Notes under the pieces: model-generated
Databases searched by the model: none
Told to the model about the DNA's origin: nothing
Seen by the model: only the letters and a program-made list of their open reading frames with translations
Position numbers and translations under genes: made by a program
DNA from: Faecalimicrobium dakarense
GTDB taxonomy: Bacteria > Bacillota > Clostridia > Peptostreptococcales > Peptostreptococcaceae
Assembly: GCF_000499525.1 (NCBI RefSeq)
Contig: NZ_HG529407.1
Location: 1 to 64,000, forward strand
Direction of reading: 5' to 3'
DNA: 64,000 nucleotides
Part shown: one piece after another, positions 1 to 64,000 of the stretch
How positions within the stretch are numbered: position 1 is the stretch's first letter
How the letters are laid out: each line of letters opens with the position of its first letter

Positions 1-21
1 TTTTTTAATTTTATCCAATAG

Positions 22-40
22 ACCTATATAGGTTTTTTTT
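22..40 (+). terminator. Possible terminator of an upstream gene
   Basis: A short 12-base palindrome (22-33) is followed by a run of eight T. It would end transcription coming from outside the window before the asparaginase gene starts. The stem is weak and all of it is AT-rich apart from two G-C pairs, so this is tentative. Confidence 0.35.
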
Positions 41-86
41 GATATAATTTATTTATTATATATTAAAATGGTAGGAGGATACTATT

Positions 87-1079
87 ATGGCTAAAAAGAA
101 AGTTGCTATAGTTTTTACTGGTGGTACTATATCTATGACTGTAGATGAAAAAGTGGGTGCTGCTATACCAACTCTATCTGGTGAGCAAATAATGTCTATG
201 GTTACTAACATAGATAAAGTTGCAGATGTTGAAGTTCTTAATTTTGATGAAATACCTGGACCTCACATAACTCCAGAGAGAATGATGGAATTAAAAGATT
301 ATGTAAATAATTTACTTATAAGAGAAGATATATCTGGTGTAGTAATTACACATGGTACAGATAGTTTGGAAGAAACTGCTTACTTCCTAGACCTAACTAT
401 TACTAGTATAAAACCGGTTATAGTTACTGGTGCTATGAGAAGTAGTTCTGAACTTGGTTATGACGGTCCTAGTAACTTATCAGCTGCAGTTTGTACTGCT
501 ATATCTAAGGAAGCTGTTGGAAAAGGAGTTCTTATTGTTTTAAACAATGAAGTTATGCTTGCTTCTGAAGCTACTAAAACTAGCACTTTATCATTAAATA
601 CATTCCAATCTATTGGGTCTGGTCCTTTAGGTATAATCGATTGTAATGAGCTTGTTTTATATAAAAATGTATCTGATAGAACTATAATAGACACAGACAG
701 TGTTGAATCTAAAGTTGCATTATTTAAATCTGGTGTAGGAATGGATGAAGAATTTATAAAATTTGCTACTGATAGTGGATATAAAGGAATTATAATCGAA
801 GCTATGGGTAGAGGAAACATTCCTCCTAAAATGTACGAGGGCGTTAAATACGCTAGAGAAAATAACGTACCTGTTGTTATAGTATCTAGATGCCACTCTG
901 GTAGAGTGTTTGATAGTTATGGATACTTAGGTTCTGGAAAAGACTTAAGAAATCTTGGATGCATATTCGGTGGAGATCTTCCAGGTCAAAAGGCTAGAAT
1001 AAAGTTAATGTTAGCACTTGGAAAAACTAACGATTTAAATGAAATAAAAGACTTCTTCGAAAAAGGAATATATTACTAA
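87..1079 (+). CDS. L-asparaginase
   Basis: Hydrolyses asparagine to aspartate and ammonia. The 330-residue protein has the family's first active-site signature TGGTI at residues 11-15 and the second, HGTDSLEETA, at 89-98; the catalytic Thr and Asp of that block are T91 and D92. The length is normal for bacterial asparaginases, and no signal peptide is visible (the N-terminus is MAKKK), so a cytoplasmic enzyme is likely. The start is set by an AGGAGG ribosome site about 9 bases upstream. The gene stands alone, convergent with the helicase gene, and ends in a strong bidirectional hairpin. Whether it belongs to the type I or type II subclass was not resolved; the family call itself is firm. Confidence 0.93.
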   Translation: MAKKKVAIVFTGGTISMTVDEKVGAAIPTLSGEQIMSMVTNIDKVADVEVLNFDEIPGPHITPERMMELKDYVNNLLIREDISGVVITHGTDSLEETAYFLDLTITSIKPVIVTGAMRSSSELGYDGPSNLSAAVCTAISKEAVGKGVLIVLNNEVMLASEATKTSTLSLNTFQSIGSGPLGIIDCNELVLYKNVSDRTIIDTDSVESKVALFKSGVGMDEEFIKFATDSGYKGIIIEAMGRGNIPPKMYEGVKYARENNVPVVIVSRCHSGRVFDSYGYLGSGKDLRNLGCIFGGDLPGQKARIKLMLALGKTNDLNEIKDFFEKGIYY

Positions 1080-1086
1080 AATTCAA

Positions 1087-1122
1087 AAGGCTTATCTTAA
1101 AATGTTTTTTAAGATAAGCCTT
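1087..1122. terminator. Bidirectional terminator between asparaginase and helicase genes
   Basis: A perfect 16-bp stem (1087-1102 with 1107-1122) closes on a TGTT loop. Both arms end in A/T runs, so it can stop transcripts from both convergent genes. Confidence 0.85.
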
Positions 1123-1125
1123 CTT

Positions 1126-3168
1126 CTATATTTTCCATATCATATTTTTAGTTAAGCATAGTTTGTAATCAAATGTTCTTTCTCCATCACTAAACTTTGC
1201 TTTAATAAGATTATTCTCTTTTTGTACTACCGTGCCTTCTTTAAATCTCTTGTGATAGATTTTATCTCCTATTGTTATATTATCCATCTCTTCTTTTGTT
1301 GGAGCCTTTATATCGTCAATAAATCTCGATTTTGATACTTTCTTTCCATACTTATTTACAGGTGAGCTTATATATAGATTTTCTTCTGCTCTTGTTATTG
1401 CTACATACATAAGTCTTCTCTCTTCTTCAATTTGCTCTGCTTTCTTTTTATCATCATCTAAGTCATACGATTTTTCATGAGGTATAGTTCCCTCATTAGC
1501 TCCTATTATATAAACATTTTTAAATTCTAGCCCTTTAGCACTATGCATCGTTGTAAATATAACACCATCCGTATTTTTATTATGCTTATTATCAACTAAT
1601 TCACTTTTTACTCTTTCTATATGGTCTAGATATTCCTCTATAGTTTTAAAGTTTGTTGCAGAACTTTCTAATTCATTTAATATCTCTACTAATCCATTAG
1701 CTTTAATTTTCCTATTTGTACAGTAGTCTAATATATATCTATCATAATCTAAACTTGTCCTAATATAAGATATAGCATTTTTAGGATTTAAAGTTTTTAG
1801 ATAGCTTAAATCAATTTCTAAATCATTTATCGTTTTTATTTGATTTGGCTTTAGTTCACATTTATTTATAAGTGAATTTATAAAGTCTTTCTCATCTTTT
1901 ATCATATTTATACTGTCTCTTGATATATACCTAAATGGCTTGTTTATAATTCTAACCCAATCTTTATTAGAGTTAGGGTTTAGACCTATTCTTAAATAAG
2001 CTAGTATATCTTGAGATGCCCAGTGGTCATATATAGTGACTATTGCATCTTTTACAACAAAAGGTATTCTCATATCCATAAAAACATCTACCAATGCTCT
2101 TGATTGTATGTTAGTTCTATATATAACAGCAAAATCAGTATATTCAACATAATCTTTTTTTACTTCTTCTAATATATCTTTACCAATAAAAACAGCTTCT
2201 TCTTCTGAATCATCTGGCGAAATATAGTTTACTCTAGCTCCCAAACCTTGGTTGCATTTAATTACTTTTTCATATCTATTTTCATTTTTTTCTATAAGTC
2301 TATTAGCTACGTTTATAATTTCATCTTTTGATCTATAGTTTATATCTAAAAGTACCTTTTTTGTGTTTTTAAAATACTCTTCAAATTGTAGTAAGAAATC
2401 AGGTCTAGCTCCTCTAAATCCATATATACTTTGATCTTCATCCCCTACTACAAATATATTATCATTAGGATTTGATATTAATTTAAGTACTTCAAATTGA
2501 ACTCTGTTTATGTCTTGAAACTCATCTACTAAAATATATCTATATACATTTCTTACCATATCTAGTGCAGATTTATTATTTTGTAGCAAATGATATGTTT
2601 TTATTAACATATCATCAAAATCTATTTTATTTATTTGATCTTTATGTTCTTCATATAAATTATAGGCTTTTATAAATTCATCACTACTTAGTAATTCTGA
2701 TTTAAAATCTACTTTATCCATAAGTTCATTTTTTACATATGATATTTCATTTATAACTTGTCCTACAACTTCGTCATCTTCTCCATTTTCTACTTCTAAG
2801 CTTTTTAAAATTCCTTTTATAGCAAGCCTCTTCATTTTTTCATCAAGTATACTTTCAAGATTATATTTTTCAAAATATCTTAGTATCCTAAAAAATACTG
2901 AATGAAAAGTACCATATGTAACTTTATTCATTCTATAATCATTACTTAAGCTCAAAGCTCTATTTTTCATTTCTAAAGACGATGCCTTTGTAAAACTTAT
3001 TGCCAATATACTTGTAGGCTTTATATTTTCATTTACAACCATATTAGCTATTCTATATGTTATTACTCTAGTCTTACCTGAGCCCGGTCCTGCAAGTACC
3101 ATACAAGGCCCATCTATATGCTTAACAGCTTCTAGCTGATTTTCATTTAATTTATCTATACTAATCAT
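1126..3168 (-). CDS. UvrD/PcrA-family ATP-dependent DNA helicase
   Basis: Superfamily 1A 3'-5' DNA helicase. Visible motifs in order are Walker A AGPGSGKT (residues 26-33), motif II DEFQDINR, motif III GDEDQSIYGFRGA, motif V TTMHSAKGLEF and motif VI LMYVAITRAEENLYI. The last 50 residues (GDKIYHKRFKEGTV...) form the small Tudor-like tail found at the end of PcrA proteins, where it contacts RNA polymerase. At 680 residues it is shorter than typical PcrA (about 720-750), so it may be a second UvrD-type helicase rather than the housekeeping PcrA. The start has an AAGGTGG ribosome site. It is transcribed alone, and its expected role is DNA repair or clearing replication conflicts. Confidence 0.9.
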   Translation of the reverse strand: MISIDKLNENQLEAVKHIDGPCMVLAGPGSGKTRVITYRIANMVVNENIKPTSILAISFTKASSLEMKNRALSLSNDYRMNKVTYGTFHSVFFRILRYFEKYNLESILDEKMKRLAIKGILKSLEVENGEDDEVVGQVINEISYVKNELMDKVDFKSELLSSDEFIKAYNLYEEHKDQINKIDFDDMLIKTYHLLQNNKSALDMVRNVYRYILVDEFQDINRVQFEVLKLISNPNDNIFVVGDEDQSIYGFRGARPDFLLQFEEYFKNTKKVLLDINYRSKDEIINVANRLIEKNENRYEKVIKCNQGLGARVNYISPDDSEEEAVFIGKDILEEVKKDYVEYTDFAVIYRTNIQSRALVDVFMDMRIPFVVKDAIVTIYDHWASQDILAYLRIGLNPNSNKDWVRIINKPFRYISRDSINMIKDEKDFINSLINKCELKPNQIKTINDLEIDLSYLKTLNPKNAISYIRTSLDYDRYILDYCTNRKIKANGLVEILNELESSATNFKTIEEYLDHIERVKSELVDNKHNKNTDGVIFTTMHSAKGLEFKNVYIIGANEGTIPHEKSYDLDDDKKKAEQIEEERRLMYVAITRAEENLYISSPVNKYGKKVSKSRFIDDIKAPTKEEMDNITIGDKIYHKRFKEGTVVQKENNLIKAKFSDGERTFDYKLCLTKNMIWKI

Positions 3169-3340
3169 ATATTACCACCTTAAATTAGTTTCTTATCTTA
3201 GGTCACTAATTTATTATAATATATAAATCATAAAACTTATATAAAGTATCCTAAAATAAAAGCTCATATCTAATTGTAAACTAAAAAGTATACAGTGATA
3301 CATAGGTATATAAGTTTTCCATAGATTTTAAAATCAACTA

Positions 3341-3661
3341 CTATTTATCTTTATATAACTTACGTTCATATTCATCTACTAAATCTTCTAATTCCTTCAG
3401 TTCTCTTTCCATTTTCCTCTTATAGAAAAATGAACACCATGACCATGTCATATAAATTAGCGTTGGAATTGTCAATAGTGCAGTATATAGTAATTTTTCT
3501 GTCTCATTGTCTAGTATCCTTAAAACTAACCATCCTGCTGGTCCAATACATATAAGCGTTGTACATATAAGAACTATAATAGATAATTTCCTTTGTAATT
3601 TTATACTATCTTCAATAAGATTTTTGTTATATTCATCATTATGCAAAGACATCCCCCCCAT
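3341..3661 (-). CDS. Small two-helix membrane protein of unknown function
   Basis: A 106-residue protein that I do not recognise. It has a short polar N-terminus, two hydrophobic stretches (roughly residues 27-48 and 58-76) and a charged, probably coiled C-terminal tail rich in K, E and R, suggesting an inner-membrane protein with both ends in the cytoplasm. Two start codons lie close together (3661 and 3652), separated by a run of seven G; an AAGGTAGAG-like site precedes the first. It is flanked by AT-rich spacers with no clear partner. The lack of an overlapping better frame and the coherent topology support a real gene. Confidence 0.6.
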   Translation of the reverse strand: MGGMSLHNDEYNKNLIEDSIKLQRKLSIIVLICTTLICIGPAGWLVLRILDNETEKLLYTALLTIPTLIYMTWSWCSFFYKRKMERELKELEDLVDEYERKLYKDK

Positions 3662-3804
3662 TTCTCTACCTTTTTATATTTCTTTCTATTTCCAATTATT
3701 AACTAAATATAATTTTCTTAAATTTTCTATTCATATATATCATAAAAAGAGTATTAATTAAATATACAATGTATGAATGGTTAATTTTTTTGATTGAATG
3801 GTAA

Positions 3805-3842
3805 AAAAATAGCTAAAGATAATATTATCTTTAGCTATTTTT
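3805..3842 (-). terminator. Terminator of the CLC gene
   Basis: A perfect 19-bp palindrome (arms 3805-3823 and 3824-3842) with a run of T after it on the minus strand. The last codons of the CLC gene lie inside the stem. Confidence 0.8.
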
Positions 3843-5414
3843 AGTTTTACTACTTCTAGATAGTTTTGATATATCTTCTAATACCTCTGATGATGCTGAT
3901 TCATCTGTCATTACTACCATATAGTCACCAACATGTATTTTTGTATTACCTTTTGGCAGTATTTCTTTATTTCCTCTAGTAATAGATACGACTAGAGCAT
4001 TTTTAGGCCAATTAATTTCTTTTATATATTTACCTTCTATAAAACTATCTAATTCTATTCCTATTTCTAATAGTGTTTTACTGCTTGTTGATATTTCTGT
4101 ATTACCTTTCTCTTGCTTATGAAGTATTCTATCTAAAAGTTCTTCATATATTGGATTTGCATTTAATAAATCTGATGTTAACTGCGCTATTATTACTACC
4201 ATAGCTAATGGTAATAAGTGTTCAAATGTTCCCGTCATTTCTGATATAAGTAATATTCCTGTTATTGGAGCCTTTACTGACGCTGCAAAATGACCTGCCA
4301 TAGCAAGTACTACAAAGTTCATTAAGTATTCATTAGGAATTCCTAAGTAATTAACTCCAATTAATCCAACTATATTTCCTACTAACGCTCCTAATACTAG
4401 TAGTGGGAAAAATATACCTCCAGGAACTCCAGATCCAAAACTAATGAATGTAAAGATAAATTTTATAAATAAAAATATAAGCAATGTAGTTATAGTAAAA
4501 TTCATTCCCTTTAAACTCATTATAAGTTCATGACCTCCACCTAATAAAATAGGTGATATAATTCCAATTAATCCTGCTAATAAAAATGGTATTATTATTT
4601 TATATTCTATTTTCATTTTACTATTTTTAAATATACTTTGAGTTTTTAAAATTCCTGTATTAAATATTACTCCACTTATACCTACCATAACCCCTAGAAA
4701 AATTAATACCCAATAATATTTTAGAGGCATGATAGCTAGTTTTGAAAATTCAAGAGATGGTATTATACCAAAAAATCCTTTTGATATAAAATCAGCGCTT
4801 AAAGATGCTACCATTGCAGAAAGTAAAACAAGCGGTGAAAAGTTCTTATGTGCTTCTTCTAATGCAAACATAACTCCTGATAATGGCGCGTTAAATGCTG
4901 CTGATAACCCTGCACTTGCTCCACTTGTTATTAAATATTTTTCCTCATAGTCAAGCTTATTTAGCTTACTAGATACGCCTTGACCTATACAAGCTCCCAT
5001 TTGAACTGATGGACCTTCTCTACCTACAGATAGTCCTGCACCCAAACAAGCAACCCCACCAATAAATTTATATGTTAAAACTCTTAGCCAGTTCATATTC
5101 AATTTCCTAATAAGTGTTCCTTCAACTTGAGGAATACCACTACCACTTATCATTGGCTCTTTCTTTGATAACTTAGCTACAAAATATCCAAGTATCGCAA
5201 GTATTAAAAATACAAATGGTATACTGTATACATGAGATTTCGCAAATTTATATAAACTCATAAATAATTTCCCTAATTCACTTGCTAAAAATCTATTTAA
5301 TACTATTACTAGTCCCACTAGTATTCCTACGATTAATGAATCTATAACTATTCTATATTTAAGATTTTTTACTTTATTTAGTATATTAAATGTACTATTT
5401 TTAATGTGTATCAT
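3831..5414 (-). CDS. CLC-family chloride transporter with C-terminal RCK_C domain
   Basis: Membrane chloride channel or chloride/proton antiporter. The 527-residue protein carries the CLC selectivity signatures GSGIP (91-95) and GREGP (131-135); E133 is the expected gating glutamate. About 11 hydrophobic segments span residues 22-420. The tail (about 440-520) resembles a TrkA_C/RCK_C ligand-binding domain (it ends in a GDYMVVMTD-like strand), a common attachment in bacterial CLCs that may sense a small molecule. The intact GSGIP and GREGP motifs argue against the fluoride-exporting CLC-F subgroup. The gene is monocistronic with its own terminator. The start at 5414 has a GTGAGGG-type ribosome site. 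Confidence 0.9.
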   Translation of the reverse strand: MIHIKNSTFNILNKVKNLKYRIVIDSLIVGILVGLVIVLNRFLASELGKLFMSLYKFAKSHVYSIPFVFLILAILGYFVAKLSKKEPMISGSGIPQVEGTLIRKLNMNWLRVLTYKFIGGVACLGAGLSVGREGPSVQMGACIGQGVSSKLNKLDYEEKYLITSGASAGLSAAFNAPLSGVMFALEEAHKNFSPLVLLSAMVASLSADFISKGFFGIIPSLEFSKLAIMPLKYYWVLIFLGVMVGISGVIFNTGILKTQSIFKNSKMKIEYKIIIPFLLAGLIGIISPILLGGGHELIMSLKGMNFTITTLLIFLFIKFIFTFISFGSGVPGGIFFPLLVLGALVGNIVGLIGVNYLGIPNEYLMNFVVLAMAGHFAASVKAPITGILLISEMTGTFEHLLPLAMVVIIAQLTSDLLNANPIYEELLDRILHKQEKGNTEISTSSKTLLEIGIELDSFIEGKYIKEINWPKNALVVSITRGNKEILPKGNTKIHVGDYMVVMTDESASSEVLEDISKLSRSSKTKNS

Positions 5415-5810
5415 TTTTAAATTCCCTCACTTGCTCTATAATTATATATATTTTTGCATGAAGAATTTGTTAAATTACAGAAAAAATATAGTTTTATTAA
5501 TAAAAATCTATTTTTTATATAATTTAAATTTAACCTCTGAACAGAATACATATTATATAATTCCTATATATATTCTAATGGTATCTAATTCTTCTTATTG
5601 TTTGCTTACTCTTACCTCATTTAAATCCCTCCTAATATAATAATATGCTTATATTATACACTATATTAAAGATTAAATATATTGCTTACAAAAATGTTCG
5701 ATATAGTCTCTTATAATTAAACCATTGTCACTGTTATAAATATTACGGATTTTTATTGAAATTTAATTCCAATCACATAAAAAAGACTATCCATAATAGA
5801 TAGTCTTTAC
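5415..5810. other. Intergenic stretch between CLC gene and tRNA-Ser
   Basis: About 395 AT-rich bases without a credible gene. On the minus strand a good ribosome site (AGGAGGG, near 5627-5633) is followed by an ATG that reads only two codons before TAA, with a TATAAT box at 5653-5658 further upstream. This may be a remnant of a lost gene or a leader for the CLC gene. A plus-strand frame (5404-5640) is open but has no ribosome site and a biased, tyrosine/leucine-rich composition. The tRNA terminator is at the right end. Confidence 0.5.
5782..5808 (-). terminator. Terminator after tRNA-Ser
   Basis: A 10-bp stem (5782-5791 with 5799-5808) followed on the minus strand by a T run, immediately after the tRNA CCA end. 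Confidence 0.75.
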
Positions 5811-5903
5811 TGGCGGAGAAGGAGGGATTCGAACCCTCGCACCGGTTTAATCCAGCCTAATCCCTTAGCAGGGGATCCTCTTGAGCCGCTTGAGTACTTC
5901 TCC
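5811..5903 (-). tRNA. tRNA-Ser (anticodon GCU)
   Basis: Reading the minus strand, a 7-bp acceptor stem GGAGAAG/CTTCTCC is followed by D arm, an anticodon loop CTGCTAA with anticodon GCT, a long variable arm typical of serine tRNAs, and the T arm GAGGGTTCGAATCCCTC. The discriminator G and CCA are encoded. It reads AGC/AGU serine codons. It has its own promoter and terminator, so it is a single-gene unit. Confidence 0.95.
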
Positions 5904-5921
5904 GTATTAACTTATAAATAT

Positions 5922-5950
5922 ATAATATAATATTTTTTTAATAAGGTCAA
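5922..5950 (-). promoter_or_regulatory. Sigma-A promoter of tRNA-Ser
   Basis: TTGACC (5945-5950), a 17-base spacer, then TATTAT (5922-5927), placed 18 bases before the mature tRNA 5' end. It is a close match to the vegetative consensus in the right position. Confidence 0.75.
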
Positions 5951-5998
5951 CCTTATTTCATAAATTTGTATATTTTTATTTTATATATAAATTAAAAC

Positions 5999-6035
5999 AT
6001 AGAATATGATATAAGTTATTTATATCATATTCTAT
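5999..6035 (-). terminator. Terminator after the CooT/DUF3842/His-rich genes
   Basis: A perfect 16-bp stem (5999-6014 with 6020-6035), 5-base loop, followed on the minus strand by TGTTTTAATTT. It closes the nickel-related gene group. Confidence 0.7.
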
Positions 6036-6043
6036 ATTTAACA

Positions 6044-6337
6044 TTACATATGTTTTTTTGCTTCTATTAACATCTCATTAGCTTTTTGCATATATTCTAT
6101 AGCTTTTTCTATATGGCTAGCTGTTTCTTCTTTGCCTATTTCTCTAGCCTTTTCCACCCATTCTCTAAATCCTTCTTCATGAGTTTCATTATGGTTTACC
6201 CAGTGAAGTAATAGTATTTTTAAAGTTTTCTCATCTTTATTTTCAACCTCAGCTCCACGAGTATGAGTATGTTCATGGCAATGATCGTGATCATGGTCAT
6301 GACCGTGGTGATATCTTACAACATCTTTACTAAACAT
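6044..6337 (-). CDS. Histidine-rich small protein, probable metal (nickel) binder
   Basis: A 97-residue soluble protein. Residues about 9-26 are a His/Asp cluster (HHGHDHDHDHCHEHTHTR) of the kind used for Ni or Zn storage. The rest is a helical domain with HWVNHNETHEEGFREW, which I associate with small DUF8180-type proteins. It is the last gene of a group with a DUF3842 protein (15 bases upstream) and CooT, near a nickel-dependent CODH/ACS cluster. A role as nickel reservoir or chaperone for CooS or AcsB is therefore inferred, not shown. The ribosome site is TGGGGGA. No homologue with known function is recalled. Confidence 0.75.
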   Translation of the reverse strand: MFSKDVVRYHHGHDHDHDHCHEHTHTRGAEVENKDEKTLKILLLHWVNHNETHEEGFREWVEKAREIGKEETASHIEKAIEYMQKANEMLIEAKKHM

Positions 6338-6352
6338 TATTTTAATCCCCCA

Positions 6353-6769
6353 TTATTTTATATTAAATTCCTTTTTTATAACCTTAACTGCATCTTTTAT
6401 AAGTAAGGCTAATGGCTTATTTTCTAATCCTACTAATTCAATATTTTCAGGCATTATTGGAAGTAATATTTTTAAAGCTTCACTATCAACTATAGCTTCA
6501 CTTATTTTACAAGTTACTTCTCCCATCATAGAATTTGGCATAGCCATAGATATTGGCGATACTACTATATTTGCCTTTTTTACAGATGTCACAATTGCAT
6601 TTTCACCTGTTGCCCCTTTATTGGCATGAGCCTTCATCATTGCACTAGTTGCAATAGAATTTGTACCTAGTGCATATATATCTATATATGTAGGTAGTTC
6701 GTCTCTAAGATTGGATACTATCTGAGACCCTATTCCTCCACCCATTCCATCTATAACTGCTATTATCAT
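6353..6769 (-). CDS. DUF3842 family protein
   Basis: A 138-residue protein of the DUF3842 family, recognised by its opening IAVIDGMGGGIGSQIV and the central ALGTNSIATSAMMKA and GATGENAIV blocks. The glycine-rich start after a beta strand looks like a nucleotide-binding loop of a Rossmann-like fold. Its function is not known to me. It lies between cooT (23 bases upstream) and the His-rich gene (15 bases downstream), so all three are very probably cotranscribed. Linkage to CODH/ACS suggests a part in nickel handling or CODH maturation; this is inference from context only. Confidence 0.8.
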   Translation of the reverse strand: MIIAVIDGMGGGIGSQIVSNLRDELPTYIDIYALGTNSIATSAMMKAHANKGATGENAIVTSVKKANIVVSPISMAMPNSMMGEVTCKISEAIVDSEALKILLPIMPENIELVGLENKPLALLIKDAVKVIKKEFNIK

Positions 6770-6792
6770 ATGTTTATCCCCTAATACCTCTT

Positions 6793-6984
6793 TTAGTTAT
6801 TTTCTTTTATTATTATTTTATGGTCCATTAATCTTATTTCTTTTATTTCACCATCTATTATCTTTTGTTCCCCTAATAAATCTGTTAAATAAACTTTACC
6901 TTCATATGGATCTACACTTACTACATTATCCATTACTCTTTCTAACTTTTCATTTTTTAAAACATAAGCTGCTGATTCACACAT
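6793..6984 (-). CDS. cooT: CooT-family nickel-binding protein
   Basis: A 63-residue protein that starts MCESAAYVL and follows the CooT pattern: Cys at position 2, a VxxVDPYEGKVYLTDLLGE core and a C-terminal beta strand (IRLMDHKIII). In Rhodospirillum rubrum CooT is a small dimer that binds nickel through that cysteine and helps mature CO dehydrogenase. The gene has a strong GGGGAGGG ribosome site. It begins only about 36 bases after the terminator of the upstream lipM-like gene, so it probably lacks a full promoter of its own. It is followed by the DUF3842 and His-rich genes. Confidence 0.85.
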   Translation of the reverse strand: MCESAAYVLKNEKLERVMDNVVSVDPYEGKVYLTDLLGEQKIIDGEIKEIRLMDHKIIIKENN

Positions 6985-7020
6985 ATAAATCCCTCCCCAA
7001 AATGATTTCTTATTTAAACC

Positions 7021-7063
7021 AAAAAAGGTCTCTTCAGGTATTTCAATACACCGAAGAAACCTT
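7021..7063 (-). terminator. Terminator after the acsV/lip operon, before cooT
   Basis: A 13-bp stem with two wobble pairs (arms about 7025-7037 and 7051-7063) followed on the minus strand by six T. It lies between the lipM-like gene and cooT. Given the lack of space for a cooT promoter it may act as a partial terminator. Confidence 0.7.
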
Positions 7064-7148
7064 CATGATTTCAAAATTTATATTATATTTTACTATATTT
7101 TACTATATTTTGAGTATAGCACTTTATTTTATATAAAGTCAATTAATT

Positions 7149-7964
7149 TTATCTCTTTTTATTGTGTTCATCTGATCTGTATTTTTCATACAACTTATCT
7201 GTTAAGCTGATTTCATATTCACTTAATTCTTCTTCTAAAAATTCTACATTTAAGTGAGTTCCCATAGCCTTTATTAAATTTTCTTCTAATTCGTTTATAT
7301 CTACTTTTAATTTAGATTCATTTTCTATTCCACTAGCTTTTCTAGATGTAAATCTAATTAATCTCTCTTTTTTATCCTGATTTTCCATTTTTATTAATTC
7401 AAATAATTTATCTACATCAAAATCTAACACTATAGATCCATGTTGAAGTATTACACCATGTTTTCTACTTTGTGCACTTCCTACTACCTTTTTCTTATTC
7501 ATTGTTATTTCGTAAGAAGCATGAGCATTAAAACATGCTGCTGATAAATTATCTCTTCCTATTCTTTCTCCCGTACTTAAATTATCAGTATGTATATTAC
7601 ATAGATTTAGACCTTTTACTAACCCTTCACTTATAAATTTATAAGATAAGTTTATACTTTTATCCATTAATGGATTGTCTTCACCCACAATAACACTATA
7701 AGTTAGTTCATCTTCATGAAGAACTGCTCTTCCACCAGTAATCCTTCTAACACAGTCTACATTTAATTTTTTACAAGCTTCTAAGTCTATTTCATCTTCA
7801 AGCTTTTGGAAATACCCTATAGTTAAACATGCTGGTTCCCAAGTATAAAATCTTAATGTAGGTTTTACTTTTCCCTCTTTATAAGCAATTGTAATAGCCT
7901 CATCAATTGCCATATTCATAGCACCATTATATGTTTTATTTCTTATTACTCTCCACTGATTCAT
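7149..7964 (-). CDS. LipM-like octanoyltransferase / lipoate-protein ligase
   Basis: A 271-residue member of the biotin/lipoate protein ligase fold (BPL_LPL). Visible motifs are RRITGGRAVLH (73-83) and KKVVGSAQSR (158-167). A cysteine in SAACF (C144) stands where LipM-type octanoyltransferases carry their catalytic Cys. This favours transfer of octanoyl from carrier protein to the lipoyl domain of GcvH, though a lipoate ligase role cannot be excluded. It follows the two radical SAM genes by 11 bases, in an operon that would thus hold both the acyl-transfer and the sulphur-insertion steps. The start has a GGGGAGA ribosome site, and the gene ends at a terminator. Confidence 0.85.
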   Translation of the reverse strand: MNQWRVIRNKTYNGAMNMAIDEAITIAYKEGKVKPTLRFYTWEPACLTIGYFQKLEDEIDLEACKKLNVDCVRRITGGRAVLHEDELTYSVIVGEDNPLMDKSINLSYKFISEGLVKGLNLCNIHTDNLSTGERIGRDNLSAACFNAHASYEITMNKKKVVGSAQSRKHGVILQHGSIVLDFDVDKLFELIKMENQDKKERLIRFTSRKASGIENESKLKVDINELEENLIKAMGTHLNVEFLEEELSEYEISLTDKLYEKYRSDEHNKKR

Positions 7965-7975
7965 AAAATTCTCCC

Positions 7976-8917
7976 CTAAGCTAAATTTAGTTCTTTTACA
8001 GCCAATTTTATCTCCTCTTCATTTAAACTTCTTGAGTAATTATAAATAGTACTTCCTGGTCTTTCATTATAATAAGGTCTATTGCAATTTTTACAACCTC
8101 TTATTTCAAAAGGATAGCCTTCGTTTATATCATCTTTTATAGCCTCATCTAATTCAATATGAGTTAAATATCCATTTTCAAACTTAAAACACTCATTACT
8201 ATATCCTCTATCTATCATATAAGTCATAAGTTGAACCCTTCTGTAACTTTCAATATTTGGTTGGCTTATGCTTTCCATTTTAGTCCCTTTTACAGGTGTA
8301 AATGCAAATAAACTTACAGTTACTTTATTATCTCTTAAATATGTATATAGATCATGTATATCTTTATGAGTTTCACCTAATCCAACTATAATATGAGTGC
8401 TTATTTTGCCCTCATATTTTCTAGACATATTAGTTATCAATTCTAACTTTTCTTTATAGTTATTTCCTTTAATATTTTCATAAAGCTCTTTGTTACAAGC
8501 ATCTATTGCTATTCCTATTTTATCTACTCCACATTTGAAGAACTTTTCTATATCTTTATCAGATTCAAGTTTTGCAGATAATGAGATTGGGAAGTTAATT
8601 TCATCTTTTATGAAAGATATAAATTCTTCAACTTCCATATGAGCTTCATCACTATACATTGACTGAATACATATCCTCTTTATATATTTTCCTTTATATG
8701 ACTTTAAAGCACTTAGTATTTCTTCTTTTGAATACTCTGGCCAAATAACTCTTGATAATTTATCTTTTCTTGTACTACTTTCTGCCGATTGAGAACAAAA
8801 TGCGCATTTATTACTGCACTTATCTCCAATCATTATATAAGCCGTTGTAGGAGGTATTAAACTAGCTTTATTCAATAATCCAAGCTCTATAGCACTACCT
8901 AAAGATAATCTAATCAT
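7976..8917 (-). CDS. BioB-like radical SAM protein, candidate LipS-type lipoyl synthase subunit
   Basis: A 313-residue radical SAM enzyme with the 4Fe-4S motif CSNKCAFC (C34, C38, C41), a BioB/LipA-like barrel and a second Cys cluster near the C-terminus (GCKNCNRPYYNERPG). I chose the ATG at 8917 because it forms an ATGA overlap with the upstream stop; a TTG at 8929 is possible. Two different radical SAM proteins next to a BPL_LPL gene is the pattern of the two-component lipoyl synthase LipS1/LipS2 described in Thermococcus and since found in bacteria. In that system both proteins together insert two sulphurs into octanoyl-GcvH. The assignment rests on context and family resemblance; which subunit this is was not decided. 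Confidence 0.75.
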   Translation of the reverse strand: MIRLSLGSAIELGLLNKASLIPPTTAYIMIGDKCSNKCAFCSQSAESSTRKDKLSRVIWPEYSKEEILSALKSYKGKYIKRICIQSMYSDEAHMEVEEFISFIKDEINFPISLSAKLESDKDIEKFFKCGVDKIGIAIDACNKELYENIKGNNYKEKLELITNMSRKYEGKISTHIIVGLGETHKDIHDLYTYLRDNKVTVSLFAFTPVKGTKMESISQPNIESYRRVQLMTYMIDRGYSNECFKFENGYLTHIELDEAIKDDINEGYPFEIRGCKNCNRPYYNERPGSTIYNYSRSLNEEEIKLAVKELNLA

Positions 8918-9780
8918 AATACACAACACTCCTTACCCTCTAATATAGTCATATTAAGTTTAATTGCTTTATTTTTAGCCTCTCTTGATGGAAGAACTAT
9001 TTTATTGACTCCACACATTAAGGCTAAGCTATCTAATTCTTTTCTATATATTCCTCTAGGTCTCATGCAACCTAAGTTTATCTGTGTATTTGGCATTTGA
9101 ATTCTTGCCTCGCAAAGTACATCACAAACTTTATCTAAATTAGGAGGACTTACATTTTCATACTCTGTATTTTTTGTTGGTATTAAAACTATGAATGTTA
9201 ATTTCTTTGGAGGGTTTTTAGCTAGATAATTTATGATTTCATATTCTCCTTTTACTATACCACCTTTTAATCCTATACATATATGTGGTGATACTTCAGC
9301 ATTTTCTTTTATTATTTCATATGCATTTATATAATCTTTTTTATCTTTATCTATTTTATATACTTCTCTTATTGTATCTTTATCAAATACTAAGTCAAAA
9401 GAAACTACATCTAAGTATTTACATACATTTTCTATGCTTTCTTTGTCCATAAGGCCTAAATGGGCATTTAGTTTGTATCCTTCTTCTTTTAGCTTCTTTA
9501 ATGTTTCTATATGATTATTTATAGGCACATCTCCTTCAAAGCTACATCCACCGCTTAATAAAAAGCTACTTACATTTTTACCTTTTAATTTAGTTTTATA
9601 TTCATCTATAGGTGTCATATTCTTTAGATAATAACCATTGCAATGAGCACAACTTAGTTTACAGCTGTCATTAGTTGTACTAATAGCTAATGTTTCATTT
9701 GGATATGCAAATTCTATTTTATCTCCAAAGTTTTCTTTTTTTATATTAAATGCCTTATTCATTTTATCTGCTAAGTTCAT
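8914..9780 (-). CDS. Radical SAM protein, candidate second LipS-type lipoyl synthase subunit
   Basis: A 288-residue radical SAM protein with motif CKLSCAHC (C40, C44, C47). Further cysteines lie near the C-terminus (NLGCMRPRG, LMCGVNK and the extreme tail KECCVL) that could bind an auxiliary cluster. It overlaps the downstream radical SAM gene by 4 bases (ATGA), implying translational coupling and probably a complex. It starts 3 bases after the acsV stop, with its GGAGG site inside the end of acsV. Together with the neighbour it fits the LipS1/LipS2 pair; alone it would only be annotated as radical SAM. No lipA gene of the classical type is in this window. Confidence 0.75.
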   Translation of the reverse strand: MNLADKMNKAFNIKKENFGDKIEFAYPNETLAISTTNDSCKLSCAHCNGYYLKNMTPIDEYKTKLKGKNVSSFLLSGGCSFEGDVPINNHIETLKKLKEEGYKLNAHLGLMDKESIENVCKYLDVVSFDLVFDKDTIREVYKIDKDKKDYINAYEIIKENAEVSPHICIGLKGGIVKGEYEIINYLAKNPPKKLTFIVLIPTKNTEYENVSPPNLDKVCDVLCEARIQMPNTQINLGCMRPRGIYRKELDSLALMCGVNKIVLPSREAKNKAIKLNMTILEGKECCVL

Positions 9781-9783
9781 AGT

Positions 9784-11712
9784 CTAATCCTCCAGTAATT
9801 TTTTAACTGTTGGGAATTGTTCTATATTCGTATGTGGTAAAAAACATGCTGAAATAAATTCATCCATGTATGTTGGATAAACACTTAATTCAACATAAGT
9901 CATTTCATCTCCTATATCACTTAGCTTTTTCTTTGCGTCTTTACTTATGAGTGCTAAATATGAACCTACTAAAGAACTATTTCCTATATATTCAAACTTC
10001 TCCCTTTCTATATCTGGAAGTAATCCTATAAGAATTGAATTTTCTATGTTTAAATTATTTCCTATTCCACCAGCTATATAGACTTTGTCTATTATACTAA
10101 AGTCCATGCCTAAACTTTCTATAAGAGTGGCTGCACCTGAATATATTGCACCTTTAGCTCTAACAAAGTTATCTATATCAACTTCAGTTACTGTTATATC
10201 ATTTTCTAAATTGTATTCTCCTTTAAATGCTAATACATATTCTCCTATTTCGTGTTCATTAAATCTAATTCTATCATTATTTATATCTCTATGTATTTTA
10301 CCTCTTCTATCAATAACACCTTTAAGTAGCATCTGGCAAATTAAATCTATTATGCCTGAACCACATATCCCGAAAGGCTCACATTCACCTATTATTGATA
10401 ATGTTGGTTTTAACGTATTTTTATCTATACTAACTTTATCTATGGCACCATTTGATGCTCTCATTCCACAACTTATACCTCCACCTTCAAATGCAGGTCC
10501 AGCAGAACAAGCACAGCTCATCATATAATCTTTATTTCCAAATACTATTTCTCCATTAGTTCCTAAATCTATAAATAGTACATTTTCTTCACTTGACCAT
10601 ATCCCTGCTGATAATACACCCGCTGTAATATCTCCTCCAACATAACTAGCTACAGATGGAGCAAGATAAACATAAGCACTATGGTTTATGTTTAGACGTA
10701 CATCTTCTCCCATAAGCCTTGGTGATTTTAAAAATGGTGGAATATATGGTTCTTGTCTTAAATAGTCTGTATATACCCCTAAGAACAAGCTAGACATAGT
10801 TGTATTTCCTGCTACTACAAGAGAAACTACATTATCCTTACTTATATTATTTTTTATGTATATAGATTCTAATAATGGATTTATAGTTTCATCTATTATA
10901 GCTTTATTTAATTCTTCTAATCCATTTTTCTTCGTTGAATATATTATTCTATTTATAACATCTGCTCCATATTTTATCTGAGCATTACCTGATGATGCTT
11001 TATCTACTACTTCCTTAGTATATAAATCAACTAAACAAACTACTACAGATGTTGTTCCTATATCAATTGCTACCCCATATAGTTGGTTTTGAGTATTGCC
11101 TTTTTCTATATTTATTACTGTTATTTTATTTTTCTTTTTAATGTAACTTATTGTTACCTTAAAATCACTTTCTCTAAATACTATCGGCATTTTTCTAAGT
11201 AAGTCTAACTTAAAATCTATTTCATTAAATCCTAAATGATTTCTAACATGTCTTTCTAATCTATCTACATCACTTATATTATCATCTAGATTTGGCTCTT
11301 CCATCTCTATATATGTTTTTTCTATATTAGTTTTAAAATCTAAATTATGAGTCTCTATTATATTCTTAGCTCTATCAAATATTTCTTTATCTTTCTTTTT
11401 ATCACTACCTTCTATTTTCATACCATGCATAGATGATGATAATTTAGAAGGGACTTCTATTTCTATATCATCAATTACTTTAGTATTGCAAGCTAATATG
11501 TATCCTTGTTCCCATTCCTCATCTTTTATGTGTATTGTCTTTTCGCTATCAACATTCCCTTTTAATAACTTTACTTTACACTTTCCACAAGACACATTTC
11601 CCCCACATGGAGCATCTATAAATATATCAGCATTCCTTGCAACCTCTAATAAATTATCACCTTTATTACAATAAACTTCTTTATTATGTGATTTAAAAAT
11701 TACTTTTATCAT
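9784..11712 (-). CDS. acsV: Corrinoid/iron-sulfur protein reductive activator (RACo/AcsV-like)
   Basis: ATP-dependent reductive activator that returns the oxidised corrinoid protein AcsCD to the Co(I) state. The 642-residue protein has an N-terminal plant-type 2Fe-2S ferredoxin domain (C36, C42, C45, C75), a linker, and a large ASKHA-type ATPase domain with IDIGTTSVVVCLVDL, FIDLGTNGEIVFG and VYIAGGIGNNL phosphate-binding blocks. It is the first gene of the acsV-radical SAM-radical SAM-lipM-like operon. The spacer before it (11713-11786) lies just after the thiT terminator and must hold its promoter; only a weak TTCATA-17-TTATAT match is seen. The ribosome site is GGGGGGAGAG. It is separated from the main acs genes by thiT. 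Confidence 0.88.
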   Translation of the reverse strand: MIKVIFKSHNKEVYCNKGDNLLEVARNADIFIDAPCGGNVSCGKCKVKLLKGNVDSEKTIHIKDEEWEQGYILACNTKVIDDIEIEVPSKLSSSMHGMKIEGSDKKKDKEIFDRAKNIIETHNLDFKTNIEKTYIEMEEPNLDDNISDVDRLERHVRNHLGFNEIDFKLDLLRKMPIVFRESDFKVTISYIKKKNKITVINIEKGNTQNQLYGVAIDIGTTSVVVCLVDLYTKEVVDKASSGNAQIKYGADVINRIIYSTKKNGLEELNKAIIDETINPLLESIYIKNNISKDNVVSLVVAGNTTMSSLFLGVYTDYLRQEPYIPPFLKSPRLMGEDVRLNINHSAYVYLAPSVASYVGGDITAGVLSAGIWSSEENVLFIDLGTNGEIVFGNKDYMMSCACSAGPAFEGGGISCGMRASNGAIDKVSIDKNTLKPTLSIIGECEPFGICGSGIIDLICQMLLKGVIDRRGKIHRDINNDRIRFNEHEIGEYVLAFKGEYNLENDITVTEVDIDNFVRAKGAIYSGAATLIESLGMDFSIIDKVYIAGGIGNNLNIENSILIGLLPDIEREKFEYIGNSSLVGSYLALISKDAKKKLSDIGDEMTYVELSVYPTYMDEFISACFLPHTNIEQFPTVKKLLED

Positions 11713-11786
11713 AACTCTCCCCCCAATGTGCTTATCTAATATAAGTTTAGCACACTTTAAGTATGAATATTGTATTCTAACTAGGT

Positions 11787-11838
11787 AAAAAATTAAGAAT
11801 GCCGTTTTAATAAAATTTAATTAAAATGGCATTCTTAA
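11787..11838 (-). terminator. Terminator of thiT
   Basis: A long stem (11793-11810 with 11821-11838, one mismatch) is followed on the minus strand by six T (11787-11792). It separates thiT from acsV. Confidence 0.75.
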
Positions 11839-11855
11839 TCTTGAATCTATATTTT

Positions 11856-12458
11856 TTAGTTGTTAAAAATTTTCAACTCTTTAGCAAATCTTTTTAGTGG
11901 TAATATTGCTATTACTATGGTACTTAATAACCCTTCTATCCCTAAACTTGAAAAGTTATATACTAGAGAGTAAACAAATACATTCATACCTTCTGGCGCA
12001 TATTCTGGAAAATATATACACCCAGAAAGTACACTTATAAATGTACTTAAAAATACTGCTAACAAACATCCCATTATTATTTTATATTTCTTATCACGTC
12101 CAAATATCCCTGCCGTACCTAATAGCATAGATGCTATCATGTAATCAAGTATAAATTGAGCTGGATGTATAACGTACGCTCCCTCTAATAATCTAAGTAG
12201 ACCAAATATTAACCCTCCTGTAAGACCTATGGTTTTTCCATATAAAATTGAAAGTAACATAGTTGGTAACATTGAAAGTAAATTTATTCCTCCACCTTGA
12301 GGATATTTTATTAATTGTATCATACTAAGAATTAATGAAATCCCACTAAACAAGGCTATTGTAACTATCATTTTAGTAGTTAACTTTTCTTTTCTTAAAT
12401 CGTTTATATACAGTGCAAAAAACACTATACTAGCTAATATTATTATTAAATGTATCAT
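11856..12458 (-). CDS. thiT: Thiamine ECF transporter S component ThiT
   Basis: A 200-residue membrane protein with about six hydrophobic segments, the substrate-binding subunit of an energy-coupling-factor vitamin transporter. The family is recognised from the IKYPQGGGINLLSMLP loop and the AYVIHPAQFILDY block characteristic of ThiT. Control by a TPP riboswitch directly upstream supports thiamine as the substrate. The energising EcfA/EcfT subunits are not in this window, as is normal for group II ECF systems. The gene has an AAAAAGGAGA ribosome site and its own promoter and terminator, so it is a separate unit set between gcvH and acsV. Confidence 0.88.
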   Translation of the reverse strand: MIHLIIILASIVFFALYINDLRKEKLTTKMIVTIALFSGISLILSMIQLIKYPQGGGINLLSMLPTMLLSILYGKTIGLTGGLIFGLLRLLEGAYVIHPAQFILDYMIASMLLGTAGIFGRDKKYKIIMGCLLAVFLSTFISVLSGCIYFPEYAPEGMNVFVYSLVYNFSSLGIEGLLSTIVIAILPLKRFAKELKIFNN

Positions 12459-12510
12459 TTTCTGTCTCCTTTTTAATAATTAAAATTCGTTTAAGTTTAA
12501 CGCTCAAAAT

Positions 12511-12545
12511 AAAAAAAGCTATATTCCAACAAAGGAATATAGCTT
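12511..12545 (-). terminator. Riboswitch expression-platform terminator ahead of thiT
   Basis: A perfect 12-bp stem (12516-12527 with 12534-12545) followed by seven T on the minus strand, placed between the TPP aptamer and the thiT start. It should form when TPP is bound and stop transcription. Confidence 0.85.
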
Positions 12546-12610
12546 CTTATAATCTACATATAAAAATACATCTACTTGTACTTTTATAAATATAAACATA
12601 TTTATAAGCT

Positions 12611-12692
12611 TTCCTACGCTGGTATTATCCAGATCAGGTACAAGGGTTAATGAATAAAAATTCATCTCTCAGCCTTTAAGGCACCCCTAGCT
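12611..12692 (-). promoter_or_regulatory. TPP riboswitch (THI box) controlling thiT
   Basis: The minus strand carries the conserved THI-box parts in order: GGGGTGCC, GGCTGAGAG, then ACCTGATCTGGATAATACC and CAGCGTAGG. A terminator hairpin follows at 12511-12545, so the switch works by premature termination, lowering thiT transcription when thiamine pyrophosphate is plentiful. Confidence 0.95.
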
Positions 12693-12701
12693 GATATTCT
12701 A

Positions 12702-12729
12702 TTTATACCCTAATTGTAACTTAAGTTAA
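12702..12729 (-). promoter_or_regulatory. Promoter of the thiT leader
   Basis: TTAACT (12724-12729), a 16-base spacer and TATAAA (12702-12707) just upstream of the THI box on the minus strand. It is a moderate consensus match in the expected place. Confidence 0.5.
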
Positions 12730-12762
12730 CCCATTATGGTACAAATTTTTTATTTAATACAT

Positions 12763-12811
12763 AAAAAAAGTATGGTATATTTGCGTGCACTCAAGTATAC
12801 CATACTTTTTT
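12763..12811 (-). terminator. Terminator of the Wood-Ljungdahl operon after gcvH
   Basis: A perfect 16-bp stem (12764-12779 with 12796-12811), 16-base loop containing GTGCAC, and a T run on the minus strand. It ends the cooS-to-gcvH transcription unit. Confidence 0.85.
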
Positions 12812-12814
12812 ATA

Positions 12815-13189
12815 CTATTCTATTTCACTTTCATAACTTTCAGCATCTAATAAACTATTAAGTTCATCAGTATCTGATATTTTTATTTTTACAATCCATG
12901 CATCATATGGATCTTCATTTATATATTCAGGTTCATCTTCTAATTTTTCATTTATCTCAACAACTTCTCCAGATAAAGGAGCTATTAAGTCTGATGCAAC
13001 TTTAGAAGATTCTACTACTCCATAATCTTCAGCTTGAGTTAATTCATCTTCAACTTCTGGCATCTCAACAAATAAAACTTCTCCTAATTGGTCTTGTGCA
13101 AAATCTGTTATTCCTATATAAGCATATTCACCTTCAACTCTTATCCACTGATGCTTACTAGTGTATTTTAAACTTGGTATAACTTTCAT
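12815..13189 (-). CDS. gcvH: Glycine cleavage system H protein
   Basis: Lipoyl carrier protein of the glycine cleavage/synthase system. The 124-residue protein has the lipoyl-lysine motif ESSKVASDL with K63 as the lipoylation site, and the usual C-terminal AWIVKIKI strand. A longer frame runs to 13225, but the ATG at 13189 has a strong TAGGAGG site 7 bases upstream and matches the family start (MKVIPSLKYTSKHQWI). The gene follows acsB closely and is the last gene of the cluster. No gcvT or gcvP is in the window. Its placement with lpdA, MetF and FolD suggests glycine is tied to the methyl branch of the pathway. LipM/LipS-like genes 3-6 kb away could modify it. Confidence 0.95.
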   Translation of the reverse strand: MKVIPSLKYTSKHQWIRVEGEYAYIGITDFAQDQLGEVLFVEMPEVEDELTQAEDYGVVESSKVASDLIAPLSGEVVEINEKLEDEPEYINEDPYDAWIVKIKISDTDELNSLLDAESYESEIE

Positions 13190-13212
13190 ACTATTCCTCC
13201 TAATATGATAAT

Positions 13213-15339
13213 TTACATTACACATTCCATAGATAATGCCGGATGACCTTTTTCTTCTAAGAATGCTAATACACCCTCAGAATCACTAGCTATTGTTTCA
13301 TCACAAATCATATCTGTAAAGTTTTCTATACCTGTCATTTCTTTTACTGTAGCATTTAATCTATCAGCTACATACTCTTTTAACTCTTTTGGCATCCAAA
13401 CTATTCTTTCTGGTCCACCTTCAGCAAAAGCAAACTTTTTAGAAGATATGAAATGTCTTCCGTGCCCCATGAATCCTGGAGTTTGAACCCCTCCACCAGT
13501 CATAGAAGCAAGTTCACCAAATGTCATACCAACTGGAGTTATATCAGAGAATTCTCTGTTTACTATAACAAATCCATTAGCTTCTGGCATTATACCGCAT
13601 ATACACTCGAAACATCCACAAGAAGTCATTGGGTCTTCAAGTATAGAGTATAATGTAACACTTTCAACAGCCCCTTGAGATATCTCTCCTACTGTGTTAT
13701 CTACTGATTGCCATTTACCTAATCTATCATCTAAACATTCACCTTTTACTATTGGTTGACATGGTCCTGTTGGATCTAATTCTTTAGTAGCCTTAGCATC
13801 TAACCAACTAACAGCTCCACAAAGTCCAAGTCTTTCAGGAGTAACAACACAAACATGAGCTGGTGCAAATGATTGACAAAGGTTACAAGAATAGAATTCT
13901 TCAACACTTTCATCAACTAATGAAGCTAATCTCTCATCTCTAGCATTATATCTTGCTTCAGCTTGAGGTTTTAATTCTGAAACCTTGTCAGCATCAGTTA
14001 TTATAGTTATTTCACACTTATCAACAACAGATTCAAATTCATCTAACATCTTAGCATATAAAACTTCTCCAATATGTTCTAATCTAAATCCTTTATCAAA
14101 AGCATCTTTAGATATTCTTATCCAAGACATATCCCTTTGACCAACGTGCATTATACCTTCTATATAGTTTAGGAAGTAATGTAGACGTCTTTCAAGAACT
14201 GGCTCAAAGTCATCTTGCATTGCTTTACCAGCTATATTAACTATAACAGCAAGTGGTAATCTAACAACTCCATCTGTTTCTATTTCATCTATATTAGGAC
14301 CTATAACTTCAATCTTATGGTCTTCAACTTCACTTAATTCTCTTTTTATAACAAGTTCCCAAGCTTCAGTTTTATTTCCACCAAACTCAGCAAACATGTC
14401 ATTCTTTCTTATTCTTTCACCCTCAAATGCTGCTGCAAATGATACAGGTATTGGTATTTCAGTAATTTTTATCTTTATCCCTCTAGCTTCTAATGAAGTA
14501 GCTACTATCTTATCATAATCCTTTTGAGTTAATAGGTTCATTGGAACTTCAAGTACAGTTTGATCTGTTATAACTGGGAACCCTAAAGCTATTGCTCCTG
14601 CTCCAGCAGATACAACTAATTCACTAAGTGGTCCAAATGCATTAACAAATGCTGGAACCCTCTTAGCAGTGTACTCTAATAGACCATTTAAATCTCCTGG
14701 AGTTAAACCTCCAAATATTAATGCTGCTCTTATTGCCACAGAAACTACATGTATAACAGAAGTTACATCATATCCTAAAGGTATAACCCTTAATTCAAGA
14801 CCCATCTTAACTCCAGCTTCTATAGCTTGATCTATAACCTTTCCAACTAAGAAAGTTAATAAACCTTTAGATTGGTAATCTTTTATAACTTTAGCAGCAG
14901 TATCTGCATCTGGGCATTCCCCAAGTACAACTGCAACACCTGGTATATCCCCTGTTACTAGTGGTACTCCAAGGGATCTGATTATTGGGTCAGTTATATG
15001 ACCTGCACATGGCTCACTATATGGTGCATCCATAGTTGAATACTTTATGGCTTCAATTACTTCAGCAGCTAAAGCTGTAGCTAAACCAGAATTTAGCGCA
15101 TGTTCTAGTAAATGAGTTCTATTTATTAAGCTCTCAACTATACCTAATGCTGCTTCTAAGTCAGCTAATGAGTTCATCTTTTGACCTGTTGCTGCATAAA
15201 TACATGGTAGTGAGTATGCAGTATCAGGAAATGCAACTTTATGTTCTCTTCCATTTTTTTCTATAGCTTCTGCTAACATATCTTTAGCAACACTTAAAGC
15301 TTGCTCTGAACCTGTAAAAATTATATTATATAAATTCAC
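13213..15339 (-). CDS. acsB: Acetyl-CoA synthase (CODH/ACS alpha subunit)
   Basis: Assembles acetyl-CoA from CO, CoA and the methyl group of the corrinoid protein at a nickel-iron-sulphur A-cluster. The 708-residue protein keeps every A-cluster ligand: C485, C488, C497 and C507 for the 4Fe-4S part and the C574-G-C576 motif for the distal nickel. All are offset by exactly 21 from the Moorella thermoacetica numbering, matching its 21-residue shorter length. The start is a GTG with a GGGGGAAG ribosome site. It lies between acsE and gcvH in the operon and acts with CooS, encoded at the other end of the cluster. Confidence 0.97.
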   Translation of the reverse strand: MNLYNIIFTGSEQALSVAKDMLAEAIEKNGREHKVAFPDTAYSLPCIYAATGQKMNSLADLEAALGIVESLINRTHLLEHALNSGLATALAAEVIEAIKYSTMDAPYSEPCAGHITDPIIRSLGVPLVTGDIPGVAVVLGECPDADTAAKVIKDYQSKGLLTFLVGKVIDQAIEAGVKMGLELRVIPLGYDVTSVIHVVSVAIRAALIFGGLTPGDLNGLLEYTAKRVPAFVNAFGPLSELVVSAGAGAIALGFPVITDQTVLEVPMNLLTQKDYDKIVATSLEARGIKIKITEIPIPVSFAAAFEGERIRKNDMFAEFGGNKTEAWELVIKRELSEVEDHKIEVIGPNIDEIETDGVVRLPLAVIVNIAGKAMQDDFEPVLERRLHYFLNYIEGIMHVGQRDMSWIRISKDAFDKGFRLEHIGEVLYAKMLDEFESVVDKCEITIITDADKVSELKPQAEARYNARDERLASLVDESVEEFYSCNLCQSFAPAHVCVVTPERLGLCGAVSWLDAKATKELDPTGPCQPIVKGECLDDRLGKWQSVDNTVGEISQGAVESVTLYSILEDPMTSCGCFECICGIMPEANGFVIVNREFSDITPVGMTFGELASMTGGGVQTPGFMGHGRHFISSKKFAFAEGGPERIVWMPKELKEYVADRLNATVKEMTGIENFTDMICDETIASDSEGVLAFLEEKGHPALSMECVM

Positions 15340-15378
15340 TCTACTTCCCCCTTTTTAGCTTCTTATATATATTTTTAT

Positions 15379-16191
15379 TTATCCGTTAAATGCAAATCCA
15401 CCTTCACTTAATTCTAGATAAGAATCTGCATATAAAGAAGCTCCATTTATTATGTCACAAGACTTTATAGTTCTCATTAATTCTTCATCACATGGATTTA
15501 TTATAGCTGAGCTAAATCCATTTGCCATAGCCATAGCTAAGAAGGCACTATCAAGTATTGGTCTTATATGTTTAGGGCATCCATTAGATACATTAGACAG
15601 TCCACCTGTAGTTAATAATCCCATCTCAGTCATCATTCTTATAGCTTCTAATACCTCTACTTGCTTTTCTTGCATCCCTTTTATAACTAAGCATAATGGG
15701 TCAAATAATATATCTGTTGGCTCCATCCCTAACATTAAACCTTTTTCTAATATTTCTTGGCAGTATCCCATACGTTCATCATTATCTCTCGGTATACCTT
15801 CTTTAGCACATAATCCTATAACCTTAGCCTCATATTCAGCTGCTAAATCTATTAATCCTATTCTAGATCCTGCATCTGCAGAATTTATTATTGGCTTTGC
15901 ATGCTCTCTATTGTATACTTTAAGTCCTGCCTCTATAGCTTTTTGGTTAGCAGTATCTAATGCTATTGGAACATTATTAAATTCACTTTGAAGTAATTGA
16001 ACACCCCAAGACATTAATTCTTCTCCATCTCTTTCTGCTGGACCTATGTTAAAATCTATATAATGAGCCCCTGCTTCTAATTGTTCTTTTGCTCTTTTTA
16101 ATATTGGAGCAGGATCTTTTTCCGCTAAAGCTTTTCTTATTACTGGCGATATACAGTGTATTCTTTCACCTATAATCATAAATTTTTCCAT
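15379..16191 (-). CDS. acsE: Methyltetrahydrofolate:corrinoid/iron-sulfur protein methyltransferase
   Basis: Transfers the methyl group from 5-methyl-THF to the Co(I) corrinoid of AcsCD. The 270-residue protein is a pterin-binding TIM barrel: it opens with MIIGERIHCISP, has the DFNIGPAERDG block for folate binding and the LDTANQKAIEAGL strand, and later TTGGLSNVSNGCP, which contributes the conserved Asn near the pterin. The length is that of Moorella AcsE (about 262). It sits between acsC and acsB with short gaps and a GGGGGAT ribosome site. Confidence 0.95.
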   Translation of the reverse strand: MEKFMIIGERIHCISPVIRKALAEKDPAPILKRAKEQLEAGAHYIDFNIGPAERDGEELMSWGVQLLQSEFNNVPIALDTANQKAIEAGLKVYNREHAKPIINSADAGSRIGLIDLAAEYEAKVIGLCAKEGIPRDNDERMGYCQEILEKGLMLGMEPTDILFDPLCLVIKGMQEKQVEVLEAIRMMTEMGLLTTGGLSNVSNGCPKHIRPILDSAFLAMAMANGFSSAIINPCDEELMRTIKSCDIINGASLYADSYLELSEGGFAFNG

Positions 16192-16218
16192 TTAATTTAT
16201 CCCCCTTAGTTTTAACTT

Positions 16219-17595
16219 TTAGGCATTTGCTAAAGTTTGATCATGCTTTTCTTTATATTCTCTTAAGAATTTAGGTAACTCCATAGATTCCTCTGTTCCT
16301 ATAACTACATTCCATCCTGGTAAGCTATCTTCTATATCCCCTTTAAGAACAGCTACTTTACCTGGTATTATTAAATCTCTATTTTTAGTTTTATCAGCTA
16401 CACCGCACTCATTTATAAATTTAGCTATAGAATTTCCTCCAAATTTACCTGCAGCCCATGCTGTAAGAACTGAGTATCCACCAGCATCTGGTATAACTAA
16501 CCAAGTTGGTACTTTAGATCTTTCTATTTCTCCAGCTATTATGAAGTAAGTTAATGCAAAGTCAACAGTAACTAATACTGGTGAATTTTCATCTGGATTA
16601 TTTATTGGATATATCTTAGTTTCAACTCTCATTGGTCTTTGTGGGTCAGTGAATATATTTTGTCTTAGAGCAAATAATGGTAATGCTTTTGAATAATTTA
16701 TATCATCTAATACTATTATTGATCCGTATTTTATAGTAAACATTGATGATAAAGCAACTTCCATATTTGGATTTTTATCTGATAATTTATTTGCAAATAC
16801 TATTGAAGGGTATCCAAATGTTCTATCTTGTTCTTTAAGTGCTATTCTTCTAACTTGAACTGCATTAGTAAATGTATCTTTTATGCTATCTCCAGTTACA
16901 TCTAGTATTAATTCTTTATATCCTGCCTTTTGAACTGATTCAACTGTAGAATATAATTCTTCTAAGCTAGATGCTTTAACTCCTAGAGGTAATTTATCTC
17001 CTTTAACTACTTCTATCATTTCTTTGTAGTTATCTTTATTTGCACCATATAATACTGGCTTTTTATCCTTTAATATTTCAACAGCCTCTTTAGCTACAGC
17101 TGGATCTTCACAATTTATTATGTATGCTAATTCTAATCCACTATCTTTAACTTTGTTTATTAGCTTTAAGAATCCATCTTTATTTTCGAAGTATTCTAAA
17201 AGAGCCATTTCAACTTTCATTTCTTCGCCTATTCTTATATAGTTAACATTTCTTATATTGTTTATTTTTGCATCTATTTCTTCATCAGTCATGCATTCAC
17301 AAAAATCTACTGCGAATCTATTTCTATTTACTAAAGTTTTTTCATGTCTAAATAATACAGTTTCTGCTCCTACTTCGTATTCAGCAGCTCCCGTTCCTAT
17401 TTTTAAACCTTTCATTAAAGGTGCTGTTGCCTCTGATAATTGCGCTATAGCATCATCTGACATATGTGGACACTTGCTAACTTCTATCGCTCCTGAAGCA
17501 ACCTTCATACTGAAGGCCATACAAGTTGGAAATCCACAATCCTTACAGTTTTTCTTTGGTGTTAATTTAAATATATCTAAAGCTTTTAGTGCCAT
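16219..17595 (-). CDS. acsC: Corrinoid/iron-sulfur protein large subunit
   Basis: Large subunit of the methyl carrier between AcsE and acetyl-CoA synthase. The 458-residue protein starts with the 4Fe-4S domain C17-x2-C20-x4-C25-x16-C42, which reduces the corrinoid. A TIM barrel and a C-terminal corrinoid-contacting domain (VIPDAGGYSVLTAWAAGKFGG) follow. It forms a heterodimer with AcsD, encoded immediately upstream (28-base gap). The ribosome site is TAGGGGGAT. Confidence 0.95.
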   Translation of the reverse strand: MALKALDIFKLTPKKNCKDCGFPTCMAFSMKVASGAIEVSKCPHMSDDAIAQLSEATAPLMKGLKIGTGAAEYEVGAETVLFRHEKTLVNRNRFAVDFCECMTDEEIDAKINNIRNVNYIRIGEEMKVEMALLEYFENKDGFLKLINKVKDSGLELAYIINCEDPAVAKEAVEILKDKKPVLYGANKDNYKEMIEVVKGDKLPLGVKASSLEELYSTVESVQKAGYKELILDVTGDSIKDTFTNAVQVRRIALKEQDRTFGYPSIVFANKLSDKNPNMEVALSSMFTIKYGSIIVLDDINYSKALPLFALRQNIFTDPQRPMRVETKIYPINNPDENSPVLVTVDFALTYFIIAGEIERSKVPTWLVIPDAGGYSVLTAWAAGKFGGNSIAKFINECGVADKTKNRDLIIPGKVAVLKGDIEDSLPGWNVVIGTEESMELPKFLREYKEKHDQTLANA

Positions 17596-17623
17596 TATTT
17601 TATCCCCCTAACCCTACAATTTA

Positions 17624-18568
17624 TTAAGCTAACGCATTAACTAATTCTTTTACAGTTTCTATTGATTTTGGATGACGAAGTATAACCGCATTTGCTCCTC
17701 CAACTAGTGAACTTACAGCAGTTGAAATTTCCATATTTATACCTCTTTCTTCTACGCATCCCCAAGCTGGTTCATCTTCCTCGCTTGCTATAGACTCTTT
17801 AACATGCCATACTTCAGATGACACTGGAGTTATTATTGGCATTTGTAATGTTTTATCATTTTGACCAAATGCAGCAAGTCTAATTCTATCCATAGTAGAT
17901 GCAACATATTCATACCCATAACCAACAGCAGAACATCCAACGTTCATAACTATACTTTCAGACTTAACGCCTAATTGAGTTAATAATACGTTTAATTGTT
18001 TAGCTAGGTTTATATCAACAGAAGATTCAGCTGAAACTTTATGGCTGTATGCCATAGCTGCTGCTGCACCTACTGCTTTATAGTTTTCTTCAGTAGCTGA
18101 TAAGAACAGACAGTTATGTCCGTCTACTGCTTGAGCTACTTTTTCAAATAATTTTCCATCTTTATCGTGGTTTCCGCATCCTGATATAACTACAGGGATA
18201 CTAACTGCTTCAACTACTTTTTTAGCATTTTCAGCACATTCTTCTACAGATTTATCTAATCCATTTGGATCTGCACTTTCTAATTTTAAACATATGAAGT
18301 CTGCCTCTGTATTTTCTTCTACATACTTAGCCCACTTAACAGGACAATCACAAACATCTTTATATATATCTTTAATTGAAGATATCCATGATTCTGGATA
18401 AGTATCAGATATTTCAATTCCTACTTTTTGAATATTTCCAGTATCTCCATCAAAACTATAAAATGGAAGAGTACTTTCTCCACCTATTTTTATTGCTTTT
18501 TCTCCTGTTCCTATTTCTACTTCTGATATCTTACCAGAATACTTTTGAACAGACATCTTGAATGCCAT
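17624..18568 (-). CDS. acsD: Corrinoid/iron-sulfur protein small subunit
   Basis: Small subunit of the corrinoid/iron-sulphur protein, a 314-residue TIM-barrel partner of AcsC that helps hold the corrinoid at the subunit interface. It is recognised from SGKISEVEIGTGEKAIKIGG at the start, the VVISGCGNHDKDGKLFE strand and the ending EERGINMEISTAVSSLVGGA. Adjacent to acsC in the usual acsD-acsC-acsE-acsB order. The ribosome site is AAGGGGGAAA. Confidence 0.95.
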   Translation of the reverse strand: MAFKMSVQKYSGKISEVEIGTGEKAIKIGGESTLPFYSFDGDTGNIQKVGIEISDTYPESWISSIKDIYKDVCDCPVKWAKYVEENTEADFICLKLESADPNGLDKSVEECAENAKKVVEAVSIPVVISGCGNHDKDGKLFEKVAQAVDGHNCLFLSATEENYKAVGAAAAMAYSHKVSAESSVDINLAKQLNVLLTQLGVKSESIVMNVGCSAVGYGYEYVASTMDRIRLAAFGQNDKTLQMPIITPVSSEVWHVKESIASEEDEPAWGCVEERGINMEISTAVSSLVGGANAVILRHPKSIETVKELVNALA

Positions 18569-18587
18569 ATGTTTTTCCCCCTTAAAC

Positions 18588-19358
18588 CTATTTTAATTCT
18601 AACTTAGACATTATATCTCTTACTGCTGTTTTAGCTTCTGAATCTTCAGGTAACTGAACTAATGGTATTCCTGAAGAATCATATTCATATATTAAATTAT
18701 CTAAAGGCACAACACCTATAAGATCTAATTTATGCTTTTCAATTTCTTCGCATACACCTTTATTTAGTACTCCATTTGGTACTTTGTTAACTATTAATAG
18801 TATTTCTCCTACGCTTAATTTAAGCTCTCTAGCTAGATCCCTAATTCTAGCTACTGCCTGAATACTACGTCTTGAACAATCACTAACTAATAGTAATTTA
18901 TCTATATGTTTAGTTGTTTTTCTGCTTAAATGCTCCATTCCAGCTTCATTGTCTATAACTAAGTATTCGTATGCATCTGATAGTTTATCAGTTTGTTCTC
19001 TTAGTATTCCATTTACATAGCAGTAACATCCTTCACCTTCAGATCTTCCCATTACCATTAAGTCATATCCATCGCCTTCAGCTAAACAAGTATTTAATCT
19101 ATATTGTAAATACTGAGCTTTAGTCATACCTCCAGGAAATGCATTACCTTGCTTTTCTCTTTGGCTTACTTCTTCTCTTATTTCACCTATAGTCGATTCT
19201 ACCTCTATACCTAATACTTCATTTATGTTAGCATTAGCATCTGCATCTACAACTAATACTGTTCCCTTGTTATTCTTTGTAAGATTATTAATTAAAAGCC
19301 CTGTAAGACTTGTCTTACCAGTTCCACCTTTTCCTGCAACAGCTATATTATATCCCAT
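18588..19358 (-). CDS. CooC/AcsF-type nickel-insertion ATPase (acs-proximal copy)
   Basis: MinD-like P-loop ATPase of the CooC/AcsF family, which loads nickel into CO dehydrogenase or acetyl-CoA synthase. The 256-residue protein has the deviant Walker A KGGTGKTS (10-17) and the CXC metal motif C111-Y-C113. It lies just upstream of acsD and apart from the cooS-adjacent copy (25890-26675). I therefore infer, but cannot show, that this copy serves AcsB and the other serves CooS. The two proteins are clearly diverged, not a recent duplication. Confidence 0.88.
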   Translation of the reverse strand: MGYNIAVAGKGGTGKTSLTGLLINNLTKNNKGTVLVVDADANANINEVLGIEVESTIGEIREEVSQREKQGNAFPGGMTKAQYLQYRLNTCLAEGDGYDLMVMGRSEGEGCYCYVNGILREQTDKLSDAYEYLVIDNEAGMEHLSRKTTKHIDKLLLVSDCSRRSIQAVARIRDLARELKLSVGEILLIVNKVPNGVLNKGVCEEIEKHKLDLIGVVPLDNLIYEYDSSGIPLVQLPEDSEAKTAVRDIMSKLELK

Positions 19359-19418
19359 ATTAAGATTTCCCCCTTTGTTTAGTCAAAACAGAGCTTTCAA
19401 AATTCACTCTGCTTTTTT

Positions 19419-20810
19419 CTATGCTTTTGCTAATTTAGGAGCTGCATGAACACATTCCCCATGAACATCATGAAGAGCTTCCATTATGCCCTCAGATAAT
19501 GTTGGGTGTGCATGTATTACATCTCCTACTTGTTCTACTGTTAATCCTAAGTGAACAGCAAGTGATAATTCTGTTAATAAATCTGTCGCATGAGGTCCAA
19601 CTATTGAAGCCCCTATTATTTTGTCATTTTTGTCTGCTAATATTTTGATAAATCCTTGGAAATGTCCTATGGCTTGAGCCTTACCTAGTGCTCTAAAATC
19701 GAATTGTCCTACATGATACTCTTGTGCTTGAGCTTGAAGTTCTTTTTCTGTTTTACCTACTGCCGCCACTTCTGGTTCAGTATATACACATCTTGGTATA
19801 GCAGTATAGTTAACTGTTTTAGATTTACCTAAAGCATTTTCTACTGCCACTATCCCTTCTTTTGAAGCAACATGTGCTAAGAATGGAGTATTTATTAAAT
19901 CTCCAATTGCATATATTCCTTCTATATTCGTTTCAAGATTTTCATTAACTATTATTTTGCCTCTTTCCATTTCTATTCCTAGTTCTTCTACCCCAGAATT
20001 TGAAAGGTTTGGTTTTCTACCAACAGCAACTAACCCATATTGAGCTTTAACTTGTTTTCCATTTGAAAGTGTTGCAACCACTGCATTGCCAACAACTTCA
20101 CAAGCCTGAACACCAATACCTGTTAATACTTTAATTTTATCCTTTTTAAACTGTCTCTGCAACTGTTTTGCTACATCTTTATCTTCAAAAGGTAATAATT
20201 GTTCATTCATTTCAACTATTGTTACTTCAGTTCCTAGACTTCTTAAGAATTGGCCTATTTCACAGCCTATAACTCCTCCACCAACTATTAAAACTGACTC
20301 AGGAAGTTCTTTTAATCCTAGAACCTCATCACTAGTGATTACAACTTCGCCATCATATGGAAACATTGGTGGTACTATTGGAACTGAACCATTAGCTAAA
20401 ATTATTTTATCAGCATTTATTATCTCTTTAGTTCCATCTTCTTTAGTAACTTCTATATTATTTTTATCTAATAATTTTCCAAATCCATTAACTAAGTTTA
20501 TCCCTCTTTTTTCAAATAAGAATTCTATTCCAGTTATTAGTTGGTTAACTATCTTATCTTTTCTATTCATTATGGCTGAAAAATCAGCTTTAACTTCTCC
20601 ATCTATATTTATTCCAAAATCTTTTGCTTCTTTTATATTCATTAACATTGAAGAAGATGCAAGTAGTGCTTTAGTTGGAATACATCCTACATTTAAGCAA
20701 GTACCTCCTACCCTTCTTTTTTCTATAACTGTTACATCAGCTCCAAGCATTGCTGCTTTTAAAGCTGCAACATATCCTCCTGGACCTCCACCAATAACTG
20801 CTATCTTCAT
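19419..20810 (-). CDS. lpdA: Dihydrolipoyl dehydrogenase
   Basis: FAD- and NAD-dependent reoxidation of dihydrolipoyl groups, the L protein of the glycine cleavage system. The 463-residue protein begins with the GGGPGG FAD fold (7-12) and has the redox disulphide GGTCLNVGCIPTK (C38, C43), an NAD fold (IVGGGVIGCEIG) and the C-terminal HAHPTLSEG catalytic histidine. It has no attached lipoyl domain. It is placed between metF and the acs genes, consistent with GcvH as its partner. The ribosome site is GGGGGAAAA. Confidence 0.93.
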   Translation of the reverse strand: MKIAVIGGGPGGYVAALKAAMLGADVTVIEKRRVGGTCLNVGCIPTKALLASSSMLMNIKEAKDFGINIDGEVKADFSAIMNRKDKIVNQLITGIEFLFEKRGINLVNGFGKLLDKNNIEVTKEDGTKEIINADKIILANGSVPIVPPMFPYDGEVVITSDEVLGLKELPESVLIVGGGVIGCEIGQFLRSLGTEVTIVEMNEQLLPFEDKDVAKQLQRQFKKDKIKVLTGIGVQACEVVGNAVVATLSNGKQVKAQYGLVAVGRKPNLSNSGVEELGIEMERGKIIVNENLETNIEGIYAIGDLINTPFLAHVASKEGIVAVENALGKSKTVNYTAIPRCVYTEPEVAAVGKTEKELQAQAQEYHVGQFDFRALGKAQAIGHFQGFIKILADKNDKIIGASIVGPHATDLLTELSLAVHLGLTVEQVGDVIHAHPTLSEGIMEALHDVHGECVHAAPKLAKA

Positions 20811-20851
20811 TTAGTTTTCCCCCATATTAAATTAATCAGTAGAACTTAATT

Positions 20852-21733
20852 TTATAACTGTGCAGCATCTAATATTGATGGAACATTTTCTTCTGCTCCT
20901 ATCGCCATTATATGTACACCATCACATAAATCCTCATCTATTAATTGTCTTATAAATTCTCCTGCCATCTTTATACCTTCAGATACCCAGTTTTCTTTTC
21001 CAGCTGCTCTTAATCTTTCTATTTGATCATCTGGAACAAATATACCCGGTACATTTGCAGTCATAAATTTAGCCATTCCTGGAGATTTTAAAGGAACTAT
21101 ACCAGCTAATACTTTACAATCCATATCTTTTGTTGCTTTTCTAAATGATCTCATTGTTTCTATATCATAAACTGCTTGAGTTTGGAAGAACTTAGCTCCA
21201 GCATTTATTTTCTTTTGCATTTTCATTAATTGTATTTCTATTGGAGCATATTCTGGAGTTACTGATGCTCCTAAATAAAAATCTGGTGATCCTTTTAATT
21301 CATTACCAACTAAATCTTTTCCTGACTTTAGTGTTTCAGCTGTTTGAAGTATTCCTATACAATCTAAATCAAATACACCTTTAGCTTGCGGATGGTCTCC
21401 TACAACTGTATGATCTCCTGTTAAAGCTAGCATATTATTTATTCCAAATACACCTGCTGATAACATTTCACCTTGTATTGCTATCCTATTTCTATCTCTA
21501 CCAGTCATTTGTAAAACTGGCTCTAATCCAACATCTTGTAATAATTTACATGTAGCAAGAGAAGTTGTTCTCATTACTGCAGATTGGAAATCTGTTACAT
21601 TTGCTGCATGTACCCTTCCTACTAATGGTTTAGCACACTCTAATAAATGAGAAAGATCTGTTCCCTTTGGAGGTGCCATTTCTGTAGTAACTGCAAATTT
21701 TCCACTTTCTAATGTTTGTTTTAGTAAGCTCAT
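20852..21733 (-). CDS. metF: 5,10-methylenetetrahydrofolate reductase
   Basis: Reduces methylene-THF to methyl-THF, the last methyl-branch step before AcsE. The 293-residue FAD-binding TIM barrel opens with FAVTTEMAPPKGTD and contains NMLALTGDH and KFFQTQAVYD, typical of MetF. It follows metV by 34 bases; the MetV-MetF pair forms the acetogen-type reductase. The electron donor partner (for example RnfC2 or an NADH module) is not in the window. Confidence 0.93.
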   Translation of the reverse strand: MSLLKQTLESGKFAVTTEMAPPKGTDLSHLLECAKPLVGRVHAANVTDFQSAVMRTTSLATCKLLQDVGLEPVLQMTGRDRNRIAIQGEMLSAGVFGINNMLALTGDHTVVGDHPQAKGVFDLDCIGILQTAETLKSGKDLVGNELKGSPDFYLGASVTPEYAPIEIQLMKMQKKINAGAKFFQTQAVYDIETMRSFRKATKDMDCKVLAGIVPLKSPGMAKFMTANVPGIFVPDDQIERLRAAGKENWVSEGIKMAGEFIRQLIDEDLCDGVHIMAIGAEENVPSILDAAQL

Positions 21734-21767
21734 AAAAAAATCCCCCTTTTTAACCTTTTAAAAGCTC

Positions 21768-22442
21768 TTAAGCATTAGTTGCTGCTTCTTCTTTTTTCTT
21801 TAAACTTAAAGTTCTTGGATTATTTTGTTTAGAATAATCTTTCATAGGTCTTATTTCTAATAAATTTTCCAATTGGTCTATGTCATTTAATCTTTCATAT
21901 ATTTTTATCCAAGCACATTCATTTTCTGGACTTACTTCACATTTACCATTTTTAGCTCCACCACATGCACCATTTATTAATCCTTTAGCACACATAGTTA
22001 CTGGACATATTCCTCCTGTCCATCCAAGTTCACATTCTCCACAAGCTTTACAAGCTTCTTCGAATTCTCCAACTCTCTTTGTTTCCCCGATAAACATAGT
22101 GTTGTTTCCTGGATATACAGGTGTTTTCTTTAAGTTTTTAACTATAGTTTGTGTTCCATCTCCACATGCTAAAGATAAAACAGCATCTGCTTCTTTTAAT
22201 TCTTCTTTTAAAGCTTTTAGATCTTTTTTAGATTTTAATAGGTTACATGCTGGATCTAATATTGTATACCCTAAAACTGTTTTTCCTTCAGCTTCTAAAT
22301 CTTCTTTCATCTTAACAACTTCTTCTTCTCCACCACTTTTACATGTAGCCGCACATTGATTACATCCAACTAAAACTACCTTTTCAGCATTTTTCAAAAA
22401 TCCTAATACTTCTTCCATTGGTTTCTTTTCAGAAATTATCAT
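21768..22442 (-). CDS. metV: Methylenetetrahydrofolate reductase zinc-finger subunit MetV
   Basis: A 224-residue cysteine-rich partner of MetF. Visible clusters are GCNQCAATC near residue 26 and a dense CKACGECELGW...CPVTMC...CGGAKNGKC region in the middle, which hold iron-sulphur or zinc sites. The order folD-metV-metF is that of C. difficile and acetogens. The ribosome site is a run of G just before ATG. The name follows the acetogen literature; the fold was recognised by these Cys patterns. Confidence 0.88.
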   Translation of the reverse strand: MIISEKKPMEEVLGFLKNAEKVVLVGCNQCAATCKSGGEEEVVKMKEDLEAEGKTVLGYTILDPACNLLKSKKDLKALKEELKEADAVLSLACGDGTQTIVKNLKKTPVYPGNNTMFIGETKRVGEFEEACKACGECELGWTGGICPVTMCAKGLINGACGGAKNGKCEVSPENECAWIKIYERLNDIDQLENLLEIRPMKDYSKQNNPRTLSLKKKEEAATNA

Positions 22443-22468
22443 CTCTATTCCCCCCCTATAGCATCTAT

Positions 22469-23341
22469 TTATTTGTTATTTTGTAACTTACATGCTTTAA
22501 CTACATGTTTTGCAAGTATTGATGTAGTTACAGAACCTACACCTGCAGGAACCGGAGTTATCATAGATGCTTTTTCAACTACTGCATTAGTATCAACATC
22601 ACCACATAATTTACCATCTTCATCAACATTTATACCAACATCTATAACTACTGCACCTTGTTTTACAAAGTCAGCTTTTACCATTTTAGCTCTACCTACA
22701 GCTGCTACTAATACATCTGCTTCAGATGTTACATTTGCTAAATCTTTTGTTCTAGAGTGACATATAGTTACTGTAGCATTTTCATTTAGTAAAAGCATTG
22801 CAGCTGGCTTTCCTACTACCATACTTCTTCCTAAAACTGCTACCTTAGCTCCATTTAAATTAACATCATAATGCTTTAATATTTCAACTACTGCTGTTGG
22901 TGTACATGGAGGGAATCCTGTAGTATCTCCTTCCATAACCTTAGCAGTGTTTATTGGACTAAAGCTATCTACATCTTTCTCTGGAGATATAACATATTTT
23001 ATTTCTTCTTCGTTTAATTGTTTAGGAAGAGGTCTAAAACATAGTATTCCGTGAACATTTTTATCATTATTTAATTTAGTTAATTCATTTATGTATTCTT
23101 CTTGAGTTATATCCTCTTTAAGCTCTAAAACTTCAGTTTGTATTCCTATAGTTTCACATCTCTTTAATGCTCCTCTTTCATAAGCTAAATCGTCTCCTCT
23201 AGATCCAACTCTAACTATAGTTAACTTAGGATTTATACCCTCTTTTACTAATTCATTAACTTCGTTTATTAAATTTTCACTTATTTTATCAGCCACTGGC
23301 TTACCTTTTATTATTTGACCGTTAGTTGCAACTACTTCCAT
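22469..23341 (-). CDS. folD: Methylenetetrahydrofolate dehydrogenase/cyclohydrolase
   Basis: Bifunctional enzyme for methenyl-/methylene-THF interconversion. The protein (290 residues from ATG) has the folate-site lysine and tyrosine region (GSRGDDLAYERGALKRC), the GILCFRPLPKQL block and the NAD(P) fold VLGRSMVVGKPAAMLL. A TTG at 23347 could extend it by two residues, but the ATG at 23341 lies at the better distance from the GGGGGG site. With a dedicated cyclohydrolase gene (fchA) next door, FolD may act mainly as the dehydrogenase. Confidence 0.93.
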   Translation of the reverse strand: MEVVATNGQIIKGKPVADKISENLINEVNELVKEGINPKLTIVRVGSRGDDLAYERGALKRCETIGIQTEVLELKEDITQEEYINELTKLNNDKNVHGILCFRPLPKQLNEEEIKYVISPEKDVDSFSPINTAKVMEGDTTGFPPCTPTAVVEILKHYDVNLNGAKVAVLGRSMVVGKPAAMLLLNENATVTICHSRTKDLANVTSEADVLVAAVGRAKMVKADFVKQGAVVIDVGINVDEDGKLCGDVDTNAVVEKASMITPVPAGVGSVTTSILAKHVVKACKLQNNK

Positions 23342-23378
23342 ATTCAATTGCCCCCCTGTATATATTTTTATTTTCTAT

Positions 23379-24011
23379 TTATTTTCCTAGTGCTATTTCA
23401 ACCTTAGCATATACTTCATCGCATATTCTAACGCCTTCTTTAACTAGTTCATCTACTTCATTTTTTACTTTATTAACATACTCTTCATCTTTTATAGAGT
23501 TTATATTGATAACTACATTTAATTGACCACTAAGTATAGCAGCTCTTAAACATTGAACTCCTACTCCTACATCACTTATAGCAAGTTTTGATCCTTTATC
23601 AACTAAATCTTCATGAAGTTTTATAGCTTTGAAACATACTCTAACTATGCTTATAGGTACTTCACAAGCTACTTTTAAAGCTTTTTCCATAGTTTCTTCT
23701 TTTATTTTTATTTCTTCCTCTGTGCTTTTAGGAAGTCCGTAAGCTTTTGAAAGAGGTAAGAAGCACTCTGCATCTTTATCTATCATTTCTAATAAATCTT
23801 TTTCTATTTTTCCTGCTTTATTTAATATTTCTTTTACGCTTTCTTCGTATTCAGCATACTTTTTCTTTCCTATAGTTAAGTTACATACCATGCTTCCTAG
23901 AGCCATTCCTATAGCACCTACTAGTGCCGCTGCTCCACCTCCACCTGGTACTGCTGATTTAGAAGCTAACACATCTACAAATTCTACACATGTTTTTTCT
24001 GCTATTTTCAT
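23379..24011 (-). CDS. fchA: Methenyltetrahydrofolate cyclohydrolase (FTCD-C family)
   Basis: A 210-residue all-helical formiminotransferase-cyclodeaminase C-terminal domain protein, used in acetogens as a methenyl-THF cyclohydrolase. It is recognised from the glycine-rich SAVPGGGGAAALVGAIG (about residues 15-31) and the MVCNLTIGKKKYAE block. It lies between fhs and folD, in metabolic order. A stable hairpin separates it from fhs. The ribosome site is AGGGGGAAAA. Confidence 0.92.
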   Translation of the reverse strand: MKIAEKTCVEFVDVLASKSAVPGGGGAAALVGAIGMALGSMVCNLTIGKKKYAEYEESVKEILNKAGKIEKDLLEMIDKDAECFLPLSKAYGLPKSTEEEIKIKEETMEKALKVACEVPISIVRVCFKAIKLHEDLVDKGSKLAISDVGVGVQCLRAAILSGQLNVVININSIKDEEYVNKVKNEVDELVKEGVRICDEVYAKVEIALGK

Positions 24012-24048
24012 TATTTTCCCCCTAGTTTATATAAGGTTAATTATGTAT

Positions 24049-24079
24049 CAGATAGTGTGCAAAAACTGCACACTATCTG
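24049..24079 (-). other. Strong hairpin without U-tract between fhs and fchA
   Basis: A perfect 13-bp stem (24049-24061 with 24067-24079) with loop AAAAC when read on the plus strand. It is GC-richer than its surroundings. No T run follows on the minus strand, so it is more likely an mRNA-stabilising or processing structure than a terminator. Confidence 0.7.
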
Positions 24080-24109
24080 CTTATATTCTGTTTTTATATT
24101 TTTTATTTT

Positions 24110-25789
24110 CTAGAATAATCCTGCTATTACTCCATTTTCATCAACGTCTATTTTTTCAGCTGCTGGAACTTTTGGAAGCCCTGGCATCTTCATTATTTCT
24201 CCAGTAAGAGCAACTATAAATCCAGCACCTGCTGAAACTGTTGCCTGTCTTACAGTTATTCTAAATCCTGTTGGTCTTCCTAATTTAGTTTGATCGTCAG
24301 TTAAAGAATATTGAGTTTTAGCCATACAAATTGGCATATCTCCAAATCCTAATTGCTCTAACTTATCAATTTCTTTTGCTGCTTGAGGTGTAAAGTCTAC
24401 ACCATCAGCTCCATATATCTTAGTAGCTATAGCTTCTATTTTTTCTCTTATAGTTAAATCATCTTCATAACAGAATCTAAAGCTATTTTCTTCTTCATCT
24501 ATTAATCTTATAACTTCTTTAGCTACTGCTATTCCACCTTCTCCACCCTTTGCCCAAACTTCAGAAAGTGCAACGTTAACTCCTAACTCCTTACACTTAT
24601 CTTCAACAAGTTTAAGCTCAGCTTCTGTATCAAGTGGGAATCTATTTATAGCAACAACTGCGGGTAATCCAAATACTTTAGTTATGTTTTCAACATGCTT
24701 TAATAAGTTTGGAAGTCCTGCTTCTAAAGCTTCTAGGTTTTCTTCATTTAAATCATTCTTAGCTACTCCACCGTTGTATTTTAATGCTCTTACAGTAGCA
24801 ACTATTATAACTGCATCTGGTTTTAAATCAGCCATTCTACATTTAATATCTAAGAATTTTTCAGCTCCTAAGTCAGCTCCAAATCCTCCTTCAGTTACTA
24901 CGTAGTCAGCAAAATGCATTGCCATTCTTGTAGCTATTACAGAGTTACATCCATGAGCTATATTTGCAAATGGTCCACCATGAACGAATGATGGAGTTCC
25001 CTCTAATGTTTGAACTAAGTTTGGCTTTAATGCATCTTTAAGTAAAGCTGCCATAGCTCCATTAGCTTTAAGCTGAGCTGCTGTTACAGGCTCTCCTCTA
25101 AAGTTATATGCAACTATTATTCTACCTAATCTATTTTTTAAATCTGATATATCACTAGCTAAGCAAAATGCTGCCATTACTTCAGATGCAACTGTTATAT
25201 CAAACCCATCTTCTCTTACAACACCATCTGCTCTTTTACCTAATCCATCAACGACATTTCTTAATTGTCTGTCGTTCATATCTACACATCTTCTCCACGT
25301 TACTTGTCTTGTATCTATTTGAAGTTCATTTCCTTGATGAATATGATTATCTAACATTGCTGCTAGTAAGTTATTTGCTGCACCTATTGCATGGAAGTCA
25401 CCTGTAAAGTGTAAGTTTATATCTTCCATAGGAACAACCTGAGCATATCCTCCACCGGCTGCTCCACCTTTAACACCGAATACTGGTCCTAATGATGGCT
25501 CTCTTAAAGCAACTAATACATTTTTCCCTAGTTTTGCTAATCCATCTGCAACTCCTATTGTAGTAGTTGTTTTACCTTCTCCTGCTGGAGTTGGGTTTAT
25601 AGCTGTAGTTAATATTAGCTTAGATTTTTTACCTCCATTATCTCTCTTTAATAGATTGTAATCTACCTTAGCCTTATATTTACCATATAGTTCTATATCA
25701 TCTTCGCCTAAACCTAATTTTTTTGCTATCTCTCTTATATCTTTTGGTTTTGCCTCTTGAGCTATTTCTATATCAGATTTGAATCCCAT
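24110..25789 (-). CDS. fhs: Formate--tetrahydrofolate ligase
   Basis: ATP-dependent activation of formate to 10-formyl-THF, the entry to the methyl branch. The 559-residue protein carries the P-loop [12 protein letters not shown] (about 67-78), the FTGDFHAI strand, and the conserved [10 protein letters not shown] and [10 protein letters not shown] segments. The length matches the family (about 557). The start has a TTGGAGGAGA site. It is followed by a stable hairpin and fchA, and preceded by cooC after about 100 bases with no clear terminator. Confidence 0.97.
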
Positions 25790-25889
25790 AACTAAATCTC
25801 CTCCAAAAAAAATATTTTTGCAAAATTATGTATATCTAAAGTATTTTCCTAATAAAGAACATAGATATCTAATCTTGCAATAGCCTACA

Positions 25890-26675
25890 TTATGCATTGC
25901 AAGTTTGCAGTTCCATTAACTTATCTTTTATTACTTTAACCTGCTTTCTTGTCTCTTCACTTACGTCATATGGAGATTGGTTTGATCTATCTGAATTTAT
26001 AACATCTTGATTGTAATAGATAAATCCTAATGATTCTCCATCTTCTAAATTACTCATTATAAATTCTTCATCTTCTTTGTTTCTTATCTTATTACCCACA
26101 ACAAATACCCTTTTGACACCTATGTCTTTTCCTAATTTCTTAACTTTTCTATAGGTTTGTAGACTTCTTTCTCCTGGTTCCACAACTACTACAAAAGCGT
26201 CTACACCTTGGGCAGTACCTCTTCCTAAGTGTTCTATTCCTGCTTCCATATCCATGATAACTACATCTTTATTTTGTAATATTAAATGAGAGCATAGTCT
26301 TTTTAGTAATACATGTTCTGGACAAACACATCCAGATCCTCCTGAATCTACTGTGCCTAAAGTAAGTAGCCTTACTCCATTATATTCCTTGCAGTAGTTT
26401 TCAGGTATATCATCTACCTTAGGATTTAATTTGAACATTTTGTTAAATGATCCAGTATCTGCAGATGTTCTATCAGAAATCAAATTCTTCATTTCAGAAA
26501 TAGGAACTATTGAGTCATACGTGTCTTTAGGGAATCCTAATGCCAATGCTAAATTGGCATCTGGATCAGCATCCACAGCAACAACCCTATATCCGTCTTG
26601 GGAAAACATTCTAGACAACATTGAAGAAAAAGTTGTTTTACCTACTCCACCTTTACCTGTTATTGCTATTTTCAT
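25890..26675 (-). CDS. cooC: CooC-type nickel-insertion ATPase (cooS-proximal copy)
   Basis: P-loop ATPase for nickel insertion into the C-cluster of CO dehydrogenase. The 261-residue protein has KGGVGKTTF (8-16), the switch DADPDANLA (35-43) and the CXC metal motif C116-V-C118 that binds metal at the dimer interface. It is the next gene after cooS, separated by about 245 bases with a perfect 15-bp hairpin. The ribosome site is AAAGGTGG, differing from the GGGGG sites of the downstream genes. Confidence 0.92.
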   Translation of the reverse strand: MKIAITGKGGVGKTTFSSMLSRMFSQDGYRVVAVDADPDANLALALGFPKDTYDSIVPISEMKNLISDRTSADTGSFNKMFKLNPKVDDIPENYCKEYNGVRLLTLGTVDSGGSGCVCPEHVLLKRLCSHLILQNKDVVIMDMEAGIEHLGRGTAQGVDAFVVVVEPGERSLQTYRKVKKLGKDIGVKRVFVVGNKIRNKEDEEFIMSNLEDGESLGFIYYNQDVINSDRSNQSPYDVSEETRKQVKVIKDKLMELQTCNA

Positions 26676-26801
26676 TATTATACCACCTTTTGTTATGTAT
26701 AACTTAAAATTCAGTTATTTATTTTATTTTTTAATAGTTTTGTTTGTTAAATCTAAAACTTTTCCAAACATCTTAATTGAAATCGTTTGCTTTATTCTTA
26801 A

Positions 26802-26837
26802 CTATAGTTTTATTTTTACATTAAAATAAAACTATAG
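26802..26837 (-). other. Perfect hairpin without U-tract between cooS and cooC
   Basis: A 15-bp perfect stem (26802-26816 with 26823-26837), loop of six. It sits 85 bases after the cooS stop on the minus strand with no T run behind it. It could protect the cooS message 3' end or mark an RNA cleavage site. Confidence 0.6.
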
Positions 26838-26921
26838 CGAGTTCTTCTATTGAACTAATTAAATCTAATACTAACTTTTCAAAGTTGTATGCCTAGTTTT
26901 CTTATCTATATTAATTTTGTT

Positions 26922-28838
26922 TTAAGCTTCTGCTGGTACACTCATTTTTCCTTCTACTAATTTTTCAAAATGAACACGTTTCTTTTCTATATCTGATATT
27001 ATTGTAGCTGCTAATTCTTGTGGGTTATCATTAACTGTGAATTTAGCTCCTACCATATCTTGTAATTCTCCACATAGTATCTCTACAGCTCTTGATGAAC
27101 CTGTAACTGGAGGCATTATACCTAAGTATGTGTCTATACCAGATGCTACAACATAAGTTCCTATAGCTACCGCTTTTTCAGACATCCATTCTGGTGCTAC
27201 CCCTGCTACTGGAAGATCAGACATATCCATGTCTAAGTATTTAGCAGTTCCACCTACTACTTCTAATATACGGCTACAGTCAACACAAGAACCTAAGTGT
27301 AGTACTGGTGGTATATCTACTAATTCACAAACTGTTGCAAGACCTTTACCTGCAAGTTTTCTAGCTTCCTTAGTCATTAAACCAAATTTAGCCGCTGCTG
27401 ATGCACCACATCCTGTAGTAACTACAAGTATGTCATTTTTAATAAGTTCTTTCATTATTGTTACATGTGCTAAGTTTGAAACTCCTTTAGCATTATTACA
27501 TCCAACTACTCCTACTGCTCCTCTTAATACCCCTGATTTTAAACAATCAGCTAAAGGTTTAAGTGTTCCTGCTGGATCTATGTGAGAGTTTACAACTCTA
27601 TCTAATTGACCTAGTATCGCATCTGTACTAAATCCAACTGTTGCTTTTGATTTTAATTCTGGTATAAGTACTTTTGATTTATCTCTGTTTTTAAAGTTTA
27701 ATACAGCTTCTTTAACTATTCTGTATCCATCTTCATATGCAGTTTCTTCTGAGAATTCCATATATGTTGAGTTTGCTATCTTAGCTTTTGGAGATGTTGT
27801 TATGAATTTTGTGTGATAGCAATCAGCTACTTTTGCTAATGCTGGGAATATACATTGAACGTCAACTATCATAGCTTCAACTGCACCTGTAACTATTGCA
27901 AGTTCTTGTTGGTGGAAGTCTCCAGCTGTTTTAACGCCATGTCTCATTGTAACTTCATTACCTGTACAGCACATACCTGCTAAGTTTATTCCATCTGCAC
28001 CCATTTCTTTAGCTAATGCTACTAACTCTGGGTCTTCTGATGCTAAAACTATCATTTCTGATAATGAGGGCTCATGACCATGTAATATTATATTTACTTT
28101 ATTTTCTTCTAAAACTCCTAAATTGGCTTCAGTTTCTCTTATTGTTGGTGTTCCAAATAAGATATCACTAAATCTAGTACCTATCATAGATCCAACCCAT
28201 CCATCTGCTAATGCAGTTCTTAATGACATGTGGATTAAACTATCTATATCTCCAGTACATCCTATATGAGTTGAATGCATTATAGTTGCTATTTCTCTAT
28301 CTATTGCTCTTGGTTCTATTCCAAGGTCTTTCCATATTTTTTGTCTTGGTTCTGGAGCATTTTTTAAGAATCTTGCTACTCCATGAGGCTTACCAAATTC
28401 CATTAATGCTATATCAGCAACTTCATGAGCTATATCATAGATATCTCTGCCTTCTGTTTCTACATCCCATTCCTTTGCTAATATTATTAATTTCTCTTCA
28501 TCTTTAATTTTATAGTTACCATCTCTGCTTGTTAAAGCCATAGTATGAGCTATATCTCTAGCATGGTCTGAATGTGCAGCAGTTCCCCCAGCACACATTC
28601 TCGCAAAGTTTCTACCTACTATAACATGTTCATCAGCTCCACATAAACCTCTTGGTGTTTTTGGTGTTATTCTACATGGGCCCATACCACATATTCTACA
28701 GCAGTTTCCTTGAAGACCAAATCCACATTGAGCTTTCATTGCTAATTTTCTATCGTACATAGTCTCTACGCCATCTTTTTCAGCCTTATCTAGTAATACC
28801 TGGCTGTTTAGGTCAATGGTTAACATTTTTTTATCCAT
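26922..28838 (-). CDS. cooS: Anaerobic carbon monoxide dehydrogenase catalytic subunit
   Basis: Nickel-iron-sulphur CO dehydrogenase that reduces CO2 to CO for acetyl-CoA synthase. The 638-residue protein has the N-terminal B/D-cluster cysteines (C38, C46, C47, C50, C55, C66) and the C-cluster ligand set: His in ILHGHEP, then Cys in MCCTGNE, DVQCIFPAL, VGCNN, TTGCGAS and LGSCVDC. An upstream in-frame ATG would add 26 residues, but the ATG at 28838 has the AAAGGGGAT site and matches the family start. It heads the cluster. Two TATAAT-like boxes lie at about 28910-28940 without good -35 matches. Confidence 0.96.
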   Translation of the reverse strand: MDKKMLTIDLNSQVLLDKAEKDGVETMYDRKLAMKAQCGFGLQGNCCRICGMGPCRITPKTPRGLCGADEHVIVGRNFARMCAGGTAAHSDHARDIAHTMALTSRDGNYKIKDEEKLIILAKEWDVETEGRDIYDIAHEVADIALMEFGKPHGVARFLKNAPEPRQKIWKDLGIEPRAIDREIATIMHSTHIGCTGDIDSLIHMSLRTALADGWVGSMIGTRFSDILFGTPTIRETEANLGVLEENKVNIILHGHEPSLSEMIVLASEDPELVALAKEMGADGINLAGMCCTGNEVTMRHGVKTAGDFHQQELAIVTGAVEAMIVDVQCIFPALAKVADCYHTKFITTSPKAKIANSTYMEFSEETAYEDGYRIVKEAVLNFKNRDKSKVLIPELKSKATVGFSTDAILGQLDRVVNSHIDPAGTLKPLADCLKSGVLRGAVGVVGCNNAKGVSNLAHVTIMKELIKNDILVVTTGCGASAAAKFGLMTKEARKLAGKGLATVCELVDIPPVLHLGSCVDCSRILEVVGGTAKYLDMDMSDLPVAGVAPEWMSEKAVAIGTYVVASGIDTYLGIMPPVTGSSRAVEILCGELQDMVGAKFTVNDNPQELAATIISDIEKKRVHFEKLVEGKMSVPAEA

Positions 28839-29012
28839 ATCTCTATCCCCTTTTTTTGATTTTTTAATCCCAGGTGATAAAAAATTATGTCTATTGAAAA
28901 GTAAAAAATTATACAATCTCTACTTTGATTATATACTAAATTTTATTAATTTGGTGTTTTTTTAAATATATTTTTAACAAATTAATGTTACTATAAAATT
29001 ATATATTAAATG

Positions 29013-29930
29013 TTAATATTCCTTTATATTTTTAGCTATTAAAGCTCCATACGCAATAGAATATAACTTTGATTCATGGTTATCTGCTCTTGATACTAAT
29101 ACTATTGGAGCTTTGGCTCCCATGACTATTCCTGCTGACTTTGCATTTGCCATATATGTAAATGACTTACCTATTCCATTTCCTACTTCAATAGTTGGAA
29201 CTAGTAGTATATCTGCTTCTCCTGATACGTCACTATTTACCCCTTTTACTTCACTTGCTTCTTTAGAAACTGCAATGTCAAATGCTAATGGCCCTTCAAC
29301 AATTACATTTTTTCCAAATACCCCTTCATTAGATGCTTTTACCAATAAATCTGCATCTATAGTTGCTTGCATTTTAGGATTTACTTTTTCTTTGGCTGCT
29401 AGACATGCTACTTTAATAGTTTCCATCCCTAGAGATTGAGCTGCTTGTACAGAATTTTTAAGTATTTTTTCCTTTTGGTTGTAATCTGGAGATATATTCA
29501 TTCCTCCATCAGTTAACAATAGTAATTTGTGATAATTATTTAACTCATATATCATCACATGGCTTAATAAACTATCAGTCCTAAGACCATAGTCTTTATT
29601 TAAAACTGACTTTAAAAGTATTGAAGTGTCTAATAATCCTTTCATTATGAAGTCTGCTTCTTTATTAGATACTAACTGTACTGCAATTTTAGAACTTTCT
29701 TCTATATCATTGGAGTTTATTATTTTTATATCATCTAAATTAAAATCTATTTTATTAGATATATAATTTATTTTTTCCTCATCTCCAACTAATATAGGTT
29801 TTATTATACCTTTTTCAACTGCATCTTTTACTGCAATTAAAACTTCCTCGTCATGTGCTGCTGCAACAGAAAGTATAACTTTTTCACTGCCCTTAAGATT
29901 CTCTAATATGTCGTCTAGTTTTTTTATCAT
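29013..29930 (-). CDS. Phosphate butyryltransferase/acetyltransferase family enzyme
   Basis: Exchanges CoA and phosphate on short acyl groups. The 305-residue protein shows the PTA_PTB fold signatures FIMKGLLDTSILLKSVL, GLRTDSLLSHVMI and the C-terminal GNGIGKSFTYMANAKSAGIVMGA. The length is nearer phosphate butyryltransferase than phosphate acetyltransferase. It lies directly upstream of cooS, where it could turn acetyl-CoA (or another acyl-CoA) into acyl phosphate for ATP formation; substrate choice cannot be read from sequence. The ribosome site is AAGGGGGG. Confidence 0.88.
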   Translation of the reverse strand: MIKKLDDILENLKGSEKVILSVAAAHDEEVLIAVKDAVEKGIIKPILVGDEEKINYISNKIDFNLDDIKIINSNDIEESSKIAVQLVSNKEADFIMKGLLDTSILLKSVLNKDYGLRTDSLLSHVMIYELNNYHKLLLLTDGGMNISPDYNQKEKILKNSVQAAQSLGMETIKVACLAAKEKVNPKMQATIDADLLVKASNEGVFGKNVIVEGPLAFDIAVSKEASEVKGVNSDVSGEADILLVPTIEVGNGIGKSFTYMANAKSAGIVMGAKAPIVLVSRADNHESKLYSIAYGALIAKNIKEY

Positions 29931-29962
29931 ATTAAGCCCCCCTTATTTTAATACTTATTTAA

Positions 29963-29971
29963 ATCATAGCA
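29963..29971 (-). promoter_or_regulatory. Extended -10 promoter upstream of ptb-like gene
   Basis: On the minus strand TGCTATGAT matches an extended -10 element about 33 bases before the start codon, in the only spacer between the preceding terminator and the gene. No good -35 was found. Confidence 0.4.
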
Positions 29972-29981
29972 CAAATATACC

Positions 29982-30012
29982 AAAAAAGACTTCCTTTAAG
30001 GAAGTCTTTTTT
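29982..30012 (-). terminator. Terminator after the TPR gene
   Basis: A perfect 13-bp stem (29982-29994 with 30000-30012), 5-base loop and T run on the minus strand. It isolates the ptb/CODH region from the TPR gene. Confidence 0.85.
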
Positions 30013-30016
30013 AAAT

Positions 30017-31159
30017 TTATCTATACTTGTCTAATTCTCTTAAGCAAGCTACTGTTATTTCATCTTGTGGGTCTAATTCATACGCTCTTTCTATATAGTA
30101 TATAGCATCATCTAATTCATTGTTATTTAAGTATGCCATACCTAAATTACATAATATCTCCGGGTCTTCTTTTATTTTAGCTGCTGTTTCAAAATGCTCT
30201 ATTGCCTTTTCTATATTAAAAGTTTCAGCTTCGCAAAGACCTAATTCCACCATAGCATCTACTTGATGTGGTTTTATTAATAGTATTTTTTCAAAATACT
30301 TTTTAGCTTGTTCTATCTCATTCATATTTTTATAAGCTAAGCCTATCATAAATAGTAAATTCCACCAATCTGAATGGTCTTCTTCAAGAGGTAATAATTT
30401 TTCTAAGCCTTCTTCATTTTTTCCTTGGAATACTAAACTATATCCTTCTTCATATTGAACCTTAAAATCCATTTTACCTATATTTTCTTGTACTTCACTA
30501 ACTAATTCTGGATCTAATCCTAATTTTAAAGATTCTTCCCATATTACCTTAGCTTTTACATATTGACCTTGGTTATAGTAATGATATCCTAGATGATAAT
30601 ATCCAAGTGAGAATCCTTCATCTAATTGAATTACACGTTCTAACTTAGACAGTGCTTCAAGTAAAAACATATTCATCGCATCATTTTCCATATCCTTTTG
30701 ATACTTTTGAGCTACTTCTTGGCACACTATAGCATAGTGATATAAACCTTCTATATCTTCAGGGTACATAGTTATAAGAGTTTTTAAGTATATTAGAGAA
30801 TCTGTGTATTCTCCAATATCAAAATATTTTCTAGACATATATCCCATATAAGCTCTTAAATCTAAATTTATTTTTTCCTTGAAAGCATTTAGGAACTTTA
30901 CATATTCTTCATTATGCTTAAACTTGCTGTCTATACCCATTATAAATATCATTGCATCTGCTATAGACATTGCATTTATATTATCTTGTGCAGTTTTTTC
31001 TTTTATACCTTTTACTAATACCTCATTCTTTATAGGTACATCTAAACCACCCTTTGGTATATTATATCCTTCTACTTGAAATTCTCCATCATGTTTAATA
31101 GTTATAAATGCCAATTCTTCTGCTTTTTTTAATAAGTATTTTTCTATTTTAAAGTTCAT
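30017..31159 (-). CDS. Tetratricopeptide repeat protein
   Basis: A 380-residue soluble protein made of TPR helices. Clear repeats run from about residue 125 (SLIYLKTLITMYPEDIEGLYH) to the end (LDDAIYYIERAYELDPQDE), in at least six units. The first 60 residues (IKHDGEFQVEGYNIPKGGL) form a separate N-terminal module. It is a scaffold for protein contacts; the partner is unknown. It follows the B12-binding radical SAM gene by 13 bases and ends in its own terminator, so these two form an operon. The start has AAGGAGA. Confidence 0.85.
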   Translation of the reverse strand: MNFKIEKYLLKKAEELAFITIKHDGEFQVEGYNIPKGGLDVPIKNEVLVKGIKEKTAQDNINAMSIADAMIFIMGIDSKFKHNEEYVKFLNAFKEKINLDLRAYMGYMSRKYFDIGEYTDSLIYLKTLITMYPEDIEGLYHYAIVCQEVAQKYQKDMENDAMNMFLLEALSKLERVIQLDEGFSLGYYHLGYHYYNQGQYVKAKVIWEESLKLGLDPELVSEVQENIGKMDFKVQYEEGYSLVFQGKNEEGLEKLLPLEEDHSDWWNLLFMIGLAYKNMNEIEQAKKYFEKILLIKPHQVDAMVELGLCEAETFNIEKAIEHFETAAKIKEDPEILCNLGMAYLNNNELDDAIYYIERAYELDPQDEITVACLRELDKYR

Positions 31160-31172
31160 GCTATTCTCCTTC

Positions 31173-32927
31173 TTATAAATCTATACTATATGCTTTTGAT
31201 TTTTCAAATATCTTTTTATCATCATATACAAATAGTACTACATTATCCTTTTTCTCTATATTAGCTTTGATATCATTTTTTAATTTTAGAATATCAAAGT
31301 TAAAAGGTTCAAAGTGAACATATTTTATTATATGTTTTGCTGGTTTATTTTCAAACCTAGGTATATATTTTAATATATTTTCTTCATTTTGTAAGAATAA
31401 GTGACATCTATTTTTAAAGTCTTCTAACTCTAATTTATTAAAGAATTGTGGAATATTAGATGTCTTTCCTAGTGATATGTAGTCATACTTTAATATATCA
31501 TTAAACATATCATTATTTATATTTATTTTATCATTATAAAAATCTAATAATATTTTATATAACTGATTTTTACCTTGTGCCATATCGAAGTATCCATTTT
31601 CATCAAAGTATGTAGCAAACTCTTCAAAGAATTTAAATGGACTCTCACTATAATAGTTAAAGATTATGTATCTCATAGATAATACAAAGTTTTTAGAGTT
31701 GTAGTATCTTTCTAATATTTCTTCTATATCTTTTAGCTTTAGTATTTGTGAGTAACTTATATAATCATTATATAAAACTTCATATGGGGGATAGTCTTTG
31801 TATCTATATCCGTGTTTTTCAGCTCGATCTCTTACACCTGTCCCTTTTATCATTTTTAAGAAACCTAATTGTAAATGTTCTATACCTAAATTAAATACAT
31901 CATTAAACGATTTTTCAAAACTTGAATAATCTTCATATGGAAGTCCTGCTATTAAATCCAAGTGTTGATGTATGTTTCTATATGAAGCTACCTTTTGAAC
32001 TACATACGATAACTTTTTAAAATCATCTCTTCTTCCTACTTCTTCTAAAACTTTTTCATTAGTAGTTTGGACACCTATTTCAAATTGGAAAAGACCTTCT
32101 TTACAATCTGCTAGGAAATCTAGTATATCATCGTCTAATAAATGTGCTGTAACTTCAAAGTGATATGTAGTATAGTCATTATCATTTTCCATAAGGAAGT
32201 TCATAATTTCTTTTGCAAATTCTTTATTTGCATTAAAAGTTCTATCTATAAACTTTATTTGAGATACTCTTGCATCTATTAAAGCTTTTAAATCTTTTTT
32301 TACTCTCTCTATACTGAAATATCTTAATCCCTTTAAAGTTGAAGATAAGCAGTATTGACAGTTAAACGGACATCCTCTTGATGTTTCATAATAAACAATT
32401 CTATTTTCATATTCAGTTGGGTCTAAATTTTCATAAGGGCTAGGTATTTCATCTAGATTTTCAAGTAATGCTTTAGGTCTATTAGTTATTATATTATTAC
32501 CGTCTCTGTAAACTATCCCTTCAACATCACATATATCCATGTTTCCTTGTAAATACATTACCAAATCTCTAAATACAAGTTCGCCTTCTCCACATAGTAT
32601 ATAATCTACAAAAGGATAGTTTCTCATAGAACATTCACTATCATAAGTTACTTCCGGTCCACCTAAAGCTATTTTAGTATTTGGTTTAACTTTTTTTATG
32701 TTATCACAAAGTTTTACTATATCATTTACGTTCCATATATATGTAGAAAATAATATTATATCATAATCGTTCTTATGTATATCTTTTAAGATATAATCTA
32801 AATCATTATTTATTGTATATTCTTTTAAATCTACTTCTACTAAGTCTTTTACAAATTCTTTTAGATATCTTATAGCTAAATTTGTATGTATAAACTTAGA
32901 GTTAAGTGTTGTTAATAATATTTTCAA
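31173..32927 (-). CDS. B12-binding domain radical SAM protein (DUF4080-type)
   Basis: A 584-residue protein with an N-terminal cobalamin-binding Rossmann domain (about 1-140: MKILLTTLNSKFIHTN, FSTYIWNVNDIV, ALGGPEVTYD). The radical SAM core follows with RGCPFNCQYC (about 185-194) and then a long C-terminal DUF4080-like domain. Such proteins modify unknown substrates; this group has no established reaction that I know of. The start is a TTG 6 bases after GAGGTG. It is cotranscribed with the TPR gene. Nearness to a corrinoid-dependent pathway is suggestive but may be coincidental. Confidence 0.85.
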   Translation of the reverse strand: MKILLTTLNSKFIHTNLAIRYLKEFVKDLVEVDLKEYTINNDLDYILKDIHKNDYDIILFSTYIWNVNDIVKLCDNIKKVKPNTKIALGGPEVTYDSECSMRNYPFVDYILCGEGELVFRDLVMYLQGNMDICDVEGIVYRDGNNIITNRPKALLENLDEIPSPYENLDPTEYENRIVYYETSRGCPFNCQYCLSSTLKGLRYFSIERVKKDLKALIDARVSQIKFIDRTFNANKEFAKEIMNFLMENDNDYTTYHFEVTAHLLDDDILDFLADCKEGLFQFEIGVQTTNEKVLEEVGRRDDFKKLSYVVQKVASYRNIHQHLDLIAGLPYEDYSSFEKSFNDVFNLGIEHLQLGFLKMIKGTGVRDRAEKHGYRYKDYPPYEVLYNDYISYSQILKLKDIEEILERYYNSKNFVLSMRYIIFNYYSESPFKFFEEFATYFDENGYFDMAQGKNQLYKILLDFYNDKININNDMFNDILKYDYISLGKTSNIPQFFNKLELEDFKNRCHLFLQNEENILKYIPRFENKPAKHIIKYVHFEPFNFDILKLKNDIKANIEKKDNVVLFVYDDKKIFEKSKAYSIDL

Positions 32928-33086
32928 TTATTTCACCTCTTTTTATATTGTTATATATTTTTGTATGCTTTTTAGGTTAAAATAGTATATGTAATATCTT
33001 ATCAAATTATTTTTTAATAGAAGGTTTTTACATATTTTTTGTAGAATATTAGTATTAAGTATATATGATTAGAAAGGAAGTTTTTT

Positions 33087-33287
33087 ATGGGATTAATTGA
33101 CCAAGTGTCTATCAACGCTTTATCTAAAAGAGATTTATTACTTATTGTAAAGGCATTAGAATATACTAATGAAAACACAGGCCTTGAAGATTTTCTAGAG
33201 CTTAGAAATAGTATCGTAAAAGAACTATGTTTTTTAACTGATACTACTGAAGAAGAATTCGTAAATTATTTAGAATCTACTAACTAA
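33087..33287 (+). CDS. Short conserved-looking protein of unknown function
   Basis: A 66-residue soluble, acidic, helical protein (LSKRDLLLIVKALEYT, LRNSIVKELC, TEEEFVNYLES). I do not recognise the family. An AAAGGAAG ribosome site lies 6 bases before the ATG. It is convergent with the next gene, with stops only 4 bases apart and no terminator between them. The good ribosome site and amphipathic helix pattern support expression. Confidence 0.65.
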   Translation: MGLIDQVSINALSKRDLLLIVKALEYTNENTGLEDFLELRNSIVKELCFLTDTTEEEFVNYLESTN

Positions 33288-33291
33288 TAAC

Positions 33292-34215
33292 TTAAGATTT
33301 TTTGAATTTTAACGAGTATATACCTGATTTAGATTTTACGTCTATCTTTAGTATATTGTTACTAAATTCTTTTGATATAACTGTTATTTGGTTAAGTATA
33401 GGATCTATTACTATATCTCCTTCATTAAGGCTGATTAAGTTGCGTGGATCTACATTTTTATCATACATTTTTTTATTGATTTTATAATTTCTCAATTTGC
33501 AAATGTACTCTGACATTGATAAAATAAAATCTATATTGTCTATATCATTATTTGTTTTTTCACCTAATATAGATAGTATAGATTTTTTTATACTTTTAAT
33601 TCCATCGTTAGGCACTTCTCTATCTTCTATATAAATATCATATAATATGTTTAATAAACTACCTACTATCTTTTCATCATTATAGTTTTCAGCTTTTAAA
33701 TCTATATACTTATCAATTTCTTGTATAATCTTAATTCTTTCCATTTGAAATTTAATAGTATTGACTTTATCTAATTCTATTGAGAATTCTATAATTCTTT
33801 CCTTCATAATTTGAAGTAATTCACTATATTCTATATTTTTATTTTCTATAATCTTTTGAACTATTATATTATATAAAACCGAACCCAATATATAATCAAA
33901 TGCAAAGTCTTCTTTTTTAAGATATTTTATATACTTTTGAATTAAGCCAACTACCTCATCTTCACTTTTCTTTATATTTGTATTTGAAAGTATTACTGGT
34001 AGTAGTATATTTAATATATTATTATACTCTATTTTTTCTCCATAAAATCTAAAATAAATTAATTCATCTTTTAATCTTGTATTATCTATATAAACATATC
34101 TTTGCTTCTCATCATCAACTAAACATTTTGTATTTATTATAATTAAATCTTTTAAGCTTTTATCGCCCATATCAAATGCAAAAGTATAGGCATCTTTTAT
34201 TATGTTATCTTTCAT
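33292..34215 (-). CDS. Hypothetical protein
   Basis: A 307-residue protein not recognised. It begins MKDNIIKDAYTFAFDMGDKS, is mainly helical and rich in I, K and E, and ends in a small beta-rich piece (GDIVIDPILNQITVISKEF). No signal peptide or clear membrane segment. An upstream in-frame ATG would add 16 residues, but 34215 has the AGGAAGG site at the right distance. It stands alone between a convergent small gene and the argS terminator. Composition is like its neighbours. Confidence 0.7.
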   Translation of the reverse strand: MKDNIIKDAYTFAFDMGDKSLKDLIIINTKCLVDDEKQRYVYIDNTRLKDELIYFRFYGEKIEYNNILNILLPVILSNTNIKKSEDEVVGLIQKYIKYLKKEDFAFDYILGSVLYNIIVQKIIENKNIEYSELLQIMKERIIEFSIELDKVNTIKFQMERIKIIQEIDKYIDLKAENYNDEKIVGSLLNILYDIYIEDREVPNDGIKSIKKSILSILGEKTNNDIDNIDFILSMSEYICKLRNYKINKKMYDKNVDPRNLISLNEGDIVIDPILNQITVISKEFSNNILKIDVKSKSGIYSLKFKKS

Positions 34216-34318
34216 CAATATTACCTTCCTCGTGTAATACTCTATAATAATTATTTTTATCAACTACCATATTTAATATACTTGTATTTAAGTAGCTTGT
34301 CTATAATTATAACTCTTT

Positions 34319-34347
34319 TTAAAAAAAAGAGACAGCATTAAGCTGTC
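34319..34347 (-). terminator. Terminator of argS
   Basis: A 6-bp GC-rich stem GACAGC/GCTGTC (34331-34336 with 34342-34347) followed on the minus strand by a long T run (34321-34328). Confidence 0.7.
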
Positions 34348-34469
34348 ATTTATTCTGGGGAATAGTAGTGTACAAGATATCTGTTTTCTACTATATACTA
34401 TCATTATACGATATTACATTTTTAGATGTAAAGTATCAGTTTTCGACATCCCCCATATTTTTTATATTA

Positions 34470-36170
34470 TTACATTCTTTCTGGTGCATGCATTCCAAGT
34501 AACTTCAGACCATTTTCTAAAGATTGTCTAGTTGCTTCAACTAAAGCAAGTCTTGCTTTTCTTACTTCAACATCATCAACTAATATTGGATTGTCATGAT
34601 AGAATTTATTGAATGCTTGAGCTAAATCTAATACAAATCTAGTTATTACATGCGGTTCATTTTTTCTAAGTCCTGCAAGTATACACTTATTGAAAGATGC
34701 TATAACTTTTAAAACTTCTGCGCTATCTACATCATTTAATAAGTCATAATTTATATCTGTTGTAACTTCTTCATTAGATTTTCTAAGTACTGCACAACAT
34801 CTAGCATGAGTATATTGAACGTATGGACCTGTTTCTCCATCAAAGCTTAATGTTCTATCCCATGAGAATGTGTAATCTTTTATTCTACTATTAGATAATT
34901 CTTGGAACACTACTGCCCCAACACCTACTTGCTTAGCTATTGTATCAACATTTAAAGCATTTGGGTTTTTAGCAAGTATTGTTTCTTTAGTCTTATCTAT
35001 CGCTTGATTTAATACATCTTCTAAGAAGACTACTCTACCTTTTCTTGTAGACATAGTTCCATTTTCAAGTGCAACCATACCAAATCCAACGTGAACTAAG
35101 TCTTTAGCCCATTCAAATCCCATAAGCTCTATAACTTTAAACCATTGTTCAAAGTGTAAGTTTTGTTGAGTACCAACTACATACACACACTTATCAAAGT
35201 TATAAGTTTCATGTCTATATATAGCAGCTGCTAAATCTCTTGTCATGTATAATGTTGAACCATCATTTTTAGTTATAAGTGCCGGTGGCATTTTATAATC
35301 TTCTAAGTCTACTATTCTAGCACCCTTAGATTCTTTTAAAAGATTTTTTTCTTCTAACATCTCTATTACTCTAGGCATTTTATCTGAATAGAAACTTTCA
35401 CCTGCTAAAGAGTCAAATTCTATATCTAATAAATCATAAACTCTATTGAATTCTTTTAAACTCTCATCTCTGAACCATTGCCATAACTGAGTAGCTTCTT
35501 CATCACCATTTTCTAGTTTAGTGAACCATGCTCTTGCTTCATCTTCCATTTCTGGATGAGCTTCAGCTTCATCATGGAATTGTATGTATAATTTTAATAA
35601 TTCTGGTATTGGATTTGACTCTACTACTTCTTTATTTCCCCATTTTTTGAAAGCAACTATAAGCTTACCAAATTGAGTACCATAATCACCTAGATGGTTT
35701 ATTCTTGTTGTATTGTATCCTTGAGATTCATACATTTTGTATAGAGCATTTCCTATTACTGTAGTTCTTATATGTCCTATATGGAAAGGCTTAGCAATAT
35801 TTGGAGATGAGAACTCAACTATAACATTTTCGTCTTTTCCTACTTCACTGCGCCCATAGTTTTCTTTTTGTGTTAATACATCTTTTATAACACTTTCTGC
35901 TAATTGAGATTTGTTAACGAAGAAATTAACATATCCGCCTAATGGTATTATCTTTGATATAGCACCTTGAGCGTCTAATGTTTCGCATAACTCAGCTGCT
36001 ATCATATTAGGAGCTTTTCTAAATACTTTTGCTAATTTGAAACAAGGAAAAGCGTAGTCTCCCATATCTTTATTTGGTGGTATTTCTATTAATGCTATTA
36101 TCTCTTCTACAGATAAATCTTCTATTTTCTCTTTTAGGCAATTTGCTATTGCTATTTTAAAATCTTGCAT
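34470..36170 (-). CDS. argS: Arginyl-tRNA synthetase
   Basis: Class I aminoacyl-tRNA synthetase charging tRNA-Arg. The 566-residue protein has the N-terminal Add1 domain, HIGH at 130-133 (AKPFHIGHIRTT), the anticodon-binding DALR domain at the end (VEATRQSLENGLKLLGMHAPERM) and a KMSKS-like loop MSTRKGR. The length is normal. The ribosome site is GAGAGGAGA. It follows a DUF523 gene after 144 bases, and a terminator comes about 120 bases past its stop. Confidence 0.96.
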   Translation of the reverse strand: MQDFKIAIANCLKEKIEDLSVEEIIALIEIPPNKDMGDYAFPCFKLAKVFRKAPNMIAAELCETLDAQGAISKIIPLGGYVNFFVNKSQLAESVIKDVLTQKENYGRSEVGKDENVIVEFSSPNIAKPFHIGHIRTTVIGNALYKMYESQGYNTTRINHLGDYGTQFGKLIVAFKKWGNKEVVESNPIPELLKLYIQFHDEAEAHPEMEDEARAWFTKLENGDEEATQLWQWFRDESLKEFNRVYDLLDIEFDSLAGESFYSDKMPRVIEMLEEKNLLKESKGARIVDLEDYKMPPALITKNDGSTLYMTRDLAAAIYRHETYNFDKCVYVVGTQQNLHFEQWFKVIELMGFEWAKDLVHVGFGMVALENGTMSTRKGRVVFLEDVLNQAIDKTKETILAKNPNALNVDTIAKQVGVGAVVFQELSNSRIKDYTFSWDRTLSFDGETGPYVQYTHARCCAVLRKSNEEVTTDINYDLLNDVDSAEVLKVIASFNKCILAGLRKNEPHVITRFVLDLAQAFNKFYHDNPILVDDVEVRKARLALVEATRQSLENGLKLLGMHAPERM

Positions 36171-36314
36171 GTTATTTCTCCTCTCTTATTCTTATTATTT
36201 TATGGTAAATCAATTTCTGAGTTTTTTCAAGCTATTTGGCATTTTTCATAGTTATATTTTGAAATCTAAGTATATTAATTTAAATTACTTAATTATAAGC
36301 ATGATAAAATCAAA

Positions 36315-36758
36315 TTATAATTCTGTTTCACTAATTACTTTTATTCCGTTTTTTCTAAATAATGCTGTAGTAATTCCTACACCATTTATTTTTTTACCTG
36401 AAAAACTTCCATCATATATAAAATTACATCCACAAGACGGACTTCCTTCTTTTAATATAGCTTCCCTACATCCATATATTTTAGCTATTTTTAAAGACTC
36501 ATTAGCGCCTTTTATAAATTCGCTACTTACATCTCTATTATTTTTATCAACTATTTTAGATTCATTATTTATTGCATTATACCCATCACCATTTATTATT
36601 TCTGCTGGATTTCTAGGAGTAGAAAGCCCTCCTAATTGTTCTGGGCAAATTAATACAAACTTTTTATTTTTTAAATAATTAACTACTTTTTCATTCTCAT
36701 TATTATTACCGTTGTACTTACAATTTATTCCAAGTAAGCATGCTGATACTGCTATCAT
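36315..36758 (-). CDS. DUF523 family protein
   Basis: A 147-residue cysteine-containing protein of the DUF523 family: it opens VSACLLGINCKYNG and has CPEQLGGLSTPRNPAEI and KEGSPSCGCNFIYDG. Conserved cysteines (C7, C13 and the CGC near residue 110) suggest an iron-sulphur or thiol role. The biochemical function is unknown to me. It lies 18 bases after mutS2 and probably shares its transcript. Confidence 0.88.
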   Translation of the reverse strand: MIAVSACLLGINCKYNGNNNENEKVVNYLKNKKFVLICPEQLGGLSTPRNPAEIINGDGYNAINNESKIVDKNNRDVSSEFIKGANESLKIAKIYGCREAILKEGSPSCGCNFIYDGSFSGKKINGVGITTALFRKNGIKVISETEL

Positions 36759-36776
36759 AGTAACAACCTCTTATAT

Positions 36777-39155
36777 TTATTTTAATTTGACTATTGTAAC
36801 ACCGGCTCCACCTTCACCATATTCTCCGGCCCTTTGTGACTTAACATGTCTATTTCTTTTTAATACATCTTGAAGTCCTGATTTTAATACTCCTGTACCT
36901 ATACCGTGTATAACAGTAACACTTTCAAGACCTGCTACATATGCATCATCTAGATACTTTTCAACTTCCATTCTAGCTTCTTCTAAATTTAATCCTCTTA
37001 AATCTACCTCACTTCTTACATTTCCTGATTTAGATTTAATTATTTTTCTCGTTTGTTTTGTAACAGTTGTTTTAGGGTCTTGTTTTGCTCTTTGTAGCGA
37101 TTTAAATGGAAGAGTCATCTTCATTATTCCAATTTGAACTACTGCTTCTTTTTTATTATTATCAACAGATACAACACTACCTTGTTGGTTTAGAGTTATT
37201 ACCTTTACTTCTTCGCCTTGTCTTAAATCTTTTATTTCTTTTGTAACAACTTTTGGTTCTATCATACTTTTAATAGTTGGTTGAAGGCTTCCCATAGAAT
37301 TTGTTAATTCTTTTCGAAGTTCTTCTATTCTTTGGTTCTTTTCTTTTGAAGCTCTTTCTTCTTCTAGCTTTCTTAGTTCTTTTATTATATTATCAACATC
37401 TTCTTTTGCTTGTCTTGTAACTCTAAATGCTTCACTTCTTGCTTGTTCCATAAGCTTTTCTCTTTTAGCTGATAATTTTGAAAGCTTTTCTTCATATTCA
37501 TTTTTAAGTCTTTCAATTTGAGATTTTAATTTTTCCGCTTCTTCTCTTTCTTTTACAGCCTTTATCCTATTCTTCTCAACATTTTGAAGAACATCTTCTA
37601 TTGCTATGTTATCAGAATTTATAAATTCCTTAGCTCTAGTTATTACATGTGAATTAAGACCTAGCTTTGTTGATATTTCAAATGCATTTGATTTTCCTGG
37701 CACTCCTAATAAAAGTTTATATGTTGGACTTAATGTTTCTAAATCAAATTCTACTGCTGCATTTTCTACACCTTCTGTAGTTAATGCATAATTTTTAAGT
37801 TCACTGTAGTGAGTTGTAGCTATACAATTAGCTCCAGCCATATGTACATCTTCTAATATTGCTATTGCAAGGGCAGCTCCTTCTACTGGATCTGTTCCAG
37901 CACCTAGTTCATCAAATATTGCTAAAGAATTCTCACTTACTTCTTCTAATATAGAAACTATATTTGTCATATGAGATGAGAAAGTTGATAAACTTTGCTC
38001 TATACTTTGTTCATCTCCAATGTCAGCAAATACATTATCATATACACACATACTACTTCCAAAATCAGCTGGTATATGTAATCCACTTTGAGTCATAAGT
38101 GCAAATAGTCCTACTGTTTTGATAGTAACAGTTTTACCACCTGTATTTGGACCAGTTATAAGTAATGTATGGAATTCTCTACCTAAATAAACACTATTTG
38201 GTACAACTTTGTCTTTATCTAGTAATGGGTGTCTACCATTTCTTATATTTATATACTTATCTTCGTTTAATGTAGGCTCAACACCTCTCATCCCCACAGA
38301 TAATTTTCCTTTTGCAAATGCAAAATCAAGCCTTCCTAAAATCTCTTGATTTGAAATTAAATCTTGTGATATTTCTCCAATCATAGCTGATAACTCAGCT
38401 AAAATTCTTTCTATCTCTTCTTTTTCTAAAAGTCTTAATTGTCTTAATTCATTATTCATATCAACTATACTCATAGGCTCTATAAATAAAGTGGCTCCTG
38501 ATGATGATTGGTCATGCACTATACCTGATACTTGCGATCTATATTCTGCTTTTACAGGCACTACAAATCTATCTCCTCTTACAGATATAATTGCATCTTG
38601 AAGATATTTTTGATAAGTTGTAGAGCTTATTATTGAATTTAATTTAGATCTTATAGATTGATTTTTTTGTACTATTCTTCGTCTTAAATCCCTTAGTGTG
38701 CTTGATGCATTATCAGATATTTCTATTTCACTTATTATTGCATTATATATAGCATCTTCTATATCTCTATATGCATATAAAGAATTTGATAGAGATTGTA
38801 TTATTGGATAGTTGAAATCTTCTTCATCACTACCAGAAAAATTATTTTTTAATGTTCTAGCTGCTCTTAAAGTATCTGCTATCATAATTAAGCTTCCTGG
38901 GTCCAGCGATGCCCCTATATCAGCTCTTTTAGCCTTATCTTCTATATCATGTATTCCTTGTAATCCAATACTTCCTCTTTTTATATATATCGCTTGTGCT
39001 TCGCTAGTTTCCTTAAGCATATACTTAACGTCTTCAAAATTAGAGCTTGGTGTTAAATTTTCTATATATTTTAAACCTAGAGAAGATGAAGCTTTTTCTT
39101 TCAATATGTCGATTACTTTATTGAATTCTAAAACTCTTAGTGCTTTCTCGTTCAT
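36777..39155 (-). CDS. mutS2: Endonuclease/ATPase MutS2
   Basis: A MutS-family ATPase without mismatch-recognition domain I, linked in other Firmicutes to recombination control and to rescue of collided ribosomes. The 792-residue protein has the core and clamp, a Walker A TGPNTGGKT (mid-330s), the Walker B region LAIFDELGAGTDP, a coiled-coil (about 510-630), and a C-terminal Smr domain (VDLRGLNLEEARMEVEKYL ... HGIGTGVLKSGL). Length is normal. The ribosome site is AAGGAGGAAG. Cotranscribed with the DUF523 gene. Confidence 0.96.
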   Translation of the reverse strand: MNEKALRVLEFNKVIDILKEKASSSLGLKYIENLTPSSNFEDVKYMLKETSEAQAIYIKRGSIGLQGIHDIEDKAKRADIGASLDPGSLIMIADTLRAARTLKNNFSGSDEEDFNYPIIQSLSNSLYAYRDIEDAIYNAIISEIEISDNASSTLRDLRRRIVQKNQSIRSKLNSIISSTTYQKYLQDAIISVRGDRFVVPVKAEYRSQVSGIVHDQSSSGATLFIEPMSIVDMNNELRQLRLLEKEEIERILAELSAMIGEISQDLISNQEILGRLDFAFAKGKLSVGMRGVEPTLNEDKYINIRNGRHPLLDKDKVVPNSVYLGREFHTLLITGPNTGGKTVTIKTVGLFALMTQSGLHIPADFGSSMCVYDNVFADIGDEQSIEQSLSTFSSHMTNIVSILEEVSENSLAIFDELGAGTDPVEGAALAIAILEDVHMAGANCIATTHYSELKNYALTTEGVENAAVEFDLETLSPTYKLLLGVPGKSNAFEISTKLGLNSHVITRAKEFINSDNIAIEDVLQNVEKNRIKAVKEREEAEKLKSQIERLKNEYEEKLSKLSAKREKLMEQARSEAFRVTRQAKEDVDNIIKELRKLEEERASKEKNQRIEELRKELTNSMGSLQPTIKSMIEPKVVTKEIKDLRQGEEVKVITLNQQGSVVSVDNNKKEAVVQIGIMKMTLPFKSLQRAKQDPKTTVTKQTRKIIKSKSGNVRSEVDLRGLNLEEARMEVEKYLDDAYVAGLESVTVIHGIGTGVLKSGLQDVLKRNRHVKSQRAGEYGEGGAGVTIVKLK

Positions 39156-39382
39156 ACTTCCTCCTTAATGTATATATTTATTTTAATGTGTATTTTATGT
39201 AAGTTTGTATTATACTATTTATATATTATACATAATCATAGTTTATTTGTACTATAAAAATCTAGTTTAAGTGATTTAAATTAGGTTTTTGGGTATATTA
39301 TTTACTTAATATGTGTATATTAATCTAGTTTGTATTAGAATTTATTTAAAATAAAGCATTTACTAGATACTTTGTTCATGTA

Positions 39383-39402
39383 ACTTGCACGATCGCACAA
39401 GT
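39383..39402. promoter_or_regulatory. Imperfect palindrome upstream of pepD
   Basis: ACTTG...CGATCG...CAAGT is a 20-base imperfect dyad centred at 39392/39393, GC-richer than the surrounding spacer and about 38 bases before the pepD start. A repressor operator or leader structure is possible; no known box is matched. Confidence 0.35.
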
Positions 39403-39439
39403 ACAGACGGCAGAAATTATATTAAAGGGAGTGTTATTT

Positions 39440-40891
39440 ATGGAAAACGTATTAAAAGGTTTACAACCAGAAATTGTGTTTAATTATTTTGAAGAAATAT
39501 CTCAAATTCCTCGTGGTTCTGGAAATGAAAAAGCTATAAGTGACTATCTTAAAAGTTTTGGTGAAAAATTAGGTCTTGAAACTATACAAGATAATGCACT
39601 AAACATAATAATAAGAAAGCCTGCTACAAAAAGTTTTGAAAACTGTCCTGGTGTAATACTTCAAGGACATATGGATATGGTATGTGAAAAAAATAAAGAT
39701 ACAGATCATGATTTCACAAAAGATCCTATAAAATTAAGAACTGAAGATGATTTTATATATGCAACTGGAACTACTTTAGGAGCAGATAATGGTATAGCTG
39801 TTGCTATGGGTATGGCAGTATTAGCATCTAATGATTTAGAGCATCCTGCAATTGAATTATTAGTTACTTCTGATGAAGAGGCTGGTATGACTGGTGCTAT
39901 GGCACTTGATGGTAGCTTACTTAAAGGAAAATACATAATAAACCTTGACTCTGAAGAAGAAGGACATTTATTAGTTAGTTGTGCTGGTGGTACTACAGCT
40001 ACATCAAAACTTCCTTTAACTTTTGAAAACGTTGACTCTAACAAGCAAGCTTTATTAGTTGAAATCAAAGGTTTACTTGGTGGTCACTCTGGTATGGATA
40101 TAATAAAACAAAGAGCAAACTCTAATAAATTGATGGGGAGATTATTAAACTTACTAAATGTAAATTATGATTTAGCTAAAGTTGAGGGTGGTTCTAAGAA
40201 TAATGCAATACCTCGTGAATCTGACTGTGTGATAGTTGTTGATAAAAATGAAGTTGAAAACGTTAAGTCACAAATAAGTGAAATAACTAATATATTAAAA
40301 AATGAATTTGCTACATCAGATCCAGGATTAGCTATAGAATGTTCTGATACTAATGTAGATAAAGTATTCTCATGTGATTCTAAAGATAAAGTTATAAAAT
40401 TAATGAATGTAATACCTAACGGAATCCAAACTATGAGTATGGATATAGAAGGATTAGTTGAAAGTTCAACTAATTTAGGTGTTGTTAGAACTTTAGAAAA
40501 TGAAATTACATTTGAATGTGCTGTTAGAAGTTCTGTTAAAACATTAAAAGAAGATATAACTAAGAGAATGGATTTATTAGCTAATGCTTTAGGCGGTAAA
40601 TTAGAATTAGATAGTGATTATCCAGCTTGGGAATATACTAAAGGGTCTAAATTAGAAGAAATATGTTTTAATACTTATAAAGAATTAACAGGTAAAGAAC
40701 CTATAATAATGGCTTTACATGCTGGCCTTGAGTGCGGATTATTACTTGATAAAATGCCACATGCTGAAGCAATATCTCTAGGACCTAACATGTTTGAAGT
40801 TCATACTCCTAATGAACATTTAAGTATATCTTCGACTAAAAATACTTGGGATTATTTAGTTGCAATACTTAAATCTATGAATGTTCAATAA
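39440..40891 (+). CDS. pepD: Aminoacyl-histidine dipeptidase (PepD, M20 family)
   Basis: Zinc metallodipeptidase that cleaves Xaa-His dipeptides such as carnosine. The 483-residue protein has the M20 metal motifs GHMDMVCEK, TTLGADNGIAVAMG and SDEEAGMTGA, a dimerisation lid (GLLGGHSGMDI) and the final metal histidine near the C-terminus (GPNMFEVHTPNEHLSI). GTG at 39431 is in frame, but the ATG at 39440 sits 9 bases from GGGAG and starts as family members do. Single-gene unit with a terminator and an unusual dyad upstream. Confidence 0.93.
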   Translation: MENVLKGLQPEIVFNYFEEISQIPRGSGNEKAISDYLKSFGEKLGLETIQDNALNIIIRKPATKSFENCPGVILQGHMDMVCEKNKDTDHDFTKDPIKLRTEDDFIYATGTTLGADNGIAVAMGMAVLASNDLEHPAIELLVTSDEEAGMTGAMALDGSLLKGKYIINLDSEEEGHLLVSCAGGTTATSKLPLTFENVDSNKQALLVEIKGLLGGHSGMDIIKQRANSNKLMGRLLNLLNVNYDLAKVEGGSKNNAIPRESDCVIVVDKNEVENVKSQISEITNILKNEFATSDPGLAIECSDTNVDKVFSCDSKDKVIKLMNVIPNGIQTMSMDIEGLVESSTNLGVVRTLENEITFECAVRSSVKTLKEDITKRMDLLANALGGKLELDSDYPAWEYTKGSKLEEICFNTYKELTGKEPIIMALHAGLECGLLLDKMPHAEAISLGPNMFEVHTPNEHLSISSTKNTWDYLVAILKSMNVQ

Positions 40892-40898
40892 TAATAAT

Positions 40899-40928
40899 AA
40901 AGGTAAAGTTTTTAACTTTACCTTTTTT
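40899..40928 (+). terminator. Terminator of pepD
   Basis: A perfect 12-bp stem (40899-40910 with 40914-40925) followed by T6. Confidence 0.85.
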
Positions 40929-41098
40929 ATTTAATCTTATCCTTACATTGTTATATCTAAATATGTTATCAGTAGCCATCCATCATCTTTAAATTATATA
41001 ATAGTTTTCAATTATCCATACTTATTTTATATACTTTAACTTATTTATTTTACTAGTTTTAAAATTATTTATTAATCTTTGAATTTATAATTAATTTT

Positions 41099-41635
41099 TT
41101 AAATTTTTACTCTTTTATATTTATTTTTTATATTATTTTTATATAAATTTCTTAAACTCTCAATCGTTTTATTTTCCATATCTTTTTTTCTTATTAAAGC
41201 TGCTTGGTCAATATTGAAGTAATTAATAAAATAATTTTTAGTTTCGAATACTTTATAAAATTGATCATACTTAATTTTACTCTCACCTTCAATTACTGTA
41301 CTCTTTGCAGTTAAAAAACTTTCATAAAAATCTAGTATTCCTTGTGAGTTGAATGTGCCTAATTTATCAGTTTTAATTCTTTGCTTAATTTTCACTTCAA
41401 TCTTAAATATAATAGTTAATATGAATACTATGATTAATATAATAAAATAAATAAAAAAATCTTTTATATAAAATTCATTTTCACTATAAGCAAGAAGTGT
41501 AGATAAAAAAGCTATAAATAAAATCATAACTGGAATTTTTATTTTATTTTTTAAAAATATTGCTATATATAGAAAGTTACGATAATCTTTCTTTTCCATA
41601 GATGTTCTTACTGTAAATAGTTTATTGTCATTCAT
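41099..41635 (-). CDS. YcxB-like membrane protein
   Basis: A 178-residue protein with two adjacent transmembrane helices (about residues 33-52 and 58-80) and a soluble C-terminal half. The LDFYESFLTAKSTVIEG and KYDQFYKVFETKNYFINYFN segments resemble the YcxB C-terminal domain. Function unknown. It has an AAGGTGG ribosome site. It is separated from the two-component operon by a terminator and about 260 bases, so it is its own unit. Confidence 0.7.
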   Translation of the reverse strand: MNDNKLFTVRTSMEKKDYRNFLYIAIFLKNKIKIPVMILFIAFLSTLLAYSENEFYIKDFFIYFIILIIVFILTIIFKIEVKIKQRIKTDKLGTFNSQGILDFYESFLTAKSTVIEGESKIKYDQFYKVFETKNYFINYFNIDQAALIRKKDMENKTIESLRNLYKNNIKNKYKRVKI

Positions 41636-41844
41636 TTTTCTACCACCTTAAATTAATAGTAATATACATTCTACTTATTGTACTATACCTTGAGTTTAAA
41701 TTATTTTAACTTATGTTCTCTAATAATTCCTGTAATAGAATAACATTTAATACTATTTAATTCTATATATTAGGCTTGAATAGTCATTATTTGGGTTTAA
41801 ATGGATATATAATAAAATTTATTTTTTCTCTAATTTAATTTTTT

Positions 41845-41880
41845 AATAAAAAAATACACTTAATAATAAATTAAGTGCAT
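41845..41880 (-). terminator. Terminator of the LytTR two-component operon
   Basis: A short stem CACTTAA/TTAAGTG (41857-41863 with 41871-41877) followed on the minus strand by a T run (41848-41854), just after the DUF3784-like gene. Confidence 0.65.
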
Positions 41881-41896
41881 TTAAGGTATTAGTTAT

Positions 41897-42646
41897 TTAT
41901 TTAATATATTGTAATAATTTATTATATGTTTTTTCTGTATCTTCTCTATTTTTTTCGTTATAATAAATAATTTTATCATTTTTAAGTTTAATTTTTATAT
42001 AAGGTTTTTTCCCCTTATAAAGGTATACTGTTGCTTCTTCACCCTCAACATTATATGCACCTCTAGAATAAATAAAAGTACCAGATCCAGTTATTTTACT
42101 TGTAATATTTATATCTTCTAAAAGTTCAATATTTTTAATATCTCCCATCTTAAAAGACGTCATTTGCATCCTAACTTTATCATCTTTTATGGTTAATTCA
42201 TGCCCACCTGTTACATCAACAGTAGCTAAAATTATACATGGTATAAGACATACTAACATAATAAAAGAAAATACTATTCTTTCATATTTTTTAGTAGACG
42301 AATTTTTTTCAACATTAGTATCATTTTTATACTTTTTATATATATGGTTATAGCAAAGAATTAAAGCAATAACTCCTGGTAAACCAAGTATACCTATGAT
42401 GATATATCCAATATCCCCAAATAAAAGTTCTAATGGTATACATAAAAGAAATGATAATCCATATACTATCCACATTATGCCATTTGCTCTATTATAAGAT
42501 TTTATATCTCTAATTTCTTCTGGCTTTACTACAGTTCCAGCCCAAAAATGCATTGGAGTTTTTCTTTTTAAAGAATAAATTCCCATACCTATGAAAATTA
42601 TAACTACTGGCATTATTGATATGAAAGTCACTACATTCTCTCCCAT
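41897..42646 (-). CDS. DUF3784-like membrane protein
   Basis: A 249-residue protein. Its first 100 residues hold three membrane helices and the DUF3784-like pattern LKRKTPMHFWAGTVVKPEEI ... SYNRANGIMWIVYG. A fourth helix follows at about 125-145, then a PH-like outer or inner soluble tail (HELTIKDDKVRMQMTSFKM) that ends the protein. Function unknown. Last gene of the response regulator-kinase-YhfC-DUF3887 operon, 16 bases after the lipoprotein gene. Confidence 0.7.
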   Translation of the reverse strand: MGENVVTFISIMPVVIIFIGMGIYSLKRKTPMHFWAGTVVKPEEIRDIKSYNRANGIMWIVYGLSFLLCIPLELLFGDIGYIIIGILGLPGVIALILCYNHIYKKYKNDTNVEKNSSTKKYERIVFSFIMLVCLIPCIILATVDVTGGHELTIKDDKVRMQMTSFKMGDIKNIELLEDINITSKITGSGTFIYSRGAYNVEGEEATVYLYKGKKPYIKIKLKNDKIIYYNEKNREDTEKTYNKLLQYIK

Positions 42647-42662
42647 AATGTATCTCCTGCTT

Positions 42663-43055
42663 TTATTTTATAAAGAATCCATCTATCTCCATATTTTCAT
42701 TGTAAACTACCTCAAATTGAATTTTTCCCTTTTTAAACTTTGTAATCTCTATAACTTTCGCATAACCTTCAATTCCAACTACACCTTCTTTACTTATCTC
42801 TTCGAATTCTCCTAATTTACCTTTTAAAGAGTCCCATGAAACCTTTAAATCTTCAGGCTTAAATTCCGCCTTCATCTTATCGCTCATTGTCTCTATCATT
42901 TTATCAAATTCTTCATTTAAAAATAAGTTTACAACTTCTTGACCCCTTGATTTTAAAGTAGCTTCATCGAATGCATCACTTAATTTTGAACTACTACACC
43001 CTACTAATATAACCCCTGTTAAAAGTGCTACTAATAATAATTTTACTCTCTTCAT
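42663..43055 (-). CDS. DUF3887 lipoprotein
   Basis: A 130-residue secreted lipoprotein: signal peptide with lipobox LVGC (acylated Cys at residue 20) followed by an SSS linker. The DUF3887-like body (VVNLFLNEEFDKMIETM, LGEFEEISKE) is a small alpha/beta fold of the NTF2-like type. Its start overlaps the YhfC stop by 4 bases, so the two are translationally coupled. It is exported to the outer face of the membrane. A role as sensor partner or substrate of the neighbouring protease is inferred only. Confidence 0.82.
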   Translation of the reverse strand: MKRVKLLLVALLTGVILVGCSSSKLSDAFDEATLKSRGQEVVNLFLNEEFDKMIETMSDKMKAEFKPEDLKVSWDSLKGKLGEFEEISKEGVVGIEGYAKVIEITKFKKGKIQFEVVYNENMEIDGFFIK

Positions 43056-43858
43056 AATTTTTCTCCCTCACTTATAATCTTTTTAGATAAACTATCTTGT
43101 TTATATAATCTTTTAGAATATACTGCAAACCCTGCTAATACTAATCCACATATGAATATATAACTCTCAACTCCAACTATTCCAACGCCAAAAACTTGTG
43201 GAAGTATAACCAGCGGTGCATTTACTAATGTATGAACTAGTATTGCAATAAACAAGTATAAAATCTTTTTATTCCTAACTCCATAAAGAACAATCATAGA
43301 TAAACCTATATGAATTGCCATAGCACTAATTCTTTCAAATCCTGATGCAAGTGCTAATCCAGGAGTTAAACTTATACATTGGTTGTAAAGTAAACTTAAA
43401 GCTTCACTTGAGTCTGCATTTATTGTTCCATTATTTATCATAATACAAACTATCAATGTAGATAAACAAGATACTCCAGTTAAAAGTATTGCCTCTATTC
43501 CTCCATGTCCAAATCCATAAGATATACCATCATCAAACTCATGATTATTTTTTAATAAGTATTTGAAGGCTATATACCTTCCTACTTCTTCAAATATTCC
43601 AGCAGTTAATCCTAAGAATATTCCATATAAATAAGGATTTGTCTGCATTTTTATAAACCACATCATATTAGGAAGTACATAAGTTAATATCGGTACCCGA
43701 ATTAACATCTGTGATATAAAAAATATTAACATCCCAACAAGAAAGCTCTTGGGTATTTTTTTATGCTTTTTTGCAAAATATATAAAACTTATTATTGGTA
43801 TTAAAAAACATACTAAAGTGCTTACAGCTAAGCTTACTATAACACTACTTTCAATCAT
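43052..43858 (-). CDS. YhfC-family putative intramembrane metalloprotease
   Basis: A 268-residue polytopic membrane protein (about seven helices) of the YhfC family. It carries the paired motifs GIFEEVGRYIAFKYLL (about 87-102) and YGFGHGGIEAILLTG (about 113-127), which supply Glu and His residues for a metal site within the membrane, as in CPBP/Rce1-type proteases. Activity has not been shown for most members. It lies 13 bases after the histidine kinase and overlaps the lipoprotein gene by 4 bases, so it belongs functionally to this sensory operon. Confidence 0.8.
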   Translation of the reverse strand: MIESSVIVSLAVSTLVCFLIPIISFIYFAKKHKKIPKSFLVGMLIFFISQMLIRVPILTYVLPNMMWFIKMQTNPYLYGIFLGLTAGIFEEVGRYIAFKYLLKNNHEFDDGISYGFGHGGIEAILLTGVSCLSTLIVCIMINNGTINADSSEALSLLYNQCISLTPGLALASGFERISAMAIHIGLSMIVLYGVRNKKILYLFIAILVHTLVNAPLVILPQVFGVGIVGVESYIFICGLVLAGFAVYSKRLYKQDSLSKKIISEGEKL

Positions 43859-43871
43859 ACTTATCCCACCT

Positions 43872-45083
43872 TTACATTGGTATTATAATATTTACTTTGA
43901 ACTCACTTTCATCAAAGTTTATTAGCATAGTTCCATCATATTTTTTTAATGATTTTTTTATATTTTCAATTCCAAGGCCTTGGTGGTTTTCTTTAGTCGA
44001 TTTAAACTTTTTATTCTTCTGCATTGGTTTAGTAGTTATAGAATTTGATATATTTATTACTAATAATTCATTAAATTTATTTATATCTAAATTTATATAA
44101 CCTTTATCTTTAGTTGCTTCAATAGCATTATCTAATAAGTTCGCAAATATAGTAGTTATATCTATATCTCTTATAAATTCTAAATTTACATCACCTATTC
44201 TACATTCTATATTTATATCTTTATCTTTGGTATAGTTAAACTTTTCGTTCAATATTATGTTTAATACTCTGTTACTTGTATAGTATTTTTGATTTAATTC
44301 ATTTAACATCTTATGTATATCATCTGTATAATGCTTAGCAGTTTCTGTATCATTAATCTTATGAAGTTCTTCAATGGTATTTAAATGATTTCTTATATCA
44401 TGAGCTAATTTTCTTGAATCTTGATATTTTCTTTCTAAATTATCGTAGTATTTATATTGAAGCTTAGATTGTTGCTGATACAAATTAATTTCATTTTGTA
44501 GTACATTATTTTTAGATATATTTTCAAACATGTATGTTACATATATATTTACTATAAATATCATGATTGCATTTATAATGAATAATACAATTTCTTCTAT
44601 ACCTGCATATATCTTCATATAGCTTAAAAGTGTGAACATATAAACTATACTGAATATTGGAATAATCATAAATCCAATAAATTGTGTAAACTTTAATCCA
44701 CTTATTTTTCTTCTGTTCATAAATCCTATTGCAAACCTTGCATAAATAAATTCCATAAGTCTTATTGATATTACAAGTACTATTGGATAATATGCCGTAT
44801 TTCCAATATATACACTAGTAGTTTGAATTATTAAACTTGTTAGTATAGCTGCTAATCCATCACATAGAAAAAATCCAGCTGAAAATATTAAATAATATAA
44901 TTTACATGACTTCGAATCATTGTATCCGAAATGTCCTATTAAAATCATTCCTATAGTCATGACTAATATATTAAGAAACCCATTTCCCATTAAAGATACC
45001 ATTGTTACTATAATTGAGTAAATTAAATATATTGATATATAAAATATCTTACTTTTATAAATATTTCTCTCTAACTTATTCAT
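43872..45083 (-). CDS. AgrC-like sensor histidine kinase (GHKL)
   Basis: A 403-residue (from ATG at 45083) sensor of the AgrC/HPK10 class. It has at least six membrane helices (about residues 12-185), a dimerisation helix with the phospho-acceptor region YQDSRKLAHDIRNHLNTIEEL and a GHKL ATPase with N-box LLDNAIEAT and G-box HQGLGIENI. The frame continues upstream for 30 codons with no stop, reaching the TAG that ends the response regulator gene, and those codons encode a further membrane helix. No ATG, GTG or TTG lies in that stretch; an ATA at 45168-45170 sits 6 bases after AAGGGGG. The true start is therefore doubtful. The partner is the LytTR regulator just upstream. Confidence 0.85.
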   Translation of the reverse strand: MNKLERNIYKSKIFYISIYLIYSIIVTMVSLMGNGFLNILVMTIGMILIGHFGYNDSKSCKLYYLIFSAGFFLCDGLAAILTSLIIQTTSVYIGNTAYYPIVLVISIRLMEFIYARFAIGFMNRRKISGLKFTQFIGFMIIPIFSIVYMFTLLSYMKIYAGIEEIVLFIINAIMIFIVNIYVTYMFENISKNNVLQNEINLYQQQSKLQYKYYDNLERKYQDSRKLAHDIRNHLNTIEELHKINDTETAKHYTDDIHKMLNELNQKYYTSNRVLNIILNEKFNYTKDKDINIECRIGDVNLEFIRDIDITTIFANLLDNAIEATKDKGYINLDINKFNELLVINISNSITTKPMQKNKKFKSTKENHQGLGIENIKKSLKKYDGTMLINFDESEFKVNIIIPM

Positions 45084-45173
45084 AACATAAAAGTAAATAT
45101 AAGTTACAAAGAAATTTCCTAAGATCGGTAATAAAATAAACGCAAATATGTTTATATGATTTTCGATTATACT

Positions 45174-45890
45174 CTACCCCCTTCTATTTCTTTCAATTTT
45201 ATTACTAAGGTAAATATTTAAACTTTGCCTAAATTGGGTAGATTTTTTTTGTGATAAAGGTATAATACTACCATCCATCATATGAATATCATACCCTTTT
45301 ACAGATTTTACGTTATATAAATTTATTGAAAAACTTTTATGGGGCATTACAAAACCATACTTCTCCATTTTACTTCCTATATCTGAAATTTTTTCTTTAA
45401 TAATATAAGAATAGTCTTTAGCTTTCATAATTACCTTTCTTAACTTATATTCAAAATAATAAATATCTTTTATGTCAATTCTTACAATACCTTCTGTCGT
45501 ATTAAATTCTAAAATTTCACTTATTTCTTCATTCATATACGAAAGAGCTTCATCTAATTGATGATGTATATCTTTTTCGCAAACAGGCTTTACTATATAT
45601 CCAAATGCATGAACACTAAATGCAGATGATGTATAATCTGTGTAGTTTGTTACGTATATTATTTTTACAAGCTTATCTTTTTCCCTTATTCTTTTTGCTG
45701 TCTCTATTCCGTTTATGCCTTTCATATCAATATCTAAAAATACAATATCAAAGTTAATATAGTCTTTTATTAACTCTTCACCACTTAAGTACGTGTGTAT
45801 TTGAGCTTTCGATTGTAAGTAATCTTCTACTATTGCTTTAGTTTTATTTAATATATTTATTTCATCATCGCAAATAGCTATTTTTAACAT
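45174..45890 (-). CDS. LytTR-family response regulator
   Basis: A 238-residue regulator. The receiver domain (1-120) has IAICDDE, the phospho-acceptor in IVFLDIDMKGING (Asp near residue 53) and IYVTNYT. The C-terminal LytTR DNA-binding domain (about 140-235) shows YFEYKLRKVIMK and MPHKSFSINLYNV. It is an AgrA/ComE-type partner of the downstream kinase. An AgrA-like direct repeat lies about 83-112 bases upstream of its start, so it may control its own operon and the divergent membrane gene. Confidence 0.9.
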   Translation of the reverse strand: MLKIAICDDEINILNKTKAIVEDYLQSKAQIHTYLSGEELIKDYINFDIVFLDIDMKGINGIETAKRIREKDKLVKIIYVTNYTDYTSSAFSVHAFGYIVKPVCEKDIHHQLDEALSYMNEEISEILEFNTTEGIVRIDIKDIYYFEYKLRKVIMKAKDYSYIIKEKISDIGSKMEKYGFVMPHKSFSINLYNVKSVKGYDIHMMDGSIIPLSQKKSTQFRQSLNIYLSNKIERNRRG

Positions 45891-45927
45891 AATACCCCTT
45901 CCCTTTAATGTTTTTAGTATAAAAAGA

Positions 45928-45956
45928 TAATAAACTATTTAACATATTGTTTGCAA
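45928..45956 (-). promoter_or_regulatory. Possible promoter of the response regulator operon
   Basis: TTGCAA (45951-45956), 17-base spacer, TTATTA (45928-45933) on the minus strand. The -10 is weak, as expected for a promoter that needs an activator. Confidence 0.35.
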
Positions 45957-45972
45957 TAAATTTACTCAAGTT

Positions 45973-46002
45973 ACAGTAAATTATACCTAATGTACAGTTA
46001 CA
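45973..46002. promoter_or_regulatory. AgrA-like LytTR-binding direct repeat
   Basis: Two 9-mers, ACAGTAAAT (45973-45981) and ACAGTTACA (45994-46002), are separated by exactly 12 bases. This is the spacing of AgrA sites (ACAGTTAAG-N12-ACAGTTAAG). It lies between the divergent regulator operon and the membrane protein gene. Confidence 0.5.
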
Positions 46003-46132
46003 TAAATAATCTGATTTTAAAATAAAAAAATATCTCAAAAACTATAATTTTGTAGAAAAACCTGATAATATAATAAATATATTATACTTTAAAATAAAGT
46101 TCTTAAATATCAAATAAAAAGGAGGGATATGA

Positions 46133-46978
46133 GTGAAAAATATAAAAATATTTAATTTACTTGAAAAAAGTTTTATATCATTAAGACATACTAACAAAAA
46201 AATCTGGATAATAGGGATTATAATAGCTATATTGTCAGGTGGTCTTAATATCTATGATAGTAGTAATGATTATTTTTCTGGAGACTCTGATTATGATTAT
46301 TCATACACAAATGATGAAAACAATATAGGCTTAGAAGATGAAATTTATCAAGAGAATGGGTACATAACTGGCGAAGAATTTACCAATGTTGTAGATGATA
46401 TATTTACATTTGGATTAGGAGCTATAATAATGTTTGTAATTGTAATACTTGCTCTTGTTTTAATAATAGCAATTATATTAGGATTATTAATTAGTGTAGC
46501 TAATTATTACTTACAACACAGTATTTGTGAGATATTGTCTAAAGAAAAAATAGAAAGGGCACCTTTAGGATTAGTTATTAAGGTTAATTTTATAGTCCTT
46601 TTAAAAGTTACATTCGGTCTTATATTATTTGTAATTCCAGGGGTTATAATTGGTCTAAAATATGCACCAGTAAACTACATAATGTGTAAAAATCCAGAAC
46701 TTTCATATAAAGAAGTTTTAAAAAATGCTAAAGAGCTTAGTAAAGGATTTAAGTGGAAGATGTTTGTATCTAATTTATTAATAGGTACTATTGCAGTAGT
46801 TGTTATATTATTATGTTCATTAAGTGTATTTGCACCAGGATATATATTAATTGATTTCGCAGAAATGATTTTAACGCTTGCTTTATCTACATTTGCAACT
46901 GTTTTTAGTGGATTATATAATATACATTTATTCAATGCTATTAATGATTTTAAAAATCCAGTAAACTTAGAATTTTAG
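46133..46978 (+). CDS. Polytopic membrane protein of unknown function
   Basis: A 281-residue protein with about five membrane helices. The first, near residues 23-39, is followed by an acidic, Asp/Tyr-rich outer loop (SGDSDYDYSYTNDENN and onward). The last three helices include LKVTFGLILFVIPGVIIGLKYA, a pattern seen in DUF975- and glycerophosphodiesterase-membrane-type proteins. Function not recognised. The start is a GTG 6 bases after GGAGGG; an ATG four bases earlier opens an out-of-frame 8-codon frame. Divergent from the LytTR operon and possibly a target of it. Confidence 0.75.
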   Translation: MKNIKIFNLLEKSFISLRHTNKKIWIIGIIIAILSGGLNIYDSSNDYFSGDSDYDYSYTNDENNIGLEDEIYQENGYITGEEFTNVVDDIFTFGLGAIIMFVIVILALVLIIAIILGLLISVANYYLQHSICEILSKEKIERAPLGLVIKVNFIVLLKVTFGLILFVIPGVIIGLKYAPVNYIMCKNPELSYKEVLKNAKELSKGFKWKMFVSNLLIGTIAVVVILLCSLSVFAPGYILIDFAEMILTLALSTFATVFSGLYNIHLFNAINDFKNPVNLEF

Positions 46979-47023
46979 AAAATTTTATTTTAAATTACAT
47001 GTAAAGTATAATGTGTAGTCATT

Positions 47024-47076
47024 AAAATAACCTCCTTTAAAATCATACATATAGTATGTTAAAAGGAGGTTATTTT
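47024..47076. terminator. Bidirectional terminator between membrane protein and ImmA-like genes
   Basis: A perfect 15-bp outer stem (47024-47038 with 47062-47076) and an inner 5-bp stem CATAC/GTATG. Both strands end in T-rich tracts. The outer arms contain CCTCC/GGAGG. Confidence 0.75.
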
Positions 47077-47089
47077 GTTATGCAAAATA

Positions 47090-48220
47090 TTATTTTCTAT
47101 TTTTAAAGTTTATTTTAGTTACATTATCTTTTTTAGCATTCTTTGGTGATATCATCCCACCTTTTAAAGCTAGTAAGCTTTCTATTTCTTCTGGATATAT
47201 ACTTAATCCACAGTTTCCTAAGTTATCCACTAAAGTTTGTCCATTCATTATCTTATTATCTATTAACATTTCCACAGATTTTTTCAATAATTGTGGACTT
47301 GTAGCTTTTATATTTTCATCTAATGGTTCTGTTTTTAACCATCCCTTTTTATCCATTTCATTCATTAAGTACATATACTTTTTATAATTTATAGCTCCTA
47401 AAGTATACGCTCTTAAAATCATTGCAGATATTGGAACTATCCACTTTTTCTTTAATCCTACGTAATCTTCTAATTCATTAACATTATCTAAATCAGCCCA
47501 AAAAGTTTCTTTTGGTAATAAAAATGCACATGCAAATTCATCTTTTGAGAATTTTTTAGATGGTATGTTGGCTTCTGTTGATACTATATATGCTAGTTCA
47601 TAAGCTAAATCAAAATTTCTTATTGTTGCTGATTTTCTATCATTTCCTAGAGATACTAAATATCTACTTACCTTATCTATACTTTGCTTTTGAGTAAATG
47701 ACATAGATCCTTTTTTATCCACATTTATAGATGATATTGCTATTCCATTTACTTCTAGTAATGTAGTCATATTCCCTATAGGTCCATCTCCTAATCCCCA
47801 ATATCTTCTAACCTTAGTAGCTAATTCTTCTATATCATCATACTTACTTAAGTTGTCTGCTAATTTCATTTCTGGGAATTTTATATATCCTTCTATAAAA
47901 GATATAATTTTATGAGTCATTACTAATTTTTCTTTATAAGATATTTCTTCTACTCTTGGTATTGGTGATTCTGGTCTAATGTGAGTACTTTCAACTAATA
48001 CCTTTATACTATCTTTTTGGAAGAAGTACTCTCTTGGGAACTTTAGTGCATTTGATATTTTCATTTCATTTTCAACAACTGGCTTGTACTTTTCTTCTTC
48101 AAAAGCTATTAGGTCTTTCTTATTTATTTTAGTTTCACTAGCTAATTGATCTATTGTTTTACCTCTATACATTCTTGCAACTTTTAATCTTTTTCCGTTA
48201 AATATCTTTTTTTTGCTCAT
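47090..48220 (-). CDS. XRE/ImmA-IrrE-like protein with degenerate protease motif
   Basis: A 376-residue protein with an N-terminal helix-turn-helix of the XRE type (about 8-60: LKVARMYRGKTIDQLASETK) and an ImmA/IrrE-like domain (about 110-260). In that family the zinc motif is HELGH after a hydrophobic stretch; here the matching segment is FDLAYELAYIVS, so both histidines are replaced by Tyr. The later DEFACAFLLP block, usually ANxFAAxLLMP, is still present. The protein is probably proteolytically inactive and may act as a DNA- or peptide-binding regulator. No phage genes are nearby. Confidence 0.8.
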   Translation of the reverse strand: MSKKKIFNGKRLKVARMYRGKTIDQLASETKINKKDLIAFEEEKYKPVVENEMKISNALKFPREYFFQKDSIKVLVESTHIRPESPIPRVEEISYKEKLVMTHKIISFIEGYIKFPEMKLADNLSKYDDIEELATKVRRYWGLGDGPIGNMTTLLEVNGIAISSINVDKKGSMSFTQKQSIDKVSRYLVSLGNDRKSATIRNFDLAYELAYIVSTEANIPSKKFSKDEFACAFLLPKETFWADLDNVNELEDYVGLKKKWIVPISAMILRAYTLGAINYKKYMYLMNEMDKKGWLKTEPLDENIKATSPQLLKKSVEMLIDNKIMNGQTLVDNLGNCGLSIYPEEIESLLALKGGMISPKNAKKDNVTKINFKNRK

Positions 48221-48269
48221 ATTTTATCTCACTTTCATAATTTATGATATCCGTCATCTTAAAATTTAA

Positions 48270-48302
48270 AATGCTCTGGATAAAAGTAATACCCAGAGCA
48301 TT
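48270..48302 (-). terminator. Terminator after the HD-domain gene
   Basis: A 10-bp stem (48270-48279 with 48293-48302) in the spacer after the HD gene, followed by TTTAAATTTT on the minus strand. Confidence 0.65.
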
Positions 48303-48354
48303 ATTCAAATAATATTATGTCGATAATATTATCATATTTATTATATATAGTCAA

Positions 48355-48924
48355 TTATAAGCCTAATTTGTCACTTATTCCCTGCATAGCTTCTAAAGAT
48401 ATTTTTGCAAATTCATTGAATGGTATGCCTATTTCTTCAATGCTTCTCATTGCTTCTCTACTTGCGCCCGCCGCAAATTTTAATTCTTTCATACGTTTAG
48501 TAATTGATTTTACTTTTACGCTAGATATTTTTTTATCTGGATATATAAGTGCTATCGCTGTAATAAATCCTGTTATAGGATCTGCCGCATATATTGCCTT
48601 ATCCATAGTGCTTATTCTTTCAACTTCATTATCATAGTTATGAGCCTTTATAGCTTGATATATGTATTCATTTCCAAACTTTTCTTTTTGAAGAAGTTCT
48701 ACTGCTTTTATACCATGTAATTTTGATTCATCAGGATTATTTTTATAGTCTAACATATCTGAATCCAAATCATGTAAAAGTCCTGCTATCGCCCATTCTT
48801 CTTCTTTTTCTGGCTCTAATTTTTTACCTAGTTCCCTCATAACTGCTTCAACTGCATATGAATGTTTAAGCAAATGTTCACTATCTAGATATTTATTAAG
48901 TATTTCTACTGCTTGTTCTCTCAT
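48355..48924 (-). CDS. HD-domain phosphohydrolase family protein
   Basis: A 189-residue HD-superfamily protein. The metal-binding residues are visible as HSYAVEAVMRELG, LLHDLDSDMLDYK (the HD pair, about residue 50) and IKAHNYDN, ending with a conserved DKAIYAADPITGFITA segment. Substrate unknown; relatives act on nucleotides. It follows the U32 peptidase gene by 40 bases with an AGGAGGG site, so it is the second gene of that operon. Confidence 0.85.
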   Translation of the reverse strand: MREQAVEILNKYLDSEHLLKHSYAVEAVMRELGKKLEPEKEEEWAIAGLLHDLDSDMLDYKNNPDESKLHGIKAVELLQKEKFGNEYIYQAIKAHNYDNEVERISTMDKAIYAADPITGFITAIALIYPDKKISSVKVKSITKRMKELKFAAGASREAMRSIEEIGIPFNEFAKISLEAMQGISDKLGL

Positions 48925-48964
48925 TTCCCTTTACCCTCCTAAACCTTTATACTTTATTTTATTA

Positions 48965-51376
48965 TTATTCTACACCTCTATAATAATGGCCTGCACATAC
49001 CCCTGCATCATCTAATTCATTATAAAGTTTTGTAGCTTTTAAACCAAGTTTGTAGTCATTATTTAATACTTCTTGATAAGCTTGTATTACTTTTCTAACA
49101 GTTTCTCCATCTTCTAATGTAAAATCTAATCTAAGTATATTTATTCCGATTTCATTTAGTTCTTCTAAATTATCTAACATACAAGTTACCTTTGAATTGT
49201 ATATAGTACTTCTACAGAATATATCTTGAGATACTCTATATTTTTCATCTTTAAAGTCTTTTAAAGCATAAGTACTTTCCTTACATTTAGCAACTCTCTT
49301 ATCTTTTTTACAGTCTCTTACAACTACGCCCATTGGACAATACTCTGTTATCATAAGTGGAGTATATCCATATACAACTCCTTCAATATCCATGTCTGTA
49401 TATTTTAAAGTTTCTTTTATCTCATAAATATTTAATTCTTGAGATAAACATAATGTATTTGCTCCAACTTCTTTAAAGTAATTTACAGTTTCACTATTAA
49501 ATGCATTTAAGTAATAGTCTATATTTAATTCTTTATCTTTAAAATAATCTAGCGGACCCCAGCTACCAATTTGTACAGAAGTTATTCCTGATTCTTTTAC
49601 TTTATTTAGTTGTGAGTATTCTTTATATCTTATTATTCTAGGTGTAGAGTAAACTAATTTAGTATTATATTTATGTGACATTACTACGGCTTCATCTAAA
49701 GTTTTTACATCTTCATAATAAATTTTTCCAATGCCACATTCTAAAGCTTCTTTTAATTGTTCTAAATTCTTAACTTTTACAGATAAGCTTTCTTTATTAT
49801 CTCTTTTTACTTTAGCCGGGTTATATTTTACTACTTTATTTTTATAACTTCTATTTTTTATCTTAACTCTTTCTTCGTCTAAAGCTTCAATACAATCTCT
49901 TCTCATTTGATTTAGTATACTTATTGGTAAACTTATATTATCATCTAAATCTATTTCTAAATTTCTTAATAAATATGGAGTATTACCCATTTTTTGCAAT
50001 TGAGTTTCTACCTTTTCTTTACTTAAAGCCACTTTCATCGCTTTTTCTACTATTTTATCTCCAACTATTTTTGCACTATTTCCTTTAGTATCACTTATAG
50101 TTAATACTGGATTTTCACCTAATTTTATGCTAATTTTAGCATCTACATCATTTTTTATAAGCTCTTTATCTTGTTTAAATGTAGCTTGTACTCTATCTAT
50201 TAATTCACTATCTGAAGTTTTAAATACTACTTGTCCTCTTTTAGCTTCACCAACAAAGTCTAGTTCTATTAAATCGCCTTTATAACCTATTGTAGTTATT
50301 TCTCCATTTTTAATAATTCTACCTATTGTTCCACCACCTAGGTTTATTCCATCACCTTTTTTAAGAGTATTTTCTAGTATCATTTTTAATCTCTTAGTCT
50401 TTTTATTACAATCTAGTACCTTTCCTATATATAAACCTTGGTTATTAGGTATTTCAGAGTTCATTACTTCTTCTCCTACTTCTCCTAATATTAAACCTTT
50501 AGTAAACTTTCTATTAAATATAACGTGTAAGTCATTTATAGTTTCATTTGATACTTCTAGTTTTTTAGTAGTCTGATATTGCTTTATTGCATCATTATAG
50601 CTACCTATAACCGTTGCTACATATTCTGATTTTTTCATTCTTCCTTCTATCTTTAAAGAATATACCCCAGCATCCATTATTTTATCTATTTCTTCTATTG
50701 TACTTAAATCTCTTTGACTTAATAAATAATCTCCATTACTATTTATTACTTCTCCAGTATGAACATCTATAAGCTCATATTTTTGTCTACATGGTTGTGC
50801 ACATCTTCCTCTATTTCCTGATCTATTACCTATCATTGAACTCATTAAACATTGGCCTGAGTAACATACACATAATGCTCCATGAACAAATACTTCTATA
50901 TCAGCTTTACAGTTATCACATATATATTTTATTTCATCTACGCTTACTTCTCTTGCTAAAACTACTCTATCAAACCCAACTGATTCAAGATATTTTACAT
51001 CTTCTAGTGAATGTGCAACCATTTGAGTACTTGCATGAAGTTCAAAATCTGGCAACATATTCTTTATAAGCCTTGCCATGCCTATATCTTGAAGTATTAT
51101 TGCATCTACATCTATATCGTATAAAAACTTTGCATATTCCACAAAGTCATATATTTCATTTTGTTTTATTAAAGTGTTTGCAGTTACAAAAACTTGTACA
51201 CCTCTTATATGTGCATATCTAACAGCTTCTTTTAATTCATTTCTATCAAAATTATTTGCTGATGCCCTTGCACTAAAATCTTTACCGCCAAGGTATACAG
51301 CATTAGCTCCATTTTGTACTGCTGCCTTTAAAGCTTCAAATGACCCAACTGGTGCTAATAGTTCTACGTCTCTCAT
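48965..51376 (-). CDS. U32-family peptidase (DUF3656-containing)
   Basis: A large U32 protein of 803 residues: N-terminal U32 barrel (MRDVELLAPVGSFEALKAAVQ, VYLGGKDFSARASANNF) with the signature VFVHGALCVCYSGQC (about 165-179) and cysteines CAQPCRQKY. A DUF3656-type middle and a second barrel-like half follow. Members such as RlhA and TrhP introduce hydroxyl groups on RNA using iron-sulphur centres, so RNA modification is as likely as proteolysis. A longer start at 51406 exists, but the ATG at 51376 has AAGGAGG 5 bases upstream. A nested-repeat element precedes it. Confidence 0.9.
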   Translation of the reverse strand: MRDVELLAPVGSFEALKAAVQNGANAVYLGGKDFSARASANNFDRNELKEAVRYAHIRGVQVFVTANTLIKQNEIYDFVEYAKFLYDIDVDAIILQDIGMARLIKNMLPDFELHASTQMVAHSLEDVKYLESVGFDRVVLAREVSVDEIKYICDNCKADIEVFVHGALCVCYSGQCLMSSMIGNRSGNRGRCAQPCRQKYELIDVHTGEVINSNGDYLLSQRDLSTIEEIDKIMDAGVYSLKIEGRMKKSEYVATVIGSYNDAIKQYQTTKKLEVSNETINDLHVIFNRKFTKGLILGEVGEEVMNSEIPNNQGLYIGKVLDCNKKTKRLKMILENTLKKGDGINLGGGTIGRIIKNGEITTIGYKGDLIELDFVGEAKRGQVVFKTSDSELIDRVQATFKQDKELIKNDVDAKISIKLGENPVLTISDTKGNSAKIVGDKIVEKAMKVALSKEKVETQLQKMGNTPYLLRNLEIDLDDNISLPISILNQMRRDCIEALDEERVKIKNRSYKNKVVKYNPAKVKRDNKESLSVKVKNLEQLKEALECGIGKIYYEDVKTLDEAVVMSHKYNTKLVYSTPRIIRYKEYSQLNKVKESGITSVQIGSWGPLDYFKDKELNIDYYLNAFNSETVNYFKEVGANTLCLSQELNIYEIKETLKYTDMDIEGVVYGYTPLMITEYCPMGVVVRDCKKDKRVAKCKESTYALKDFKDEKYRVSQDIFCRSTIYNSKVTCMLDNLEELNEIGINILRLDFTLEDGETVRKVIQAYQEVLNNDYKLGLKATKLYNELDDAGVCAGHYYRGVE

Positions 51377-51385
51377 ATTATCCTC

Positions 51386-51491
51386 CTTAAAATTCGCTTC
51401 GCTCATATCGTCAACGATACATCTTTAAGCGACGTGTCGCGAATCATTTCGCTCTCGCTTTAGATGCATCCGTTACTTAAAATTCGCTTCG
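51386..51491. repeat. Direct-repeat-bounded nested stem-loop element
   Basis: Two identical 16-bp copies of CTTAAAATTCGCTTCG (51386-51401 and 51476-51491) enclose an imperfect 16-17-bp inverted repeat (51416-51432 with 51455-51470). Inside this is a small GCGAA/TTCGC hairpin. The element is GC-richer than the surrounding spacer. It sits in the leader of the U32 peptidase gene, and one repeat merges with its ribosome site. Confidence 0.65.
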
Positions 51492-51524
51492 TTAAAAATA
51501 TTATATCTTTATAATATCCTTAAT

Positions 51525-51560
51525 TATAAAAATTAAAACCTTCAGGTTAACTCCTGAAGG
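51525..51560 (-). terminator. Terminator of the pheST-zapA operon
   Basis: CCTTCAGG/CCTGAAGG stem (51539-51546 with 51553-51560) followed on the minus strand by TTTTAATTTTT. Confidence 0.75.
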
Positions 51561-51574
51561 CTTAATTTCTTATG

Positions 51575-52174
51575 CTATCTTCTTGCTCTCATGAATTTTA
51601 CTTCATTTTCAAGCTCTGTTTTTTCTAATTGTACTTTATATGCTTTATTTTGGAACTCTGATGCTAAACTTTCTGCAATTTTTGCTCTTTCATTTGCTTC
51701 ATCTACAGAAGTCTTTAAATCTTCTATTTGAGTTTTATAAGACTCTAATTCTTCCTTTGAAGATTCAGTTTTATTTCCTAATGCAGAAATCTCTTGTTTT
51801 TGAGATTCTATTACTTTATTTAATTCTTCTATCTTTGCTTCATACTTAGCATGTTCTTTTTCTTTGCCTTGTAATTCTAGATGTAATTTTCTAATCTCTA
51901 GTTTAAGTTCTTCGTCTGATGAACCAACTTTTTTCTTTAATTCTTCATTTTCCTTAGCTAATTCGTCATTTGACTCTGAACATTCAAATAATATATCTGT
52001 AATGTTTACTGCTGTTACTATAGCTGAAACAACAGTACTTAGTTTCGGATTTGCACTTATAACCTTACTCATCTCTTTATCAACATATGATGCAACAGCT
52101 ATCATATGTTGTTCCGACTTATCTCCAACCATCGGATATTCAGCCCCATTGATCTTTACCATCACCTTATTCAT
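51575..52174 (-). CDS. zapA: Cell division protein ZapA with long coiled-coil extension
   Basis: FtsZ-associated division protein. Residues 1-95 match ZapA (VKINGAEYPMVGDKSEQHM, ASYVDKEMSKV, TAVNITDILFE). From about residue 80 to the end runs a continuous charged coiled coil (ENEELKKKV to ENEVKFMRA), making the protein 199 residues rather than the usual 90-110. It lies 22 bases after pheT, as in many clostridia, and is the last gene of the T-box-controlled unit. Confidence 0.9.
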   Translation of the reverse strand: MNKVMVKINGAEYPMVGDKSEQHMIAVASYVDKEMSKVISANPKLSTVVSAIVTAVNITDILFECSESNDELAKENEELKKKVGSSDEELKLEIRKLHLELQGKEKEHAKYEAKIEELNKVIESQKQEISALGNKTESSKEELESYKTQIEDLKTSVDEANERAKIAESLASEFQNKAYKVQLEKTELENEVKFMRARR

Positions 52175-52196
52175 ACTAACACGCCCCTTAAGTTAG

Positions 52197-54587
52197 TTAG
52201 TTTGATCTTAAGTTTGCATTTAGTTTCTCACTTAGCTCACTTAATATCTTATCATGTACTTTTGCTACATCTTCATCTGTTAAAGTTTTTTCACTACTTC
52301 TATATGTTAAAGAGTATGCTATTGATTTATATCCATCTTCTATTTGAGATCCTTTGTAAACGTCAAATAATTTATAACTTTCAACTAATCCACCTGAATT
52401 AGCCTTTATTATATCTTCTATTTGTTTTACAAATACTTCATCTTTAACTATTAATGCTATATCTCTAGATGTTGATGGATATTTTGGTAATGGAGTGTAT
52501 ATTTTAGTTCCATTACAATTATCAAATACTAAATCAGTATTTATTTCAGCTACATAAACTCTTTGTCCTAAGTTATAGTTTTCATCTACATTTGGATGTA
52601 ATTCTCCAAAAGTACCTATACATATATTATTATACACTACTTTTGCACATCTTCCAGGATGGAATGTAGGATTTGTCGTTTCTGGTTCTATTTCGTAACC
52701 TTTTAATCCAACATTATTTAATATAGTTTCTACAATTCCTTTTAGATTAAAGAAGTCTACTTCTTTACCGTACATTCCTACACATAATTTCTTAGTTTCA
52801 ACTGGTAAACCGTCTTGTGGAGTAAATGTATTTCCGCATTCAAATGCTGATACTGATTCTACTTTGTGAGATATATTTGTAGATATTACATCTAACATAT
52901 TAGGTATTAATGTAGTTCTCATAACAGAAGTCTCTTCACCTAATGGATTTATTATCTTAACAAAATCTCTCTTTAAATCATCTTGAGATAAGTTTATTTT
53001 ATCTACACCTCTTGGGCTTACAAATGAATATGTTAATATTTCATTTAATCCCGTTGCTATAGCATTATTTTTTATATTGTCCATAAACTTTTGTTTATCA
53101 GTTTTTACACCTGCTGTAGCATTTCCTTCTAAATCAGCTGCTGGAATATTTTCGTAACCATATATTCTAGCTACTTCTTCTAATATATCCGCATCTTCAA
53201 CTATATCTAGTCTGAAGCTTGGAACTTCTAATTCTAATTTATCAGAACTTATTAAGTTACACTTAAACTCTAAGCTTTCTAATATACTTAAGAATTGATC
53301 CATTGCTACGTTAACACCTAATAATTTATTTATTCTTTGAGGATTAACTACTACTTTTTGTATTTCTTGCTTTCTTGGGTAGTTGTCTATCATTCCCTTA
53401 AGTACTGTACCACATCCTAATTCTTCTATTAATTGAGATGCTCTATTTATAGCTTCTTCAGCTAAATTCATATCTATACCTTTTTCAAACTTAGATGATG
53501 CTTCTGTTCTAAGTCCTAGTTTCTTAGATGTAGCTCTTACGCTTTCTTTTGCAAAGTTTGCACCTTCAAGGAATATTGATGTTGTAGTTTCTTTTATTTC
53601 AGAATTTTCTCCACCCATTATTCCAGCTAAGTCTAATGTTTTTTCTCCATTACCTACAACTATCATATCAGAAGTTAATGTTCTTTCAACTCCATCTAAT
53701 GTAGTGAATTTTTCACCTTCTTTAGCACATTTAACTACCATTTTGTTAGTTTTAACATCATCTAAGTCAAATGCATGAAGTGGTTGACCTAATTCAATCA
53801 TAACATAGTTTGTTATATCAACTATATTATTTACTGGTCTCATTCCAGCTTCTATAAGTCTTCTTTGCATCCAATATGGAGAAGGTCCTACTTTAACGTC
53901 TTTTATAACTCTTCCACAATATCTATTACATAATTCTGTCTCGATCTCTACCTTAAAGTCTATTTCTTCATTAGATTCATTTACTTTAATTTCTGGATAA
54001 TTAAACTTTTCTCCTAAAGTAACTGCAGCTTCTCTTGCTATACCTATTATTGATCTACAATCAGGTCTATTTGAAGTTATCTCGAATTCTATTAAAGCAT
54101 CATTTATTCCTAAAGCTTCTCTTACATCCATTCCTAACTCAAATGAATCTTGGTGGTCTAATATATATATTCCGTCCTTCTTGTGTTCTTCAACATATTG
54201 AGATGGTATAGTTAATTCTTCAGCACCACAGAACATTCCTTCTGATAATACGCCTCTTAACTTACCTTTTTTTATTTTAAAGTCTCCAGGAAGTACTGCA
54301 CCTATTCTAGCAACAGGAACATAATCTCCAACTTTTATATTTTTAGCATTAGTTACTATTTGAAGTATTTCTCCATTTGCTACTTCAACCTTTGTAACTG
54401 TTAATCTTTCTGCATCTGGATGCTGTTCTATTTCAAGTATTTTACATACCTCAACACCATTTGTTTCTCTTCCAAAGAATTCTACTTTCTCAACTTTTGA
54501 CCCTGTCATAGTCATCATATCAGCAAATTCTTGAGTATCTTTATCTATATTAACGTAGTCTCTAAGCCATTTTAAAGGTACTAACAT
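52197..54587 (-). CDS. pheT: Phenylalanyl-tRNA synthetase beta subunit
   Basis: Large subunit of the heterotetrameric PheRS. The 796-residue protein shows, in order, an EMAP-like tRNA-binding domain (about 40-150), the B3/4 editing domain, B5 (RINKLLGVNVAMDQFL), the catalytic-like core and a C-terminal FDX anticodon-binding domain (YPSTSRDIALIVKDEVFVKQ). Length is normal. It starts 16 bases after pheS with an AGGAGGG site. Confidence 0.97.
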   Translation of the reverse strand: MLVPLKWLRDYVNIDKDTQEFADMMTMTGSKVEKVEFFGRETNGVEVCKILEIEQHPDAERLTVTKVEVANGEILQIVTNAKNIKVGDYVPVARIGAVLPGDFKIKKGKLRGVLSEGMFCGAEELTIPSQYVEEHKKDGIYILDHQDSFELGMDVREALGINDALIEFEITSNRPDCRSIIGIAREAAVTLGEKFNYPEIKVNESNEEIDFKVEIETELCNRYCGRVIKDVKVGPSPYWMQRRLIEAGMRPVNNIVDITNYVMIELGQPLHAFDLDDVKTNKMVVKCAKEGEKFTTLDGVERTLTSDMIVVGNGEKTLDLAGIMGGENSEIKETTTSIFLEGANFAKESVRATSKKLGLRTEASSKFEKGIDMNLAEEAINRASQLIEELGCGTVLKGMIDNYPRKQEIQKVVVNPQRINKLLGVNVAMDQFLSILESLEFKCNLISSDKLELEVPSFRLDIVEDADILEEVARIYGYENIPAADLEGNATAGVKTDKQKFMDNIKNNAIATGLNEILTYSFVSPRGVDKINLSQDDLKRDFVKIINPLGEETSVMRTTLIPNMLDVISTNISHKVESVSAFECGNTFTPQDGLPVETKKLCVGMYGKEVDFFNLKGIVETILNNVGLKGYEIEPETTNPTFHPGRCAKVVYNNICIGTFGELHPNVDENYNLGQRVYVAEINTDLVFDNCNGTKIYTPLPKYPSTSRDIALIVKDEVFVKQIEDIIKANSGGLVESYKLFDVYKGSQIEDGYKSIAYSLTYRSSEKTLTDEDVAKVHDKILSELSEKLNANLRSN

Positions 54588-54603
54588 ATTAAATCCCTCC
54601 TAA

Positions 54604-55623
54604 TTAAAATTGATTTAAAAATCTCATATCATTTTCGAATAATAATCTTATATCATCTATTTCATACTTAAGCATTGTAATTCTATCTACACCCATACCG
54701 AATGCAAATCCACTATAAACTTCTGGATCTATTCCACAGTTTCTAAGTACATTTGGATGTACCATTCCTGCTCCTAATATTTCTATCCATCCTTCACCTT
54801 TACACATAGGGCATCCTGCACCGTCACACTTAAAGCATGTAACATCTACTTCTGCACTAGGTTCTGTGAATGGGAAGTTATGTGGTCTAAACTTAGTTTT
54901 TGTTTCTTCTCCAAATAGCTTTTTAACGAACATATTTAATGTTCCTTTTAGTTGCGCCATTGTAACATCTTTACCAACTACAAGACCTTCTATTTGATGG
55001 AACATTGGTGAATGTGTAGCATCTGGAGAGTCAAATCTAAAACATCTTCCTGGAGATACTATCTTTATAGGTAATTCTTGGCTTTTCATAGTTCTAACTT
55101 GAACTGGAGAAGTTTGAGTTCTAAGTAATAATTCACTATTTATATAGAATGTATCACTCATATCCCTTGATGGATGGTCTTTAGGTGCATTTAATGCATC
55201 AAAGTTATTTGCTACAGTTTCAACTTCTGGACCTTCTGCTATTGAGAATCCCATTCCCATAAATATTTCACTTACTTCATCTATTATTTGAGATATTGGA
55301 TGTTTCTTTCCTACTAAAACGTCTTTAGCTGGCATAGTAACATCTATAACTTCTTCAGCTAATTTCTTTTGTCGCTCTATAGCTTTTAATTCTTCTTTTT
55401 TAGAAGATATACTTCCTTCTATTGATTCTCTTACCTTATTAGCAACTTGACCTATAACTGGTCTTTCTTCTGCTGATAACTTACCCATTTCTTTAAGGAT
55501 AGCAGTTATTTCACCCTTTTTACCTAAGTACTTAACTCTTAAGCTTTCAACTTGTTCTATACTAGTAGCATCTTTAATATCATTTAAAGCTACTTCTTGC
55601 AAATTAAGTAATTTTTCTTGCAC
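54604..55623 (-). CDS. pheS: Phenylalanyl-tRNA synthetase alpha subunit
   Basis: Catalytic subunit of PheRS, 339 residues: N-terminal coiled coil, class II motif 2 ([21 protein letters not shown]), a zinc-like [17 protein letters not shown] insert and motif 3 ([14 protein letters not shown]). A longer open frame extends upstream into the T-box, but the GTG at 55623, 7 bases after AAAGGGTG, gives the normal family length. It is controlled by a T-box leader. Confidence 0.97.
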
Positions 55624-55653
55624 TATTATCACCCTTTCACGTCTTTTTTGTAT

Positions 55654-55912
55654 TAAAAAAAGCCCTTCATCCCTATCTAGGGACGAAAGACTATAATTTC
55701 GCGGTACCACCCTAGTAGTTTATTAAATAAATTAATAAACCACCTCTAATAAACTTAACGCGTTTTAACGTTAAAGCCTACTTCAAATTTCAGCTTTAAT
55801 ACTCCAGAGGGAACTTCTTTTGAATTCTTAGAAAGTACTTTCAGCCTTGGTACTTATCTCTGAACTAAGTTGATTCAAAATACTTTTCTCTTTCATTGTA
55901 TTTTAAATATAC
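55654..55912 (-). promoter_or_regulatory. T-box leader controlling pheS-pheT-zapA
   Basis: The minus strand has the conserved T-box AGGGTGGTACCGCG (55700-55713), an antiterminator region just upstream, and a terminator hairpin with seven T (about 55654-55690). A long structured stem I region reaches to about 55912. Uncharged tRNA-Phe should favour read-through. TTC triplets occur in the stem I region, but the specifier codon was not placed by folding. Confidence 0.92.
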
Positions 55913-55923
55913 TTTTACATACA

Positions 55924-55953
55924 ATTATATCATAAAATTTATACTGCTTTCAA
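55924..55953 (-). promoter_or_regulatory. Promoter of the pheS T-box leader
   Basis: TTGAAA (55948-55953), 18-base spacer, TATAAT (55924-55929) on the minus strand, directly ahead of the T-box leader. Confidence 0.7.
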
Positions 55954-55957
55954 TATG

Positions 55958-56755
55958 CTAAACTAAGTATTTCTTTATCTCATACATTAGTATGGCTGAA
56001 CTTATCGCAGCATTTAATGATTCTGCCTTCCCATATATAGGTATTTTAACCAATACATCAGAATTAGATACTAATTCATCATTTATTCCATTAGCTTCAT
56101 TTCCTATAACTAAAGCGACTTTATAATTATATTCTATTTCATTATAGAAATTATTTGTATCTAAATAGCTAGATACTATATCAAAGTTCTTTAATTTAAG
56201 TAATCTTACCGCTTCTTCCTGAGTTGCATGAATTATGTTCATATCAAATATAGATCCCATTGTTGATCTTATAACCTTTGGGTTATATATATCTACACAA
56301 CCTTTCAACGCTATTATAGCATCAACTCCAGCTGCATCTGCTGTTCTTATTATAGTTCCCATATTACCTGGATCTTGTATTCTATCTAATATTAATACAA
56401 ATCTATGTTCATCTTTTAAGCTAGTTTCTATATCTTTAGGTTTGAATTTAACAACACCTAATATACCTTGAGTACTTTCTGTATCTACTAACTCATTAAA
56501 TATTTTATTTGTAGTCTTATATGTTTTTATATTTTTATCTTTAAGTATATTTAAAAACTTTACATGTTCTTCTTTATTTTCAAAATCTTCATTTATAAAT
56601 ACGTAGTCTAAATCAGCACTGCACTCTATAGCTAAAGTCAGTATCCTATATCCTTCTATTATAAATTTTGACTCTTTATTTCTATTCTTTGATTTTAATA
56701 ACGATTTAGTGTATTTAACTTTATCATTATCTTTTGCAGTTATCATTATAGCCAT
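55958..56755 (-). CDS. SpoU/TrmH-family RNA 2'-O-methyltransferase
   Basis: A 265-residue RNA methyltransferase with an N-terminal substrate-binding domain (KYTKSLLKSKNRNKESKFII) and the SPOUT knot motifs LILDRIQDPGNMGTIIRTAD (about 125-144), VALVIGNEANGI and IPIYGKAESLNAAISSAILMYE. SAM-dependent 2'-O-methylation of rRNA is the usual role (RlmB/TsnR-like). It starts 2 bases after the ktrA stop, so it is the third gene of the ktr operon. No terminator is seen between it and the pheS promoter. Confidence 0.9.
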   Translation of the reverse strand: MAIMITAKDNDKVKYTKSLLKSKNRNKESKFIIEGYRILTLAIECSADLDYVFINEDFENKEEHVKFLNILKDKNIKTYKTTNKIFNELVDTESTQGILGVVKFKPKDIETSLKDEHRFVLILDRIQDPGNMGTIIRTADAAGVDAIIALKGCVDIYNPKVIRSTMGSIFDMNIIHATQEEAVRLLKLKNFDIVSSYLDTNNFYNEIEYNYKVALVIGNEANGINDELVSNSDVLVKIPIYGKAESLNAAISSAILMYEIKKYLV

Positions 56756-56757
56756 GG

Positions 56758-57429
56758 CTATTTTCTCCTAATTAAATCATTATTTTCTGATGCTATGCTG
56801 CTTATTTTATTATTTTGTCCAATTACAACTAAAATACTTCCTAATCTAAGCTCTTCATCTGGTGAAGGAGTCACATTTATATTTTTTCCACATTTTATAG
56901 CAAGTACAGTTATTTCATATCTAGCTCTTAATTCTAATTCTATTAAAGTTTTTCCTACCCAACTAGTTGGTGTAACAATTTCAACTATTGAGTATTCTGG
57001 ATCTAATTCTATATGATCTAATATATTATCTGATACTAAATTATGTGCAACTCTTACTCCCATATCTCTTTCTGGGAATACTACTCTATCTGCACCTATC
57101 TTATATAAAACTTTAGCTTGTAATTCATCTTTAGCTTTACATACAATTTGAGATACGCCCATTTCTTTAGCTATAAGAGTTGCCATTATAGATGCTCTTA
57201 TATCCGACCCTATTGCCACTATTGCCACATCAAAGTTTCCAAGTCCTAATGATCTTAGTGATTGCTCATCTGTAACATCCACTATAGCTGCATGAGTAAC
57301 CTTATCTGCTATGTTTTGAATTACTTCTTCACTTTTATCTATAGCCATAACTTGATGACCTAGTAAGTGCATAGTTGTAGCAACTGAAGCACCAAATCTT
57401 CCACAACCAATAACTATATATTGTTTCAT
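56758..57429 (-). CDS. ktrA: Potassium uptake regulatory subunit KtrA
   Basis: Cytoplasmic RCK gating ring of a Ktr potassium transporter. The 223-residue protein has TrkA_N with the nucleotide-binding GCGRFGASVA (8-17) and the acidic residue of VMAIDKSEE, then TrkA_C (about 140-220). It partners the KtrB-type channel encoded 64 bases upstream. ADP/ATP and, in relatives, cyclic di-AMP control this subunit. Confidence 0.92.
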   Translation of the reverse strand: MKQYIVIGCGRFGASVATTMHLLGHQVMAIDKSEEVIQNIADKVTHAAIVDVTDEQSLRSLGLGNFDVAIVAIGSDIRASIMATLIAKEMGVSQIVCKAKDELQAKVLYKIGADRVVFPERDMGVRVAHNLVSDNILDHIELDPEYSIVEIVTPTSWVGKTLIELELRARYEITVLAIKCGKNINVTPSPDEELRLGSILVVIGQNNKISSIASENNDLIRRK

Positions 57430-57493
57430 AATACTCTTCCTCTCAGTACAAAATTAATTATATTAATATATTTTAATAAAATAGTATCATAGT

Positions 57494-58870
57494 TTAACCT
57501 ACTATTATTTTTCCTTCTGGGTATCTAATAGGAGCACTTTTTCTTGGTCCCCTTGAAATTATTGCCATGAATATAGTTAGAGAACCAACCCTTCCCATAA
57601 ACATAAATAACATTATTAAAATCTTTCCTATCTCACTTAATCTCGGACTTCCACCTATACTTAATCCAACTGTCGCAAATGCTGATACAACTTCAAACCC
57701 TGCTTCAACCAAGCTAAATTCCGGATCAGTTATAGATATAAGCAATGTTCCAAGTACTACTACGGATATTCCTATAAAAAATATACCTAAAGATTTTCTT
57801 ACAATAGAGTCTGATATTCTTCTTCCTAATACTTCTATATCAGCTTTTCCAAGTATAAAACTTCTTACTGTAAGTATTAATGTAGCTAAAGTAGTAACTT
57901 TTATACCGCCTCCTGTAGATGCTGAAGACGCTCCTATAAACATTAATATAATCATTATAAATATACTTCCTTGTTGCATCAATGCTAAGTCTACAGTATT
58001 AAATCCTGCCGTTCTTAAAGTAACCGATTGGAAAAATGCAGCTAATATTTTTCCTCCAAAGCCTAAGTCTCCTAATGTATCTGGATTTTTAAATTCTAAT
58101 ATAAACAGAGATACCATCCCTAAAGCTATAAGTATACCCGTTGTAATTAGTACTATCTTAGAGTGTAAATTTAACTTAGATAATTTTTTATTTTTTATTA
58201 TATCTAGTATAACTGGGAATCCTAATCCCCCTAATATTATAAGTAATGATATTGTAACGCTGACTGTAAAGTTATTTACATAAGATGTTAATGATGAGAA
58301 TTGACCACTAACAGATCCCATTAAATCAAATCCTGCGTTGCAAAATGCCGATATTGCATGGAATACACTATACCAAATACCTCTTAAAAGTCCAAATTGC
58401 GGTATAAATACTGTTGATAATAATATGGCTCCCATACCTTCTATCATAAAAGTTATAAGTATTATATATCTTGTTAATTTAACTAATCCTGATAAATCTA
58501 TTTGATTTAGTGATTCTTGTATTAAAAGTCTCTCTTTTAAATTTATTCTTTTTTTCATTAACAAAGCAAACATCGTCGTTGCAGTCATAAATCCAAGACC
58601 ACCAATTTGTATTAGTCCTATTATTACTACGTGTCCGAAACCACTCCAATATGTTGCAGTATCAACAGCAATCAATCCCGTAACGCATACTGCAGAAGTG
58701 GCTGTGAATAAAGCATCTAAAAAACCTATACTTTCACCACTTCGTGTCGCTATAGGTAGGTTTAGTAAAAATCCTCCTATTAGGATAAGTATAGCAAACC
58801 CAACTACCATTATTTGAGTAGGTTGCATTTTATTTATATAAGCGACAATCTTATTTAATATTGTCTTCAC
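57494..58870 (-). CDS. ktrB: Potassium uptake membrane subunit KtrB
   Basis: TrkH/KtrB-type potassium-translocating subunit, 458 residues. Repeated M1-P-M2 units with selectivity-loop glycines are visible in ATSAVCVTGL, AISAFCNAGFDL, LRTAGFNTVD and VVSAFATVGLSIG. It works with KtrA at the membrane. The start is a GTG after AAAGGAGGG. The promoter TTGGGA-16-TATAAT lies 24 bases upstream of the start region. Operon ktrB-ktrA-methyltransferase. Confidence 0.93.
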   Translation of the reverse strand: MKTILNKIVAYINKMQPTQIMVVGFAILILIGGFLLNLPIATRSGESIGFLDALFTATSAVCVTGLIAVDTATYWSGFGHVVIIGLIQIGGLGFMTATTMFALLMKKRINLKERLLIQESLNQIDLSGLVKLTRYIILITFMIEGMGAILLSTVFIPQFGLLRGIWYSVFHAISAFCNAGFDLMGSVSGQFSSLTSYVNNFTVSVTISLLIILGGLGFPVILDIIKNKKLSKLNLHSKIVLITTGILIALGMVSLFILEFKNPDTLGDLGFGGKILAAFFQSVTLRTAGFNTVDLALMQQGSIFIMIILMFIGASSASTGGGIKVTTLATLILTVRSFILGKADIEVLGRRISDSIVRKSLGIFFIGISVVVLGTLLISITDPEFSLVEAGFEVVSAFATVGLSIGGSPRLSEIGKILIMLFMFMGRVGSLTIFMAIISRGPRKSAPIRYPEGKIIVG

Positions 58871-58893
58871 TTTAATATAGCCCTCCTTTATAG

Positions 58894-58921
58894 ATTATAG
58901 TACTTAATTGTATTTTCCCAA
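58894..58921 (-). promoter_or_regulatory. Promoter of ktrB
   Basis: TTGGGA (58916-58921), 16-base spacer, TATAAT (58894-58899) on the minus strand ahead of the ktrB ribosome site. Confidence 0.6.
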
Positions 58922-58994
58922 ATTTTTGTATACAAGGATTTGAATAATATTACTCTATTATATTCCAATTTTTATTTAAAAACAACAACATAAA

Positions 58995-59053
58995 TTATTA
59001 TATAAATATATCTTATTATTTATTAAAAATAATAAGATATATTTATATAATAA
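58995..59053. repeat. Perfect 26-bp AT-rich inverted repeat
   Basis: Arms 58995-59020 and 59028-59053 are exact reverse complements with a 7-base loop; only one G-C pair is present. It lies between the rplT terminator and the ktrB promoter. No T run beyond the stem is needed or seen, so it is not a simple terminator. Confidence 0.8.
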
Positions 59054-59104
59054 CCATTTTTACACTATAATTATTTCCTATTATAATAAATATATTATAA
59101 AACG

Positions 59105-59138
59105 AAAAAAAAGCTATAGCCCCCATGGACTACAGCTT
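59105..59138 (-). terminator. Terminator of infC-rpmI-rplT
   Basis: A 12-bp stem with two wobble pairs (59111-59122 with 59127-59138) and a run of T on the minus strand, 13 bases after the rplT stop. Confidence 0.85.
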
Positions 59139-59150
59139 TTCTTTTTTATA

Positions 59151-59507
59151 TTAAGCTAATTTTGATTTAGCAACTTCTACTAACTTAGCAAATCCTTGCT
59201 CGTCATGTATAGCCATTTCAGCTAACATTTTTCTGTTAACTTCTATTCCAGCTAATTTTAATCCGTTCATGAATCTTGAGTATGATAATCCATGAGCTCT
59301 AGTTCCAGCGTTTATTCTTTGTATCCAAAGTCTTCTGAAGTCTCTCTTCTTTAACTTTCTTCCTATATATGCGTTCTTTAACGCCTTCATTACGAATGCA
59401 TTAGCCGGTCTAAATAATTTACTTCTAGATCCTCTAAATCCTTTTGCAAGTTTTAACACTTTTTTATGTTTCTTACGAGCGTTCATAGCTTTTTTAACTC
59501 TTGCCAT
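59151..59507 (-). CDS. rplT: 50S ribosomal protein L20
   Basis: A 118-residue basic ribosomal protein, identified from [36 protein letters not shown] and [16 protein letters not shown]. It binds 23S rRNA early in assembly and in Firmicutes also represses its own operon through the infC leader. Last gene of infC-rpmI-rplT, with a terminator just behind it. Confidence 0.98.
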
Positions 59508-59561
59508 CGTTATGACCTCCTTTGTTTTCCTCTTTTAATGTTTTTATATTTAATCCGTTTT

Positions 59562-59756
59562 TTAGTATGGTAATAATTGCGCTATTCTTCTAGCATCACC
59601 TTCACTAACTAATCCTGACTTTCTTAATTGCATCTTAGTTTTAGCAGCCTTCTTAGTTAGTATATGTCTTCTGAAAGCCTTAGCTCTCTTTAATTTTCCA
59701 CTTCCAGTTTTCTTGAATCTTTTAGCAGCACCTCTATGAGTTTTCATTTTAGGCAT
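59562..59756 (-). CDS. rpmI: 50S ribosomal protein L35
   Basis: A 64-residue very basic protein with the L35 pattern [20 protein letters not shown] and [11 protein letters not shown]. Located between infC and rplT with the standard order and spacing. The ribosome site is GAGAGGAGG. Confidence 0.97.
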
Positions 59757-59783
59757 GTTAATTTCCTCCTCTCAGTTAATCAT

Positions 59784-60293
59784 CTATTTTTTTGGATCTA
59801 TGATTACAACCATGTTATTACCCTCAAATTTAGGGGCCTTAGCTGGTTCTCCAAACTCTTTTACTATATCTATGAATTTAAGCATAACTTCTTTTCCAAT
59901 ATCTTTATGTCCTAATTCTCTACCTCTGAATCTAAGTTCTACTTTAACTTTATCTCCTTTTTTAAGGAACTTTATAGCATTGTTAGCTTTAGTATTTAAA
60001 TCGTTAGTTTCTATACCTGGTCTAAGTCTTACTTCTTTTACAGTTATAGTCTTTTGATTTTTTTTAGCTTCTTTTTCTTTTCTAGATTGTTCATATTTAT
60101 ATTTACCATAATCCATAAGTTTACATACAGATGGATTAGCATTAGGTGATATTTGTACTAAGTCTAAGTTTTTACTGTTAGCCATTGCTTGAGCTTCTTT
60201 AATTGATACTATTCCAAGTTGCTCGCCAGTTTCAGATAAAAGTCTTACTTCTTTATCTCTTATTTCTTCATTGATTGCTAATTCTTTGCTAAT
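59784..60293 (-). CDS. infC: Translation initiation factor IF-3
   Basis: IF-3 binds the 30S subunit and checks start-codon choice. From an in-frame ATT at 60291-60293 the protein is 169 residues, the family length: N-terminal domain NEEIRDKEVRLLSETGEQLG, linker, and C-terminal domain (MDYGKYKYEQSRKEKEAKK, FRGRELGHKDIG). The first ATG lies 36 codons further in (60185) and would remove the N-terminal domain, so I take the ATT, 10 bases after GGAGG. Use of ATT for infC is known in other bacteria, where it lets IF-3 limit its own synthesis. Also under an L20-type leader. Confidence 0.93.
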   Translation of the reverse strand: MSKELAINEEIRDKEVRLLSETGEQLGIVSIKEAQAMANSKNLDLVQISPNANPSVCKLMDYGKYKYEQSRKEKEAKKNQKTITVKEVRLRPGIETNDLNTKANNAIKFLKKGDKVKVELRFRGRELGHKDIGKEVMLKFIDIVKEFGEPAKAPKFEGNNMVVIIDPKK

Positions 60294-60320
60294 AGTAGGA
60301 CACCTCCAAGTTTTTTATAT

Positions 60321-60475
60321 AAAATAAAAAGCGAATGATATAAATCATCCGCTATATAAGTTAACACATTAAAACGAGTTTTATACTAAATGTATAAAAA
60401 CTCAACTTATATTTACCCAACAACTTATATCGTAAGGTGAGAAGCGGACTTCTTCTTCGTTTTTAATTATTACTG
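60321..60475 (-). promoter_or_regulatory. L20-type leader of the infC operon
   Basis: The roughly 150-base leader of infC on the minus strand holds GTCCGCTTCTCACC near its start and several nested stems. It ends in a terminator hairpin (60331-60339 with 60344-60352, one wobble) followed by a T run. The 5' CCGC can pair with the GCGG of the terminator arm, giving two alternative folds. This matches the L20 autoregulatory leader found before infC-rpmI-rplT in Firmicutes. Confidence 0.8.
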
Positions 60476-60480
60476 TATCT

Positions 60481-60509
60481 AATATATCACCTTTTTAAGA
60501 TAAATGCAA
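60481..60509 (-). promoter_or_regulatory. Promoter of the infC operon
   Basis: TTGCAT (60504-60509), 17-base spacer, TATATT (60481-60486) on the minus strand just upstream of the leader. Confidence 0.65.
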
Positions 60510-60743
60510 GTACATTTTTATTTTTTTACATTTTTTTATTTGCATAATTTTTATTTTTTATTCATTTAACATACATTTATATATATTTTCAAAATTTAGA
60601 TATATGTAATTTTTTATGTAGTTTTTGGTTATACTCTATAATGTTACATAGTGTAAATTATTTATAAAAATTTTAATAATAAATATTAGTAACTTTGGAA
60701 AATATAAAATAAATTAACAATTTTATTATTGAGGTGTATGGCT

Positions 60744-62144
60744 ATGAAAATGTTGGACAATTTTTTTAAAAAAGTTAATAAACCAGTACCTGTATTTGCT
60801 CAGACTAAAATGGAAAAAGAAAATCCACAAGATGATTCTAATTCCACTAAACCTAAAACTACATTTTGTGATGTTGCAGGTTTAGAAGAAATAAAAGAAG
60901 AGCTTTTTGAGATAGTAGACTTTATGAAATCTCCAGATAAGTACAAGAAAATGGGAGCAAAAATTCCTAAAGGAGTGCTTTTTTATGGACCTCCTGGTAC
61001 AGGAAAAACTCTTCTTGCATCCGCTGTTGCTGGAGAAACTAATGCCTCTTTCTTTAATGTTACTGGATCTGAATTCGTTGAAAAATACGTTGGTGTAGGA
61101 GCGAAACGTGTTAGAACATTATTTGAAAAAGCTAGAAAAGAAGCTCCAAGTATAATATTTATAGACGAAGTTGATGCTATAGGCGCAAAAAGACATTTAG
61201 AAAGTAATAATGAAAAAGACCAAACTTTAAACCAACTATTAGTTGAAATGGATGGTTTCGTAAAGGACTCAAATGTAATAATAATAGGTGCAACTAACAG
61301 ACTTGATTTACTTGATGAAGCACTACTTAGACCCGGAAGATTTGACAGACATATACACATTGGTTCACCTAATTATAATACTAGATTTGAAATATTAAAA
61401 GTTCACACAAATAATAAACCACTAGACCCTAGTGTTGATCTTGAACTTTTAGCTAAAAAGACTCATGGATTTAATGGAGCTCATCTTTCAAATATAGCTA
61501 ATGAAGCTGCTATATTTGCAGTTAGAGAAAGTAGTAACGTTATTACTTCTATACATTTTGATAAGGCAATAGAAAGAGTTATTGCAGGGCTTGAATCTAA
61601 AAATTCTAAATTAATAGAAAAGGAAAAAGAAATAGTTTCTTATCATGAAGCTGGTCATGCCCTTGTCAGTGATTTAGTAGGTCTTTGCCCTATACAAAAA
61701 ATATCTATAATTCCTAGAGGTCAGGCTTTAGGGTATGTTCTTCAACTTCCTGATGAAGATAGATATATTTATACTACAGAAGAGTTAACAGGAAAAATGA
61801 AGATTTTACTTGCAGGTAAAGCATCTGAGGAATTAATATTTAACCACAAATCAACTGGAGCTAAAGACGACTTAAAGAAAGTGACTGATATCGCCCATCA
61901 AATGGTTTGTGAATATGGAATGAGTAAATTAGGCTTTATGACTATTGATGGAAACGATAAAACTTTCTTATCAGGTCAAATACAAAAAGAAGCTAATGAT
62001 ATAGTTCAAAAGTGCTATGATGAAACGTTAGCATTATTAAGAGATAACATAAATGACTTGCATATAGTTTCAAAACATTTATTTGACAAAGAGACTATGA
62101 CTCATGATGAATTAAAATCTTTAATAAGAAAAGAAATGTGTTAG
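60744..62144 (+). CDS. FtsH-like AAA+ zinc metalloprotease lacking membrane segments
   Basis: A 466-residue protein with the FtsH AAA+ module: Walker A GPPGTGKT (82-89), Walker B IIFIDEVDA (about 137-145), pore loop FVEKYVG and second-region-of-homology RPGRFDRHI. The M41 protease domain has HEAGH (301-305) and the third-ligand region GAKDDLKKVT. Normal FtsH (600-650 residues) begins with two membrane helices and an outer domain. Here the first 40 residues are polar, with no hydrophobic helix, so the enzyme should be soluble. The ATG at 60744 is 7 bases after GAGGTG; earlier in-frame starts would add only a few polar residues. Monocistronic, divergent from infC. Confidence 0.9.
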   Translation: MKMLDNFFKKVNKPVPVFAQTKMEKENPQDDSNSTKPKTTFCDVAGLEEIKEELFEIVDFMKSPDKYKKMGAKIPKGVLFYGPPGTGKTLLASAVAGETNASFFNVTGSEFVEKYVGVGAKRVRTLFEKARKEAPSIIFIDEVDAIGAKRHLESNNEKDQTLNQLLVEMDGFVKDSNVIIIGATNRLDLLDEALLRPGRFDRHIHIGSPNYNTRFEILKVHTNNKPLDPSVDLELLAKKTHGFNGAHLSNIANEAAIFAVRESSNVITSIHFDKAIERVIAGLESKNSKLIEKEKEIVSYHEAGHALVSDLVGLCPIQKISIIPRGQALGYVLQLPDEDRYIYTTEELTGKMKILLAGKASEELIFNHKSTGAKDDLKKVTDIAHQMVCEYGMSKLGFMTIDGNDKTFLSGQIQKEANDIVQKCYDETLALLRDNINDLHIVSKHLFDKETMTHDELKSLIRKEMC

Positions 62145-62163
62145 ATAAAAAATTTCATTAAAT

Positions 62164-62195
62164 AAAAATCCCTTAGATATATCTAAGGGATTTTT
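62164..62195. terminator. Bidirectional terminator between ftsH-like and thrS genes
   Basis: A perfect 16-bp palindrome (62164-62179 with 62180-62195) with A-run and T-run at the ends, serving both convergent genes. Confidence 0.85.
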
Positions 62196-62214
62196 ACTAT
62201 ATATTTATTTAATA

Positions 62215-64000
62215 CTATGCTTGTATTACATTAGTTCTTTCTTCAACTTCTTGTAAAACAGTAGCCATGAATTCATTTAAGCCAAGACTTCCTATTTCAC
62301 CTTTATCTCTACTTCTTACAGATATAGTCTTATCAGCAGCTTCTTTTTCTCCCACTATTACCATATATGGTATTTTTTGAAGTTGTGCTTCTCTTATCTT
62401 AAATCCAGTCTTTTCTGCTCTATCATCTATTTCGACTCTTATACCTTTAGCAAATAATACTTTTTTAACTTCATTAGCATAATCATTGTATTTATCAGAA
62501 ATAGGAAGTATTCTAACTTGAGTTGGAGCTAACCATACTGGGAATTTACCAGCATAATGTTCTATTAATATTCCTATGAATCTTTCTATACTACCAAATG
62601 CAACTCTGTGTATCATTACTGGTCTATGCTTTTCACCATCTTGACCTATATAAGTTATATCAAATCTTTGAGGTAATTGCATATCTAATTGTATAGTACC
62701 ACATTGCCAAGTTCTTCCTAAGCAATCTCTTAAATGGAAGTCTATTTTAGGACCATAGAATGCTCCATCTCCTTCATTTAATATATAAGGAAGATTTAAT
62801 TCTTCTAAAGCTTCTCTTAATCCATTTTCAGCTGCTTCCCAATCTTCATCAGATCCCATTGATTTTTCTGGTCTAGTTGATAATTCTAAGTGATATTCAA
62901 ATCCAAAAGTCTTATAAACTCTATCTATTAAGTCTATAACACCTTTTATTTGATCTTTTATTTGTTCTGGTAACATGAATATATGAGCATCATCTTGAGT
63001 GAAGGCTCTAACTCTCATAAGTCCATGTAATGCACCAGATAACTCATGTCTATGAACTCTACCAAGCTCAGCAGCTTTTATAGGGAACTCTTTATATGAA
63101 TGTGGCTTAGAGTTATAGTATATAAGCGAACCTGGACAGTTCATTGGTTTTATAGCAAAGTCTTGTTCATCTATTTGAACTGTGTACATATTTTCTTTGT
63201 AGTTGAACCAGTGTCCTGAAGTTTCCCATAACTTTCTGTCTAATATTATAGGAGTTTCTATTTCACTATATCCATCTTCTCTGTGGATTTCTCTCCAGAA
63301 TTTTAATAATTCATTTTTAAGTTCCATACCTTTTGGTAAGAATAATGGGAATCCTGGTCCTTCTTCTGGTATGAAGAATAAATCTAATTCTTTACCTAAT
63401 TTTCTATGGTCTCTCTTTTTAGCTTCCTCTAGCATGTGTAGGTATTCTTCTAAATCTTTGTTCTTTTCAAAAGTTATACCATATATTCTTTGAAGCATTT
63501 TATTCTTTTCATCTCCACGCCAGTAAGCACCTGCTACGCTTAATAACTTAACTGCTTTAACTTTTTTAGTTGAAGGTAAGTGTGGTCCCCTACATAAATC
63601 TGTGAAATCCCCTTGCTTATAGAAAGATATTATTTCCCCTTCTGGTAATTCTTCTATAAGTTCAACTTTGTATATCTCTTTATTTTCTTTAGCCCAAGCT
63701 AAAGCTTCTTCTCTTGGTAGTTCATATCTTTCAACAGATATATCTTCTTTAGCTATTTTCTTCATTTCTTTTTCTAATTTCTCTAAATCTTCATTTGTTA
63801 ATCTATGTTCTAGGTCTATATCATAGTAGAATCCATTTTCTACAGTTGGCCCTATAGCAAATTTAGCATCTGGATATAATCTCTTTATAGCTTGTGCTAA
63901 TATATGAGCTGATGTATGTCTAAATACATCTTTCCCTTCCGCATCATCAAATTTAAATAAGTTTAATTCACAGTCCTCTTTAACTATGTGATTTAATCCT
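62215..64000 (-). CDS. thrS: Threonyl-tRNA synthetase (5' part outside the window)
   Basis: Class II synthetase charging tRNA-Thr. The visible 595 codons run open to the window edge, so the N-terminal TGS domain is missing. Present are the editing domain (HTSAHILAQAIKRLYPDAKF, GFYYDID), the LCRGPHLPSTKK zinc-like motif, the catalytic core (KPMNCPGS, RVHRHELSGALHGL, TWQCGTIQLDMQLP) and the C-terminal anticodon-binding domain. An internal ATG at 63765 gives a tempting 516-residue frame, but the sequence upstream is clearly still ThrS. Confidence 0.96.
   Translation of the reverse strand, partial: GLNHIVKEDCELNLFKFDDAEGKDVFRHTSAHILAQAIKRLYPDAKFAIGPTVENGFYYDIDLEHRLTNEDLEKLEKEMKKIAKEDISVERYELPREEALAWAKENKEIYKVELIEELPEGEIISFYKQGDFTDLCRGPHLPSTKKVKAVKLLSVAGAYWRGDEKNKMLQRIYGITFEKNKDLEEYLHMLEEAKKRDHRKLGKELDLFFIPEEGPGFPLFLPKGMELKNELLKFWREIHREDGYSEIETPIILDRKLWETSGHWFNYKENMYTVQIDEQDFAIKPMNCPGSLIYYNSKPHSYKEFPIKAAELGRVHRHELSGALHGLMRVRAFTQDDAHIFMLPEQIKDQIKGVIDLIDRVYKTFGFEYHLELSTRPEKSMGSDEDWEAAENGLREALEELNLPYILNEGDGAFYGPKIDFHLRDCLGRTWQCGTIQLDMQLPQRFDITYIGQDGEKHRPVMIHRVAFGSIERFIGILIEHYAGKFPVWLAPTQVRILPISDKYNDYANEVKKVLFAKGIRVEIDDRAEKTGFKIREAQLQKIPYMVIVGEKEAADKTISVRSRDKGEIGSLGLNEFMATVLQEVEERTNVIQA

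Follow-up and report, generated by a model that had tools for sequence, protein, structure and literature searches.

Why would genes for the assembly of lipoic acid sit beside the gene that keeps a corrinoid protein active in a CODH/ACS cluster? The question is raised by a stretch of 64,000 nucleotides of Faecalimicrobium dakarense (the window; contig NZ_HG529407.1, positions 1 to 64,000), in which acsV adjoins two radical SAM genes and a gene of the LplA fold. From the evidence below, we consider it highly probable that acsV-lipS1-lipS2-lipM unites the CODH/ACS corrinoid activator gene with a cassette for lipoyl assembly, and that the GcvH of the cluster is lipoylated, probably for a function at least partly in the Wood-Ljungdahl pathway.

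The four genes lie on the minus strand and are as tightly packed as the first-pass annotation described. AcsV (9784..11712) is an ATP-dependent reductive activator of corrinoid iron-sulfur protein with an N-terminal 2Fe-2S domain and RACo domains (NF040756, 1064 bits against a cut-off of 800; Pfam PF14574, PF17651, PF17650, and PF00111 are also matched). It is a neighbor with its own job, to keep the corrinoid protein active, and not a lipoyl enzyme; we considered it as an electron donor to LipS and found no evidence. A gap of 3 nt separates it from lipS1 (8914..9780), whose product would act second in the bipartite lipoyl synthase (C6 sulfur insertion) and which overlaps by a 4-nt ATGA with lipS2 (7976..8917), for the partner that would act first (C8 sulfur insertion). 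The start of lipS2 required correction to the ATG at 8917, not a GTG upstream. After 11 nt follows a gene for a lipM-like acyltransferase or ligase with a single catalytic domain (7149..7964; PF21948).

All neighboring genes considered here share this strand. As first annotated, thiT (11856..12458; TIGR02357, 157 bits against 108), encoding a thiamine transporter component and served by a TPP riboswitch (12594-12698), lies between acsV and gcvH (12815..13225). Further upstream are acsB, acsE, acsC, and acsD (13213..18568; acsB recognized by PF03598 and PF19436, acsE by PF00809, with conserved synteny), the predicted products of which are acetyl-CoA synthase, methyltransferase, and corrinoid iron-sulfur protein, and then lpdA (19419..20810). 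Terminator-like hairpins stand 3' of gcvH (12760..12820, minus strand; -19.4 kcal/mol, z -5.2), where the sister genome has a similar one with an identical loop, and 3' of thiT (11785..11850, minus strand; -22.6 kcal/mol, z -10). Because both are strong, acsV-lipS1-lipS2-lipM is probably a transcription unit separate from gcvH. No ThiT match was present in the 21 loci of relatives searched, and in other genomes gcvH immediately precedes acsV. The next unit downstream is cooT (6793..6984; PF10133, 85.5 bits against 27), for a nickel-binding CODH accessory protein. The hairpin between lipM and cooT (7005..7085, minus strand; -26.1 kcal/mol, z -6.0), with similar sequence in two other genera, represents either the end of the lip unit or the leader of the cooT unit.

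By sequence, the two radical SAM genes are those of LipS1 and LipS2, as the first-pass annotation had proposed: their best curated matches are the equivalog profiles NF053742 (LipS1, 340.3 bits against a cut-off of 230) and NF053743 (LipS2, 395.5 bits against 270). The CxxxCxxC cysteines it had read at 40/44/47 and 34/38/41 are indeed there, and 30 of 30 relatives keep them unchanged, together with C238, C285, C286, and H166 of LipS1 and C83, C275, C278, and H175 of LipS2. Judged by spacing and motif, these correspond to Thermococcus (Tk) C230, C276, C277, and H159 and to Tk C85, C276, C279, and H178, respectively. The auxiliary-cluster ligands and the LipS2-then-LipS1 chemistry have been mapped in Thermococcus kodakarensis (PMC9585515).

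In the genome, a draft of 256 contigs, no LipA exceeded the TIGR00510 cut-off; the best match was LipS2 itself (30 against 310 bits), and weaker ones were BioB-like and methylthiotransferase-like proteins. The operon gene encodes the genome's only PF21948 (LplA/LipB/LipM-type) protein, so the genome holds no LipB either, and the search gave neither member of a classical lipA/lipB pair elsewhere. The draft contains no 2-oxoacid dehydrogenase E2 and no strong glycine decarboxylase (GDC-P) match. The probable lipoyl acceptor of the cassette is GcvH (TIGR00527, 145 bits against 116), the genome's only H protein, in which the lipoyl lysine is conserved (Lys75 of the reading frame, in ESSKVASDL). 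Two weaker GCV_H matches were rejected as biotin carriers. LpdA of the same cluster is, on its profile score, a true dihydrolipoyl dehydrogenase (E3; TIGR01350, 540 bits against 409) and the probable partner that reduces or oxidizes the lipoyl group of GcvH.

The linkage gcvH-acsV-lipS1-lipS2 was found in 27 of 27 family genomes with both acsV and lipS2, and its recurrence at near-identical spacing across these 27 genomes of nine genera shows that it is not due to chance. The pairing that had seemed unusual at first reading is real and rare: the window's genome was the sole carrier of LipS2 among 291 sampled across Clostridia. A scan of genome contigs with one LipS1 sequence as query, which reaches less far than one with an alignment, returned the sister species only, and plasmids contained no relative of LipS1. 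LipS1 and LipS2 distances follow those of AcsV (r 0.97 and 0.96), which fits long joint inheritance. A PF21948 enzyme is present in all 51 genomes with GcvH and absent from 19 of the 20 without it. Sixteen acsV-positive genomes lack LipS and encode LipA or an LplA-type ligase instead; in relatives without LipS, the interval from acsV to DUF3842 yielded no credible lip remnants, its one match (E 0.03) being dismissed as lying in a stretch that resembles an iron-transporter operon.

Could the enzymes be something other than a lipoyl synthase and its octanoyltransferase? It is very improbable that the radical SAM pair belongs to another family (BioB-, HydE-, or MqnE-like) and acts perhaps on the corrinoid or the A-cluster. 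Of the solved structures, those of MqnE, BioB, and HydE do come closest to the LipS1 model (Z about 20, rmsd 3.5-3.9, about 260 residues), but such matches are expected because sequence searches of the PDB yielded no LipS structure. In the profile search, no other radical SAM family provided the best match, both proteins fell far below the BioB cut-off while each exceeding its own by more than 100 bits, and the auxiliary ligands are conserved. The fourth gene invites a more serious, if still unlikely, alternative, namely that its product, instead of transferring octanoyl groups from ACP, is an sLpl-type lipoate/octanoate ligase that uses ATP and scavenges the free acid. By sequence it is a single-domain LplA/LipM-type protein (PF21948, 131 bits against 27) with one LplA/B catalytic domain, no C-terminal ligase domain match in Pfam, no fused accessory domain, and a model (pLDDT 91) that covers one domain. 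The TGGRAVLH motif and the cysteine reported initially were recovered, the latter (C144) being invariant in 27 of 27 relatives; K159 is invariant too. C144 may be equivalent to the acyl-accepting Cys of B. subtilis LipM; in the Thermoplasma ligase, it aligns with a Ser. That ligase nevertheless supplies the closest solved fold (LplA large subunit; Z 30, rmsd 1.9, 244 residues), the characterized bacterial case consists of sLpl-LipS1/S2 clusters with true ligases (PMC10332631), and a single-domain LplA-like ligase is already known (PMC6067878). The protein scores far under the curated ligase cut-offs, however (150.7 against 480 for NF053750, LplA_large; 103.9 against 550 for NF053751, LplAB). 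No LplB subunit gene was recognized beside the cassette, and LipM has been noted together with LipS1/S2 before (PMC10332631).

With LipS1, LipS2, and a LipM-type enzyme as the preferred assignments, the purpose of the cassette must also be weighed. It may exist for glycine cleavage, with the adjacency to acsV an accident of cluster order and GcvH happening to be encoded there, an explanation that we find doubtful. It draws support from relatives G324-G326, which carry the lip cassette without acsV and possess glycine decarboxylase (arranged gcvT-gcvH-gcvPA-gcvPB in G324); the cassette is therefore not bound to the Wood-Ljungdahl pathway. Furthermore, 28 of 43 acsV-positive genomes have a strong GDC-P match, and the sister species G302 has gcvT-gcvPA-gcvPB (GcvP) with the acs-linked GcvH as its sole copy. 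The same holds for many acsV-positive relatives, in which the acs-linked GcvH must therefore serve glycine cleavage too. Against an exclusive role of this kind, 15 family genomes, all acsV-positive and several closed, retain GcvH without a strong GDC-P match and without E2; they include the window's genome, and 7 carry LipS1/S2 whereas the others encode LipA or an LplA-type ligase. The corresponding comparison of acsV-positive and acsV-negative genomes gives only p = 0.09 because few of the latter have GcvH. In G346, two sets coexist: a glycine-cleavage locus, gcvT-gcvH-gcvPA-gcvPB with lipB-lipA, and a CODH/ACS locus, gcvH-acsV-lipS1-lipS2-lipM, each with its own GcvH. The lipoyl-site signature differs accordingly, being ESSK in CODH-linked GcvH and ESVK in glycine-cleavage copies. 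Taken together, the 15 genomes, the two sets of G346, and the two signatures make it most likely that the cassette lipoylates a GcvH that serves the Wood-Ljungdahl pathway at least partly, and this suggests a role for lipoic acid in carbon fixation itself, beyond glycine breakdown.

We propose the following route. The LipM-like enzyme would octanoylate the ESSK lysine of GcvH, probably from acyl carrier protein; LipS2 would then insert sulfur at C8 and LipS1 at C6 to yield lipoyl-GcvH, with the families and ligands seen here and the chemistry taken from Thermococcus. LpdA of the same cluster may cycle lipoyl-GcvH for its Wood-Ljungdahl function, and relatives that have the glycine cleavage system would also use it there. 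Whether the acs-linked, ESSK-type GcvH is a Wood-Ljungdahl lipoyl protein in its own right, which with LpdA delivers electrons or thiols to some enzyme of the cluster, we can suggest only tentatively; candidate recipients are the AcsV 2Fe-2S domain, MetVF, or the ACS/CODH metal centers. Direct feeding of MTHFR by LpdA was set aside: free lipoamide, the carrier tested, failed in C. ljungdahlii (PMC8515935), and a GcvH/LpdA bifurcation model is called unlikely by its own authors (PMC8760232).

In an acetogen, GcvH and LpdA occur at very high levels without known function there (PMC9040625). A lipoyl-synthesis cassette that shares the locus of this GcvH, together with attachment enzymes kept where glycine decarboxylase and E2 proteins are missing, argues for its lipoylation and for its use in carbon fixation. 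If GcvH is indeed a Wood-Ljungdahl lipoyl protein, this would add a further use of lipoate to 2-oxoacid dehydrogenases, glycine cleavage, and sHdr sulfur oxidation. The analysis also indicates a lipoate-making route for a large part of the family Peptostreptococcaceae and provides material for tests: GcvP-free strains, ESSK and ESVK forms of GcvH, and the two-set genome G346. In C. autoethanogenum, mutants deleted for lpdA and for gcvH-acsV are already available (PMC12723745).

Finally, the locus can be placed among known systems. Like LipS1/LipS2 of T. kodakarensis (PMC9585515), it features two radical SAM proteins with the same radical-SAM and auxiliary ligands, in which LipS2 would precede LipS1; here, the system is bacterial and its genes are adjacent, overlapping, and part of the neighborhood that acsV and gcvH occupy in a CODH/ACS cluster. 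In the sLpl(AB)-LipS1/S2 systems of sulfur oxidizers (PMC10332631, PMC6067878), too, a gene of the LplA fold clusters with those of LipS1, LipS2, and a GcvH-like acceptor whose function lies outside glycine cleavage, as is predicted, at least partly, for the cluster GcvH here. Their acceptor is LbpA, whereas ours is the GcvH of a Wood-Ljungdahl cluster; the attachment enzyme looks like LipM; and, unlike in the sulfur-oxidizer system, no lipT was recognized in the cluster. The LipM-LipS1/S2 combination known from the gene content of Thermotogota, Synergistota, and some archaea shares an octanoyltransferase-type enzyme, here the probable LipM, and the lack of a ligase, and the text that reports it does not mention linkage to acs or Wood-Ljungdahl genes (PMC10332631). 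Acetogen Wood-Ljungdahl clusters share the placement of gcvH and lpdA, the function of which is stated there to be unclear (PMC5039349, PMC9040625, PMC8760232); in comparison, the present locus also holds the lipoyl synthesis genes, and its GcvH is set against a separate glycine-cleavage GcvH.

On the minus strand of the window, the genes run metV, metF, lpdA, cooC, acsD, acsC, acsE, acsB, gcvH (12815..13225), thiT, acsV (9784..11712), lipS1 (8914..9780), lipS2 (7976..8917), lipM (7149..7964), cooT, a DUF3842 gene, and a gene for a small His-rich protein. The radical SAM pair following acsV belongs to families LipS1 and LipS2, as the first-pass annotation had proposed; the two proteins score 340 and 395 bits against the respective NCBIfam equivalog models (cut-offs 230 and 270) and fall far under the cut-offs of the BioB and LipA models. 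In T. kodakarensis, auxiliary cluster ligands are C230, C276, C277, and possibly H159 of LipS1, and C85, C276, C279, and probably H178 of LipS2 (PMC9585515). Their counterparts here, judged by spacing and motif context, are C238, C285, C286, and H166, and C83, C275, C278, and H175; each is unchanged in 30/30 relatives, as are the CxxxCxxC motifs of both proteins.

The window's genome, a 3.73-Mb assembly of 256 contigs that is 99.96% complete, encodes a single protein of the LplA/LipB/LipM-fold family PF21948, the cassette's own, and is thus without a separate LplA or LipB. No LipA scored above cut-off, weak matches including BioB-like and methylthiotransferase-like proteins. Neither of the outcomes weighed against the initial proposal, a different radical SAM family or a classical lipA/lipB pair in the genome, was found. 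There is one true GcvH, with no glycine decarboxylase (GDC-P) match at E 1e-30 and no 2-oxoacid dehydrogenase E2 found; two weak GCV_H matches are biotin carriers with AMK motifs.

Among 291 evenly sampled genomes of Clostridia, AcsV was above cut-off in 11 and LipS2 occurred only in the window's genome. Within the family (71 genomes), AcsV is present in 43 and LipS2 in 30, spanning 11 genera. The suspected acsV-LipS linkage is borne out in all 27 genomes carrying both: each has acsV-lipS1-lipS2 (spacing 894-966 nt), and gcvH precedes these genes by 67-579 nt in all but the window, where thiT intervenes. Distances of LipS1 and LipS2 follow those of AcsV (r 0.97 and 0.96). In the LipS-lacking relatives examined, gcvH-acsV is followed by cooT-DUF3842 and the cassette is cleanly absent; because one genus includes both states (cassette in G346-G348, none in G349), losses probably occur. 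Two genera lack lipM in the cassette and have LplA-type genes elsewhere. Three genomes with glycine decarboxylase and no acsV (loci L144, L145, and L146) have a divergent lipS1-lipS2-lipM cassette (41-46% identity) that is not part of an acs cluster; near it is a large Fe-S protein resembling an iron-only hydrogenase subunit.

Strong hairpins 3' of gcvH and of thiT suggest that acsV-lipS1-lipS2-lipM is probably a separate unit in the window, where a promoter scan yielded no more than shuffled sequence. The intervening thiT with its TPP riboswitch (11856-12698, minus strand), flanked by terminator-like hairpins, was not found in the sister species or other relatives' loci searched. Ahead of cooT, a strong hairpin (7005-7085, minus strand; z -6), preceded by a promoter-like site (7142-7113), could either terminate the lip unit or act as a leader of nickel genes; its pattern, ATCATGAAGGTTTC...AAACCTTTTTT, recurs ahead of cooT in two other genera. 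The highly conserved DUF3842 gene (6353-6769, minus strand; protein identity about 80-99%), near the cluster end, comes after cooT in every acs locus examined. Adjoining them, a His-rich 97-aa protein (6044-6337, minus strand) that matches no Pfam family is conserved where most acs clusters in the family end, and is a candidate nickel or metal chaperone. An Rfam RF03531 match (1355-1443, minus strand) corresponds to a C. difficile sRNA described within a helicase gene.

The chief advance over the first-pass idea comes from a genome with two sets of genes and the accompanying split of GcvH. In genome G346, a locus at 1.24 Mb holds gcvT-gcvH-gcvPA-gcvPB followed by a formyl-THF ligase-like gene, lipB, and lipA, and a second, at 0.69 Mb, holds gcvH-acsV-lipS1-lipS2-lipM. 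Between them these loci (L152 and L161) make up two full lipoyl systems, with LipB/LipA close to glycine cleavage genes and LipM/LipS1/LipS2 adjoining acsV. G347 and G348 likewise have two GcvH copies, one per context. The lipoyl lysine lies in ESSK in 19/19 acs-linked GcvH examined, of which one comes from a different family in the class, and in ESVK in 4/4 glycine-cleavage-linked copies, which form one clade (support 0.999); five additional positions separate the two groups.

GcvH is very likely the cassette's lipoyl acceptor. A PF21948 enzyme is present in 51/51 genomes with GcvH and 1/20 without. GcvH in turn occurs in 43/43 AcsV-positive genomes. GDC-P is present in 8/8 genomes with GcvH and no AcsV. 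All 15 genomes with GcvH but neither strong GDC-P nor E2 (several closed; G319 is counted here despite a distant GDC-P match) have AcsV. This contrast (Fisher p 0.09, genomes not independent) is weak alone because acsV-negative cases are so few. LipS1/S2 occur in 7 of the 15, and the remaining 8 have LipA or an LplA-type ligase. Overall, gene content and the paralogue split support a cassette that serves the Wood-Ljungdahl pathway. One limit on this is the many relatives that pair glycine decarboxylase with a sole, acs-linked GcvH, an H protein presumably able to act in both glycine cleavage and that pathway.

What GcvH and LpdA do in Wood-Ljungdahl clusters has been called unclear (PMC5039349, PMC9040625). 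One study reports that MTHFR is not fed by LpdA with free lipoamide (PMC8515935), and another has a GcvH/LpdA bifurcation model put forward, then judged unlikely (PMC8760232). Since deletion strains of lpdA and gcvH-acsV exist (PMC12723745), the species concerned can do without these genes in the growth conditions employed. LipS1/S2 combined with a ligase or with LipM is already known from PMC10332631, whose text makes no mention of acetogens, corrinoid or CODH genes. The fourth cassette protein, whose sole domain is the LplA/LipB catalytic domain, keeps C144 and K159 in 27/27 sequences, and its model (pLDDT 91) most closely resembles the large subunit of the Thermoplasma ligase (Z 30, rmsd 1.9 across 244 residues). 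That ligase has a serine in place of C144, which favours, without proving, a LipM-type transferase; the fourth protein is likely a transferase rather than a ligase.
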